NCBI GenBank assembly: GCA_964059195.1
Contig: CAXKWD010000006.1
Span: forward strand, 7,432,530 to 7,496,529
Direction: 5' to 3'
Length of the DNA stretch: 64,000 nt
Source: Ectobius pallidus
Taxonomy: Eukaryota > Arthropoda > Insecta > Blattodea > Ectobiidae
The first letter of the stretch is position 1. Each line of letters opens with the position of its first letter. Made by a program: the position numbers and the translations under genes. Of this stretch, positions 1 through 64,000 are shown piece after piece. Under the pieces are notes generated by a model. It saw nothing but the letters and a program-made list of their open reading frames with translations. It was not told the DNA's origin and made no database searches.

Positions 1-588
1 AAAAAGGTAATTTTACAAAAGAAAAGAGTGCGTGAGATGTCTCTGCTAGTGTTTGAAGATTCTTATGATAGTATTCGTGAGCCTTACTATGTTTTTGATG
101 AGGACATGGAGTCTTCAAATGATGAAGTGAGTGTTTTTATTTGCAGTTGATGATCAGGTTAGGACTGACGGGTTATCAAGTTTTTCCATTTGTGTAATAT
201 GATTTTCTTAAATATTGCTATTATTTAGTAATACTTGTAAAATTATAATGTAATAATATTACATATATGTGAAACCCCATACTATTTTGTTTTTATTAAC
301 TAAGGATATTGTTCTAAGACTAAATTTCTTATTAATGTGGTATGTCAAGTTTTTCCATTATCAGATCATAAAGTTAATTTAATCCTTTGTCAGTGAAGAT
401 TCATACATACCACAAAATCACATCACTAGTTATTACAATAGAATCTTTAAGAATGAAGACTCAACTAAACAGACGAGCAGAAAGTGCTCTTCTTCGCTAC
501 TTTATCTTGATGAAGAAGAATCATGGGGAGATGACCGATTAAGATATGTTTTAAATAGTGTAAATATGTTTGGCATAGTTAAGTAACT
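1..588 (+). other. Possible terminal exons of an unrecognised gene
   Basis: Bases 1-126 are open in frame 1 and encode an acidic segment (ending MESSNDE) followed at once by a GTGAGT donor. After an AT-rich stretch, a CAG acceptor near 390 leads into a second open segment to a stop near 588, also acidic and serine-rich (includes DEEESWGDD). The phases of this donor and acceptor do not join cleanly in the frame that looks most protein-like, so the model is weak. No family is recognised. It could be the 3' end of a host or transposon gene that starts left of the window. Confidence 0.2.
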
Positions 589-962
589 TATGTAACTTGC
601 ATTTTAGTAATGAACAATGATAATTAATTATCAATATTAATCATTATTATAATAAATATTTTGAAACATTATGATAGTATTTTAAAAAATAATATAATAG
701 GAAATCCTAGTTGTGGTTTATCAACGTTTTCCATTTCACAACAGCTTTATGATATTCATGGAAAAAGTTGATATCCCACATGAAAATCACAAAATCTAAG
801 AAAAATACATCAGAATTTAATACAATATGCTATCTGCATGTATTAAGGTTTATAACGCATGTTTTCCTAAAAAGAATTCATAACAGATTTAAGGGACATT
901 TTTCAACCTTTAAATCCACATATCTCAGAAAGAGAATAATGTGGGTTATCAAGTTTTTCACC
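171..962 (+). repeat. Dispersed short motif TTATCAAGTTTTTCCAT, four variants
   Basis: A roughly 17-base motif close to TTATCAAGTTTTTCCAT occurs near 173-190, 343-358, 716-733 and 944-960, with one or a few changes each. Spacing is irregular (about 170, 370 and 230 bases). It may be a degenerate subterminal repeat of a transposon or a decayed local repeat. The sequence between the copies is AT-rich, and no gene is recognised there after base 588. Confidence 0.35.
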
Positions 963-976
963 CACACCCCTCATAT

Positions 977-1330
977 TATGGATTTCATAGTGATTAATGG
1001 GAATACCGGTATAATGAAATAGCATTCATATGTTTAATTAAATATATTCCCATACACATTAAATATGCTAATGCAAAATATATTTAAATCTAATTCAAGG
1101 AGATATGTCTGTATTATTTATGCATTTCAGAGTGGGTAGTTTTACTATCAGTCATATTATTGCAGTTGGTTTTAAAATTAATAATATTTCACTTCTTTCC
1201 TATGATTTCAGGAACCGGAAAACGCCGACAAACAATTGAAGATGAAAAGGACTTGGAAGGAGAGAAAAAAAATTGAGGACAGATCTGCAAATCAATCTCA
1301 TCCGGCTGCAGATAAAATACCATAAGAAGT
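977..1330 (+). repeat. Left copy of a 350 bp direct repeat (partner at 32318-32667)
   Basis: This stretch, from the ATTATGGATTTCATAG region through an AT-rich core to the exon-like segment after a TTTCAG at about 1211, is closely matched by 32318-32667. Both copies contain TTTCAGGAACC followed by an open segment beginning EPENADxQL. The left copy runs into a Harbinger transposase remnant and the right copy does not. The repeat is therefore probably the 5' part of a Harbinger-family element present twice. Confidence 0.7.
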
Positions 1331-2035
1331 TGATAGCAGGTTACGCATCGTCTTTCTCTTTCTACGGGTTCTTAGCAACTGGCGATTCATTCCCCACGCT
1401 GGCATGGGGTTACAGAATAGGGGTATTGACGTGTTGCCAGATCGTGAATGAAACATCTCAAGCTTCGTCGAAAGATACCTACCAGAACCAGACCAACAGA
1501 AATAAAAAAGAATTAAAGACCACTTTGATAAATTGTCGAATGTTCCAAACTGTGCAGGGTGCATAGATGGAAAACACGTTCAAATTCAAGCACCAAATAA
1601 TGCAGGATTGTAATTCTGTAATTACAAGAAGACACATAGCATCGTGCTAATGGCTGTACGTGTTGACATAGGTGCATGTGGGTCTCACGGTGATGGTGGA
1701 ATTTTCAACAATTCTTGTGTTTGGCAACAAACTAGCGAATAACCTCCTACCATTACCGCTTCCTCAATCACAGATACCCACTCCCTATCATTTTGTGGCT
1801 GATGAGGCTTTTCCTCTGAAAAGAAGTTGATGAGGCCAATTTCTAAAGCATCACTTACTTGTCTGAGGGAAAGCTTCTGCCTTTGTACAGGCAGGCGTGT
1901 CATTGAAAATACCTTCGGTACTTTGGCTGTTCGATGGAGAATTTTTGATAGTCATAAATGCAAAACCTGAAAATGCAGATAATATTGTGAAAGCAACTGT
2001 TTGTCTTCACAATTTGCTTAGGCTCTCTTAAATAG
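1290..2035 (+). pseudogene. PIF/Harbinger (HARBI1-like) transposase remnant
   Basis: Pieces in different frames follow the order of a HARBI1-like DDE transposase. An N-terminal segment contains FLATGDSFPTLAWGYRIG (about 1360-1415). Next comes the catalytic region CIDGKHVQIQAPNN with NYKKTHSIVL (about 1558-1660) and a GGIF segment (about 1690-1710). A C-terminal RRVIENTFGTLAVRWRIF segment (about 1895-1950) and a final VKATVCLHNLLR (about 1990-2028) complete it. Stops and frameshifts separate the pieces. The Asp of the DGKH motif is kept, but the gene cannot make a full protein. A homopolymer of about 16 G residues follows near 2043. Confidence 0.8.
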
Positions 2036-2239
2036 ATTCTTCGGGGGGGGGGGGGGGAATTGTCCGCCAACATTTATATTAGTTGGTCGAAGTTAAGAGT
2101 GAAGTATAGGGTCTTATTGGGTATTACATTAAGGGAATGCAAAACTGAGATTTGTTAAAAATTGTGAAAAAAAAGTAATTTTACATTTTTGTACTGATAA
2201 AATTCTACAGTGAACTCTTTAGGCTTTCAATTTTAAAAA

Positions 2240-4370
2240 GTGGTTAAATGTAGTAATTGCAACAGCCTAATACAAGACATTTCGTCCAGTCCTTGTATGA
2301 CCCATCATGATACCACAAGAGCCTCATTTGAAGTGAACCGCAGAATGATGGATACTTTTTTAGATATCGGTAAGGGGTATGCTAGTATGCATAAATATTG
2401 TATGGGGATGGACATGGCAAGCATATCAGCAAATTAGCCAATGACAACAGTAACTTGGTTAGTACTGAGGTTCTTAGAAAAGCACACACCATCATCAGAG
2501 GCGTATCATTAGAAAAGGATCAACCTATTGACATAGCGGAATCATATTGTTATGCGCCAGAACGTTTGGTCCTAATGAACGAAATAAAAATATATTTATT
2601 ATTTTGACAATTTAAGTTACCATATGAAGGAAGGCTATATGGAAGCAGACAGCAGGAAATGTTAAGAGAATAAGAATGTGTATATGTCAGCAGTAGCTTG
2701 AGTTCACTTGCTTCTCAAGGTTGCTGAGTTAGGCATTCTTTTTAACACACAGTGTGTGTGGATAGCAAATTTGCATAAAACCAGAAATGTATTTTATTGG
2801 TTAAAATTTCGGAATAATATCGAATATTTACGATTATTGCCGAACAGAGTATATTCCTGTTTTGCATTTAGTTTACCGAAGTATACATTAAATCACAGAG
2901 TGTTTAATGAAAATGTTATATTAATAACGACTTATGTTCCGAAATAGACGCATAATAATCAAATCTCCCGCGATATATTGACGGTAGGTTTTTCGGGTAC
3001 TAGCGTCATGTAGAAAAATTATTTAAGGGCTTGCATTGCCGTTAAAAGCTCTCTTGCTGCTCAACTTTCCAACGGCTATGAAGTAATCCTGCAGATCAAG
3101 ATGATGACGCTGGAATTTCTGTCAAGAATAAACTGTAAGTTTAAACATTTATTTCAGTAAAGGATAAAGATAATTTCAGTAGTTAATTTCAAAAGAAATA
3201 AGAAGATGTTATAAAACGTTTTATTAGAAAAGTAAAGTTTTAAGAATGTATACCGAATTACACAGTTAAGAATTAGCAAGTCAAATTTTTGAAGTAAAGA
3301 GAAATATAAATTATGTAGAATCAATGACAATTTTTTAGTTAATTTTTATTATATTCATTTAAAATAAATTAATATTTATATTTATAGTATTTATGATTAT
3401 TTAATGGTGCATGAAAATAATTAATCACATTGCATGTTATCCTATATTATCCACAGCAGTGCCTATCCACTCCTCGGCTTAAAGCCAATCCTGACATGTG
3501 TAGTGTTATCGAAACTTCGATGGGGCACAACAATATGATGTCACATTGTCACTCTTCCCTTTATGGCATTGGGATTGTCGTAGATATTATGACTGGCTTA
3601 GTAGTGGACTACGAAATCCTCTCCAAATACTGCTCACTATGCAATCAGAATGAGAAAAAAATGTTGTGCGACCAGTACGCAGTGTGGTAAGAGGGGCATA
3701 CAACAAGTGGTGATTGCGAAACTGATTTTGATGCCTCTTCCAACGCTATGGAGACAGCAGCAGCAGAAATACTATGGAAAAGGTCCATCGACTTTGCCAA
3801 TTTGAGATATACCACTATGCTGTCAGATGGGGGCGCGAAAACTTTCAGCCACCTTCAAAATTTCAAAGTATATGGCAACGAAGCTAATATTCAGAAGGAG
3901 GGGTGTATTAACCACATTGCTAAAAGGATTAGCAAAGGCCTTCTCAGTGTTGTAAATGAGAAGAAGAAGAATCATGGCAGCCTGACTGAAAGTGTCATCA
4001 CCAAGAATATTCCTCATGTGGATGCAATGAAGAAGGCTATTTTTGCCACTTTACGTCATTGTGGGTCAACAGATAGCAATCCCCAACACAGCAATTGTCC
4101 TGATGGACCCAATTCACGGTGTTTTTATTATAAGGCCATCGCAATGGGGGAAGAGGTAACGACGAAGACACACTCAAGACCTGATGTCATAACAGAAATA
4201 ATTCCTCTTTACAAGACTGGCCTCAGATGAATTACTACGAGGAAAACACAAAATGCTAATGAGAGCCTCCATAGTGTGGCGTAAGTGTCCTAAAGAAATC
4301 TTTGTATAGAAGAAGAGACTCCTTGTTGCAGTGACAACAGCCATATCAGAATTTAACATCATAAAACATA
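2240..4370 (+). pseudogene. Mutator-like transposase remnant, unit 1
   Basis: The N-terminal part (2240-2550) has the FEVNRRMMDTFLDIGKGY stretch and neighbouring cysteines typical of insect Mutator-like transposase ORFs. The central part (3537-3690) reads YGIGIVVDIMTGLVVDYE followed by a CSLC pair. The C-terminal part (3748-4230) has NLRYTTMLSDG and MKKAIFATLRHCGSTDSNPQ, typical of the same family. About 1 kb (roughly 2550-3535) separates the first two parts. Units 2 and 3 lack that kilobase and read almost straight through the join, so it is most simply an insertion in unit 1. A stop follows CDQYAVW, and a frameshift near 4215 breaks the C-terminus. It is not functional. Confidence 0.75.
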
Positions 4371-4617
4371 TTACATAAATTACAAATTAAGTAAATACCA
4401 CCTCGGTACAAATTTGGAGCAAAATTGCTACAGTGACAATTCGCTGTTCTCAAAATATTTAAAAACTTTGCTGAAATATCTGAATTCACATTTATGTCAA
4501 TGTTCCAATCACCACAGAGTACCATTTGTAAGTTTAAAATGTGTAAAAAGTAATTTATCCAAATTATTATAAAACATATTTAAATCTCCACTAGGTGAAC
4601 TATATATAGATACCAAA
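4360..4617 (-). pseudogene. Non-LTR retrotransposon endonuclease scrap, unit 1
   Basis: Read on the minus strand, this contains the IYRSPSGDINMF segment and a downstream GDWNIDINV motif, as in apurinic-like endonuclease domains of jockey/CR1/RTE-type elements. Only about 85 codons remain. The reverse transcriptase part is absent. Confidence 0.55.
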
Positions 4618-4628
4618 ATTATAGTTCT

Positions 4629-4994
4629 TTGAATTTGATATCAGAACGTTCCTACTTTGAGTGGGAGCGTTGGCACATGAAGGTGAGGGTAAGGAAAGCA
4701 AACGAAGCCGAAAAACTCATCCAACGGTTATTCGCCAAATATGGGCAACAGGATCTTGTTCAAGTCTGCTTACTGCTTGCCAACCCTGAGGTCGCTGAAT
4801 ACGTGGAGACTGATTGCTGGGGAGATTTGGGATAGTATTTGGGAATGTCTCTTTGTTCTGTTGAAACTGCTTTGTGCCATATCTATGGAGAAATCTGGGC
4901 CGTTGAGCACTGTTTTACACAATTAAGAAACCGAATAAATACAGATCTTCTATACATAACTCTCCCACCAACACTTTTTTGTTTTATGACGTAG
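4629..4994 (+). pseudogene. ORF X, unit 1 (interrupted by TAG)
   Basis: This copy of ORF X has an in-frame TAG at 4833-4835 where unit 2 has a Glu codon. The rest of the frame remains open to 4994. Confidence 0.45.
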
Positions 4995-5104
4995 TTCAAT
5001 TATGATGTATTTTCCGTTTTAAATATTGTAACACAGACCTAGACATTTTAGTAAGTAAGTAAGACAAAAACAATCAGTACATTCTCCTTTGTTTTATAGC
5101 AGCT

Positions 5105-5750
5105 ATGTCGCAAGATATGTTACATAACTTGTGGGAAGAGATTCCCGATGAGGCGATCGCCCAGGCCACTTCAGAGGTTGAATACATCATTCCTGACAAC
5201 GAAACTCCCGCGTCTACGGTAGAAGACTGCCAGGAGTCGTCTCCTATGCCCGAGAGGGTAGAGTGTATAGACATCACTCTGCATGACGGTTGGGGCGACG
5301 AGCTAAGGAAGCTGGAGTTTCCCATACGATATAGGCAGATACGGGGTCACAATCAGGAACATGTGGATATATCTCACATGCTTCCTTGTGGCAACACATT
5401 GCGTGATATGGCTGGAGATGTGGAGCTCCACCCTGAAACCTTCCACCATCAGGCGTGCGACGGTGATCGGCATTTCAATCAGTGCACGGTCCACATAGAA
5501 GGTCACTTCGCAATATGGAGTACCCCTTGCGGCAAGGGCTGTCACATATTTGAGAAACTGCAACAAACTGTATCACACCATAGACCCTCACATTTAAAAA
5601 AAGTAATATCATAGTGTAACACTATAGTGTGTTTTTAATCATATCTTTCAGACGCGAAGAAAATTCTTCTTCTTCCACGAGCTGTGTTGTAGCCATATGG
5701 CAGAATGTAGCTATACGGAACAACCCTCAACAGGAAGTGTTGTTAAATGA
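5105..5750 (+). CDS. B gene, NS3-like Cys/His protein, unit 1 (2 exons)
   Basis: Proposed exons are 5105-5569 and 5652-5750, giving about 187 residues. Exon 1 starts MSQDMLHNLWEEIPDE, has an acidic N-terminal third, then the segment ITLHDGWGDELRKLEFPIRY. It ends with the Cys/His domain: LPCG, HPETFHH, CDGDRH, a Trp, and two C-x3-C residues. Spacing is C-x13-H-x4-H-x3-C-x4-H-x3-C-x10-W-x3-C-x3-C, enough ligands for two zinc ions. Exon 2 begins TRRKFF, as in the other B genes. The donor is a weak GTATCA where the 54.5 kb copy has GTAAGT. From memory the domain resembles the C-terminal half of densovirus NS3, a nonstructural protein of insect parvoviruses. That is unverified. Confidence 0.6.
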
Positions 5751-6036
5751 TTTAAAAAAAAAATGTATAGTTTCCTAAAAAAAAAACATCAACAGCTGTC
5801 AGTAACTTTTTTTTTTGTAATCCCTCTCTTGTCATCTGTGTTATATGTCTAGGGATCCTTAACATAATGTTACAGAATTCTCAGTATTTATTTCATAGGA
5901 AACTAAGGCGTACAAAGACAGATCTTCCCTGGACTGTTCCAAATTTGCCTTATCATTTAATACAAGCTTGTTGTCAATTATATGTTAAACAAAGAGAATA
6001 TTTACAATTTTCAGTAATTATAATCCACAAATCATG
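5751..6036. other. Intergenic AT-rich stretch, unit 1 (copies in units 2 and 3)
   Basis: It contains poly-A and poly-T runs and one short open stretch around 5870-5980 (includes LPYHLIQACCQLYVKQREY) that I do not recognise. No clear gene signal is seen. The same holds for 13451-13727 and 21028-21313. Confidence 0.4.
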
Positions 6037-6186
6037 ATTGACGTCGACACAAAGGTGGTTACAGACGAATGTCTCAGACAAAACAAAACTATTCTTACTT
6101 ATTTAATTGATCTATCTTTTAAAACGGGCATTTTCCCAAACGAGTTGAAAGTTAGTAAAATTATTCTATTTCATAAGAAAAAATGA
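6037..6186 (+). pseudogene. Reverse transcriptase scrap, unit 1
   Basis: A short open stretch ends TYLIDLSFKTGIFPNELKVSK followed by II and a HKK, which is the motif around the start of the RT domain in jockey/CR1-type non-LTR elements. It stops after about 50 codons. Homologous scraps lie in units 2 and 3. Confidence 0.6.
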
Positions 6187-6602
6187 TAAGACTTGTTATT
6201 ATTATTACAACTATTATTATCTCTAATAGTATTATAATTCTCCTTAATATTGCAGCTCTGAAGCATTAACAGTACCCTACGCAGAGTAAACTGTAAGTAG
6301 GTTGTTAAAACAAGGTCGTCCTCTCACGAAAATTCTAATATGGTCTTACTATCATGTCGCAACAAGTTTGAAAATATATAACGTAATTAGGTCGGTAAAC
6401 AAACTCTTACTCACACGAGATCCTGTTCCGGCAAATAATTCTATATATATTTAAAATGTAGGAACATGTCATAACAAGCTTTTGAAAGTACATTATAAAA
6501 TTTTACATCTTTGTACGAAATACTGTTCCGGCATCTAGTTCTATTTTCAAACAAGAAGGTTGAGTATGTTCATAGAGGGGGAAACCCGTTACTTAATATC
6601 CA

Positions 6603-6610
6603 TATAAAAG
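6603..6610 (+). promoter_or_regulatory. TATA box of chimeric gene, unit 1
   Basis: TATAAAAG lies about 130 bases upstream of a strong GTAAGT donor at 6740. The short leader between them (about 6633-6739) would be a noncoding first exon. No clear initiator is seen at the expected distance; a CAGTTT at 6617-6622 is too close. The region is conserved in all three units. Confidence 0.5.
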
Positions 6611-7026
6611 GCCTGACAGTTTCCTCTTGAAACATTGTTTCTTCGTTCTGCGAATAGTGAAGACTACCTAGTTGACGTCAGCATCTACATCTGATCTTCT
6701 TCTTCTAACATCATTGTCTTTTCTCCTACAACTATCGAGGTAAGTAACACCATGTTTGTTTTAAAATGTAAATAACTTCTTCTCTGTTTTCCTGTTCCTA
6801 TTAGATTCGATGCTTTACTAGTTTTGTTAACTACTTGTTTGTCCTTCGCTTTGTTCATTATGTTTTACATATATTACAGTTTAATGTTAACATAATTTAT
6901 ATACTAAAAACCTTTTTACTGCTACTTGTTAGTCCTCTGCAATGTTTGTTTTTTTTACATAAACATGTGCTACAGTTTAATGTTAACATAATTTATATAG
7001 TAAAAACTTTTTTTCTTGCTTTTCAG

Positions 7027-7904
7027 ATGGCTTCGATGATCCAAAAAGTCAACAATGCAAGTTATGTAGCAAGGTGCGTTTCAATCTCACAGCTAGTCAT
7101 AGGGCAAACATATAATGTTCTATCAGCCGAATTAAAACACACTAAGTATGGGAACTCTGTGCTGAGGTTCGGTGCAGTTGGACTGCAACTAGTTATCAAT
7201 CTTAGAGAACCAGGTGAAAATTCAGGACCCAACTATTTTGAATCATGTTTAAAAGAAGTTATAGAACATGCTTTAGTCGAAGCTAGATATCACGATATGA
7301 TTGGTGTCTCTATTTTTAATGAAGTTAATAGTGTGGACAAACCTATCGGTATCTCTTATAGGCGAAAAGATCAAGTTAGCATGGATGTAATCACTAGCGC
7401 TGATGATTGGTGTCTCTATTTTTAACGAAGTTAATAGTGTGGACAAACCTATCGGTATCTCTTATAGGCGAAAAGATCAAGTTAGCATGGATGTAATCAC
7501 TAGCGCTGATGCAACAACAATACCTTTTGTACCCGAAAGACCTATACCTAATCGGATACCAGAAGATCAGCAACAACACCAACCACCTATACCACATTTC
7601 AGATGTGGCTATTCAAATATTGCGGAAAGGCTAGAGGATTGCCACTCCTCAATATTTCACACAATTGAGTGCGATGGCCACAGACATGTGACGACATGTA
7701 GGCTTGGTGAATTTAATACAGATTTTGTAGCGTGGGGGACATATTGCCATCGTTTATGCGATATATATTTAAACAGAGGGATATTGGTAAGTTTAAAACA
7801 TTTTTTTTAAATATTAAAAAAAAATATATATATATATATATACGACTATGTTTTAACTATAATAATTTCTGTTCATATTTCAGCTCAGAAGACAACTGAT
7901 GTGA
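7027..7904 (+). pseudogene. Chimeric PolB-N / A-domain gene, unit 1 (frameshifted)
   Basis: It has the same structure as the unit 2 gene (coding exons to 7786 and 7884-7904). A 106-base tandem duplication (7297-7402 repeated from 7403) shifts the frame and causes an early stop at about 7423. The second half, with the A-type Cys/His domain, remains open from 7403, so a shorter product starting at the second ATG is possible. Confidence 0.65.
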
Positions 7905-8511
7905 GAGCTTCAGATATAGAACGGTTATTTAACATGGAGCATGTCTGTGTTATTTCCGTTTATTTTGAAAAATGTACAAGTTTGAGAAATGGTTGTAGCC
8001 CCTAACAAAATCGAACAGGTTAACGTCTCTTTATCAAAATTATGATTCGTAAACTTCGATTTTAGCATTAGCTTTACGGACACTATGAGGCCTGTATCAT
8101 TTTACCATACTGAATTCGATTTTCGTTATTTGTTTAAATGTATACTTCAAAGTAAACAAGAAAGAAGATAATGGTTCATTAGAACAGTGATCGAACTGAT
8201 CATTTCTACATTTTACACGTTAATAAGGGTATAAGGTGGTTTTAAAAATATAAACTTCACTAAGTAAAACGCCTGTAAACACAATTAAATATTTTCTTAC
8301 ATTTTTGTTCGTTCATAATTGATTTCACAGTAAGTTACTAACACATTTTATAGATTTTCTATTGAAAACCATTGTCGTCTGTCTATGAACACTAAATTAT
8401 AACGTGCAAGTGAGCACTCCATATGTATTAAATAATAATATGTTCACAATGTGGATTCTGATAAGAATGGGCTTATGGAAATAGTTATGTATAAACAGAC
8501 CTCAATTCAAT
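7905..8511. repeat. Noncoding stretch between chimera and PolB fragment, unit 1
   Basis: No gene is seen. The part from about 8085 to 8490 recurs outside the array at 27582-27990, and a shorter piece recurs at 27199-27290. It is therefore a repeat in its own right. Equivalent stretches are 15501-16107 and 23236-23842. Confidence 0.6.
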
Positions 8512-10022
8512 AAGGTCATCATCATTGCACACAACGCAAGAGCTTACGATCTACAGTTTATTCTCGACTTCGCAATTAAGGAAAAGTGGACTCCAGACTT
8601 GGTCATGTCTGGATGCAAAATCTTGTGCATGAAGTTTGAACATTTCGTCTTTCTAGACAGTTTAAACTTCATTCCACTTCCTCTACGAAGTTTCCCCAAG
8701 ACATTCGATTTAACCGATATTGCCAAAGGTTATTACCCGCATTATTTCAATACCCTTGAAAACCTCAATTACGTTGGTCCGCATCCTGACAAATCGGTTT
8801 ACGGACTTGACACCATGTCTGAGAAAGACCGCGAAGTTTTTCTAGACTGGCATAAGTCTGTCGAAAACGAGTTCAATAACAAAAAAGAATTGGAAGAGTA
8901 TTGCCGGGCCGATGTTACCGTGTTGAGAGAAGCCTGCAATCTCTTCAAATCCCTCTTTTGGGAAATAGCCAAGATCGACATTTTGCAGAGGCCATTACTA
9001 TTGCGTCGGCCTGTAATAAAATCTTTCGTAAGACTTTTCTCCAACCTAAAACCATAGGTTTGGTTCCCTCCTGCGGTTATAGGAAAGCAGACAGGCATTA
9101 GCGTAAATCTCTGATGTGGCTATCCACGAAGCTAAGGGGAGGAACATTTTCATCCGTCATGCGGGTAACGGACGAGAGGTTCGCCTACCTGAATTCCCTC
9201 AATTGAAAGTAGACGGTTTCTGTGAAGAAACACGAGATGTTTTCGAATTTCTCGGTTGTTATTATCATGGATGTCTCTGTAGACCTAAAAGAGACGTACC
9301 CTTGATGGATTCTTCCGAATCCCTTGCCGAGAGATACGAAAACACCCTGACCAGATTGGAGAAAATCAGATCATGCGGGTATACTGTTCACGCAATGTGG
9401 GAATGTAAATTTGATCTCGTACTCGAGAATTTCCCCGCGTTGAAAGATGACCCTTTGATAGGTGATGCTCCTCTGGTCATGAGAGACTCGGTCTATGGAG
9501 GGCGAACAGAAGCCATGCGCCTTTTCCACAAGGTGGACGAGAAGCATTCCGAAAAAATCCTGTACGCAGACATTATGTCGTTATACCCGTATGTCTGCAA
9601 ATACTTTAAATTTCCTGTAGGACATCCCACTGTTTACGTGGGGGATCAGTGTGCGGATGTCAATCTCATGATGAACAAAGAAGGTGTTATCAAATGCACA
9701 GTCCTTCCTCCGCAAATGCTCTACCATCCCGTTTTGCCTTTCAGGTGGGGTGGTAAGCTCTTGTTTCCCCTTTGCCGTTCCTGCGCTACTACTTTGGAGC
9801 AAGGGACCTGCACTCACGTTAACGAGGAAGAGCGGGTTCTCACCGGCACCTAGATTGTGGACGAGGTGAGATTAGCTGTTCAGAACCGTTATGAAAGTCC
9901 ACGAATTTCTAGAGTACAAAACTACAATGTACTCTCGTGAAACCCGTGAGGGTGGTTTGTTCGTGGACTATATTAACCTGTTCCTTAAAATCAAAACAGA
10001 GTCCTATAATATTCTCATGTAA
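8512..10022 (+). pseudogene. Protein-primed DNA polymerase B fragment, unit 1
   Basis: This segment of a protein-primed family-B polymerase begins inside the exonuclease domain: HNARAYDLQFIL is the Exo II region and YCRADVTVL is Exo III. It continues through DGFCEE and FLGCYYHGC to polymerase motif A (YADIMSLYPYVCKY, about 9562-9603), and stops before motif B and the catalytic YxDTDS. Lesions are a frameshift near 8980, TAG at 9099-9101, a frameshift near 9118, TAG at 9851-9853 and a frameshift near 9893. No upstream zinc-finger or Exo I part is present. It cannot be active. Confidence 0.85.
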
Positions 10023-10554
10023 TGTCCAACACAGACAATAATCTGTGGTTCATGAATGCATATTATATATATATATATCCATTCTGACCAAAACTTAATA
10101 GCGATTTGTAGAGTAGTTGACTTCCTGTAAGTTACTTAATGGTCAGGTAGATGAACTAAAGATGGACAAATTATTCCTTATATCTTGCATAAGATTTAAT
10201 CGTACCCTAGGCTGCAAACATTTCTGAATATTTAGACTATAGCTAGCATCGCTCCGGACATATGACACCTGTGAACTTCAGGAAATGTTTCCTTGATATG
10301 CACAGGTCAATTACTTCATTAGTTCCGTATATTAACTGTAATCGATATCCATAACAGAGGTTTATAACCTTTGCATCATATTTTTGCCTACATCCTTATG
10401 ATACAATTTAATGGTTTTTTCGTAAGGTGAGTATTATGTTATTCTTCTTGTGTATGTGTGAGTTGTTACCCGAGGACATATCTATTTTTGATTGCAAGTA
10501 CAACCTGTAAATTATTCATGAGCATTGTGTGCACCACTATACTATTAATAATAA
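10023..10554. other. Noncoding stretch between PolB fragment and A exon, unit 1
   Basis: AT-rich, with a short (TA)n run near 10062 whose length differs between units. No gene or RNA is recognised. The equivalents are 17619-18152 and 25354-25885. Confidence 0.5.
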
Positions 10555-10905
10555 TCTGACGCATCAACAATAGTTCTAGCTGTCCCTCGCGAAGGACCTA
10601 TGCATGAACGAGAACAAGAGGTTCCTGAACATAGACCTCCACCCTACATGCTACAGGAGATAGTCCAAGATCCCAGGCCACCACCACCACGCTACATACC
10701 CCAAGAGTTACTTGTAGATCATAGGCCTCCCCCATACATCCCTCAGTTCAAATGTGGCTTTTCTAATACTGAGGAAAGATTGGAAGATTGTCACAGATCG
10801 ATTTTTCACTCGATCGACTGCAACGGTTTCAGACATGAGACAATTTGCATGCGAGGAGACGGGAATAATGATTTTATAACATGGGGGAGGTACTTTCAAT
10901 TTTAA
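10555..10905 (+). pseudogene. A gene second exon cut by unit junction, unit 1
   Basis: Exon-derived sequence starts at TCTGACGCATC. It includes a proline-rich linker with repeated RPPPY motifs, then CGFSN, CHRSIFH and CNGFRH. It is cut at WGRY by the tandem junction at 10894 and ends FQF. The final two cysteines, the intron and the last exon are missing. The AG acceptor seen in the related copy at 36441 is absent here. Confidence 0.75.
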
Positions 10906-10908
10906 AAA

Positions 10909-12059
10909 GTGGTTAAATGTAGTAATTGCAACAGCCTAATAAAAGAAATTTCGTCCAGTCGTTGTATGACCCATCATGATACCACAAGAGCCTCATTTGA
11001 AGTGAACCGCAGAATGATGGACACTTTTTTAGATATCTGTAAGGGGTATGCTAGCATGCATAAATATTGTATGGGGATGGGCATGGCATGTATATTAGCA
11101 AATTAGCCAGTGACAACAGTAAGTAGGTTAGTACTGAGGTTCTTAGAAAAGCACACACCATCATCAGAGGCCATCATTAGAAAAGGATCAACCTATTGAC
11201 ATAACGGTTTCATATGGTGGCCTATTGTCACTCTTCCCTTTATGGCATTGGGATTGTTGTAGATATTATGACTGGCTTAGTAGTGGACTACGAAATACTC
11301 TCCAAATACTGCTCACTATGCAATCAGAATGAGAGAAAAATGTTGTGCGACCAGTACGCAGTGTGGTAAGAGGGGCATACAACAAGTGGTGATTGCGAAA
11401 CTGATTTTGATGCCTCTTCCAATGCTATGGAGACAGCAGCAGCAGAAATACTATGGAAAAGCTCCATCGACTTTGCCAATTTGAGATATACCACTATGCT
11501 GTCAGATGGGGACGCGAAAACTTACAGCCACCTTCAAAATTTGAAAGTATATGGCAACGAAGCTAATATTCAGAAGGAGGGGTGTACTAACCACATTGCT
11601 AAAAGGATTAGAAAAGGCCTTCTCAGTGTTGTAAATGTGAAGAAGAAGAATCATGGCAGCCTGACTGAAAGTGTCATCACCAAGAATATTCCTGATGTGG
11701 ATGCAATGAAGAAGGCTCTTTTTGCCACTTTACGCCATTGTGGGTCAACAGATAGCAATCCCCAACACAGCAATTGTCCTGATGGACCCAATTCACGGTG
11801 TTTTTATTATAAGGCCATCGCAATGGGGGAAGAGGTAACGACGAAGACACACTCAAGACCTGATGTCATAACAGAAATAATTCCTCTTTACCAAAGACTG
11901 GCCTCAGATGAATTACTACGAGGAAAACACAAAATGCTAATGAGAGCCTCCATAGTGTGGCGTAAGTGTCCTAAAGAAATCTTTGTATCGAAGAAGAGAC
12001 TCCTTGTTGCAGTGACAACAGCCATATCAGAATTTAACATCATAAAACATATTACATAA
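10909..12059 (+). pseudogene. Mutator-like transposase remnant, unit 2
   Basis: The order of segments is the same as in unit 1 but without the 1 kb interruption. The C-terminal frame is longer here (11427-12059, 210 codons) because the frameshift seen in units 1 and 3 is absent, so the segment PLYQRLASDELLRGKH is kept. A frame change near 11210 and stops (for example after CDQYAVW at about 11370) still inactivate it. Confidence 0.75.
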
Positions 12060-12297
12060 ATTACAAATTAAGTAAATACCACCTCTGTACAAATTTGGAG
12101 CAAAATTGCTACAGTGACAATTCGCTGTTCTCAAAATATTTAAAAACTTTGCTGAAATATCTGAATTCACATTTATGTCAATGTTCCAGAGAGTACCATT
12201 TGTAAATTTAAAATGTGTAAAAAGTAATTTATCCAAATTATTATAAAACATATTTATATCTCCACTAGGTGACCTATATATAGATACCAAAATTATA
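12046..12297 (-). pseudogene. Non-LTR retrotransposon endonuclease scrap, unit 2
   Basis: This is the same scrap as in unit 1, with a short deletion that removes the GD of the GDWN motif while leaving the frame open. Confidence 0.5.
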
Positions 12298-12302
12298 GTT
12301 CT

Positions 12303-12668
12303 TTGAATTTGATATCAGAACGTTCCTACTTTGAGTGGGAGCGTTGGCACATGAAGGTGAGGGTAAGGAAAGCAAACGAAGCCGAAAAACTCATCCAACG
12401 GTTATTCGCCAAATATGGGCAACAGGATCTTGTTCAAGTCTGCTTACTGCTTGCCAACCCTGAGGTCGCTGAATGCGTGGAGACTGATTGCTGGGGAGAT
12501 TTGGGAGAGTATTTGGGAATGTCTCTTTGTTCTGTTGAAACTGCTTTGTGCCATACCTATGGAGAAATCTGGGCCGTTGAGCACTGTTTTACACAATTAA
12601 CAAACCGAATAAATACAGATCTTCTATACATAACTCTCCCACCAACACTTTTTTGTTTTATGACGTAG
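12303..12668 (+). CDS. ORF X, unknown protein, unit 2 (longest version)
   Basis: This is an open frame of about 121 codons with no recognised family. It is rich in charged residues near the start (RSYFEWERWHMKVRVRK) and has several Trp and Cys residues in the second half (DCWGDLGEYLG, CFTQL). A CAG at about 12318 could be a splice acceptor, so this may be the last exon of a gene whose upstream exon was lost when the transposons to its left inserted. An AATAAA lies in the sequence CGAATAAATAC just after the likely end of the conserved part. It is followed 0.13 kb later by the B gene on the same strand. A related 3' flank occurs at 48700-48860. It could be a viral gene of the same element, but that is inferred only from position. 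Confidence 0.45.
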   Translation: MNLISERSYFEWERWHMKVRVRKANEAEKLIQRLFAKYGQQDLVQVCLLLANPEVAECVETDCWGDLGEYLGMSLCSVETALCHTYGEIWAVEHCFTQLTNRINTDLLYITLPPTLFCFMT

Positions 12669-12722
12669 TTCAATTATGATGTATTTCCGTTTTAAATATT
12701 GTAACACAGACCTAGACATTTT

Positions 12723-12760
<38 letters not shown>

Positions 12761-12801
12761 ACAAAAACAATCAGTACATTCTCCTTTGTTTTATAGCAGC
12801 T

Positions 12802-13450
12802 ATGTCGCAAGATATGTTACATAACTTGTGGGAAGAGATTCCCGGTGAGGCGATCGCCCAGGCCACTTCGGAGGTTGAATACATCATTCCTGACAACGAA
12901 ACTCCCCCGTCTACGGTAGAAGACTGCCAGGAGTCGTCTCCTATGCCCGAGAGGGTAGAGTGTATAGACATCACTCTGCATGACGGTTGGGGCGACGAGC
13001 TAAGGAAGCTGGAGTTTCCCATACAATATAGGCAGATACGGGGTCACAACCAGGAACATGTGGATATATATCACATGCTTCCTTGTGGCAACACATTGCG
13101 TGATATGGCTGGAGATGTGGAGCTCCACCCTGAAACCTTCCACCATCAGGCGTGCGACGGTGATCGGCATTTCAATCAGTGCACGGTCCACATAGAAGGT
13201 CACTTCGCAATATGGAGTACCCCTTGCGGCAAGGGCTGGCACATATTTGAGAAACTGCAACAAACTGTATCACACCATAGACCCTCACATTAAAAAAAAG
13301 TAATATCATAGTGTAACACTATAGTGTGTTTTTAATCATATCTTTCAGACGCGAAGAAAATTCTTCTTCTTCCACGAGCTGTGTTGTAGCCATATGGCAG
13401 AATGTAGCTATACGGAACAACCCTCAACAGGAAGTGTTGTTAAATGTTAA
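12802..13450 (+). CDS. B gene, NS3-like Cys/His protein, unit 2
   Basis: Exons are 12802-13266 and 13349-13450 (about 188 residues). All eight candidate zinc ligands are kept. A few residues differ from units 1 and 3, for example Gly for Asp in the IPGEAIAQ segment and Trp for Cys after CGKG, so the final C-x3-C loses its second Cys and zinc binding may be weakened. The stop is one codon later than in the other units. Confidence 0.55.
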
Positions 13451-13727
13451 AAAAAAGTATAGTTTCCTAAAAAAAACATCAACAGCTGTCAGTAACTTTT
13501 TTTTTTTTGTAATCCCTCTCTTGTCATCTGTGTTATATGTCTAGGGATCCTTAACATAATGTTACAGAAATCTCAGTATTTATTTCATAGGAAACTAAGG
13601 CGCATAAAGACAGAACTTCCCGGGTCTGTTCCAAATTTGCCTTATCATTTAATACAAGCTTGTTGTCAATTATATGTTAAACAAAGAGAATATTTACAAT
13701 TTTCAGTAATTATAATCCACAAATCAT

Positions 13728-13877
13728 GATTGACGTCGACACAAAGGTGGTTACAGACGAATGTCACAGACAAAAAAAACTATTCTTACTTATTTAATTG
13801 ATCTATCTTTTAAAACGGGCATTTTTCCAAACGAGTTGAAAGTTAGTAAAATTATTCTATTTCATAAGAAAAAATGA
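13728..13877 (+). pseudogene. Reverse transcriptase scrap, unit 2
   Basis: This copy of the unit 1 scrap has small changes in the A-rich run near 13775. Confidence 0.55.
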
Positions 13878-14302
13878 TAAGACTTGTTATTATTATTACA
13901 ACTATTATTATCTCTAATAGTATCATAATTCTCCTTAATATTGCAGCTCTGAAGCATTAACAGTACCCTACGCAGAGTAAACTGTAAGTAGGTTGTTAAA
14001 ACAAGGTCGTCCTCTCACGAAAATTCTAATATGGTCTTACGATCATGTCGCAACAAGTTTGAAAATATATAACGTAATTAGGTCGGTAAACAAACTCTTA
14101 CTCACACGAGATTCTGTTCCAGCAAATAATTCTATATATATATATATATTTAAAATGTAGGAACATGTCATAACAAGCTTTTGAAAGTACATTATAAAAT
14201 TTTACATCTTTGTACGAAATCCTGTTCCGGCATCTAGTTCTATTTTCAAAACAAGAAGGTTGAGTATGTTCATAGAGGGGGAAACCCGTTACTTAATATC
14301 CA

Positions 14303-14310
14303 TATAAAAG
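14303..14310 (+). promoter_or_regulatory. TATA box of chimeric gene, unit 2
   Basis: The same TATAAAAG as in unit 1, upstream of the only uninterrupted copy of the chimeric gene. The first exon would end at the donor at 14440. Confidence 0.5.
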
Positions 14311-14727
14311 GCCTGACAGTTTCCTCTTGAAACATTGTTTCTTCGTTCTGCGAATAGTGAAGACTACCTAGTTGACGTCAGCATCTACATCTGATCTTCT
14401 TCTTCTAACATCATTGTCTTTTCTCCTACAACTATCGAGGTAAGTAACACCATGTTTGTTTTAAAATGTAAATAACTTCTTCTCTGTTTTCCTGTTTCTA
14501 TTAGATTCGATGCTTTACTAGTTTTGTTAACTACTTGTTTGTCCTCCGCTTTGCTCATTATGTTTTACATATATTACAGTTTAATGTTAACATAATTTAT
14601 ATACTAAAAACCTTTTTACTGCTACTTGTTAGTCCTCTGCAATGTTTGTTTTTTTTACATAAACATGTGCTACAGTTTAATGTTAACATAATTTATATAG
14701 TAAAAACTTTTTTTTCTTGCTTTTCAG

Positions 14728-15500
14728 ATGGCTTCGATGATCCAAAAAGTCAACAATGCAAGTTATGTAGCAAGGTGCGTTTCAATCTCACAGCTAGTCA
14801 TAGGGCAAACATATAATGTTCTATCAGCCGAATTAAAACACACTAAGTATGGGAACTCTGTGCTGAGGTTCGGTGCAGTTGGACTGCAACTAGTTATCAA
14901 TCTTAGAGAACCAGGTGAAAATTCAGGACCCAACTATTTTGAATCATGTTTAAAAGAAGTTATAGAACATGCTTTAGTCGAAGCTAGATATCACGATATG
15001 ATTGGTGTCTCTATTTTTAACGAAGTTAATAGTGTGGACAAACCTATCGGTATCTCTTATAGGCGAAAAGATCAAGTTAGCATGGATGTAATCACTAGCG
15101 CTGATGCAACAACAATACCTTTTGTACCCGAAAGACCTATACCTAATCGGATACCAGAAGATCAGCAACAACACCAACCACCTATACCACATTTCAGATG
15201 TGGCTATTCAAATATTGCGGAAAGGCTAGAGGATTGCCACTCCTCAATATTTCACACAATTGAGTGCGATGGCCACAGACATGTGACGACATGTAGGCTT
15301 GGTGAATTTAATACAGATTTTGTAGCGTGGGGGACATATTGCCATCGTTTATGCAATATATATTTAAACAGAGGGATATTGGTAAGTTTAAAACATTTTT
15401 TTTTAAATATAAAAAAAATATATATATATATATATATACGACTATGTTTTAACTATAATAATTTCTGTTCATATTTCAGCTCAGAAGACAACTGATGTGA
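14728..15500 (+). CDS. Chimeric PolB-N / A-domain gene, unit 2 (intact)
   Basis: Coding exons are 14728-15381 and 15480-15500, about 224 residues, after a noncoding leader exon ending at 14439. The ATG follows directly on a TTTTCAG acceptor. Residues 50-125 (GLQLVINLREP through KPIGISYRRKDQ) match the N-terminal region of the PolB gene at 58.0-58.3 kb. Residues 126-218 match the A-gene second exon: ADATTI start, proline-rich linker, then CGYSN, CHSSIFH, CDGHRH and WGTYCHRLC. The last exon encodes LRRQLM, as in A genes. It could compete with PolB or with A/NS3 partners, but its role is unknown. PolB's acidic N-terminus is missing. Confidence 0.65.
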
Positions 15501-16107
15501 GAGCTTCAGATATAGAACGGTTATTTAACATGGAGCATGTCTGTGTTATTTCCGTTTATTTTGAAAAATGTACAAGTTTGAGAAATGGTTGTAGCCCCTA
15601 ACAAAATCGAACAGGTTAACGTCTCTTTATCAAAATTATGATTCGTAAACTTCGATTTTAGCATTAGCTTTACGGACACTATGAGGCCTGTATCATTTTA
15701 CCATACTGAATTCGATTTTCGTTATTTGTTTAAATGTATACTTCAAAGTAAACAAGAAAGAAGATAATGGTTCATTAGAACAGTGATCGAACTGATCATT
15801 TCTACATTTTACACGTTAATAAGGGTATAAGGTGGTTTTAAAAATATAAACTTCACTAAGTAAAACGCCTGTAAACACAATTAAATATTTTCTTACATTT
15901 TTGTTCGTTCATAATTGATTTCACAGTAAGTTACTAACACATTTTATAGATTTTCTATTGAAAACCATTGTCGTCTGTCTATGAACACTAAATTATAACG
16001 TGCAAGTGAGCACTCCATATGTATTAAATAATAATATGTTCACAATGTGGATTCTGATAAGAATGGGCTTATGGAAATAGTTATGTATAAACAGACCTCA
16101 ATTCAAT

Positions 16108-17618
16108 AAGGTCATCATCATTGCACACAACGCAAGAGCTTACGATCTACAGTTTATTCTCGACTTCGCAATTAAGGAAAAGTGGACTCCAGACTTGGTC
16201 ATGTCTGGATGCAAAATCTTGTGCATGAAGTTTGAACATTTCGTCTTTCTAGACAGTTTAAACTTCATTCCACTTCCTCTACGAAGTTTCCCCAAGACAT
16301 TCGATTTAACCGATATTGCCAAAGGTTATTACCCGCATTATTTCAATACCCTTGAAAACCTCAATTACGTTGGTCCGCATCCTGACAAATCGGTTTACGG
16401 ACTTGACACCATGTCTGAGAAAGACCGCGAAGTTTTTCTTGACTGGCATAAGTCTGTCGAAAACGAGTTCAATAACAAAAAAGAATTGGAAGAGTATTGC
16501 CGGGCCGATGTTACCGTGTTGAGAGAAGCCTGCAATCTCTTCAAATCCCTCTTTTGGGAAATAGCCAAGATCGACATTTTGCAGAGGCCATTACTATTGC
16601 GTCGGCCTGTAATAAAATCTTTCGTAAGACTTTTCTCCAACCTAAAACCATAGGTTTGGTTCCCTCCTGCGGTTATAGGAAAGCAGACAGGCATTAGCGT
16701 AAATCTCTGATGTGGCTATCCACGAAGCTAAGGGGAGGAACATTTTCATCCGTCATGCGGGTAACGGACGAGAGGTTCGCCTACCTGAATTCCCTCAATT
16801 GAAAGTAGACGGTTTCTGTGAAGAAACACGAGATGTTTTCGAATTTCTCGGTTGTTATTATCATGGATGTCTCTGTAGACCTAAAAGAGACGTACCCTTG
16901 ATGGATTCTTCCGAATCCCTTGCCGAGAGATACGAAAACACCCTGACCAGATTGGAGAAAATCAGATCATGCGGGTATACTGTTCACGCAATGTGGGAAT
17001 GTAAATTTGATCTCGTACTCGAGAATTTCCCCGCGTTGAAAGATGACCCTTTGATAGGTGATGCTCCTCTGGTCATGAGAGACTCGGTCTATGGAGGGCG
17101 AACAGAAGCCATGCGCCTTTTCCACAAGGTGGACGAGAAGCATTCCGAAAAAATCCTGTACGCAGACATTATGTCGTTATACCCGTATGTCTGCAAATAC
17201 TTTAAATTTCCTGTAGGACATCCCACTGTTTACGTGGGGGATCAGTGTGCGGATGTCAATCTCATGATGAACAAAGAAGGTGTTATCAAATGCACAGTCC
17301 TTCCTCCGCAAATGCTCTACCATCCCGTTTTGCCTTTCAGGTGGGGTGGTAAGCTCTTGTTTCCCCTTTGCCGTTCCTGCGCTACTACTTTGGAGCAAGG
17401 GACCTGCACTCACGTTAACGAGGAAGAGCGGGTTCTCACCGGCACCTAGATTGTGGACGAGGTGAGATTAGCTGTTCAGAACCGTTATGAAAGTCCACGA
17501 ATTTCTAGAGTACAAAACTACAATGTACTCTCGTGAAACCCGTGAGGGTGGTTTGTTCGTGGACTATATTAACCTGTTCCTTAAAATCAAAACAGAGTCC
17601 TATAATATTCTCATGTAA
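16108..17618 (+). pseudogene. Protein-primed DNA polymerase B fragment, unit 2
   Basis: It has the same limits and the same five lesions as unit 1, so the gene died before the array was duplicated. Predicted residues are otherwise unchanged. Confidence 0.85.
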
Positions 17619-18152
17619 TGTCCAACACAGACAATAATCTGTGGTTCATGAATGCATATTATATATATATATATATCCATTCTGACCAAAACTTAATAGC
17701 GATTTGTAGAGTAGTTGACTTCCTGTAAGTTACTTAATGGTCAGGTAGATGAACTAAAGATGGACAAATTATTCCTTATATCTTGCATAAGATTTAATCG
17801 TACCCTAGGCTGCAAACATTTCTGAATATTTAGACTATAGCTAGCATCGCTCCGGACATATGACACCTGTGAACTTCAGGAAATGTTTCCTTGATATGCA
17901 CAGGTCAATTACTTCATTAGTTCCGTATATTAACTGTAATCGATATCCATAACAGAGGTTTATAACCTTTGCATCATATTTTTGCCTACATCCTTATGAT
18001 ACAATTTAATGGTTTTTTCGTAAGGTGAGTATTATGTTATTCTTCTTGTGTATGTGTGAGTTGTTACCCGAGGACATATCTATTTTTGATTGCAAGTACA
18101 ACCTGTAAATTATTCATGAGCATTGTGTGCACCACTATACTATTAATAATAA

Positions 18153-18503
18153 TCTGACGCATCAACAATAGTTCTAGCTGTCCCTCGCGAAGGACCTATG
18201 CATGAACGAGAACAAGAGGTTCCTGAACATAGACCTCCACCCTACATGCTACAGGAGATAGTCCAAGATCCCAGGCCACCACCACCACGCTACATACCCC
18301 AAGAGTTACTTGTAGATCATAGGCCTCCCCCATACATCCCTCAGTTCAAATGTGGCTTTTCTAATACTGAGGAAAGATTGGAAGATTGTCACAGATCGAT
18401 TTTTCACTCGATCGACTGCAACGGTTTCAGACATGAGACAATTTGCATGCGAGGAGACGGGAATAATGATTTTATAACATGGGGGAGGTACTTTCAATTT
18501 TAA
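18153..18503 (+). pseudogene. A gene second exon cut by unit junction, unit 2
   Basis: The same truncated exon as in unit 1, cut at 18492. Confidence 0.75.
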
Positions 18504-18506
18504 AAA

Positions 18507-19650
18507 GTGGTTAAATGTAGTAATTGCAACAGCCTAATAAAAGAAATTTCGTCCAGTCCTTGTATGACCCATCATGATACCACAAGAGCCTCATTTGAAG
18601 TGAACCGCAGAATGATGGACACTTTTTTAGATATCTGTAAGGGGTATGCTAGCATGCATAAATATTGTATGGGGATGGGCATGGCATGTATATTAGCAAA
18701 TTAGCCAGTGACAACAGTAAGTAGGTTAGTACTGAGGTTCTTAGAAAAGCACACACCATCATCAGAGGCCATCATTAGAAAAGGATCAACCTATTGACAT
18801 AACGGTTTCATATGGTGGCCCATTGTCACTCTTCCCTTTATGGCATTGGGATTGTTGTAGATATTATGACTGGCTTAGTAGTGGACTACGAAATACTCTC
18901 CAAATACTGCTCACTATGCAATCAGAATGAGAGAAAAATGTTGTGCGACCAGTACGCAGTGTGGTAAGAGGGGCATACAACAAGTGGTGATTGCGAAACT
19001 GATTTTGATGCCTCTTCCAATGCTATGGAGACAGCAGCAGCAGAAATACTATGGAAAAGCTCCATCGACTTTGCCAATTTGAGATATACCACTATGCTGT
19101 CAGATGGGGACGCGAAAACTTTCAGCCACCTTCAAAATTTGAAAGTATATGGCAACGAAGCTAATATTCAGAAGGAGGGGTGTATTAACCACATTGCTAA
19201 AAGGATTAGCAAAGGCCTTCTCAGTGTTGTAAATGAGAAGAAGAAGAATCATGGCAGCCTGACTGAAAGTGTCATCACCAAGAATATTCCTCATGTGGAT
19301 GCAATGAAGAAGGCTATTTTTGCCACTTTACGTCATTGTGGGTCAACAGATAGCAATCCCCAACACAGCAATTGTCCTGATGGACCCAATTCACGGTGTT
19401 TTTATTATAAGGCCATCGCAATGGGGGAAGAGGTAACGACGAAGACACACTCAAGACCTGATGTCATAACAGAAATAATTCCTCTTTACAAGACTGGCCT
19501 CAGATGAATTACTACGAGGAAAACACAAAATGCTAATGAGAGCCTCCATAGTGTGGCGTAAGTGTCCTAAAGAAATCTTTGTATAGAAGAAGAGACTCCT
19601 TGTTGCAGTGACAACAGCCATATCAGAATTTAACATCATAAAACATATTA
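18507..19650 (+). pseudogene. Mutator-like transposase remnant, unit 3
   Basis: It has the unit 2 arrangement at its N-terminal end (no 1 kb interruption) but the unit 1 arrangement at its C-terminal end (frameshift after PLYKTGLR). The unit is therefore a mosaic of the other two. Stops and shifts are as described for the other copies. Confidence 0.75.
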
Positions 19651-19894
19651 CATAAATTACAAATTAAGTAAATACCACCTCGGTACAAATTTGGAGCAAA
19701 ATTGCTACAGTGACAATTCGCTGTTCTCAAAATATTTAAAAACTTTGCTGAAATATCTGAATTCACATTTATGTCAATGTTCCAATCACCACAGAGTACC
19801 ATTTGTAAGTTTAAAATGTGTAAAAAGTAATTTATCCAAATTATTATAAAACATATTTAAATCTCCACTAGGTGAACTATATATAGATACCAAA
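19637..19894 (-). pseudogene. Non-LTR retrotransposon endonuclease scrap, unit 3
   Basis: This copy corresponds to unit 1 and keeps the GDWN motif on the minus strand. Confidence 0.5.
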
Positions 19895-19905
19895 ATTATA
19901 GTTCT

Positions 19906-20271
19906 TTGAATTTGATATCAGAACGTTCCTACTTTGAGTGGGAGCGTTGGCACATGAAGGTGAGGGTAAGGAAAGCAAACGAAGCCGAAAAACTCATCCA
20001 ACGGTTATTCGCCAAATATGGGCAACAGGATCTTGTTCAAGTCTGCTTACTGCTTGCCAACCCTGAGGTCGCTGAATACGTGGAGACTGATTGCTGGGGA
20101 GATTTGGGATAGTATTTGGGAATGTCTCTTTGTTCTGTTGAAACTGCTTTGTGCCATATCTATGGAGAAATCTGGGCCGTTGAGCACTGTTTTACACAAT
20201 TAAGAAACCGAATAAATACAGATCTTCTATACATAACTCTCCCACCAACACTTTTTTGTTTTATGACGTAG
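19906..20271 (+). pseudogene. ORF X, unit 3 (interrupted by TAG)
   Basis: It is identical in layout to unit 1, including the premature TAG at 20110-20112. Confidence 0.45.
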
Positions 20272-20381
20272 TTCAATTATGATGTATTTTCCGTTTTAAA
20301 TATTGTAACACAGACCTAGACATTTTAGTAAGTAAGTAAGACAAAAACAATCAGTACATTCTCCTTTGTTTTATAGCAGCT

Positions 20382-21027
20382 ATGTCGCAAGATATGTTAC
20401 ATAACTTGTGGGAAGAGATTCCCGATGAGGCGATCGCCCAGGCCACTTCAGAGGTTGAATACATCATTCCTGACAACGAAACTCCCGCGTCTACGGTAGA
20501 AGACTGCCAGGAGTCGTCTCCTATGCCCGAGAGGGTAGAGTGTATAGACATCACTCTGCATGACGGTTGGGGCGACGAGCTAAGGAAGCTGGAGTTTCCC
20601 ATACGATATAGGCAGATACGGGGTCACAATCAGGAACATGTGGATATATCTCACATGCTTCCTTGTGGCAACACATTGCGTGATATGGCTGGAGATGTGG
20701 AGCTCCACCCTGAAACCTTCCACCATCAGGCGTGCGACGGTGATCGGCATTTCAATCAGTGCACGGTCCACATAGAAGGTCACTTCGCAATATGGAGTAC
20801 CCCTTGCGGCAAGGGCTGTCACATATTTGAGAAACTGCAACAAACTGTATCACACCATAGACCCTCACATTTAAAAAAAGTAATATCATAGTGTAACACT
20901 ATAGTGTGTTTTTAATCATATCTTTCAGACGCGAAGAAAATTCTTCTTCTTCCACGAGCTGTGTTGTAGCCATATGGCAGAATGTAGCTATACGGAACAA
21001 CCCTCAACAGGAAGTGTTGTTAAATGA
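20382..21027 (+). CDS. B gene, NS3-like Cys/His protein, unit 3
   Basis: Exons are 20382-20846 and 20929-21027, with the same predicted protein as unit 1. Perfect agreement with unit 1 over the whole gene points to very recent duplication or conversion. Confidence 0.58.
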
Positions 21028-21313
21028 TTTAAAAAAAAAATGTATAGTTTCCTAAAAAAAAAACATCAACAGCTGTCAGTAACTTTTTTTTTTGTAATCC
21101 CTCTCTTGTCATCTGTGTTATATGTCTAGGGATCCTTAACATAATGTTACAGAATTCTCAGTATTTATTTCATAGGAAACTAAGGCGTACAAAGACAGAT
21201 CTTCCCTGGACTGTTCCAAATTTGCCTTATCATTTAATACAAGCTTGTTGTCAATTATATGTTAAACAAAGAGAATATTTACAATTTTCAGTAATTATAA
21301 TCCACAAATCATG

Positions 21314-21463
21314 ATTGACGTCGACACAAAGGTGGTTACAGACGAATGTCTCAGACAAAACAAAACTATTCTTACTTATTTAATTGATCTATCTTTTAAA
21401 ACGGGCATTTTCCCAAACGAGTTGAAAGTTAGTAAAATTATTCTATTTCATAAGAAAAAATGA
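21314..21463 (+). pseudogene. Reverse transcriptase scrap, unit 3
   Basis: This copy matches the unit 1 scrap. Confidence 0.55.
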
Positions 21464-21714
21464 TAAGACTTGTTATTATTATTACAACTATTATTATCTC
21501 TAATAGTATTATAATTCTCCTTAATATTGCAGCTCTGAAGCATTAACAGTACCCTACGCAGAGTAAACTGTAAGTAGGTTGTTAAAACAAGGTCGTCCTC
21601 TCACGAAAATTCTAATATGGTCTTACTATCATGTCGCAACAAGTTTGAAAATATATAACGTAATTAGGTCGGTAAACAAACTCTTACTCACACGAGATCC
21701 TGTTCCGGCAAATA

Positions 21715-21783
<69 letters not shown>

Positions 21784-21935
21784 TTAAAATGTAGGAACAT
21801 GTCATAACAAGCTTTTGAAAGTACATTATAAAATTTTACATCTTTGTACGAAATCCTGTTCCGGCATCTAGTTCTATTTTCAAACAAGAAGGTTGAGTAT
21901 GTTCATAGAGGGGGAAACCCGTTACTTAATATCCA

Positions 21936-21943
21936 TATAAAAG
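21936..21943 (+). promoter_or_regulatory. TATA box of chimeric gene, unit 3
   Basis: The same box, with the donor at 22073. A long (TA)n tract lies about 160 bases upstream. Confidence 0.45.
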
Positions 21944-22359
21944 GCCTGACAGTTTCCTCTTGAAACATTGTTTCTTCGTTCTGCGAATAGTGAAGACTAC
22001 CTAGTTGACGTCAGCATCTACATCTGATCTTCTTCTTCTAACATCATTGTCTTTTCTCCTACAACTATCGAGGTAAGTAACACCATGTTTGTTTTAAAAT
22101 GTAAATAACTTCTTCTCTGTTTTCCTGTTCCTATTAGATTCGATGCTTTACTAGTTTTGTTAACTACTTGTTTGTCCTCCGCTTTGTTCATTATGTTTTA
22201 CATATATTACAGTTTAATGTTAACATAATTTATATACTAAAAACCTTTTTACTGCTACTTGTTAGTCCTCTGCAATGTTTGTTTTTTTTACATAAACATG
22301 TGCTACAGTTTAATGTTAACATAATTTATATAGTAAAAACTTTTTTTCTTGCTTTTCAG

Positions 22360-23235
22360 ATGGCTTCGATGATCCAAAAAGTCAACAATGCAAGTTATGT
22401 AGCAAGGTGCGTTTCAATCTCACAGCTAGTCATAGGGCAAACATATAATGTTCTATCAGCCGAATTAAAACACACTAAGTATGGGAACTCTGTGCTGAGG
22501 TTCGGTGCAGTTGGACTGCAACTAGTTATCAATCTTAGAGAACCAGGTGAAAATTCAGGACCCAACTATTTTGAATCATGTTTAAAAGAAGTTATAGAAC
22601 ATGCTTTAGTCGAAGCTAGATATCACGATATGATTGGTGTCTCTATTTTTAATGAAGTTAATAGTGTGGACAAACCTATCGGTATCTCTTATAGGCGAAA
22701 AGATCAAGTTAGCATGGATGTAATCACTAGCGCTGATGATTGGTGTCTCTATTTTTAACGAAGTTAATAGTGTGGACAAACCTATCGGTATCTCTTATAG
22801 GCGAAAAGATCAAGTTAGCATGGATGTAATCACTAGCGCTGATGCAACAACAATACCTTTTGTACCCGAAAGACCTATACCTAATCGGATACCAGAAGAT
22901 CAGCAACAACACCAACCACCTATACCACATTTCAGATGTGGCTATTCAAATATTGCGGAAAGGCTAGAGGATTGCCACTCCTCAATATTTCACACAATTG
23001 AGTGCGATGGCCACAGACATGTGACGACATGTAGGCTTGGTGAATTTAATACAGATTTTGTAGCGTGGGGGACATATTGCCATCGTTTATGCGATATATA
23101 TTTAAACAGAGGGATATTGGTAAGTTTAAAACATTTTTTTTAAATATTAAAAAAAAATATATATATATATATACGACTATGTTTTAACTATAATAATTTC
23201 TGTTCATATTTCAGCTCAGAAGACAACTGATGTGA
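22360..23235 (+). pseudogene. Chimeric PolB-N / A-domain gene, unit 3 (frameshifted)
   Basis: It carries the same 106-base duplication as unit 1 (22630-22735 repeated from 22736) and the same early stop. Exons would end at 23119 and resume at 23215-23235. Confidence 0.65.
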
Positions 23236-23842
23236 GAGCTTCAGATATAGAACGGTTATTTAACATGGAGCATGTCTGTGTTATTTCCGTTTATTTTGAA
23301 AAATGTACAAGTTTGAGAAATGGTTGTAGCCCCTAACAAAATCGAACAGGTTAACGTCTCTTTATCAAAATTATGATTCGTAAACTTCGATTTTAGCATT
23401 AGCTTTACGGACACTATGAGGCCTGTATCATTTTACCATACTGAATTCGATTTTCGTTATTTGTTTAAATGTATACTTCAAAGTAAACAAGAAAGAAGAT
23501 AATGGTTCATTAGAACAGTGATCGAACTGATCATTTCTACATTTTACACGTTAATAAGGGTATAAGGTGGTTTTAAAAATATAAACTTCACTAAGTAAAA
23601 CGCCTGTAAACACAATTAAATATTTTCTTACATTTTTGTTCGTTCATAATTGATTTCACAGTAAGTTACTAACACATTTTATAGATTTTCTATTGAAAAC
23701 CATTGTCGTCTGTCTATGAACACTAAATTATAACGTGCAAGTGAGCACTCCATATGTATTAAATAATAATATGTTCACAATGTGGATTCTGATAAGAATG
23801 GGCTTATGGAAATAGTTATGTATAAACAGACCTCAATTCAAT

Positions 23843-25353
23843 AAGGTCATCATCATTGCACACAACGCAAGAGCTTACGATCTACAGTTTATTCTCGACT
23901 TCGCAATTAAGGAAAAGTGGACTCCAGACTTGGTCATGTCTGGATGCAAAATCTTGTGCATGAAGTTTGAACATTTCGTCTTTCTAGACAGTTTAAACTT
24001 CATTCCACTTCCTCTACGAAGTTTCCCCAAGACATTCGATTTAACCGATATTGCCAAAGGTTATTACCCGCATTATTTCAATACCCTTGAAAACCTCAAT
24101 TACGTTGGTCCGCATCCTGACAAATCGGTTTACGGACTTGACACCATGTCTGAGAAAGACCGCGAAGTTTTTCTAGACTGGCATAAGTCTGTCGAAAACG
24201 AGTTCAATAACAAAAAAGAATTGGAAGAGTATTGCCGGGCCGATGTTACCGTGTTGAGAGAAGCCTGCAATCTCTTCAAATCCCTCTTTTGGGAAATAGC
24301 CAAGATCGACATTTTGCAGAGGCCATTACTATTGCGTCGGCCTGTAATAAAATCTTTCGTAAGACTTTTCTCCAACCTAAAACCATAGGTTTGGTTCCCT
24401 CCTGCGGTTATAGGAAAGCAGACAGGCATTAGCGTAAATCTCTGATGTGGCTATCCACGAAGCTAAGGGGAGGAACATTTTCATCCGTCATGCGGGTAAC
24501 GGACGAGAGGTTCGCCTACCTGAATTCCCTCAATTGAAAGTAGACGGTTTCTGTGAAGAAACACGAGATGTTTTCGAATTTCTCGGTTGTTATTATCATG
24601 GATGTCTCTGTAGACCTAAAAGAGACGTACCCTTGATGGATTCTTCCGAATCCCTTGCCGAGAGATACGAAAACACCCTGACCAGATTGGAGAAAATCAG
24701 ATCATGCGGGTATACTGTTCACGCAATGTGGGAATGTAAATTTGATCTCGTACTCGAGAATTTCCCCGCGTTGAAAGATGACCCTTTGATAGGTGATGCT
24801 CCTCTGGTCATGAGAGACTCGGTCTATGGAGGGCGAACAGAAGCCATGCGCCTTTTCCACAAGGTGGACGAGAAGCATTCCGAAAAAATCCTGTACGCAG
24901 ACATTATGTCGTTATACCCGTATGTCTGCAAATACTTTAAATTTCCTGTAGGACATCCCACTGTTTACGTGGGGGATCAGTGTGCGGATGTCAATCTCAT
25001 GATGAACAAAGAAGGTGTTATCAAATGCACAGTCCTTCCTCCGCAAATGCTCTACCATCCCGTTTTGCCTTTCAGGTGGGGTGGTAAGCTCTTGTTTCCC
25101 CTTTGCCGTTCCTGCGCTACTACTTTGGAGCAAGGGACCTGCACTCACGTTAACGAGGAAGAGCGGGTTCTCACCGGCACCTAGATTGTGGACGAGGTGA
25201 GATTAGCTGTTCAGAACCGTTATGAAAGTCCACGAATTTCTAGAGTACAAAACTACAATGTACTCTCGTGAAACCCGTGAGGGTGGTTTGTTCGTGGACT
25301 ATATTAACCTGTTCCTTAAAATCAAAACAGAGTCCTATAATATTCTCATGTAA
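23843..25353 (+). pseudogene. Protein-primed DNA polymerase B fragment, unit 3
   Basis: It has the same limits and lesions as units 1 and 2. Confidence 0.85.
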
Positions 25354-25885
25354 TGTCCAACACAGACAATAATCTGTGGTTCATGAATGCATATTATATA
25401 TATATATATCCATTCTGACCAAAACTTAATAGCGATTTGTAGAGTAGTTGACTTCCTGTAAGTTACTTAATGGTCAGGTAGATGAACTAAAGATGGACAA
25501 ATTATTCCTTATATCTTGCATAAGATTTAATCGTACCCTAGGCTGCAAACATTTCTGAATATTTAGACTATAGCTAGCATCGCTCCGGACATATGACACC
25601 TGTGAACTTCAGGAAATGTTTCCTTGATATGCACAGGTCAATTACTTCATTAGTTCCGTATATTAACTGTAATCGATATCCATAACAGAGGTTTATAACC
25701 TTTGCATCATATTTTTGCCTACATCCTTATGATACAATTTAATGGTTTTTTCGTAAGGTGAGTATTATGTTATTCTTCTTGTGTATGTGTGAGTTGTTAC
25801 CCGAGGACATATCTATTTTTGATTGCAAGTACAACCTGTAAATTATTCATGAGCATTGTGTGCACCACTATACTATTAATAATAA

Positions 25886-26438
25886 TCTGACGCATCAACA
25901 ATAGTTCTAGCTGTCCCTCGCGAAGGACCTATGCATGAACGAGAACAAGAGGTTCCTGAACATAGACCTCCACCCTACATGCTACAGGAGATAGTCCAAG
26001 ATCCCAGGCCACCACCACCACGCTACATACCCCAAGAGTTACTTGTAGATCATAGGCCTCCCCCATACATCCCTCAATTCAAATGTGGCTTTTCTAATAC
26101 TGAGGAAAGATTGGAAGATTGTCACAGATCGATTTTTCACTCGATCGACTGCAACGGTTTCACACATGAGACAATTTGCATGCGAGGAGACGGGAATAAT
26201 GATTTTATAACATGGGGGAGGTACTGTAACGTCCTATGTGACATGTACTTAAACAAGGGGATAGTGGTAAGTTCTAATGTATATCTATATATATGTATGT
26301 ATTCTTACAACGTTCTGTAACGAACATCGTACGTCACGTAGTGTTGTACTGTGAAATCTACATACCGAAATTACTAAATAATCCTTTCTGTTCATATTTC
26401 AGGTCCGAAGACAAATGGGGAATAATGTTCCGCAGTAG
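25886..26438 (+). CDS. A gene, exons 2-3, end of unit 3 (uncut copy)
   Basis: Exon 2 runs to 26266 and exon 3 is 26403-26438 (VRRQMGNNVPQ then stop). The first ATG in frame is at 25931, giving about 123 residues; upstream codons (SDASTIV) are homologous to the exon 2 start in other A genes. The full ligand set is present: C-x12-H-x4-H-x3-C-x4-H-x3-C-x11-W-x3-C-x3-C. No first exon and no AG acceptor are seen upstream, so expression from this copy would need another start. Confidence 0.6.
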
Positions 26439-27195
26439 ACCTTAACCTGTAATTATGGATGCTGTACAACACCTTAACCTGTAGTAATTATATTACAACT
26501 CAAACATATAAGATGACCTATTATTTCCTACAAAGGAACATTAACATTAAACAAAAAAGAATGATTTTTTAGTTTCGGTATGCTATTTGACATTAGAAAC
26601 CAGTGTCTATTTGCCTTTCTTTGAATCTATGAAAACAGTGCCGTCGTACCATGCCTGTGCATACCATTTCACTTCCCGCATTATAACTAATGAAATCCTT
26701 CTTATGTAATAAATCACTAGTTGACAGTATAATTTAGTTAATAGTGTAGATATTAAATTAAAATCTGAGTAAAGACTACATATTTTCTAATTTTTCTCTT
26801 TCAGTCACAAAACGAGCAAATTTTCGTAATATTTTATAGAGTCTATTTGTTTTTAGCTGTATTTTTACATATGAATTATAATTTCGTCTGTAATATTGGC
26901 CTGTTCAATGTGTCTGTTGTAGGCTAGTCTATATTTAATTAATAAACTAAACTCAGAGAGGAGCAAGAATATAAATAAGTGTGTAATTGCATAATCAAAC
27001 ATATATGATTTCTTTAACCGGTAACTTTTAAATTACGATACATTTAAGTCAAATATTAATTTAAACTAATGATTTTGTTGTAAATTATTTTACAGCATTT
27101 GTGAATCCTACACACAGGTTTGCTGTAGTTCCAGCTAGAAGTGTATCCTATTATAGGGTTGTAATAGAAAAAGAGGCATAAGTTTTTAAAAATCC
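26439..27195 (+). repeat. 3' flank of A gene, duplicated at 44575-45335
   Basis: This noncoding AT-rich flank matches 44575-45335 closely, including the runs TTTGCCTTTCTTTGAA and AATTAATAAACTAAAC. The two copies show that the A gene with its flank was duplicated as one segment. No separate gene is recognised in it. Confidence 0.75.
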
Positions 27196-27990
27196 GTACT
27201 TACGGACACTATGAGGCCTGTATCATTTTACCATACTGAATTCGTTTTTCGTTGTTTGTTTAAATGTATATTTCTAAGTAAACAGGAAATCTTAATTTTA
27301 GTTAAAACTTAACTTAGCCTGTGCCTACTCAATTAAACACTACATTTTGAAGATAAAACCATAGGCTTTAACTCTGCCAGGCAAATATATCGTTATTATT
27401 ATTATTATACTGTTTTGTAAATAAGCCCTGTAGTCTACTTTTGAACATAACTGTTTTATATAATTATGATTATATTCACGATTTCGTTGAAGAGGTTGTT
27501 GTTCTGGCGCAATAAGCCAATACTCTTCATAAATTTAAGATGTTGAAAGCAGGAAGAGAAATTATTTAACATTGACCAAGACACTATGGACCTGTATCAT
27601 TTTACCATACTGAATTCGATTTTCGTTATTTGTTTAAATGTATACTTCAAAGTAAACAAGAAAGAAGATAATGGTTCATTAGAACAGTGATCGAACTGAT
27701 CATTTCTACATTTTACACTTTAATAAGGGTGGTTTTAAAAATATATAAACTTCACTAAGTAATACGCCTGTAAACACAATTAAATATTTTCTTACATTTT
27801 TTTAGTTCATAATTGATTTCACAGTAAGTTACTAACACATTTTATAGATTTTCTATTGAAAACCATTGTCGTCTGTCTATGAACACTAAATTATAACGTG
27901 CAAGTGAGCACTCCATATGTATTAAATAATAATATGTTCACAATGTGGATTCTGATAGAATGTGCTTATGGAAATAGTTATGTAAGAAAT
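27196..27990 (+). repeat. Two partial copies of the unit's 8.1-8.5 kb noncoding repeat
   Basis: 27199-27290 and 27582-27990 repeat the start and most of 8085-8490. Both begin near GACACTATG and include CATTTTACCATACTGAATTCG. The stretch between them (27291-27581) is unique here and shows nothing recognisable. Confidence 0.7.
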
Positions 27991-28048
27991 TTTTAAAACC
28001 CATGGAATATTATTTTCGTAGACATGCTATTTCTCCCATTGAAGTATG

Positions 28049-28052
<4 letters not shown>

Positions 28053-28110
<58 letters not shown>
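28053..28110. repeat. (ATT)n microsatellite
   Basis: About 19 uninterrupted ATT repeats. From here to 29165 I see no gene. Confidence 0.95.
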
Positions 28111-28111
<1 letters not shown>

Positions 28112-29169
28112 ATTACCATTATAATTAGAGTTGAGGAGTTAGGCGTTTTAGTTAAAACAGTAGATAGCATTAAAACCTACTATGCATGGTTTACATTTTT
28201 CACGGAACATTCTAACAAATCAACACAGTTATTTCTCAACAAGTCATAGACTGCTCTTTGAAGTTTTCTACCTTACGTATTCTTTTTTTTCTGTATTTTT
28301 GTATAAGCAAGACCTTCAGGCATCTCGACCAGAACACACAAAGTGTCAGTAGTGCAAAATCTTGCGTTCGAGTGGCATACTTTTTTCTATAACTGATCCA
28401 ATGACATCCAAACTTATTTGATCATCTACGACTGAACGAAAACCCTGTAGGTTTGTCCTTGTTATTCGACGGACAAAAACATGTTAATTGGATTAAATTA
28501 TTATGATCCTGAGACTTTCAGAATGCGAATGCAAGACGTTACTATCTCGATCACCCCTTTATGTTTACAGAAATAATTATTATTTCTAAACTTTCAGAAC
28601 CCTACGTCAACACAGTTGATGTAGATGATGACTTTCGAAAAGGAGCCATACCTACCTTCCGGTATCTGGCGGGTCCTTTTCCAGATAATACATGACTACA
28701 TAATTATCACACGGCAGATAGTTCAACGTCGTCAATCACATTAGCTTTCGTACTTAAACACTACCTTTATTGAACTGCCGATCGTATATCATCATAGGGC
28801 ACACGCTACCATGGACTCTGGAGACGTGTGAAGGACGTGATACTAGACACTAAATGATTACTTGATACTCAACTCCCTAATCTTACAATAATGATTTTAA
28901 CTGTTCTACTTTCTCCCTACACTCCTTGGCAATTCACTCTTAATGATCCTTAATCTATTTAAATTAACATTTCATCACAGATTACTATCCCTTATTTGAA
29001 AACTCCCGACTAAGTTCTATTGTTTGAAACTTAATAATCTGGTACAGATTCTGGTGGTTATCGTTAAGTCATCAGTGGTTCCGCTTGCAGCAGCAGGTGA
29101 CTCGTCCCTGCTCCAAGGCCCGTGAGGGAATTCCTTCACTGTCGATTAGAACACCTAGCGAACGAGTTT

Positions 29170-29640
29170 AGGAAGAATGACCTCATTCAAAAGGCATAAT
29201 GTAAGTCAGTTTTTCGATAATTTTGCATCATTGTATGAACAATGCAAATTCAATTGCCAAGTCGTCTGCAATATAGACGAAACAGGAGTAACCACTGTCC
29301 AGCAACCAAGCAAAATCATTGTCATGAAAGGCGTCAAGAAAGTAGGAGCTGCCACATCCGGTGAACGAGGAACCTTGGTTACTGTTGTGTATGCTGTTAG
29401 TGCCAGTGGAAACAGTGTCCCACCATTACTAATATTTCCTAGGAAATATTAAAAACCACATTTTGTAGCAGATTGCCCTCCTGGGTGCATAGGATCTGCA
29501 AACCCAAGTGGTTGGGTAACCAACGAAGAATTGCTAATGTTCATGGAACGCTATGTTAAGCGCGTGAGATGTTCTAAAGATCACCCAGTTCTTGTCGTCC
29601 TGGATAATCATGCATCTGAATGATAGCAAATGCCAAGAGA
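29170..29640 (+). pseudogene. pogo/CENP-B-like DDE transposase fragment
   Basis: The frame contains CNIDETGVTTVQQPSKI, followed by GERGTLVTVVYAVSASGN and PPLLIFPR, then SGWVTNEELLMFMERYVK and a final VLVVLDNH. These are the first and second catalytic Asp regions of the DDE domain of pogo-like (Tc1/mariner superfamily) transposases. A stop after the PRKY segment and loss of the rest make it a remnant. No helix-turn-helix N-terminus is seen. Confidence 0.75.
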
Positions 29641-29699
29641 GGTAAAGACTAAAAAAGCCAACAGTAACATCTTCGGTGGAGTAATTTAATTATAGGTTA

Positions 29700-30385
29700 G
29701 AGTACCCAACTAACAGAAATAATCCAGTTTCCCCAGTAAATCGAGTGCTCAAAGCATTGAGATGTGCTACAGAAGGATTCCATATTTTAACTGGTGATGC
29801 TGAGAAAGTGCATAGAACAACTGCACTGTGAATCATACACAATGTGTCTTTGAGTAACCGTTATATAAGGTTTCCAATGGCACATGCGGAACAGAGGGAA
29901 GTGAAGGAAGGTTTCTCCAGAGTCAATGGTTTTCCGGGGGTTCTAGGTGTCATTGACTGCACCCACATAGGAATTAAATTCCCTGGAGGTGACAATGCAG
30001 AAATATTTCGAAACAAAACAGGATACTTTTCTAGCAATAAGACAATAAGCGATCACAATTTGTTGATAAGAGAAATTGTAGCAAGATGGCTGGCTCTGCG
30101 CATGATAGCATCAATTTTAGACACTGTAAGAAAAGGGCTCAGTATCACAAAGGTGTAATTAGAAATGGTTTCTTGCTGGGATATTGAGGTTATGCTTGCC
30201 AGCCATACCTACGGACTCCTCTTCTGAATCCACAAACTCAGGCTGAAAGAACATATAACCTTGCACATGCAAGAACAAGTAAGACAGTATGGAGTGTGGA
30301 AAAGGCGAAGTCCTCTGGTCTTCGCTGCAACCTACAAAATGCATTCACGATCAATGTAGCTACCGCTGCTCTTCACAACTTTTTT
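29700..30385 (+). pseudogene. PIF/Harbinger transposase remnant, second family
   Basis: The first part reads SPVNRVLKALRCATEGFHIL. A later frame has GVLGVIDCTHIGIKFPGG and FRNKTGYFSSNK, the catalytic region of HARBI1-like transposases. Further pieces near 30150-30380 match the C-terminal half (RNGFLLGY, RTPLLNPQTQAERTYNLAHA) in shifted frames. It differs clearly from the remnant at 1.3-2.0 kb, so two Harbinger families are present. Confidence 0.75.
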
Positions 30386-30519
30386 CAACCTTAGCACTGT
30401 GTCTTCCTGGCCAGATGACGCAATGTTTCCGGAGTATCCGAGGTTTGAGAGGCTCTGCCTTCAATCGGCAGCAGCACCACAACAGCTTGGGTCATACTTG
30501 CACAATCAAAGTTCCAAGA

Positions 30520-30860
30520 ATGAAACCTTGAGGACACCTTTAACTAACCCAGAAACTGTGAACAGCATAATGTTTCTTGGCAGCGCAATCGGATTGATTC
30601 CTGCCACCTTGACAAATGAATGGTTCGGGTGAACAGTTAACGGTTTGTTTTGCACTGCCTGTTTTTTCGTTGGATGGCTGCTCACTGCTTTCAGTAGTCC
30701 TAACTCCTATAGCATGTTGATGTGTGCACGTTTCATACTTGGCTGCGGAAACAGTATATTTGGGCCTGTATTTGTAGCCAAAAAGAGTGGAGGAATGCTC
30801 AGCGTCCTCAAGCCACAGTTTTTATCATTTTACTCGCTGGAACCTCTCAGTGTATAAATA
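30520..30860 (+). pseudogene. Sugar-transporter-like (MFS) fragment
   Basis: Two adjacent frames encode hydrophobic stretches that fit transmembrane helices of an insect sugar or trehalose transporter: VNSIMFLGSAIGLIPATL and then TACFFVGWLLTAFSS and CARFILGCGNSIFGP. A stop separates them after NEWFG, where the family has a Gly-Arg-Lys turn. About 100 of roughly 480 residues remain. No intron is seen inside, so it may be a retrocopy or a single captured exon. Confidence 0.5.
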
Positions 30861-30965
30861 ACACAGTTGCAGTAAACGCCTTAAGAACATTCGAAACGAA
30901 GCAAACTTCAGTAGCTTTCAAGAATATGCAAACTTCAGTACCTAGTTTGCTTGGTACCCCATAGC

Positions 30966-31110
30966 ATTATCCGCCACTGAAACGAGACATGCGATATTGT
31001 TTGACCAGGCCACCATTATACACAAAGAAGACAGCTGGTGGCCTAGAATAAAAGAAGCCTGGGAAATTGCCAGGCACCCCAACAACATAAATGGGGAAAC
31101 AATTCGGCCT
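30966..31110 (+). pseudogene. Penelope-like retroelement C-terminal tail (tentative)
   Basis: The frame reads WWPRIKEAWEIARHPNNING, close to the R-x(3)-EAxEI-x-H-xNxN segment at the end of GIY-YIG-bearing Penelope-like proteins. Only about 45 codons are left and no catalytic domain is visible, so the family name is tentative. Confidence 0.4.
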
Positions 31111-31594
31111 GGAGTGCTCTTTTTACTATATAGGCCATTTGTCATACGACCAAAAATGCGTCTGAAGACCTCATGTTCACTGGCACAGGGGGTGGGCCAG
31201 AGTGAAAGTTCACTGGGGACGACCGATTAGTCTTTGCGATACTGGGCGAGGATAGCCCTAATATCCAAGGGCTCGGTATCGCTCGGCGACCTGTGGGAAG
31301 AACATCATCCCACAACTAGTGACTGCCTGTTTTGGTGCAGAGTGAGGTGGTAGTGCTCCTGCCATTGTGTCTGCTGATGCAGTTGCGGCACCAAGTCCCT
31401 CGCAGGTCACGGAGGTGTACTTGCAGATGTCAGGCTGGTAAGTAATTTTTTGAATTCATGTTAACTTTATGCATGTCTTGGGGATACTGTGAAGATATGT
31501 TATTATTATTATATGTGTGTGTCTGAAAACATAATAATTACAAATATACTTAATATTAATCTTGTTGCAATATTATCTTCCTTCCGCAGATCGT

Positions 31595-32130
31595 ATGGAT
31601 CAATATTGGGATGGGGTCCCCGACGAGGTAATAGCACAGGCGTTAGAAGGGGAAGAAGAAGATAAAGAACCTCCTTCTACATAGTCCAATATAGAAGAAG
31701 AAAAGCTGATCACTATACACGACGGATGGGGGACGCAGTTAAGGACAATGTTATTCCCCATACGTTATGAAACCATCTATGGTCCAAATCAAGTGCACAC
31801 AGAATCGTCCCCGATCCTGCCCTGTGGCAACACGCTGCGTGGGATGGTGGGGGACCAACATGCCCACAGTGATATATATATATCATAAAAAGGGGCACCT
31901 CTGAATGTGGAGCGAGAAGTGCAAAAGGAAGTGTAAACTATTCTTTCCACTGCAGCTAGCTGTAAGTATTATCATCACAGACCTCCGTATAATTTAATAT
32001 CGTAACTTGTTGGTTATAGTGTGTTGTTTATGTGTGTTTCAGACTTGTAGGACATTCTTCCATAACCTGTGGTGTGGACAAGGGGAAAGATGTGCCAATC
32101 CGGACCACCATGTCTTGGGGATGCTGTGAA
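31595..32130 (+). pseudogene. B gene, decayed copy
   Basis: Exon 1 begins MDQYWDGVPDEVIAQA straight after a CGCAG acceptor and later has ITIHDGWGTQLR and LPCGNTLRG. A TAG at 31682-31684 interrupts the acidic region. A (TA)n insertion near 31868 replaces the central HHxxC/CDGxxH part. The end of the domain (MWSEKCKRKCKLFF) survives in another frame, followed by GTAAGT. Exon 2 starts near 32043 with TCRTFFHNL, matching the RRxFF start of other B genes. This copy lies outside the tandem array and is older than those in it. Confidence 0.65.
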
Positions 32131-32317
32131 GATATGTGAACTGAGAGGAAAATCGTGAAGAAGTTGACACTCATACAACCTATATGCCTACTGGTTACTC
32201 GCAGGAGTCGCCAGGTGGTCATGGCATTTTGTTAAGTGGGAAGCTTTGCGGAGAATCATTCTCATCGTGAAACAGTGTAGGAAACTTGTAGACTCTGGTA
32301 TTATTTTTTGTATACAT

Positions 32318-32667
32318 TATGGATCTCATGGTGATTAATGAGAATACCGGTATAATGAAATAGTATTCATATGCTTAATTAAATACATTCCTATACACAT
32401 TAAATATGCTAATGCAAAATATATTTAAATTTAATTCATGTAGATATACCTCTGTATTATTTATGCTTTTCAGGGTGGGTGGTTTTACTATCAGTCATAT
32501 TATTGGAGTTGGTTTTAAAATTAATAATATTTCACTTCTTTCCTATGATTTCAGGAACCAGAAAACGCCGACAACCAATTGAACATGAAGAGGACTTAGA
32601 AGGAGAGAAAAAAATTGAGGACATCTGCAAATCGATCTCCTCCGGCTGCACATAAAATACCATAAGA
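32318..32667 (+). repeat. Right copy of the 350 bp direct repeat
   Basis: It is the partner of 977-1330. It ends just after AAAATACCATAAGAA, where the left copy continues into the Harbinger transposase. Confidence 0.7.
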
Positions 32668-32893
32668 AATTGCTGGGGAGGTCGATAGCGATTAAAATTA
32701 TAAAATTGTATGATGAAATTAGCATTACTGTTTCATTTCTAAGATTTCACTCTCTAAAAATTCATCTGTTGTTTAGAAAGCCTTGCTTTTAAACCAAGCT
32801 GATAAGACATTATATACTTTTTTCTTTTCTAAATTTCTGATGTCAGGTGCTATTTTATTAAAGAAAATTATTAGTTGATAGCAGTGATTTTTT

Positions 32894-33110
32894 AGTCGGC
32901 TGCGGTGGTCCAGAGGTAGCGTGCCCGCCTCTAGATGCGAAGGTCGCTGGATCAAACCCGGCCGATCAATTGGTTTTTTAGGACATAAATCCTGGGCACG
33001 GAGTCTTCCGGGAGGGACTTTAAGCTGGGGTGCCTGTGTCGTAGATTTACTGCACATAAAAGAACTCCAAGCCTAAATTAGAGCCTCTCGACAAAATTTC
33101 TCTAAAAATG
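32894..33110 (+). mobile_element. tRNA-derived SINE
   Basis: It starts TCGGCTGCGGTGGTCCAGAGG and has an A-box-like segment (GTGGTCCAGAGGTAGCG) and a B-box-like segment (GGATCAAACCC) 40 bases apart, as in a tRNA-headed SINE. A non-tRNA body follows. The right end is not certain. Confidence 0.6.
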
Positions 33111-34274
33111 TCTTCCCAACCACAACGAGAGCATCATGGGAGTAAGTTGCTGAAGATGGCCGCTCCACACGATTGAATGCGCTCCAACAGGTAACAAAAT
33201 ACCACAGTAGTGAGTTCCAGTGTAAAAGCTTTATGCTCTATATAAATAATTAACATTAACATCACTACAGAATGGACAAAACTCAAGAACTTCTGAAATT
33301 GTTACACCTCTACTAATGAACCTGTAGCTTCTACACCAACTACAACTGAAAAGACTTTGTGCAAGTAACTTTCATACAGCCATAGTAATAGACAGTACTG
33401 AGATCTCATCTCAAGACCGTAGCTCTCAAGTACGCATTCTCATCTTGAGATGGGGACAGAGTAATAGTCCCGTTTCAAGCTCTTCTCAGCTGATAATTTA
33501 CTCACGTGATACGAGATCCGGTACTCAGGTGATACACGATCTGATGCGCTGTTTTTCTATACACCTTGAGCAAGCATGACGAGAGGTCGAGAATAGGCGG
33601 CGGTAAGCGTGCTTTACAACCAATACCGACAGATGGCTTTACAATATGCATGTGCTTTTGTTTACTTCTTTGTTCTTGTGTCTTGCGATGAAATGAACCA
33701 GAAAAAGAAACATTTCACCGAGCTTGAGAAGACCCTTCTTAAAGCCATAATGGGGGAATATAAGCATGTGCTGGAAAATAAAAAACTGATGGCTGCAGCG
33801 TGGCAAGAAAGAAAGAAACTTGGGAGAAGGTGGTAGCCCAGTTCAACCGTTCGCCGTCTATTAACAAGCAGGTAAGCATGCCTAAATCTTTCCGCCTTTG
33901 TGATAATTTCTGGGCATACTGCATGAGAGGGATACATGTAATATTTTCCCCACAAGTTTTCAATGTATACCTTCTTGGGACATGATATGGTTAGGGCCTA
34001 TCTGTTTTCTTTAGTTAGGTTAGGATAGCATAAGATGTACATTAGAGGTTACATTGGCTTAACTATCATGTTATTAAAAATTCTGGCAGTATTCACAGAT
34101 ACCATGCATCGCATCTCATCTCATGTATAAGCCCCGACTTGATAGATTGCATGTCAGTAAATATTTACTTTGTAGGCTAATCAGTAACATTGCTCCTATT
34201 TGAGGTAAAGTGTAAACGCCTTCTGTTTCTAGGCTACAAGCAAACAATTGCAGCGACTGTGGCTGAATTTGAAC

Positions 34275-35073
34275 GTTGAAATCGAACGTTGTGATCGAAC
34301 ATCAAAACAACCAGATATCAACATCGCCAAAGTCTCGATCAGCAAAACGACCATTAGAAATAGAACCTACGTCATCAAAACGTGCAAAGATAGGGATTGG
34401 AAAGGGGAAATATATGCAACATGGAGACGATTTACTTGGTGGTGCTCTTTCTGTGTTTGTAACACCGTTGGAAAACGGTTTCAATGATACTAATATTGAG
34501 AAAGATACGGTGATTGTACATTTTTACTTCTCTGACACAAAAGAATTACTGTCACGTAATATAACAGGGAGCAGACAAATCGTGAACATTTTCACTTACT
34601 GTATGAGATCTTTGCGACCTGCCGCAGACGTACATTTTGTGAATGATAACATTATTGTTGTATTTACAAACAAATCACTAAATGAAAGCGTCGAATCCTA
34701 TAACCTTGACGAAACTACATGGACTCTAAGATTCGTTGGTTTCAAAACACACACATACCCCTTTCAATTTATCACTTTCAATGATAAATTTGTAAAAAAA
34801 ATCTCAGTTCGGTTATTACAATTCTACAAGAAACAAATGCACAACAAACACCTCTCGTTTATATTTAATGAAGAAAAACAAACATACACATTAAATTTAT
34901 CACGCATTACAAACATCAAAATGGGCAAGTGAGAAGGTGAAACAGAGAAATTGGAAACCTCTTCAGATCCAGTGTCATTTATTATTTTCAAAAATAAATA
35001 ACACACAAACATCATATTATGTAAAATGTGTACTTATTAATGTATTGCAGTTGTGTTACGTTTGTGTTGAAAT
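34275..35073 (+). mobile_element. 0.8 kb insertion with GTTGAAAT target duplication
   Basis: GTTGAAAT occurs at 34275-34282 and again at 35066-35073. Removing one copy and the DNA between them restores the Myb-gene frame exactly. An 8-base duplication fits hAT or P-type integration, but I see no terminal inverted repeats and no poly-A tail. The insert is almost filled by one ORF and has an AATAAA at 34993. Confidence 0.65.
34276..34932 (+). CDS. Unknown protein carried by the 0.8 kb insertion
   Basis: The frame is open from the left end of the insert for 218 codons. The first ATG is at about 34413 (MQHGDDLLGGALS), which would give about 173 residues. The N-terminal part is basic (KRPLEIEPTSSKRAKIGIG), like a bipartite nuclear localisation signal. 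The rest is a mix of beta-like and aromatic residues (VIVHFYFSD, TWTLRFVGF, YPFQFITFND) with no motif I recognise. It is not Myb sequence. It could be a gene of a small DNA element or an inserted virus fragment. No function is assigned. Confidence 0.45.
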   Translation: MKSNVVIEHQNNQISTSPKSRSAKRPLEIEPTSSKRAKIGIGKGKYMQHGDDLLGGALSVFVTPLENGFNDTNIEKDTVIVHFYFSDTKELLSRNITGSRQIVNIFTYCMRSLRPAADVHFVNDNIIVVFTNKSLNESVESYNLDETTWTLRFVGFKTHTYPFQFITFNDKFVKKISVRLLQFYKKQMHNKHLSFIFNEEKQTYTLNLSRITNIKMGK

Positions 35074-35225
35074 GAATGTTAAAGAAAGGCAAAAGAGGAT
35101 GGCAACTGGTGGTGCCCCCCCCTGCTGATGCCAAAATCGACGCAGAGATAATGACACTGACGCCTCACCTAATGGTAGAGGTTGAAGGCGTGATTGACAG
35201 TGACACTGGCGTCATTGTGATGGGT

Positions 35226-36075
35226 AAGATGTGTACATACAAAATTAAAGGCATTTGTTATAAAATAAGTTGAATGTAAAATTATTCTGTAGTAAGTCAG
35301 GACTCAGGCCTATCAAAAAGTAGTTAATAATTTTCCAAGTTGTAGTAATATAATATGTAAAAGTATGCCTACGTACAAGTATGTAAATTTAGGGCTAACT
35401 TGTACCTTCAGAAAATGTGCAAGCATTATTATTATTATTACTCAGATTCTGAATAGACAATATTTAATCATACATCCTCCACCCAAAATGTATGGCATAA
35501 AATTAACTTCATTATTACTACCAAAATGTATTGCATGCTTCTTTTATGTTGTGTAATGCCTTAATGTTGTATTATGAATGTCACCGATTTTTGCTTGTCA
35601 CGTGATAATTGTGAGTGACAAATGGTCAAGTATGGTATCAAGAGGGCTCTGGAAGGAAGGACTATGGAGCCCAAGGGGGTTAGTGGAGAAGTTTTTGAAT
35701 GGAGCCAGTTGATGGGAGGACGTGACAGAGAAAGGGCGCTGGAAGGAGGGACAGAAGTTGGTAAAGTGGATTCCAAAGTGGATAGGTATATGGTAATCTG
35801 GTGTGTTTTTATCCTGTGGAAAGAAATGGAGAAACTCTCTGTCAAGAAGAGAATGTAGAGCTTACATTGTGCCTGGACGGAGTACAGATTGGATATCTGT
35901 CCTAGAAGTTTCGAGAAGTGACTTTTTTTTTGTGGGATCCGATGTAAAGAGCATGAAGTCTATTTTTGTGTTGAATATGTTAAATATGCAGTAAATTTGC
36001 TGTTGTTTAAACTTGTCAGTGAGGAACAAATTAGAAAGAAATCTAAAAGTACCTGAGATTGGACAGACTGTCAAA
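35226..36075. other. No gene recognised
   Basis: Mixed AT-rich and purine-rich sequence with a short (ATT) run near 35428. Short open frames such as 35622-35858 have no recognisable content. Confidence 0.5.
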
Positions 36076-36145
36076 GGAGAGCCATCGGTAGAGCATGAGA
36101 CTCTTAATCTCAGGGTCGTGGGTTCGGGCCCCACTTTGGGTGCCA
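36076..36145 (+). pseudogene. tRNA-Lys(CTT)-like pseudogene or SINE head
   Basis: The D-arm to T-arm part is well kept: TCGGTAGAGCATGAGACTC, anticodon CTT at 36101-36104, and GGGTTCGGGCCCC as B box and T arm. The 5' acceptor strand is replaced by unrelated sequence, and the 3' strand (TTGGGTG) has no partner. It is therefore not a working tRNA and is probably a tRNA-derived repeat fragment. Confidence 0.6.
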
Positions 36146-36365
36146 ATCGTTTGCCACGTGCTTCCTTAAGTGATGTAAAGAGCATGAAAAGCAGAAGCAG
36201 TTAAGGCAAGAATCCAGTCTACAAGAGTGTCGGGACTAAAGACAGAGCAAACATGGAAGCCACAGCAGATACTGGAAAAGGATGGAAGGTGTTGGAAGTG
36301 TATTATTATTGTTGTTATTATTATTATTTTAGAGAATGGACTACTGTAATAATAATAATAACAGG

Positions 36366-39300
36366 CAAGAAGCAGAAGAAGTTGAACGATGTGTATCAGT
36401 ACGGTATGTAAATCTCTCTCTCTCTGGAGGTTTTTTTTAAGATCTGACGCATCAACAATAGTTCTAGCTGTCCCTCGCGAAGGACCTATGCATGAACGAG
36501 AACAAGAGGTTCCTGAACATAGACCTCCACCCTACATGCTACAGGAGATAGTTCAAGATCCCAGGCCACCACCACCACGCTACATGCCCCAAGAGTTAGT
36601 TGTAGATCATAGGCCTCCCCCATACAGTCCCCAGTTCAAATGTGGCTTTTCTAATACTGTGGAAAGATTGGAAGATTGTCACAGCTCGATTTTTCACTCG
36701 ATCGAACGCAACGGTTTCAGACATGAGACAATTTGCATGCGAGGAGACGGGAATAATGATTTTATAACATGGGGGAGGTACTGTAACGTCCTATGTGACA
36801 TGTACTTAAACAAAGGGATAGTGGTAAGTTCTAATGTATATCTATATATATATGTATTCTTACAACGTTCTGTAACGAACATCGTACGTCACATAGTGTT
36901 GTACTGTGAAATCTACATACCGAAATTACTATATAATCCTTTCTGTTCAAATTCAAATTCTTTATTCTCCATAAATATACAACAGTACATGTGGATTCGT
37001 CAGTATTGTCTTACAAATAAAGTATACAATAAAGAATGAAGTGTTCAGTTCCATAAAATATGTTAAAATATGTTAAGAAAACCAATAGGCAACACATAGT
37101 GACTCAGAATTATACTCAAAACAATTAGTACAAATATTCATTTATACTATACAGGACCTTATTTATCAGATATTCTTTTAATCTCTTCTTATAAAGATTT
37201 CCATTACAGTGCTTTATGTAATTTGGAAGCTTATTGTAAAAGGTAATTCCTATATTGTGTGGATCTTTGTCAATTGATTTAATTTTATGAGTCTGTAAAT
37301 GCAAGTTTCCTTTATACCTTGTTACATATGTATGTATATCCTCATTTTTCTTAAATTTATTCATATTAGATTTAATAAATATTAATATCTTGTACACATA
37401 CAGTGAATATACAGTAAAGTATTTTTTTGTTCTAAAGATTTCCCGACAACTTTCCATTTTATTCATTTTATAGATTATTCTGAGACATTTCTTTTGCAAG
37501 ATCAATACCCTATTTAGACAAGTGGATCCACATGAGCCCCAAAGTTCAATACCATACCCCAGGTGTGGAAGTACAAGACCATTATAGGCAATTCTTAAAA
37601 CATGTTGGTCAACATAATGAGCTAAATTTAAAATTACATATATTCCTTTGGCTATCTTTTTACATACTGAGTCAACATGAGTTTCCCACGTCAAGTACTT
37701 GTCCATAAATATTCCAAGAAAAAAATGAGAGTTGTTTTCTTTTACATCTCCCTCATCAAATTTTAGTTTAAATACTTCTTCATTTGTGGTTTTCTTTAAT
37801 TCAAATTGTAACGCTGTTTAAATTTACCGCGATCCCATCCCCTCCGTCTACGCTCTCTGATTTAAGTAGTGTATGATTTCGCCGCTGCATACCGAGGCGA
37901 AGTGGTGACCAAGTTTCCTACCGTCTGCCAGACTGTGTTAGGCATCTGCCTAGTTTGTTTGGGAGCGGCGAGGATGGGTCAGCCTCTTCAGTGTGAGTAG
38001 CGATATCGTCACTATTTATTCTTCAAAACTATTCTAAGTGCCTTCAGCACATCATGCCACAATTCGTATTTAATATAACTTACGCAGGAAAGGACAATGA
38101 ATATACCTATTATCAGGGTTAGCTTAAATTAGTGTCCTTACATTTATGGACTTTATGGATAAGGAACAAATCTTTGTATTAAGTTAGTTTATTGCGTGGT
38201 ATTATAAATTGTATCATGTGGAAATTAGTCCTGCATCAGATTAGTGACCTTGTAGGGTTCCATGCTTGTAGTTCATGATGGTGTAAGATCAGGAAAAAGA
38301 AATTATTACATACATTCGGATATATATATATATTTTGCGGAAAATTGTCTGATGTTTCGCTGCTGGAATCATTGTGCTATTGCCATTTCATAGATGTTTG
38401 TTTAAAAGAATTTCTTTAGTGGGCGTATCGTCGCCACTTGCTTAGCCCGTTGCATCTTGGGTAGAACTTGTCACGTAATTGCTGTCCCAGATGATATATT
38501 TATAGAAGTCATTAACTTGGGCTTCCATTTCTTTCAAGTTTCATGTTAAATGTCACAATGTCATATGAATAAATTAATCGAGCCTGTATTCTGTAGCAGA
38601 CGTTAACGTCATTCAGACAACTAACAAAGACATCACAGCCATAAGCAAAGTAGTATACAAGAAATAAGTAAAATACAGAAAAGTCACAATAATGAAGAAC
38701 TACAGCATATCCATATCTTAAAAGATGCAGGAAATAATAAGGAATTAAAATATGTTAACCATATTTTAATCCAATAAATACTACAAAAGTTATTAATTTA
38801 ATAAACATTTCCTTTGTCTATTTCGCGGGAGATTTTACCCATCGATAAGAACTCATAGTCAAACGAACTTTATGGGATAAACCCAATGAATCATCAATTC
38901 CCCGCCGCTGCAATAATCATGTACAGCACTACCCGTATTAGACTGACGTCAGTGAGAGCCAATCACAGTAGAGATAGCATCACTGACGACAGTAGAGGGG
39001 TGCTGCATTTGTAATGAAGAGTACTATATCGGCTGGAGTGGGAGAGAAGCTGCTAGTGTATATAACGCGTAGCGCGTGCTTCACACGGTCTTATATACTT
39101 ATATACTTACAACGCTTACGGTCGTACACGTCGTGCAGGCTACTCAGCAATGGACGCTGGTAATTCGGACCATGCTCGCCGAGTATTTCTAAGCGCATGG
39201 CGCAAATAAATATACAGCCTAGAAGGAAACCCAGGATCACCCACGGACATCATGGTTAATAACCTTTAACTAATATCAGGTTGGTAAATTCTAGTGTGTT

Positions 39301-42300
39301 CTAACCAGAATAGGCGCGTTTATACCAGGCCTTAAATATCAGTAGAACTTCTCTCTCCAACCCAAGCTCCATAGTAATATACTTTTATAACAGATCACCA
39401 TTGTAAACAATAGTAATAAATGCTGACTAATTAATCCCCTGAAGATAAAGTTTCTCATTTGCTCTACCATAGAAATCCTTCGCCACCCCAGATAGTCATT
39501 TCAGGAACACAGCAGCCAGAGAGATCTGGCAACGCAGCACTGTACGAGGAAGAACATAAGGTAAAATGGCTTCCCTCACTTCACTTAGATGTACAACAAC
39601 GAACCTCTTCCAATATCCTACGAAACCCCTTTCAATGTGGCACCCAACCCTTACAATTCCGCATAGCATTTCATGTTCTGTTAATTTGGCTTGAAAATTG
39701 TTTGATTATAAAGCCAGTTACATTTGTTTTGCAAGCACATTCCAGTAATTATACTAGCACTATTTTCAGACATTAGAATTATGTATAGTGATTTAGGCCT
39801 TGATGTGAATTATAATACACGCACTGGTAGGGCTTAGTTATTTTTATAATCTGTTCTGGTTCATATAGTTCACTGTGCGTAACGTCATTTCAGGCTTCAG
39901 GCCAAAATATATTTGTAGCACCTATTCACAGTTATGTGGAAGAAATGGTAGGGTTCAAAGTTTGTCATTTTAGGTCATGCCTGAGATTATTTGCATATTT
40001 ATGGAAATGAGCTTTCTTTCAATATATATTCATAGATATCAAGTAGTTTGCCTTTTCTAGCATTTCATAGTAGATCTCAATTATTAAATTACCGATTTAT
40101 TACAAGGTAGTTTGATCGTCCCATGCATATTACTGTTAAAATATAAGGTTAGTTTCAGGTATTTCTTCCTTTTCACTATTAAATATAAAAAAAAACTATT
40201 CTGTTAATATCTGCACCCATAGTTTGCTCAAATTTATCTAGGCTATTCTTATAGGCTACATTGCGTGTAGCTTGCTTGTTATAGTCAGTGAACCTTTAGT
40301 ACTCTACATTATGTTATAACCCCATATTTGTATTCATCCTTCTGGCAATGTGCAGGCTTATCTCTTAGCCTACATTTTGGTCTAGTTGTTTGCTAGTGCT
40401 TTACATAAATATTCCCCTAATCTTATATTCCACTTTCAAAGATAAAACCTCATTAGGTTCTTGCATCGATAATTATTTTACGAATGTTCATTCTTCCCGC
40501 TGGATGGCATCGGTTATTCCTACGACCATCTCAGACCATTATATAGTGACAGCTTCAATGTCCCTGGAGTGTAATCCTCCCTCCGAATCTGTGCGGAATA
40601 AAAACAATGTAAATCCTATCGTTATTAGAAAATTCAACCAAGACAGTAATATCCAATTTTACGACTTAGTCAGATCTACTAACTGGATAGAGATTTATAT
40701 TATACAAGATATTAACTTAAAGTTTATATTTTTTCTCAACATACTGTTGACATACGTGAACTCTTGCTTTCCTTTGGCTACAATAAGGAACGCCAATAAA
40801 GTAAATATGAAGTGGTATACAGATGAGTTAAAGCTTATGAAAAATAAGTGTATGAAGTATTACTATTTGGGGAAGACCACTGGCCTATCTTACTATTGGG
40901 AACGCTACAAGACCATGATGAACCTATATAATGGACACTTGAAAACGGCCAAGCGTACATTTAACGATACCCTAATAGGTGAGACCTGTGATAAACCTAG
41001 AAAAATGTGGAAGATAATCAATAGCTTGTGCTCAGTGAACTGTGTATCTCGGGACATTTCTGACAATTCAACTATGAACGCTGAAACATTTAATAACCAC
41101 TTTGTAGATAATATCTCTGAGCTTGTGTCTAAAATTGAGGTTAGTAAGAAGAACGTTGAACAGTACTTGGATAATACTCCTGTGAATCCTAACGTTTTTC
41201 AATTCTGTCAAGTGAAGGTGGAAAATGTGTTTGCAGCCATCAACTCAATGAATAACAGTGGCAGTCTGGATATATTCAATTTAAACTCCTCGATTTTTAA
41301 ACTTTCTAGTGATCACTTGTGTGAAGTACTTACTCATTTAATAAACTATTCCATCACTAAAAGCATATTTCCGGACAGGTTAAAAGTGTCAAAAATTATC
41401 CCTATTCATAAAAAAGGGGAAAAGTCCAATCCTGACAACTATAGGCCTATAGCTCTGGTGCCCGTGTTATCTAAAATAATTGAAAGATTACTAGCGGATC
41501 AGATTAGTACATATCTTGAAGAAAAGGGTCTACTAGCAAGTGAGCAGTATGGTTTTCGTAAAAATAGATCAACCATTGATGCTGTAAATATGTACATTCA
41601 AGACACTCTGGATGCAATGGAAAGCCAACAACATGTATGTGCAAAGTTTTTTGATTTATCGAGAGCTTTCGACACAGTCTCTCACGAGATACTATTGTGT
41701 AAATTAAAACAGCTAGGCTTCAGCGAGGGTGCTGTCAAACTCTTAAAATCATACTTATCGAATAGATCTCAAGCAGTATATTATAACGGCAATCTTTCTG
41801 GCTTCAGATTAACTCAATTCGGGGTCCCACAGGGGTCTATTCTGGGGCCTCTACTTTTCATCATATATGTGAACGATCTCCCCAAGAATGTTAGCGGAGA
41901 CGGAGTTTCTTGCTATATGTATGCTGATGACATCTGTATGAACTTCAAAACTAGTGGGTTAAATAACGAACTGTTAATTGGTGAAAAAGTGGATGTACTA
42001 AGTGATTGGTGTAAAGCCAATAAGCTAGCACTAAATTTAGATAAAACTCAGGATTTAGTTATTACCTATGCCAATACAGAAAGGGCAAAACCACCCGTCA
42101 AATTCATAGGTATGTGGATACAAGATAATTTAAAATGGAATTCGCACATTGATCGTATAACACCTAAAATTGCACAAGGCGTCTTTATGATAAGAAGACT
42201 TAAGAAGATGGTGTCGCTTGAAGTTTTACTGAAAGTGTATTACAGTTATGTTCACAGTCACTTACTGTATGGAACCATGCTATGGGCTAACTGTGCGAAT

Positions 42301-42762
42301 GCTAATGCAGTGTTTGTGCTTCAGAAGAGGGCTGTGCGCGGTATGGTTGGAGTAGCTCCTCACACCCACTGCAAACCCTATTTTATTAAAATGGCGATCC
42401 TGCCCTTGATATGTATATATATTTATCAGTGTCTAATTTATACCAAAGGTAACAGTAATCTCTTTTTAACAAATAGAGACACCCATAATTATGAAAATAG
42501 AAATAGTCACAAGTTGAAACCATATTTTTGCTCCTATAGTAGGTCACAAGCGGGATGTAAATATACTGCAATTAAATTATTTAATCACTTACCCGCTGAG
42601 GTGCAAGAGATGGAGGAAGTCAAATTCAAAAGAACTATAAAGAGATTTTTATTGCAACATTGTTTTTATAGTATAGATGAATATCTGCAGACTCCTTGGA
42701 ACACATGACTGTAAAGTCACCTGACTTTTCCAACACAATTGTACAATTGTCTATGGAATAAA

Positions 42763-42810
<48 letters not shown>

Positions 42811-44574
42811 TGTTTATTCAGATGGTCATATCTGATTAAAAATTTTGGGTGCAGTCAAATTTAATTACATTCTGCTTCTGGATTTTTCTCATAGTTTTCC
42901 TTCCATTATTCTAAATTCTGTAGTGCTAATTATTTATAAATGATTTGTGACTTGAATTAGCTCTTTGACATTCTAAATATTCTGAATTATTATACCTGCT
43001 ATTGAAACTTAGGTATGCTTAATCATAATTTTCACTCTGTTCTTCCTTATGCCAATTATACATAAACTGTGCTTTGGAGATTAGGTGATTTGAGATTCTA
43101 GAATTATTCTAGTCCTGATTGGAGTCACATTTTGTCTATGCTAATTTAAGAATTATACATTGGTGTCTTGTATGCTCTTGTGACTTGGAGTAATTTCTTA
43201 ATTAATCAGATATTTCACTCATCCAATTATGAAATACTAGTCATTTAGAGTCAATGTTTATTTATTCAACAATACTTTATATTGTACATTATTGTTAAAT
43301 TATATATATTAAATCTTTATTCTTGGGATTTTGGGATTTATGCTGAACTGCTATTGCCCGTTGCTCTCAACCTGTTTTGGAGATAACATCTTCGGCCTTT
43401 CTGGGAATTGTCTTCACGCTCTTCCAGCATTTCAAGAGAGATAATTTCATTGAGTTTTTGATAGGTCTGTAAATAAAAGATAGTCTTTATTTCAAATATA
43501 TATATATGATATGGCATCTTCTTTCTAGTTCATACAGTTACTTATTTTATTTAAATATAGCAACATTAATATTAACTTAAATAAATAATTTCTAAACAGA
43601 GTTAAACTATAATAATACTAATTAAATCATACATTCTAAATAAAAGTGTTGCAAAATTTAATGCAGCCTGTTTTCCTTGCATTGCAAATTAAATTTATCG
43701 ATCGAAAATATGAAAATAGTTGGTTGGCTGTATCAGTAGCACTATTAATTAATTGAGCATCTGTTTTGTTCCAACAAATAGCGGTACTATCATCCGCATA
43801 TGTAATAATTTTACTATCTACAGGATTTATGACATCATTTATGTATGCAATGAAAAGAAAGGGGCCTAGTACCGACCCTTGCGGTACACCGCTTGTCACA
43901 TCCCCTATACTAGAGGTTACAAATTTGAGTTCGTTATTTCGTTTGTGGGGTATTTCAGTGTACTGTACTCTTTTTGTTAGATATGATTCAATTAAATCTT
44001 TTGCTATTCCTCTAACCCCATACCTCTCCAATTTATCAATTAATGTCTTATGCTGCACACAATCAAATGCCTTGGATAAGTCAAGATAAAGACCTGTTAC
44101 TTTGTTTTTTTCTTCTAGCCTTTTTAGTATCTCATGGACCAAATCTATAGCAGCAGTTATTGTTGATTTACCAGACTGTAATCCATGTTGGTTAGGATTG
44201 AAGATATTATTAATTTGAAAAAACTTATTAATTCTATTTAGAATTATTTTTTCGAAAAGTTTGCCAAAGGTCGATGTGAGTGTTATTGGTCTATAATTTT
44301 GCACATTACTTTTTTCTCCTTTTTTAAAGACTGGTCTTACAATACTTAATTTTAAACATTCAGGAAATACACCACTATTCATAGACACATTAATTAAATA
44401 AGTCAATATATTAACTACTCCTTCCTTAATTTGTTTTAAAAGTGTTGATGAAATTCCATCCCAGCCACTGGAGGTTTTATGTTTTAGTTCATTTATTTCT
44501 TTGATTATTTCTGTACTATAATTTAGTTCATATTTCAGGTCCGAAGACAAATGGGGAATAATGTTCCGCAGTAA
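36366..44574 (+). CDS. A gene, three exons, retroelement-filled last intron
   Basis: Exon 1 piece is 36366-36403 (QEAEEVERCVSV, then GTATGT). Exon 2 is 36442-36823, with an AAG acceptor, RPPPY-rich linker, CGFSN, CHSSIFH and WGRYCNVLC; the CNG before the third His is changed to RNG, so one expected Cys ligand is lost. Exon 3 is 44539-44574 (VRRQMGNNVPQ then stop). The 7.7 kb last intron exists because retroelements landed in a roughly 130-base intron. The 5' end of exon 1 is replaced by AAT repeats and lacks an ATG. It is nearly complete but probably not expressed normally. Confidence 0.6.
37125..37809 (-). pseudogene. Reverse transcriptase, C-terminal part of outer element
   Basis: It continues the RT interrupted at 43640: FLGIFMDKYLTWETHVD, then YGIELWGSCG and LQKKCLRIIYKM, the usual thumb and C-terminal segments of this clade. 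The last codons end NEYLY just before the element's 3' untranslated part. Confidence 0.8.
37810..40400. other. Left part of nested block, no gene recognised
   Basis: More GC-rich than its surroundings in places (37830-38000, 38940-39180). A short frame at 39459-39776 has no recognisable content. It is probably the flank of another, uncharacterised element. Confidence 0.4.
40400..42708 (+). mobile_element. Non-LTR retrotransposon ORF2, plus strand, nearly full RT
   Basis: The frame is open for about 770 codons. The N-terminus holds the end of an endonuclease domain (SDHYIVTASM). The RT domain has PIHKKGEKSNPDNYRPI, FDLSRAFDTVSHE, FGVPQGSILGPLLFIIYVND and catalytic YADD. A C-terminal connector follows (FIGMWIQDNLKWNSHID and YGTMLWANC). 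The first part of the endonuclease is missing, so the copy is 5'-truncated although its RT is intact. An AATAAA and a (TTA)n tail (42763-42811) follow, which fits the 3' end of such an element. Confidence 0.85.
42812..43640. other. Right part of nested block, no gene recognised
   Basis: AT-rich sequence between the (TTA)n tail and the point where the outer RT resumes. It includes a short (TA)n run near 43498. Confidence 0.45.
43640..44525 (-). pseudogene. Reverse transcriptase, N-terminal part of outer element
   Basis: The minus-strand frame has KHKTSSGWDGISSTLLKQIK, then VRPVFKKGEKSNVQNYRPIT, LDLSKAFDCVQHK, SGVPQGSVLGPFLF and the catalytic YADD (ITYADDSTAI). This is a jockey/CR1-like non-LTR RT. 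No endonuclease domain is present because of 5' truncation. It ends at CIKFCN, where the nested block begins. Confidence 0.85.
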
Positions 44575-45335
44575 ACCTTAACCTGTAATTATGGATGTTG
44601 TACAACACCTTAACCTGTAGTAATTATATTACAACTCGAACATATAAGATTACCTATTATTTCCTACAAAGGAACATTAACATTAAACAAGAAAGAATGA
44701 TTTTTTTAGTTTCGGTATGCTATTTGACATTAGAAACCAGTGTCTATTTGCCTTTCTTTGAACCTATGAAAACAGTGCCGTTGTAACATGCCTGTGCATA
44801 CCATTTCACTTCCCGCATTATAACTAATGCAATCCTTCTTATGTAATAAAACACTAGTTGACAGTATAATTTAGTTAATAGTGTAGATATTAAATTAAAA
44901 TCTGAGTAAAGACTACATATTTTATAATTTTTCTCTTTCAGTCACAAAACGAGAAAATTTTCGTAATATTTTATAGAGTCTATTTGTTTTTAGCTGTATT
45001 TTTACATATGAATTAGAATTTCGTCTGTAATATTGGCCTGTTCAATGTGTCTGTTGTAGGCTAGTCTATATTTAATTAATAAACTAAACTCAGAGAGGAG
45101 CAAGAATATAAATAAGTGTGTAATTGCATAATCAAACATATATGATTTCTTTAACCGGTAACTTTTAAATTACGATATATTTAAGTCAAATATTAATTTA
45201 ACCTAATGATTTTGTTGTAAATTATTTTACAGCATTTGTGAATCCTACACACAGGTTTGCTGTACTTCCAGCTAGAAGTGTATCCTATTATAGGGTTGTA
45301 ATAGAAAAAGAGGCATAAGTTTTTTAAAAATTCGT

Positions 45336-46568
45336 ACTTACCCCTCCGAACGAATATGCATATAGAACCTGATGAAAAATTACCTTCTTCCCCATATGAC
45401 ACTTGAGAAACTTGTAATTCTAAATATCTCTTTCCAATATCATCTTTTCCAATCTTGTCATCCTCCTTTGTCTTCACATTGTGTTCACCTCAAGTCTCCA
45501 ACAGTTTTTTTTTTTTTTTTGAAAATCAAAGAATTTCATATCTCATTCATTACAGATGTGCAACTCTAATTTTATGAAGAAGAAAAAAAGGATATGACCT
45601 TTGATTGCTGTTATGACTTACATCATGCTTCAAGAATATGACTGATTGTGTATTTCTATTTCTATTAGTTCCGTCTATAACGGTTTTTCAAGATCCTTAT
45701 TGTTAATGATGAGAGAAGCCGGATGTTGTGGAAAAAAAAATACATGTGTTGTGACCACCATAATGATGAGCTGTAACCACTATTCCGGATATAACTGTTC
45801 CGTGATACCTATGATGAATAGGAATTACCTTTAGACGGCCTACATTTTGGTTAGCTATTAATGGTTTGTATGTACCGGCTTATTGTACTATAATAATAAT
45901 ATTTCTTGTGAAAATTAAATAAATAAGGTAAAGTTAAATGATGATTTATTTTACCCATGAAAACACTCCTATCCAAAAATCAGATGTAAGGCAAATATAG
46001 ATGCACTTGGTGTACATTGCAAGATCGTAAGATTATTCTGCGGGTTCATACATTGAGAACTGGTTTCATAAGAGGTCTTGTAATTAACATTATTTATAAA
46101 AAAAAACAATATTCAGTGAAGTATAACAGCTACAACCTTGAAATTTAAAAGGTTTTGTACATACATCGTAACAGGTGAATGTACAAATTTTGAATTAAAT
46201 CGCTTCGCTAGAAAAAAAGTTTTGCTATACATTATTTTATTCCAGTTGTGATTCATACATATAAAGCTTGCTCAAATTCTACCGAAGTAATCATTGAACA
46301 AAATATAGATTGTTATCAAGAAAATGTGTTACAGATTCAGCCTGTTGGTAACGGCCTGCTGGTAACGATTAGTTAGCAAGCAAGCAGGATCTTCCTGCAT
46401 GCCGAAAATGTTATAACGTCTGTGCTCAGTGTAACATTGCAATGCATTACAACTTACCGATTTTTTATAACTCAAACAGACAAAAACATATCGCTTTACA
46501 TTTAACTATGATGTTAATAATTTGGAGCTCCTCTATTTAGTAAGCAATGTCTTTGTTTTATAGAAATT

Positions 46569-46571
<3 letters not shown>
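45336..46571. other. No gene recognised
   Basis: AT-rich unique sequence with poly-T (45506-45523) and poly-A runs. Short frames (for example 45646-45834) show no domain. Confidence 0.5.
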
Positions 46572-46599
<28 letters not shown>

Positions 46600-46624
46600 A
46601 CATGTTAAGGAATAGCGCGGGGAC

Positions 46625-47165
46625 GTAGACTAATGCGCTGCATACATATTGGGAGTTTGCCTACCAAACATAGAATTCAACATTTAAAAAAAAGTAGTCG
46701 CTGTATTCGTAAAGGGAGTTGCTTAACAGTTTTGGCGCTGCATACATAAGGGGAGCTGGCCTACCAGACATAGAATTCAAAATTTAAAAAGTAGTCGATG
46801 TATTCGTAAAGGGAGTTGGTTAACAGTTTTGGCGCTGCATACATAAAAGAAGTTGGCCTACCATACACAAAATTCAGAATTTAAAACGTATCCTCTGTAT
46901 TCGTAAAGGGAGTTGGTTAACGGTTTTGGCGCAGCATACATAAAAGAAGTTGGCCTACCATACATAGAATTCAGAATTTAAAAAGTATCCGCTGTATTCG
47001 TAAAGGGAGTTGGTTAACAGTTTTGGCGCTGCATACATAATGTGAGTTGGCCTACCATACACAGAATTCATAATTTAAAAAACAGTCGCCACATTCGTAA
47101 AAGGAATTGTTTAACAGTTTTGGCGCTGCATACATAATGTGAGTTGGCCTACCATACATAGAATT
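46625..47165 (+). repeat. Minisatellite, about 97 bp period, 5-6 copies
   Basis: The phrase GGCGCTGCATACATAA recurs near 46734, 46831, 46928, 47025 and 47121, with an earlier degenerate copy near 46637. Each unit also contains TGGCCTACCATACA and GTATTCGTAAAGGGAGTTG. An (AAT)n run lies just upstream at 46572-46598. Confidence 0.9.
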
Positions 47166-47457
47166 CAATAAAGTAATAACAGAATAATAAAATATATCCT
47201 CCCTATCCACCATATTGTGTCTTTCTAGAATTTCCACCAAATTTGAAAAAGACATATTTCATATATCCCGCCTTACCCCACCATATTGAAGCTTCCGCCA
47301 TTTTGAGGCTTCCTCTATTTCTGTATTTTCATTTATCCCGCTAAATTTAAAATAAAATTTCGACTTAGATCACTCTTGCATTTAATGTTCAATTTCGACT
47401 TAACTCATTCTTCCATTTAGAAATTTTGAATCTGGCGCTAGCAACCATTTTTTTTAA

Positions 47458-47550
47458 ATCCGCCATCTTGGATGACGTCATTACCCCCACCACTTTTGAC
47501 AGTTATTTGACCTTGACCTAGTTAGCAATTGACCTTGACCTACCTGACTA
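47458..47550 (+). promoter_or_regulatory. Cluster of CCGCCATCTTGG, TGACGTCA and TGACCTTGACCT motifs
   Basis: Within 90 bases lie CCGCCATCTTGG (YY1-like), TGACGTCA (CRE), and two copies of TGACCTTGACCT, which contain the TCAAGGTCA site of FTZ-F1/ERR-type nuclear receptors on the other strand. They lie directly upstream of an A-type exon. This could be a promoter region or part of a common repeat. Confidence 0.35.
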
Positions 47551-47586
47551 AAAAGGGACTGATACCACTAACGTTTGATTTACAGC

Positions 47587-47813
47587 TGGAACCTCGACAG
47601 ACCTTACCACAGTTTAAATGCGGTCACTCGAATGTAGAAGAACGTATCGAGGATTGTCACTCCTCCATCCATCACATAATAGAATGTGATGGTCGAATAC
47701 ACAAAACGACCTGCATGTATGGAACCGTAGATACCCACTTCATATCGTGGGGTACCTACTGTCATAAGGGATGTGATCTCTACCTAAGCAGAGCAATAGA
47801 GGCAATTCATTAA
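47587..47813 (+). pseudogene. A gene, second exon only (diverged copy)
   Basis: After a TTTACAG acceptor-like site the frame reads LEPRQTLPQFKCGHSN, then CHSSIHH, CDGRIH and WGTYCHKGC, the full A-type ligand set. Where other copies have the GTAAGT donor directly after the IE codons, this copy has 13 extra bases with an in-frame TAA before GTAAGT. No first exon and no LRRQ last exon are identified. It is the most diverged complete A domain in the window. Confidence 0.65.
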
Positions 47814-47816
47814 GGT

Positions 47817-48202
47817 AAGTAAAATTCTAATGTAATCGTTAGGAAAAAAAGAAATAATATATATATATATATATATGATTAATGAAAAATAGAATAAAAT
47901 TCTCTACTTCTAAATTGTAAACATAAATAAAATAAAAATGAAATAAAGTTTTACATAACCGAGTTTTTCTTTGAATTTGAAGAAATAACAATACATATTC
48001 CTATAATCTTGTTATTTTTTAAGTATTAATGTACGAGAACCTTTAACATAATGCCATATTAACAATGATCTTATGATATCATTACACATAAGATACGAAT
48101 CTCATTGTTTACTCTGAGGAAGACATCATAATCAGATTGCAGAATATTGTCTTGAAATTTCAAAAATGAGATTAACATATTATTAACTGAGGACTGCCCG
48201 TA

Positions 48203-48240
<38 letters not shown>
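47817..48240. other. No gene recognised; (TA)n tracts
   Basis: AT-rich sequence with (TA)n at about 47855-47875 and 48206-48238. Confidence 0.6.
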
Positions 48241-48243
<3 letters not shown>

Positions 48244-48685
48244 GGTGTCCATAAAAGAACTCCGGGGTTTTAAAAATTCATATACTATTAACTATAGAAG
48301 ATAGCAAAAAGTAGTTAATTTCTCCGAAACGAGTAGCTCATCAAGTTTTACTCATACCAATTGGGAATGTTTTCATCAACAGTTGGTAGCGCTGCGGAGC
48401 ATTGACCTTGAAACAACGTAATAATCAGTGCCGTCTGGAATTCCTCGCTATGGCGACACCGCAACAAAAGGCTCAATGCGTTATTTGGCTTATAGGAACT
48501 AATTCTGTTGTTATGGTACAAAGAAACTTTCGACATAATTATGGTGTTGACCCGCCTACGGACAAAACAATTCGCCAATGGTTAAGTGCTTTCAAGGAAA
48601 CAGGAAGTGTTTTAAAGCAAAAGTCGCCGGGTAAGCCGCGTGTGTCACAAGAGAATGTGGACAGAATCAGAACTTCATGCCTTCG
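48241..48685 (+). mobile_element. mariner/IS630-like transposon, 5' part with DUF4817-type HTH
   Basis: It begins CAGGGTGTCCATAAAAGAAC, a terminus typical of insect mariner/IS630-like elements. From ATG 48450 it encodes MATPQQKAQCVIWLIGTNSV, then KETGSVLKQKSPGKPRVSQE and DRIRTSCLR, the helix-turn-helix N-terminal domain seen ahead of the DDE domain in this group. Right after that the sequence changes to unrelated DNA, so the DDE domain and right end are missing. Confidence 0.75.
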
Positions 48686-48870
48686 AAGAAATCGTTGAAG
48701 ACGTAGACGATGAAGATAGCTGTTTACAGACTTAACAAAACGAATAAATAACTAGTCTTTTATACACATCTCCCCACCACCATAACCCTTTCATAATGTT
48801 ATTTTCCATTTTAGAAGGATGTAACCTTGACGTAAATACTACTTAGGAGAAAACAACTCATTAGGACACA
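48686..48870 (+). other. 3' remnant related to the ORF X 3' flank
   Basis: A short open tail (EIVEDVDDEDSCLQT then stop at about 48735) is followed by CGAATAAATAA, then TCTCCCCACCACCATAACCC. This resembles the region just after ORF X at 4930-5050. It suggests that an X-like gene stood here before the transposon landed. Confidence 0.4.
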
Positions 48871-48921
48871 ACATATGAGCTAGCTACTAACCATTTAAAA
48901 ATAACATTACGAAATAAACTA

Positions 48922-49770
48922 CAGTAAAACCTCTCTATAACGACCATCGCTGGTTCCACGGAAAAATGGTCTTTAAGAGGGGTGGTCTCTTAATAGGGGG
49001 AATGCATTTTTATGTCTTGAAACTGAAAATACAATAGAATAAATACGGTACAATACAAACGGTGCATTATGCAAGTTAACACACAGTTGATTATTACTTA
49101 CTTTTACAGTATAACGGGGTAATGTTTTCCAGGAAAAGAAAGACACGTCTATTTTCGCTACATTACATTTTGCTATTAGGGCAACGAAAGGAACTCGACC
49201 GGCACGCTTCTTAGAATCGAGAATTTCAGAAACCCCCACATGTCCACTGAATAAACGTTTTCATAAGAAATAGAATTACCCCTCCGAGTCACTGCCATCA
49301 TGTAGATTATAAAGGCATGAATTCTTAAGGGTATTGAAACAAGCAGGTAAGAGGTACGAGATTGGAATGTGTCCTGTTGAAGCCGCGGTACTTGTACGCT
49401 GTCTACTGTAAGGTATTTCCCAGAAGGCGAAGAGGAAAACAGCCCAAAAGCATTGTTCAACCATATTCTCATTTCTGTTCATTCACTCTTGTAAAAGCAC
49501 TGTATTGAAAATTGAAGAGACATCTTGCAGTATTTCTGTTCAAATGCTGATTAATGCCTACCATTTGAGTAAATATTTTTTATGATTTTGGTCGTTATAG
49601 AGGAGTTTAACGTAAATGAAACTCTGGTCGTTGGTCGGGGAGAGGGGTGGTCGTTTAATAGGGGTAAAAATAACATTGGCCTTATGGGTTTTACTATCGG
49701 TTCCTAGAAAAATTGGTCTTTAAAGGAGGTGGTCGCTAAAGAGGGGTGGTCTTTAAGACAGGTTTTACTG
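48922..49770. mobile_element. 849 bp TIR transposon with TA target duplication
   Basis: The left end is CAGTAAAACCTCTCTATAAC and the right end is its imperfect inverse, GGTTTTACTG, each bordered by TA. Subterminal GGTCTTTAAGAGGGGTGGTC-like repeats occur at both ends. No transposase frame is seen, so it is a non-autonomous element. The ends and TA duplication fit the pogo/Tigger group. Confidence 0.85.
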
Positions 49771-49773
49771 TAC

Positions 49774-49918
49774 TATAAATAGCTTAGCCCGTGGTTCCCC
49801 CCTTTCAGTTTTACACCTTTGTTGTTACCGAGAGGTGAGTGGTAATGCGTTAAAAAACGCATACAGTCAAGTGCTAATTATTTCCGTTACATTCATGTGT
49901 TGTATTTTTCCATTACAG
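49774..49918 (+). promoter_or_regulatory. Promoter, leader exon and intron of PolB copy at 53.1 kb
   Basis: TATAAATA lies at 49774-49781 and TCAGTT at 49805-49810, with the putative start A 33 bases from the TATA. A leader exon follows to 49834, then GTGAGT and an intron ending TTACAG at 49918. The leader and intron match 57509-57655, upstream of the other PolB gene, but that copy has no TATA. The TATA lies just 3 bases outside the TIR transposon. Confidence 0.6.
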
Positions 49919-49959
49919 ATTCAGTCATATTTGAGTGTTGAAAGCCCTTTCTGTATCAA

Positions 49960-49982
49960 TAATAGTAATAATAATAATAATA

Positions 49983-50013
<31 letters not shown>

Positions 50014-53000
50014 AAATGAAAGATACCTCGGATGAATCGGAGCATCTGAAAATACCCAAGACTAAGTTCAGACTCAAGACAGGACGAATAAACTACATAG
50101 CAATGCACAATATAAATTCCATTAGACAACCAGGGAAACTCAAAATTTTGACAGACGAAATGGATTGTAAAGAAATTCTAATAACAGGACTTCAAGAAAT
50201 GAGAAACACTGATCAGGAACCAATAGAATCGCAAGGATACAGAATTTACAAGGGAATACCAGGGAAAAGAGTAATGAAACAATGTCCACAATTCGGAACA
50301 GGTTTTATAGTCAATCTCAAAATAATTGAATCTGTAATAGAATTCAAAGCACAATCTCCCAGGCTCTCAACACTAACTGTAAAAGCTGCAAATAGAATAT
50401 ACACAATAATAAATGCTCATGCCCCAACTAATGATAAAAACAATAAGAAGGAACTAAGAGAAGAGGTAGATGGATTTTGGGAGCTGTTAGATCAGACAAC
50501 AACAAACATAAATAAAAATTACACCAACATTTTAATTGGAGACTTTAATGCCCAGTTAGGAAGGGAAAGGAGATGTAGGGATGTAATAGGGAAATGGCCA
50601 GCACAAAAAAGAACAAACTAGTGGAATTCTGCAGGAATCATAACATGATCTCAAAGTCTTCATACTTCAAGAGAAGACCAAATAAACTCAAAACTTGGAA
50701 AAAAGGCGAATGGCAACTGGATCATGTTTGTATGGATAAAAATTACCACAGGGAAATCTACAATGTAAAAGTCCTCAGAGGAACAGATACTGGATCAGAT
50801 CACTACATGATAAAAATAAAAATTAAATTCACCCCATGGACAAAAAAGAAATCCCAACCCAAAAATAAGAGAACCTACGACCCTCATAAACTGATAAATA
50901 ATAAGGAATATGAAGAACGAAGTAGGAATATTAAAATAACAGATGATCTAGAGGAAATAATTCCCCAATTGAAACAAATAGCTGAACAAGTAGCCCCAAT
51001 AAATCCAAGGAAAAAACACCCATGGTGGAACGAGGAATGTGATAGAACGGTGGAGGATAGACATCAAGCCTGGTTAAGATATCAGAACCAAAGAACAGAA
51101 GAATCAAACTCTGAACTCACAAAACAAAGGAAAATAACCCAAACAATAATAAGAATTGTCAAACGCCAATATCAAAAGGATATACTTCTAATGATAGAAA
51201 CAAATAGTGAGAAAACAAACTCAAGAGATTACTACAAAATATTTAGTAGACAACTACAAAGATATGAACCTACAACCTTAATGTTAAAAGATAAAAATAA
51301 TGAGATGGCGCATAGTAATAGTAAAAATACAGAAATTTTAGCAGAAACATTTAACAAATTACTAAACTGTGAATACCCCTCAGAACTTCTTGAAATAAAC
51401 ACTGAAACCCATGTTAAAACACCAGCAGAAAACATAAACCCACCCACAATCCATGAAGTCTACAAAGCCTTGAAAGAACTTAAAAACTAAAAAGCAGGTG
51501 GAGAAGACCAAACATTTGCAGAACTTTGGAAATATGCAGCAGAACCAGTAAAGATATCATTACATCAATGCATTGTGAAAATATGGAACACAGAAAAACT
51601 ACCAGAACAGACTACAGCTATAATACATCCATTACACAAGAAAGGAGAAAAATCAAATCCAGACAACTATAGAGGAATTTCCCTTTTGGATGTCACATAT
51701 AAAGTTTTATCAAGGATTCTGTATGGTCGCTGCAAAGATCAACTTGAATTGGAAATTGGAGAATACCAAGGAGGATTTAGGCCTTGGAGAAGCTGCCCAG
51801 AACAGATAATCACCTTAAAACTAGTAATGGAGTATTACAAAAGAAGACAAAAACAACAAGTTATAACCTTTGTAGACTTCAAAAAAGCCCACGATTGTAT
51901 TCACAGGTCTTCAATGTTGAAGATACTAAGGAATTTTGGAATTCATCCCAAATTAATAAAATTGATACAATTGACTCTAACGAACACCAAATCTAAAGTA
52001 AAATTTAGAGGAGAAATATCGGAACCGTTTATGATAAAAACAGGGCTAAGACAAGGAGATGGTCTATCACCATTACTTTTCAACTGCGCTCTAGAGTATG
52101 TGATGAGGGAATGGTACAAAGAAAATCCTAAAAACATACGAATTGGAACCAAAAAGGATGGAATAAACTTAAATTGCTTGGGATTCGCAGACGACTTAGC
52201 GTTACTAGCTAATAACATTCATGAAGCCAGAAATCAAATAGCTAGCCTACAAAATATATCACAAAAAATAGGACTTCAGATATCATTTGAAAAAACCGAG
52301 ATAATGGTAACAGACCCACTAGTAACCAATCACATAACAATAAATAACAAGAAAATAAAATTAGTAGAGCAATTTAAATACCTAGGAGAAATTATAACAC
52401 ATAACTTGGACGAGAAACCTGCATGGCAAGCGAGGACTAATAAAATGATAAAAGCTCAAAAATTAACATGGTCTACATACAATAAAAAATGTCTATCGAT
52501 CCAAACAAAATTAAAACATTACAAGACGGTGGTTCAACCAGAGGTGACATATGGAAGCGAAACTCTTTTTAAAATCACCCAGAAAAATAGAATAGACAAA
52601 ATCCTGAAAGTAGAGAGAAGAATAGCTAGAACATGCATAAATAAAAAATACCAAAAAGATGGACAGTGGCGGATAATACCAAATGAAATGGTGTACAGAG
52701 AACTAGAACCTATCACAGATACTATACGGAAGAAAAGGATCTCTTTTTTTGGTCACATTATGAGGACACCAGAAACTCGACTGACAAGAAAAATTATAGA
52801 GAAACTCTGGAATATGAAGCAACAAGTAGGATGGATTACAGAAATTAGAGAGGATATGACAGAATTAGAAATAACTTTGGATGACTTGAAAAACAAAACA
52901 GGAAATTCAAGGAAACTTAAAAATATTAAAATAAGATTTAAGCCAAAAATAGACAGACGCCAGACAATAAAGACGGTATTTACAGATGAAGAGCGACAGA

Positions 53001-53110
53001 GAAGATCGGAAAGCATGAAAAACTACTGGGCAAATCGGAAAGGAAGACCGAGAAATGATTGACTGAAGTGGTCCAATGAGGCCGTAAAAGCAGAAGAAGA
53101 AGAATAATAA
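49960..53110 (+). mobile_element. RTE-type non-LTR retrotransposon inserted in PolB 5' leader
   Basis: (AAT)n sequence on the left and AATAATAATAATG on the right show insertion into the microsatellite in front of the PolB start codon. The protein has an N-terminal endonuclease (LIGDFNAQLG, TGSDHYMIKI), then RT motifs HPLHKKGEKSNPDNYRGIS, LRQGDGLSPLLFN and catalytic FADD (LGFADDLALLA), and a C-terminal RRISFFGH-type segment. Breaks are a frameshift near 50590-50620 and a stop TAA at about 51488. Otherwise it spans nearly the full length (50016-53062), so it is a young but dead copy. Confidence 0.88.
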
Positions 53111-53112
53111 TA

Positions 53113-53760
53113 ATGTCAGCCCCTATTTCCTCTGATTCTGAGAGCGAAACGGATAGTGTTACACTACCTGAATCAACACCGGAGATTTATACAGTCTCTA
53201 GTTCTGATTCAGATGATGCAATAGAGACCGTGACGCTGTCAGACTCGGAGGACGACGTAGTTGTTGAATCTGATGATGAGCTAGCTGCAAGCGAGGAAGA
53301 GCTGGATAGGATTTCTGTCAATGAGGGGGAGGGTACTTCTTCGAATTCGGAGAATCGACCCTCCCCATTGTTTACAGTTGTCGAGAGTACTCGTAAAGAG
53401 CACAAATGGTTCAACTCTGCCGGGTTACAACTAGTGGTCCGACTCAAAGAACCATCTGAAAATGCAGAACCAAACTTTTTGAAACGGCCCTTATGGCTGT
53501 TATCGACCATGCGTTAGTCGATACGAGAGACCATGATATGGTAGGGATCTCGATTTTCAATAAGGAAAATGAGGTCGATAAGCCTATTGGTATCTCCTTT
53601 AGGCGTAAAGATCAATTCAGTGTAGATGTGATTTCAGGCGTCGTAAATAAAGTATGCCACCGACTGCTTGCGTGTGGTTCTGGACATTGTCCATATGCCA
53701 AACGGAAACGGGGGACACAGCGACGGCACACCTATGAAGGGGCGTACGGTTGGTGTACAG
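53113..53760 (+). pseudogene. PolB N-terminal region, second copy (broken)
   Basis: It begins MSAPISSDSESETDSVTLPE, an acidic Ser-rich stretch like the start of the gene at 57750. The LQLVVRLKEPSENA segment and, after a frameshift near 53480, KPIGISFRRKDQ follow. A 20-base deletion relative to the other copy near 53658 shifts the frame again, and the sequence ends at an (AAT)n tract. Nothing of the zinc-finger, exonuclease or polymerase parts is left. Confidence 0.8.
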
Positions 53761-53762
53761 AC

Positions 53763-53802
<40 letters not shown>

Positions 53803-54382
53803 CAACAATATAGAAATGCATGTATGTTCTAAAGTTTCTTCTCAAACCTTTTGTACTTCCATTTTACTTACGATCCAAAAAAAAAACCTACAATCGCTGT
53901 GTTGTGAGATTATTGACTTCTAAGGCGAGATCGCACCTATTAAACAGTTAACAATACAGCGGTTAGAATTATGTGCTTGCAGTTTGAAGAATGTAATGTT
54001 ACATTCTGGTGTGTTTCTATACTTTATAATATTTATCGCAAATACACATCCCACATAGATTATTATTCAGAAATAATAATAATAATAATAATAATAATGC
54101 ATGTATTTTCTAATTCCTCTTCTCAAACCTATGGTACTTCCATTTTATACACATCTCCGCGGGCTGTTATTGTACTGAATACGAGAAGGTGACCCAAAAT
54201 ATCTATTATTTACATCAAGAACACTTTCACTGGATGCTTCAATTATACAGCAAGACATTATTAAATGATACTTTGTTATTGTGTTCTCATATATATATAT
54301 TCAACATTAAAGTGTAAAATCGTGAAACATACACCACAAATAACTAATCTAGGTCATAACCTCGGGTAAAATCCGTGCGCTG

Positions 54383-54454
<72 letters not shown>

Positions 54455-54484
54455 ATAGTAATTACGCGTTAAAGTGTAAAGTTC
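53763..54484. repeat. Microsatellite-rich gap
   Basis: It holds (AAT)n at 53766-53810 and 54077-54099 and a long (TA)n at 54385-54450. No gene is recognised between them. Confidence 0.85.
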
Positions 54485-55370
54485 ATGGCATATATATATA
54501 ATAACGTGATAGTTATAAGATATTACAATACCATTTCGTTCCCATCCTTAGATAATACTACGGATCTATGGGAGGAGATAGAGGATGAGGTGCTCCTACA
54601 AGTTCCCACAGGGGAGGAATTCGTAATAGAGGTCGACCCTGAATATGTACTACCGCGAGAAGAAGAAGAGGCCTCGCAAGAACTTCTGAGAGAAATAGGG
54701 CTCCCTTCAGGGGAGGGATACAACGTACAGATTGAAAAAAAACTCTCTTCATCATTACCACAAGCGTACGAGTGGGAGCCTACCGAATACAGAATAGTAT
54801 TGTCTCCTTGTGAGGAACCTTTACTACCAGCGCCCGAGCCTGGTGAAGTTAGATCAATTACGCTTCACAACGCGAGGGGTGATCGCAAGGAAGACCTAGA
54901 ATTCGCTGTCGTCTATAGGATCATTACAGGCTCCAATCAACAACACATAGAACGGACACCTGTACTGCCCTGTGGACATAACCTACGGGACAAGGCCGAT
55001 GACGCGCACACACATGAAGACGCGCACCATCACCAGCTGTGTGATGGGGTTCAGCATCTCCATCGTTGCCCCATAGCGTTTAAGGGTCGCTTCGATCTCT
55101 GGAGCGAGGAGTGCACGAGAGACTGTAGATTGTTCTCTTCACTCCTAAAAACCGTAAGTATTAATCCCTTACCATTTAATTATAACAGGACATGATGTTT
55201 ATACTCCCTTACCATTTAATTATGATAGCAGGACATGATGTTTATACTATGAGTGTGTGTGTGTGTTTCAGGCTCGACGAGCTTTCTTTTGCGAAGCCAT
55301 ATCCTCGCGGGGAAGGAATGCACCACCAGCAGCAAACCGAACCCCACCACCCTCCATTACCATCGATTAA
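54485..55370 (+). CDS. B gene, NS3-like Cys/His protein, intact copy
   Basis: Exons are 54485 (or 54552, if the TTAG at 54548-54551 is an acceptor) to 55153, and 55272-55370. From the ATG at 54485 this gives about 255 residues. DLWEEIEDEVLLQ aligns with the start of the other B genes, and a long acidic region follows. The segment ITLHNARGDRKEDLEFAVVY precedes the Cys/His domain (LPCG, HEDAHHH, CDGVQH, W-x3-C-x3-C). The donor is GTAAGT and exon 2 starts ARRAFF. AATAAA follows at 55445. No stop or shift is seen. If the TTAG is used, the true start lies in an unseen upstream exon. Confidence 0.68.
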
Positions 55371-55690
55371 TTATACATGTCTAGGTTTAGTGTTACAAGT
55401 TAAAAGCACCGTAGAGGAGTACACCTTGGAATTCTGTATTTAACAATAAAACAATAGTTTCCTTTTTTTTGTTATCTATACACAAGATGTACGAGTTTTC
55501 AGTTAGCGAACAAGGCAATCTTATACTCCATAACATTGCTGTGGTTAGATACAACTAGACCCTACCCATCATTATATTCCTTCATCTCACAATCAAATTA
55601 GAAATAGTAATACAGGTTGAACGTTCGAAGATGAGGAAGAAGAATGGAAGGAAGGAAGAGGTAACTTACTACTACTACTACTACTACTAC

Positions 55691-55728
<38 letters not shown>

Positions 55729-55935
55729 CCTGTAATTACCTGTACTTTTTTTCATAGACTATAATAATGAAAGAAATGTAACAATGTTATCTTTTCTCTG
55801 TAGCTCTCTCTCTCTCTTTATGGTTCTCATGTTTGTCTTAAACGCTGAGGATTCTAATGTTAAGAACACTAGCAGGATTTTAACAGGTTATAATAAAAAT
55901 ATTACAATTTTATTTTTTATTTTTATTTTTAGAAA
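55371..55935. other. B-gene 3' end and microsatellites
   Basis: Contains the AATAAA at 55445 and (ACT)n/(AAT)n at 55668-55726. No gene is seen. Confidence 0.7.
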
Positions 55936-56877
55936 ATGAACCCTGTTATCGATCTGACACAAGAAGAAGCTGAAGCTAGATGTCAGTCAGTAAGGTATGT
56001 GACACGTGCACACACACACACACACTTATATATATATATCCTACATATTATTATTATTATTATTATTACTATTATTATTACCATCCTTAATATTTCAGCT
56101 CGGAAGCATCGACTGTAAGAGTCCCTGCGGTGAACCAGGAACTTCTTGATTTTCTTGAAAATATTCCTGATATACGCCTACGACCTCTTCAAACCCCGCC
56201 CCCGCAGTTCCCTTGCGGTCTGTCAAACTGTGAAGGGAGGGTAGTAGACAAGCATTCCTCTATTTTCCATACCATTACATGTAATGGTCTTGTTCACAGT
56301 ACAAGGTGTATATACCCTACGGCCCAATACCAATTTCTGTCGTGGGGTAGAGAATGTCACCGAAGCTGTGACATTTTTCTAAGCAACGTTATCGAGGTAA
56401 GCATTTTATGTTTTTTTTGTTTCTTTATTCTTTAAAGCTGTATATGTTTTATTTTAAATGTTCATTCGTTTATCTTTATAAAACATATTTTCACTTCGTA
56501 ATTTAAAATTTTAAAGAAACGCAGTAGTTAAGGAAAAAAATAAATACATTTTAAAAGGACTAAATTATAGGGTTACATTATTCAAAGTCGTATAAAGTTC
56601 ATGACTTCCAAAAATAAAAGCGATCAGTAATTAAGTTAGCCTAATAACATTAATAATAATAATAGTTTTTTCAACATCACCATAAGAATAAATACTTGAA
56701 ACTTTTTTTTAATTAAAAAATAGTTTTTCGACTTACTATTGTTGTAAATTCGTAATATATTATTATTATTTTTACCATCTTTTTTGTCGAAAATTAGTTT
56801 AATATATCCTATTATATGTTTTTCTGTATGCTTTTCAGCTTAGAAGACAGGAGGCACAATGGGATCTACGCCAGTGA
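55936..56877 (+). CDS. A gene, intact three-exon copy
   Basis: Exons are 55936-55994, 56099-56396 and 56839-56877, giving 131 residues with all phases matching. Exon 1 is MNPVIDLTQEEAEARCQSV, acidic and helix-prone. Exon 2 starts SEASTVRVPAV, has a short proline-containing linker, then CGLSN, KHSSIFH, CNGLVH and WGRECHRSC. Spacing is C-x12-H-x4-H-x3-C-x4-H-x3-C-x11-W-x3-C-x3-C. Exon 3 encodes LRRQEAQWDLRQ. Donors are GTATGT and GTAAGC, acceptors TTTCAG, and AATAAA lies at 56945. It follows the B gene by 0.56 kb. The domain is homologous to that of the B genes. Function is unknown; zinc binding is likely. Confidence 0.72.
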
Positions 56878-57508
56878 AGGATTTTTTTCTGTATAGGCTA
56901 CTCCTTTATACTCCTTTTGTTTAACTATTATTGTTTCTTGTGAAAATAAACTTGTAATTCTCGTGTAATGTATATGTATGTGTATATTTTATTTTCATCT
57001 GAAGATATCACATCCTACATAGAGTTATGCATATAGCTCCTATGTCCGTATTTTTTATTAAGGAGTAATAAACCAAATAAAAAATGAATGTACGCTTATA
57101 CGGAAATCTGTAAGGAATATAATCCTTTTTGAGCTATAACAATTCAGACATCTACCCTTAGTAAAAAAGAAATCGCTGATGCAGTAATATATTGTGTTCT
57201 TCTCTTAAAGTATTTTTGTTGTAAAAATGAAGGATACACATCGCCCAAAGGAAATTTGATTAATACACTCACGTGAGTTGTCTCATGATCTAGGCTAATA
57301 CTATTGTAGTATAAGGGGAAAATTATTTATGTAATTTGTGAATAATTAATTGTCAGTTTGTTCAAGGAACTTTTTTAAAAAAATGTTTTCTCTTAATGTA
57401 AATTGTTCTCGTAGTTATTTTGTTAATCTACTAACAAACTACACTACACTAGGGTTAATGTCTGATATTGTCTGTTCGTTAAGAACGGTAAATTCTAGTG
57501 TATTTCGT
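56878..57508. other. A-gene 3' end and spacer
   Basis: Contains AATAAA at 56945. No other gene is seen; the short frame at 57350-57559 overlaps the next leader and has no recognisable content. Confidence 0.6.
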
Positions 57509-57655
57509 TCAGTTTTACAGCTTTGTTGTTACAGAGAGGTGAGTGGCAATGTGTGTTAAAAACGAATACAGTCAAGTGCTAATTATTTCCGTTACATTCA
57601 TGTGTTACGTTCTTTATACTGTTACATGCATTTAATGTTTTCTCTAATTGTTACA
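57509..57655 (+). promoter_or_regulatory. Initiator, leader exon and intron of PolB at 57.7 kb
   Basis: TCAGTT at 57509-57514 would place the start at 57511. The leader ends AGAG at 57538 and the intron runs from GTGAGT to TTACAG (57655). It matches 49805-49918 in sequence and layout. The second exon continues through an (AAT)n run (57718-57750) to the ATG at 57750. Confidence 0.55.
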
Positions 57656-57717
57656 GATTCAGTCTTTTGTATTTTTATTAGAGAGTTGAATATCATTATA
57701 TATATATATATTACTAC

Positions 57718-57749
<32 letters not shown>

Positions 57750-57752
<3 letters not shown>

Positions 57753-60538
57753 TCCGCCCCTGTTTATAATATTTCATCGGATTCTGAAAACGAGTTCGAT
57801 ACTATTACGTTAGATGATTCCGAACCAGAGGTTTATACAATTTCTTGTTCGGAATCAGATAACGCAATGGAAACTGTGACGTTATCAGATTCCGACGACG
57901 CAAATGAATCTGATGAAGAACTAGTTTCTAGCGAGGAAGAGTTGGATATGATGTCTGACAATGAGGGGGAGGGTATTTCTTCAATTTCGGAGAATCGACC
58001 CTCCCAACTGTTTACAGTTATCGAGAGTACTCGTAAAGAGTACAAAAGGTTCAACTCTGCCGGCTTGCAGCTAGTGGTCCGACTCAAAGAACCATCTGAA
58101 GATGCAGGACCCAACCCCTTTGAGACGGCTCTTAAAGCCGTTATAGACCATGCCCTAGTCGATACGAGAGACCATGACATGGTAGGGATCTCGATTTTCA
58201 ATGAGGAAAACGAGGTCGATTGGTATCTCCTTTAGGCGTAAAGATCAGATCAGTGTAGATGTGATTTCAGGCGTCGTAAGCAAAGTATGCCAGTTGAACG
58301 CTCGGTTCAATGCCACCGACCGTTTGCGTTTGGTTCTGGACATTGTCCGTATGCCTAACGGGAACGGGGGACGTGGCAACGGTATACCTATGAAGGGGCG
58401 TACGACTGGTGTACTTGCCCATTTGAAGAGAAGTGTAGTCTTCGTACAGGCAGTCGTGAACTGTTTAGCATTTGCAATAATCATCGCTATTGCTCGAGTT
58501 AGCGATCGTAAAAAGTATAAATCGTACATAGATCACAACATGACAAGCAAAAAACTCAAGGCTGAAGTGGACGATCTGATCAGAAACTCTGGTGTCGATC
58601 TCTCGCGAGGTGGAGGTATCCCTGAGCTGGAGAAGATTCAGCCTCACATTAAGGATAGATACAGACTTGTAGTTTACAGCGGCTTTAATCTCGATTCTGT
58701 ACTGTACGACGGCGGTAATGTGGGGAAAGAAATCCTTTATTTACTCTATGACCGAGACACCCTCCATTACCATACCATAACAAACTTGACCACTGCAATG
58801 GCTAAACGATTCGTTTGTCCAGGTTGTCTTAAAGGCTTCACTAGAGGTGCGGTACACTCCTGTCATTACGTCTGCTTCTGTTGCCGAACGGTGCCTCCTT
58901 GCGATCCTAGCAAGAAGGCGGTGAAGTGTGCTGATTGTCGTAGAGAATTTCGCGGACCGGGATGTTTCGATAATCATAAGCGTACCAAGGTTCAAGGGCG
59001 CACTGTATGCATGGCTATGCAGAACTGTCTAAACTGTGGCAAGTTTACGACATTTCAGCGGAAACATGAATGTTTCAAAATTTTTTGTGCCGTATGTAAA
59101 AGTAATCAAGCAGAGACAGGACATGAATGTTACATGGCACCGCTGAAAGAAACTAAGCGTTCACAGAGCGTTCTGTATGTGATATACGACGTAGAAACAA
59201 CACAGAATACCCGTATCAAAGACAATACCTTTCTTCACGTCCCCAATCTGATTTGTGCACAGCAGTCTTGTTCTCTTTGCGAGACATCGCAAGACGAAGA
59301 GTGCGCCAGATGCGGGCAAAGCAGTCATTCTTTCTGGGAAGATCCCGTCCGTGGATTCATGGACTATCTGAGAATGGAAAGACCGTTCGATAGGATCATT
59401 GTTATTGCTCACAATGCTCGAGCGTTCGATCTACAATTCATTCTCGACTACGCTATTAGGCAACAGTGGACTCCCGACTTGATTATGTCTGGATGCAAGA
59501 TCCTTTGCATGAAGATGCACCATCTAACTTTTCTGGATAGCTTGAACTTCATTCCGCTGCCTCTGAATAGTTTCCCCAAGACCTTCGACCTTAAAGACGT
59601 TGTTAAGGGCTACTTTCCACATTTGTGGAATACGGCACAGAACCTCAACAGTATTCTCCCACATCACCCGAACCAAGATCTTTACGGGGCGGACACCATG
59701 TCTGAGAAAGATAGAGAAGCTTTCAAGACCTGGTTCGAGACCGTTAAAGATCTGCCGTTCAATACCCGTGTAGAACTTGAAAGGTATTGCCAGGCTGATG
59801 TTACTGTACTGAGAGAAGCCTGCACTCTCTTTAAAAATATGTTCAAACAAATTGCCAATATAGATATTTTCCTAGAGTCTATTACTATTGCATCGGCCTG
59901 TAACAGAATATTTAGACAGCTATTCCTTAAATCTGAGACCATTGGCATTGCTCCCTCCTGTGGCTATAGAAAGGCAGACAAGCATTCTAAAAAATCGTTG
60001 ATGTGGCTTATCCACGAAGCCAAGGAGAGGAACGTATTTATACATCATGCAGGTAACGGACGCGAGGTACGGCTTCCCGAACTTCCCCAATGGAAGGTGG
60101 ACGGTTTCTGTGAAGAAACAGGAGAGGTTTACGAATTTCTCGGCTGTTAATATCATGGCTGTCTCTGTCAACCAAACCGAGATGTACCTATGATGGATTC
60201 TTCAGAATCCCATGCCGAGAGGTACGAAAACACCATGGGCCGACTGGACAAGATCCGATCAAAGGGTTATACCGTCCACGTGATGTGGGAATGCAAGTTC
60301 GATGTTATTCTCGAACAGTTCCCCGCACTGAGAGACGACCCCTTGGTCTGTGGTGTCCCGTTGGTCCTTAGGGACTCTGTCTACGGAGGACCTACAGAAG
60401 CCATGCGGCTTTATCGTAAGGCGGATGAGATGAAAGAAGAGAAAATCCTATACAGCGATATAATGTCCCTATATCCATCCGTCTGTAAGTACAACAAGTT
60501 TCCTATCGGTCACCCCACTGTTCACGTTTCTCTCCAGT
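57750..60538 (+). pseudogene. Protein-primed DNA polymerase B, longest copy (5' two-thirds)
   Basis: From MSAPVYNISSDSENEFDT the order is an acidic Ser-rich N-terminus (about residues 1-80) and an LQLVVRLKEPSEDAG domain. A Cys/His-rich zinc-finger region follows (CPGCLKGF, CFCCRTVPPC, CADC, CLNCGKF, CAVCK; about 58815-59130). Then come Exo I (YDVETT), Exo II (HNARAFDLQFIL), Exo III (YCQADVTVL), DGFCEE, and motif A (YSDIMSLYPSVCKYNKFPIG, ending near 60510). An 8-base deletion near 58219 shifts the frame, a TAA lies at 60148-60150, and the gene is cut just after motif A, losing motifs B and C. The family uses a protein primer, as in Polintons, adintoviruses and bidnaviruses. Confidence 0.88.
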
Positions 60539-60540
60539 AA

Positions 60541-61010
60541 TACTTACATTTTCACAGTCATCATGATGAAACCGCTATCTATTTTATACTACATGGCTAA
60601 AAGGCATGAGAAATATGTTATGTTCTGAAGATGTTTGTTGTTGTGATCTGTTTTTATTTTCTCCGTAAAGACTGTTACGTCATGGATTTCTCTAAAAGGT
60701 CATTGTTACAACATTCTGTAACCACTAATAGTTACATTTCACACTCATGATGAAAGCGCTTCTTCTACTTATTTTAAATAATAAATGTACAGGTTTATCT
60801 ATAGTGTTTCACATAGGGCTTTAATCAATGAAAGAACATAATTATGTTCGTGGTAGTAATACTTTCTACATATCAATAGTACTATACACTCTTTAATCAC
60901 AAGTTGTGCAAAATAATTTAGTTTTCGTATTAACGTGAGTGCAGAAGTAGTAAGTTTCTCCTAACATTTCCAAATTAGTTAGGTACAGTTAGTAATATTT
61001 TCAACTTTTA
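60541..61010. other. No gene recognised
   Basis: AT-rich sequence replacing the missing 3' third of PolB. Confidence 0.6.
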
Positions 61011-61525
61011 GATAATATTATACAGATTGTTTATCCACAAGCCAGTTGTAAACGACTGAAGTGTACAAAGAAAACATTTTCGAATTACTACATTACCTGT
61101 TCAAGGAACAAAACATTATGTTACAGACAACTCTTTTAGATAATATTATACAGATTGTTTATCCACAAGCCATGAGTTGTAACCGACTGAAGTGTACAAA
61201 GAAAACATTTTCGAATTACTACATTACCTGTTCAAGGAACAAAACATTATGTTACAGACAACTCTTTTAGATAATATTATACAGATTGTTTATCCACAAG
61301 CCATGAGTTGTAAACGACTGAAGTGTACAAAGAAAACATTTTCGAATTACTACATTACCTGTTGAACAAAAGATTATGTTACAGACAACTCTTTTAGATA
61401 ATATTATACAGATTGTTTATCCACAAGCCATGAGTTGTAAACGACTGAAGTGTACAAAGAAAACATTTTCGAATTACCACATTACCTGTTCAAGGAACAA
61501 AACATTATGTTACAGAGAACTAAAA
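61011..61525 (+). repeat. Tandem repeat, about 128 bp, four copies
   Basis: Copies begin GATAATATTATACAGATTG at 61011, 61138, 61270 and 61397. They differ by a few bases and small indels, and the last copy is cut near 61520. An (AAT)n run follows at 61555-61580. Confidence 0.92.
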
Positions 61526-61850
61526 AAACTTTAGAAAAAAATGTGATGATGATAATAATAATAATAATAATAATAATATAATAATAATTATCTGATGGCG
61601 CACTCCGGTACAGTTTACATCACAGCTAGTTACGTTTAACCACATATTTCGTTTGATAATATTTTCAGGTGTATTCATAGTCTGTGTGAACTGTAAAATA
61701 CTAGTGCCGTTCTATTTTACCTGACTAAGGACAATGCCAACCACCTTCTGATCACAACTATAAATGAGAAAGTTTACTGTTGAATATAAATAGGTAACAT
61801 CTTTAGTTTTAACTTCATTATAACCATGCAACAATTGTTAATTAATTTGA
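61526..61850. other. No gene recognised
   Basis: AT-rich link between two satellite blocks. Confidence 0.5.
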
Positions 61851-63400
61851 AAAAAATGTCTGTCTACCTTGTACACTACACCTGCTATGAAACTAACTTA
61901 TTTATACAAGTCATGGATGAAAACAAACAAAGCGTACCTTTTCATACTGTATAAAGCACAACTTGTGATTGAAAAGGTACAACTTTATTCAGATGTAGAA
62001 AATATTAGTGCCTTCTCAACACAACGTGTGATAAAAAACTTTACAATATTATTAAATGTACCAAATTAATTTTGAAAATGTCTACCTTGTACACTTCCAT
62101 CGTTATGAAACTAACTTATTTATACAAGTCACGGATGAAAACCGACAAAGCGTACCTTTTCATACTGTATAAAACACCACTTGTGATTGAAAATATACAA
62201 CTTTATTCAGATGTAGAAAATATTAGTGCTTTCACAACACAACTTGTGATTAAAAACTCTATAATATTATTTAAATGTAGAAATTTTTACTAACATGTCT
62301 ACCTTGTACACTTCAGTCGTTATGAAACTAACTTATTTATACAAGTCATGGATGAAAACAGACAAAGCGTACCTTTTCATACTGTATAAAAGACAACTTG
62401 TGATTGAAAAGGTACAACTTTATTCAGATGTAGAAAATATTAGTGCCTTCTCAACACAACGTGTGATAAAAAACTTTACAATATTATTAAATGTACCAAA
62501 TTAATTTTGAAAATGTCTACCTTGTACACTTCCATCGTTATGAAACTAACTTATTTATACAAGTCACGGATGAAAACCGACAAAGCGTACCTTTTCATAC
62601 TGTATAAAACACAACTGGTGATTGAAAATGTACAACTTTATTCAGATATAGAAAATATTAGTGCTTTCACAGCACAACTTGTGATTAAAAAACTCAAGCG
62701 TGTCTTTTCGTAGTGTATAAAACACAACTTGTGATTGAAAACGTACAATTGTATTCAGATGTCAGAAATAATAATGTTATAACAACACAACATGTCCTAG
62801 ATTAATTGAAAATGGCACACATGTACACTTCACTTGCTATGAAAACTAAAATAATTATACAACTCACGGTTGAAAACTTACAATGCGTGGCTTTCATCTG
62901 TATAAAACACAACTTGTTATTAAAATCGTCATGAAAACTATAATATTTATACAAGAACTGTATAAAACACAACTTGTGATTGAAAACGTACAATTGTATT
63001 CAGATGTTGTAAATAATAATGTTATTACAACCCAACATGTGCCAAATTACTTTGAAAATGTCATACATTTACACTTCACTTGTTATGAAAACTAAAATAT
63101 TTATACAACTCACGGCTGAAAACTTACAATGCTTGGCTTTTTCAGCTGTATAAAACACAACTTGTGATTAAAATCGCTATGAAAACTATAATATTTATAC
63201 AAGAATTGACAAAGCGTGTCTTTTCATACTGTATAAAACAACTTGAGATTCAAAACGTACAATTGTATTCAGATGTTGTAAATAAAAATGTTATTACAAC
63301 CCAATATGTGGTTTATACAACTAATGATTGAAAACTAACAATGCGTGCCTCTTCATACTGTATAAACACACAACTTGGAATTGAAAATGTACAATTTTAT
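61851..63400 (+). repeat. Satellite, about 210 bp monomer with dimeric higher-order pattern
   Basis: Each monomer contains ATGAAACTAACTTATTTATAC, CTTTTCATACTGTATAAA and AACTTGTGATTGAAAA. The copy starting near 61865 pairs best with the one near 62295, and 62072 pairs best with 62507, a dimer period of about 425-435 bases. Later copies (62700-63400) are more diverged and shorter. Frames of 60-73 codons in each monomer are by-products of the repeat. Confidence 0.88.
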
Positions 63401-63479
63401 TTTATAACGAGAAACTACAGAAAACAGATGGCTCAGATACACTTAAAGCGTGAACACAACTTAGAGTGTAAGATTTATT

Positions 63480-63960
63480 ATATCACAGCTTTGGTTAGGC
63501 TATGTTAGGTTAGGAAAGGTTAGGTTAGGGTATGTTCACAGCTTTGTTTAGGTTAGTATAGGTTAAGAAATGTTAGGTTACGGTATGTTAGCTTACGGTA
63601 TGTTAGGTTATCTCGGAGGAAAGAAAAAACTCGTCACATAACCCAACTTATAGTGTACGATTTATTATATCACCGGCTTGGTTAGGTTAGGTTAGGAAAG
63701 GTTAGGTTATGTTACGGTATGTTTGGTTAGGTTAGGAAAGGTTAGGTTAGTTAGGATCACCGCTTTGGTTAGGTTAGGTTAGGTTAGGTTACGGCATGTC
63801 AGGTTAGGTTAGGTTACGGCATGTCAGGTTAGGTTAGGTTACGGCATGTCAGGTTAGGTTAGGTTACGGCATGTCAGGTTAGGTTAGGTTACGGCATGTT
63901 AGGTTAGGTTAGGAAAGGTTAGGTTAGGTTACGGTATGTTAGGTTAGGTTATCTAGGTTG
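63480..63960 (+). repeat. TTAGG-type (insect telomere-like) repeats with higher-order units
   Basis: AGGTT/TTAGG runs are interrupted by TACGGTATGT or TACGGCATGTC spacers. Between about 63776 and 63900 a roughly 30-base unit (three to four AGGTT, then ACGGCATGTC) repeats about five times. This looks like an interstitial, degenerate telomere-like array rather than a pure terminus. Confidence 0.85.
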
Positions 63961-63968
63961 AGGAAATT

Positions 63969-63996
63969 AAAAACTCGTCGCGCGCGACGAGTTTTT
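63969..63996. repeat. 28 bp perfect palindrome
   Basis: AAAAACTCGTCGCG is followed directly by its reverse complement. A half-site variant (AAAAAACTCGTCAC) occurs at 63627-63640 after the same kind of TTAGG block, so the palindrome ends a repeated module. Confidence 0.9.
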
Positions 63997-64000
63997 CTTC

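Follow-up and report, generated by a model that had tools for sequence, protein, structure and literature searches.

Polinton remnants and a probable Polinton accessory gene family, carried by PolB-less elements, in the genome of Ectobius pallidus

Polintons (Mavericks) are held to stand close to the root of several groups of eukaryotic DNA viruses, and AG...CT ends with a 6-bp target duplication are their hallmark. In virophages and other satellite viruses, a smaller element relies on replication enzymes supplied by a larger partner. To our knowledge, little is known about a Polinton origin of satellites or about the roles of lineage-specific Polinton genes.

Two further systems are relevant. 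Bidnavirus PolB is itself Polinton-derived (PMC4061559), and a figure legend of that paper gives four conserved cysteines for NS3. The same paper gives the termini of BmBDV as GTGTGTGT and reports the same sequence for one wasp Polinton; hence, termini by themselves do not split the two groups. Galileo-type Foldback-like DNA transposons have very long inverted repeats (PMC3573991).

The window analyzed here is a stretch of 64,000 nucleotides of E. pallidus DNA. A preliminary description had reported a protein-primed PolB gene adjoining two families of short genes, A and B, on the same strand, and a second such grouping at 2.2-26 kb. Both groupings were confirmed by Pfam (PF03175) and pattern searches, and the second is a tandem array of ~7.6-kb units whose long alignments are 97-99.9% identical. 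The features are as follows:

5063..5614, + strand: B gene, array unit 1 (tblastn)
8470..10004, + strand: PolB fragments, array unit 1, 78-98% amino acid identity to the PolB of L009
10555..10905, + strand: A-type exon
12760-13308 and 20340-20891, + strand: array B copies, the former interrupted by a stop and altered at one ligand
14722..15402, + strand: chimeric exon, array unit 2, flanked by 3' and 5' splice sites
16066-17600 and 23801-25335, + strand: further array PolB fragments (same comparison to L009)
18153-18491, 25886-26320 and 36443-37039, + strand: further A-type exons, the last with one pattern cysteine lost
31583..31979, + strand: decayed B copy (tblastn E 1.6e-22, main piece)
47526..47813, + strand: A-type exon with a stop immediately before GTAAG (regular expression)
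49935..53062, + strand: retroelement, presumably LINE-like (ORFs read), separating the A exon at 47.5 kb from the PolB fragment at 53.1 kb
53118..53765, + strand: second PolB 5' fragment, truncated, with acidic leader and N-terminal domain (tblastn to PolB)
54473..55195, + strand: B gene, Cys/His-domain exon (regular expression), 5' splice site at 55154
55936..56396, + strand: A gene, exon 1 from 55936 and exon 2 at 56099-56396 with the Cys/His domain (ORFs and splice signals); possible exon 3 near 56840
57750..60540, + strand: Polinton-type PolB remnant (PF03175 E 1.6e-18), pieces 58-75% identical in amino acids to the intact PolB of L009
57750-58235, + strand: acidic leader of this remnant
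58201-60150, + strand: ORF of its N-half with the exonuclease part (PF03175 E 1.6e-18)
60151-60540, + strand: its polymerase part, start only

The main PolB copy is broken by a frame change at ~58.2 kb and a stop at ~60.15 kb, and similarity is lost at ~60.54 kb (3' truncation). The shorter fragment at 53118..53765 is 80.6% identical in DNA to 57770-58414, and array ORFs 16195-16653 and 16712-17449 also match PF03175. The chimeric exon joins, in one frame, the start of a small ORF (S), an N-terminal segment of PolB and an A domain; a 109-bp duplication is present in its counterparts at 7018-7810 (unit 1) and 22351-23140 (unit 3). The retroelement at 49935..53062 is not part of the Polinton element.

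Matches to the Cys/His pattern C-x(12,13)-H-x4-H-x3-C-x4-H-x3-C-x(10,11)-W-x3-C-x3-C were sought in six frames of the window, and nine exact matches were found, all on the + strand (array duplicates counted). A looser pattern returned the identical nine and gave none in 60 dinucleotide shuffles, so that the eight-ligand pattern attributed to both A and B stands. In tblastn, five queries (A_47, A_56, A_7 and both B) also recovered the other family, at E 1e-6 to 0.009, while queries A_25 and A_36 retrieved no B. The conserved introns proposed earlier were found in part: a GTAAG follows six A domains (at 56397, 15382, 7787, 26267, 36824 and 47815, the latter just past a stop) and the B domain at 55154, but this 5' splice site is absent from the array B near 5.57 kb. 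A and B are thus intron-containing genes, and their small products are probably zinc-binding.

Neither A nor B has an accepted Pfam family match, and no homologue was accepted from the protein database, where E 0.001 gave 88 candidates and E 0.1 gave 1581, or from viral contigs. The candidates rejected were an unrelated enzyme, the best PDB match for B (E 0.083); a weak Pfam match of one array B to MBD (E 0.039, below its cut-off); and phrog_36819, of unknown function, for B (E 0.016, weak). A gave no match in PDB, and the AlphaFold models of A and B were unusable (pLDDT 50 and 44). A literature search that covered few subscription papers returned no description of A/B, or of PolB combined with A/B, and the family is apparently undescribed so far. 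In the host assembly, at least 150 B matches (from 1206 candidates) and at least 78 A matches are listed, and A is also present as inverted pairs.

In the 2.12-Gb host assembly PF03175 matches 151 times, in many cases within one uninterrupted frame of 1376-1515 aa, and four PolB relatives (L011, L013, L015 and L016) were sampled in detail. In all four, an ATPase, an rve integrase and capsid-position ORFs come after PolB, and an adenovirus-type protease was reached in three; the gene order of the right arm is common to L011, L013, L015 and, within the stretch covered, L016. Pfam matches in L011 were rve PF00665 (E 4.6e-11, with Chromo), Pox_A32 (E 2.2e-8) and Peptidase_C5 (E 2e-4, barely past its cut-off), and integrase was found by tblastn in L013, L015, L016 and L043/L045. 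The relatives also carry ORFs whose size and position would suit capsid genes; these had no Pfam match (a 450-aa ORF also lacked a PDB sequence match) and are capsid candidates by position. Capsid, integrase and ATPase genes are indeed missing from the window, as had been stated, and no protease was found there either; since ATPase, integrase and capsid-position ORFs are present in the relatives, what the window lacks is a local loss.

The protein database gave 33 matches to the PolB ORF (five uncharacterised Haliotis proteins, seven automatic JGI names, the rest unnamed), and the PolB fragment had no match in viral contigs. No inverted repeat was found between the compared stretches of the four PolB-bearing copies. 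Small ORF S was found in two of the four full Polintons; an SSB-like identity for it finds no database support. A and B are absent from all four. None of the 150 listed B and none of the 78 listed A lies within 30 kb of the 75 listed PolB sites, a list that leaves out the window's own PolB.

B was found instead in three types of element, and one checked member of each has AG...CT ends (AGTAGT) and a 6-bp target duplication:

(i). The first type is a 12.9-kb Polinton without PolB, in which B occupies the PolB slot. In the example at C7:3208643-3221583, with ~1.35-kb terminal inverted repeats (TIRs) that are 97% identical and target duplication TATGTA, PolB is reduced to its leader and B lies ahead of the ATPase, integrase and protease genes. 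In L026 and L027, B is next to the small ORF and ATPase.

(ii). Elements of 13.4 kb carry three B genes each. In the example, the target duplication is AATGAG, and of integrase there is a lone H2C2 zinc domain (E 2e-6).

(iii). Near-perfect palindromes of 13.5 kb carry B and small ORF S in both arms. In the palindrome at C4:11844230-11857738 (target duplication TATCAT), the arms are 99.3% identical and the central 1952 bp are perfect.

Among 100 groups of listed B, 23 are -+ pairs and 13 are +- pairs, and open-frame length was equal in both arms in 18 of all 25 -+ pairs, against 4.4 expected. A third palindrome is as similar to the C4 copy as its own two arms are to each other, gaps aside; hence, hairpin copying and recent spread are not distinguished by this comparison. 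TIRs with AG...CT ends and target duplications were seen in the B-bearing examples alone. Two sequences were compared with the window, the left TIR of the C7 element and an arm of the C4 palindrome, and neither matches it over 100 bases or more.

We consider the region likely to be a graveyard of broken Polintons; A and B, two branches of one family, would be Polinton accessory genes, B being carried by derivatives. On this reading, which fits best, the accessory family is new, and PolB-less satellite derivatives, perhaps also the host, have retained it. As no intact element with PolB plus A/B was found among those examined, a joint origin is argued from the window remnants, the PolB leader of the C7 element and the shared genes. 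The derivatives may be satellites that borrow PolB from full Polintons, and types (ii) and (iii) would borrow integrase as well. The palindromes might arise by hairpin copying, with both arms renewed together, while A and B could act in trans in the nucleus, either as early regulators or as antagonists of the host or helper.

The likeness to Polintons resides in the PF03175 PolB, rve and chromo integrase, Pox_A32 ATPase and Peptidase_C5 protease of the intact relatives and in the TIRs, ends and target duplications of the B-bearing examples. What differs is the additional Cys/His family, the PolB-less carrier and the near-perfect inverted-dimer palindromes; a literature search that covered few subscription papers found no inverted-dimer or non-autonomous Mavericks. 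In contrast to virophages, the proposed helper and satellite would both be Polintons in one genome. Unlike in Galileo, the arms meet at a perfect center, carry genes and have Polinton-type ends. If the reading is correct, full Polintons coexist in one genome with PolB-less and palindromic ones that have a conserved gene family in common, and satellite dependence, hairpin replication and host capture would become open to direct tests.

An endogenous bidnavirus-like element, with A and B as NS3, had been proposed. PolB of Polinton ancestry and inverted terminal repeats are features shared with BmBDV, and the assembly contains 64 Parvo_NS1 (PF01057) matches, some in inverted pairs. None of them is in the window, however, and none of the 75 listed PolB sites is within 50 kb of any of the 64. 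The four PolB relatives are Polintons with integrase and ATPase, protease included where it was reached, and Polinton ends and target duplications are found in the B-bearing elements, whose AGTAGT termini differ from the GTGTGTGT given for BmBDV in PMC4061559. The 5-Cys/3-His/1-Trp layout of A and B likewise differs from the four conserved cysteines that the figure legend there gives for NS3, and family, protein, PDB and viral-contig searches returned no NS3-like match; a remote kinship with NS3 may nevertheless exist. A bidnavirus-related lineage is therefore highly improbable. Nor are A and B an unrelated host family: B resides in elements bounded by TIRs and target duplications, which leads us to reject host genes as the sole explanation and ties the families, as first supposed, to PolB-type mobile elements. 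Later use by the host is a separate question, with which the one-strand cluster on C6 is compatible.

The window lies within this 337-kb cluster, which contains 25 A matches (7.219-7.556 Mb) without stops and five B matches among those listed, all on the + strand; nine A copies are mostly 5.8 kb apart. Open A frames beside the decayed PolB of the window admit either of two explanations: the graveyard received fresh copies recently, or the host has retained the genes. Frames with stops amount to 0/25 in the cluster and 12/53 elsewhere (Fisher 0.006), a difference that weakens to 0.08 when arrays are collapsed to 11 units. In most comparisons, though not all, A and B are under purifying selection. 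Among 20 B pairs, dN/dS was 0.11-0.50 in 13 and 0.65-1.87 in five, and two were unscorable; the window B against its nearest copies gave 1.09 (L040) and 0.79 (L041). Only three of 28 A pairs were scorable (0.15, 0.18 and 0.42), among them the exon 47526..47813 against L048 (0.15) and the gene 55936..56396 against L049 (0.18), and the selection test reached a Fisher value of 1.3e-5 for one A pair and one B pair. It is possible, if rather doubtful, that the cluster is a domesticated host family in which A and B, captured from Polintons, were amplified in tandem and perhaps restrain Polintons or viruses. The single strand, the spacing, the open frames beside broken PolB copies, the value of 0.18 between two cluster A genes and smaller one-strand A groups on C9 (five), C8 (three) and C1 (three) would fit; the constraint, however, may date from time inside mobile elements, of the array B copies one is interrupted by a stop and another lacks the splice site, the C8 group includes one B on the opposite strand (among the B matches listed), and the one 5.8-kb unit read contains a presumably hAT-like transposon. 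That the cluster is a one-strand source of piRNAs in which fragments of Polintons and parvoviruses become trapped, with frames open only because the insertions are young, seems unlikely. The uniform strand of A and B across 337 kb, a Parvo_NS1 fragment on that strand (C6:7398173) and the further transposons nested in the cluster speak for it, while the 0.18 inside the cluster does not, the strand bias is largely explained by tandem duplication, and other transposon-like ORFs of the window lie on both strands. Decidedly speculative is a two-tier system of full Polinton helpers and PolB-less, B-bearing satellites, among them inverted-dimer palindromes that would replicate through a hairpin and renew both arms in each round; from this system the host would have taken A and B into a one-strand cluster of ~25-30 genes under purifying selection, possibly directed against the helper.

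Two minor observations concern the A, B and PolB sequences. A stretch of the window downstream of an A domain weakly resembles L014 and L017 (E 5e-5 to 7e-5); the match falls outside the Cys/His domain and was disregarded. SUMO-interacting-like motifs occur in A exon 1 (VIDLT), in B (EEYIIPD) and as repeats in the PolB leader, and they might direct the proteins to nuclear bodies.

The preliminary description gave one eight-ligand pattern to A and B, the two branches of a family of small, Cys/His-rich spliced genes, and this was borne out: the exact pattern has nine matches in a six-frame search of the window, all on the + strand and counting array duplicates, while a looser pattern has none in 60 dinucleotide shuffles. 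In tblastn searches of the window A and B match each other (E 1e-6 to 0.009), two of five A queries finding no B, and an alignment of seven A and B domains has 12 invariant columns. The window polymerase belongs to PF03175 (Polinton-type PolB) according to Pfam; all its copies there are broken, and the pieces share 58-75% protein identity with the PolB of L009, a stretch fetched from the host assembly (2.12 Gb, 410 contigs). In that assembly, taken as eukaryotic on account of its size, introns and transposons, the window occupies C6:7432530-7496529. Of the Polinton genes tested, the window holds only PolB pieces, the start of the small ORF S, A and B, in agreement with the earlier statement that capsid, integrase and ATPase genes are missing. 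The 2.2-26 kb array is a tandem of ~7.6-kb units. Other features of the window are:

3748-4230, 11427-12059 and 19025-19507: Mutator-type transposase fragments in array units (PF20700, E 7e-14 for 11427-12059; the other two are near-identical ORFs)
14722-15402: single open exon, flanked by good splice signals, that joins the S start to an N-terminal PolB segment and then to an A domain
34273-34929: ORF of 219 aa whose N-terminus is basic; it matches no Pfam family
40390-42708, 43636-44550 (minus strand) and 49935-53062: ORFs on both strands that we take to be retroelement-like, interspersed with A/B remnants

A PF03175 search of the assembly (75 candidates scored) yielded 151 matches, many of them lying in uninterrupted frames 1376-1515 aa long. 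Four copies were sampled, two read gene by gene (L009+L011, L014+L015) and two mapped (L012+L013, L016+L017). All four share the order PolB, small ORF, ATPase, px (the ORF between ATPase and integrase), rve-type integrase and a pair of small ORFs. Next, in capsid position, comes an ORF of 450 aa, of which L016 covers only the start; a protease follows in the three whose stretch extends that far. Pfam matches in L011 were Pox_A32, rve, Chromo and Peptidase_C5, with none for its capsid-position ORFs. In the stretches fetched from these four Polintons no A or B was found (no match at E 1e-4, no pattern match), nor any inverted repeats between those stretches.

The element had been read as bidnavirus-like, and this was not upheld. 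Parvo_NS1 (PF01057) has 64 matches in the host assembly, 22 of them in 306-aa frames with similar scores, and none in 14 control genomes. No match lies within 50 kb of any of the 75 listed PolB sites; parvovirus-type sequences are thus present in this genome but not linked to this PolB. Matches do lie within 50 kb of 7 of 78 listed A (all on contig C6) and 5 of 150 listed B, and one (C6:7398173) is 34 kb upstream of the window, inside the 337-kb one-strand A/B cluster that holds it. Several form inward inverted pairs 7-10 kb apart, possibly a parvovirus-derived mobile element:

C4:116476008/116483344
C6:62434035/62442778
C7:155111494/155121651
C1:158044153/158054260

B was found in elements of three types, of which examples are:

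C7:3208643-3221583: Polinton without PolB, flanked by the target duplication TATGTA, its terminal inverted repeats about 1.35 kb long and 97% identical
C3:151177559-151190980: element with three B genes, terminal inverted repeats about 0.3 kb, target duplication AATGAG
C4:11844230-11857738: 13.5-kb palindrome flanked by the target duplication TATCAT, arms 99.3% identical overall and fully so in the central 1952 bp

The C7 element reads S (minus strand), truncated PolB leader, B, small ORF, ATPase, px, integrase, capsid-position ORFs and protease; the PolB body is absent. B likewise adjoins the small ORF and ATPase in L026 and L027, both of them partial stretches. Besides its B genes, the C3 element carries the small ORF and an integrase H2C2 domain, beside which a domain search detected no catalytic core, and a BED finger scoring under its cut-off. 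Its gene set recurs in L034/L035 and L036/L037, and a related one, with inverted repeats of 3.3 kb, in L038/L039. Adjoining the element in L034 is an ORF (1735-2658, minus strand; no Pfam match) that we presume to resemble a second PolB lineage. Each arm of the C4 palindrome carries B and S. A second palindrome, on C2, has arms 99.9% identical and differs from it by 3%. In a third, at C4:94.66 Mb (3.8 kb covered), 1407 bp are identical between the two arms; compared with the first it shows gaps but no mismatch, and its identity to the C2 copy is 97.7-97.9%.

The best 150 of 1206 B candidates in the assembly were scored, and the 150 listed matches form 100 groups. Among these, 23 groups are outward inverted pairs, one further group has two such pairs, and 13 are inward pairs. 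Open frames are equally long in both arms of 18 of 25 outward pairs, where random pairing would give 4.4 and none of 100,000 shuffles reached 18. This test is weakened by the fact that pairs from one subfamily have equal lengths in any case; sequence was inspected for three pairs.

The anatomy of B elements shows integration with 6-bp duplications and Polinton-like ends. Protein-primed PolB would be provided in trans, and the palindromes may be made through hairpin copying. The weakest step is that A and B, predicted to bind zinc, would be trans-acting accessory proteins.

For A, 150 of 602 candidates were scored and 78 matches listed. The interval C6:7.219-7.556 Mb contains 25 of them, every one on the + strand; other groups comprise five on C9 (all minus), three on C8 and three on C1 (all plus). 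Nine copies, mostly 5.8 kb apart, occupy C6:7320224-7371375; the one unit read (L049) contains an A gene and a transposon, presumably hAT-like. Three inverted pairs, in each of which an A has a single stop, are among the listed matches, as are two divergent A-B pairs 7.1-7.6 kb apart (C12 and C8). A listed B lies within 15 kb of 18 of the 78. The 75 listed PolB sites, among which the window's own PolB is not counted, are all more than 30 kb from any of the 78.

By the Nei-Gojobori method, dN/dS was 0.11-0.50 in 13 of 20 B pairs, 0.65-1.87 in five (window B/L040, window B/L041, L040/L041, two array copies, L033/L035) and undefined in two. Three of 28 A pairs were scorable, 24 being saturated and one having no synonymous change: 0.18 for the window 56 kb copy and L049, 0.15 for the window 47 kb copy and L048, and 0.42 for the 26 kb and 36 kb copies. 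Fisher's test gave 1.3e-5 for the first of these, and likewise for one B pair.
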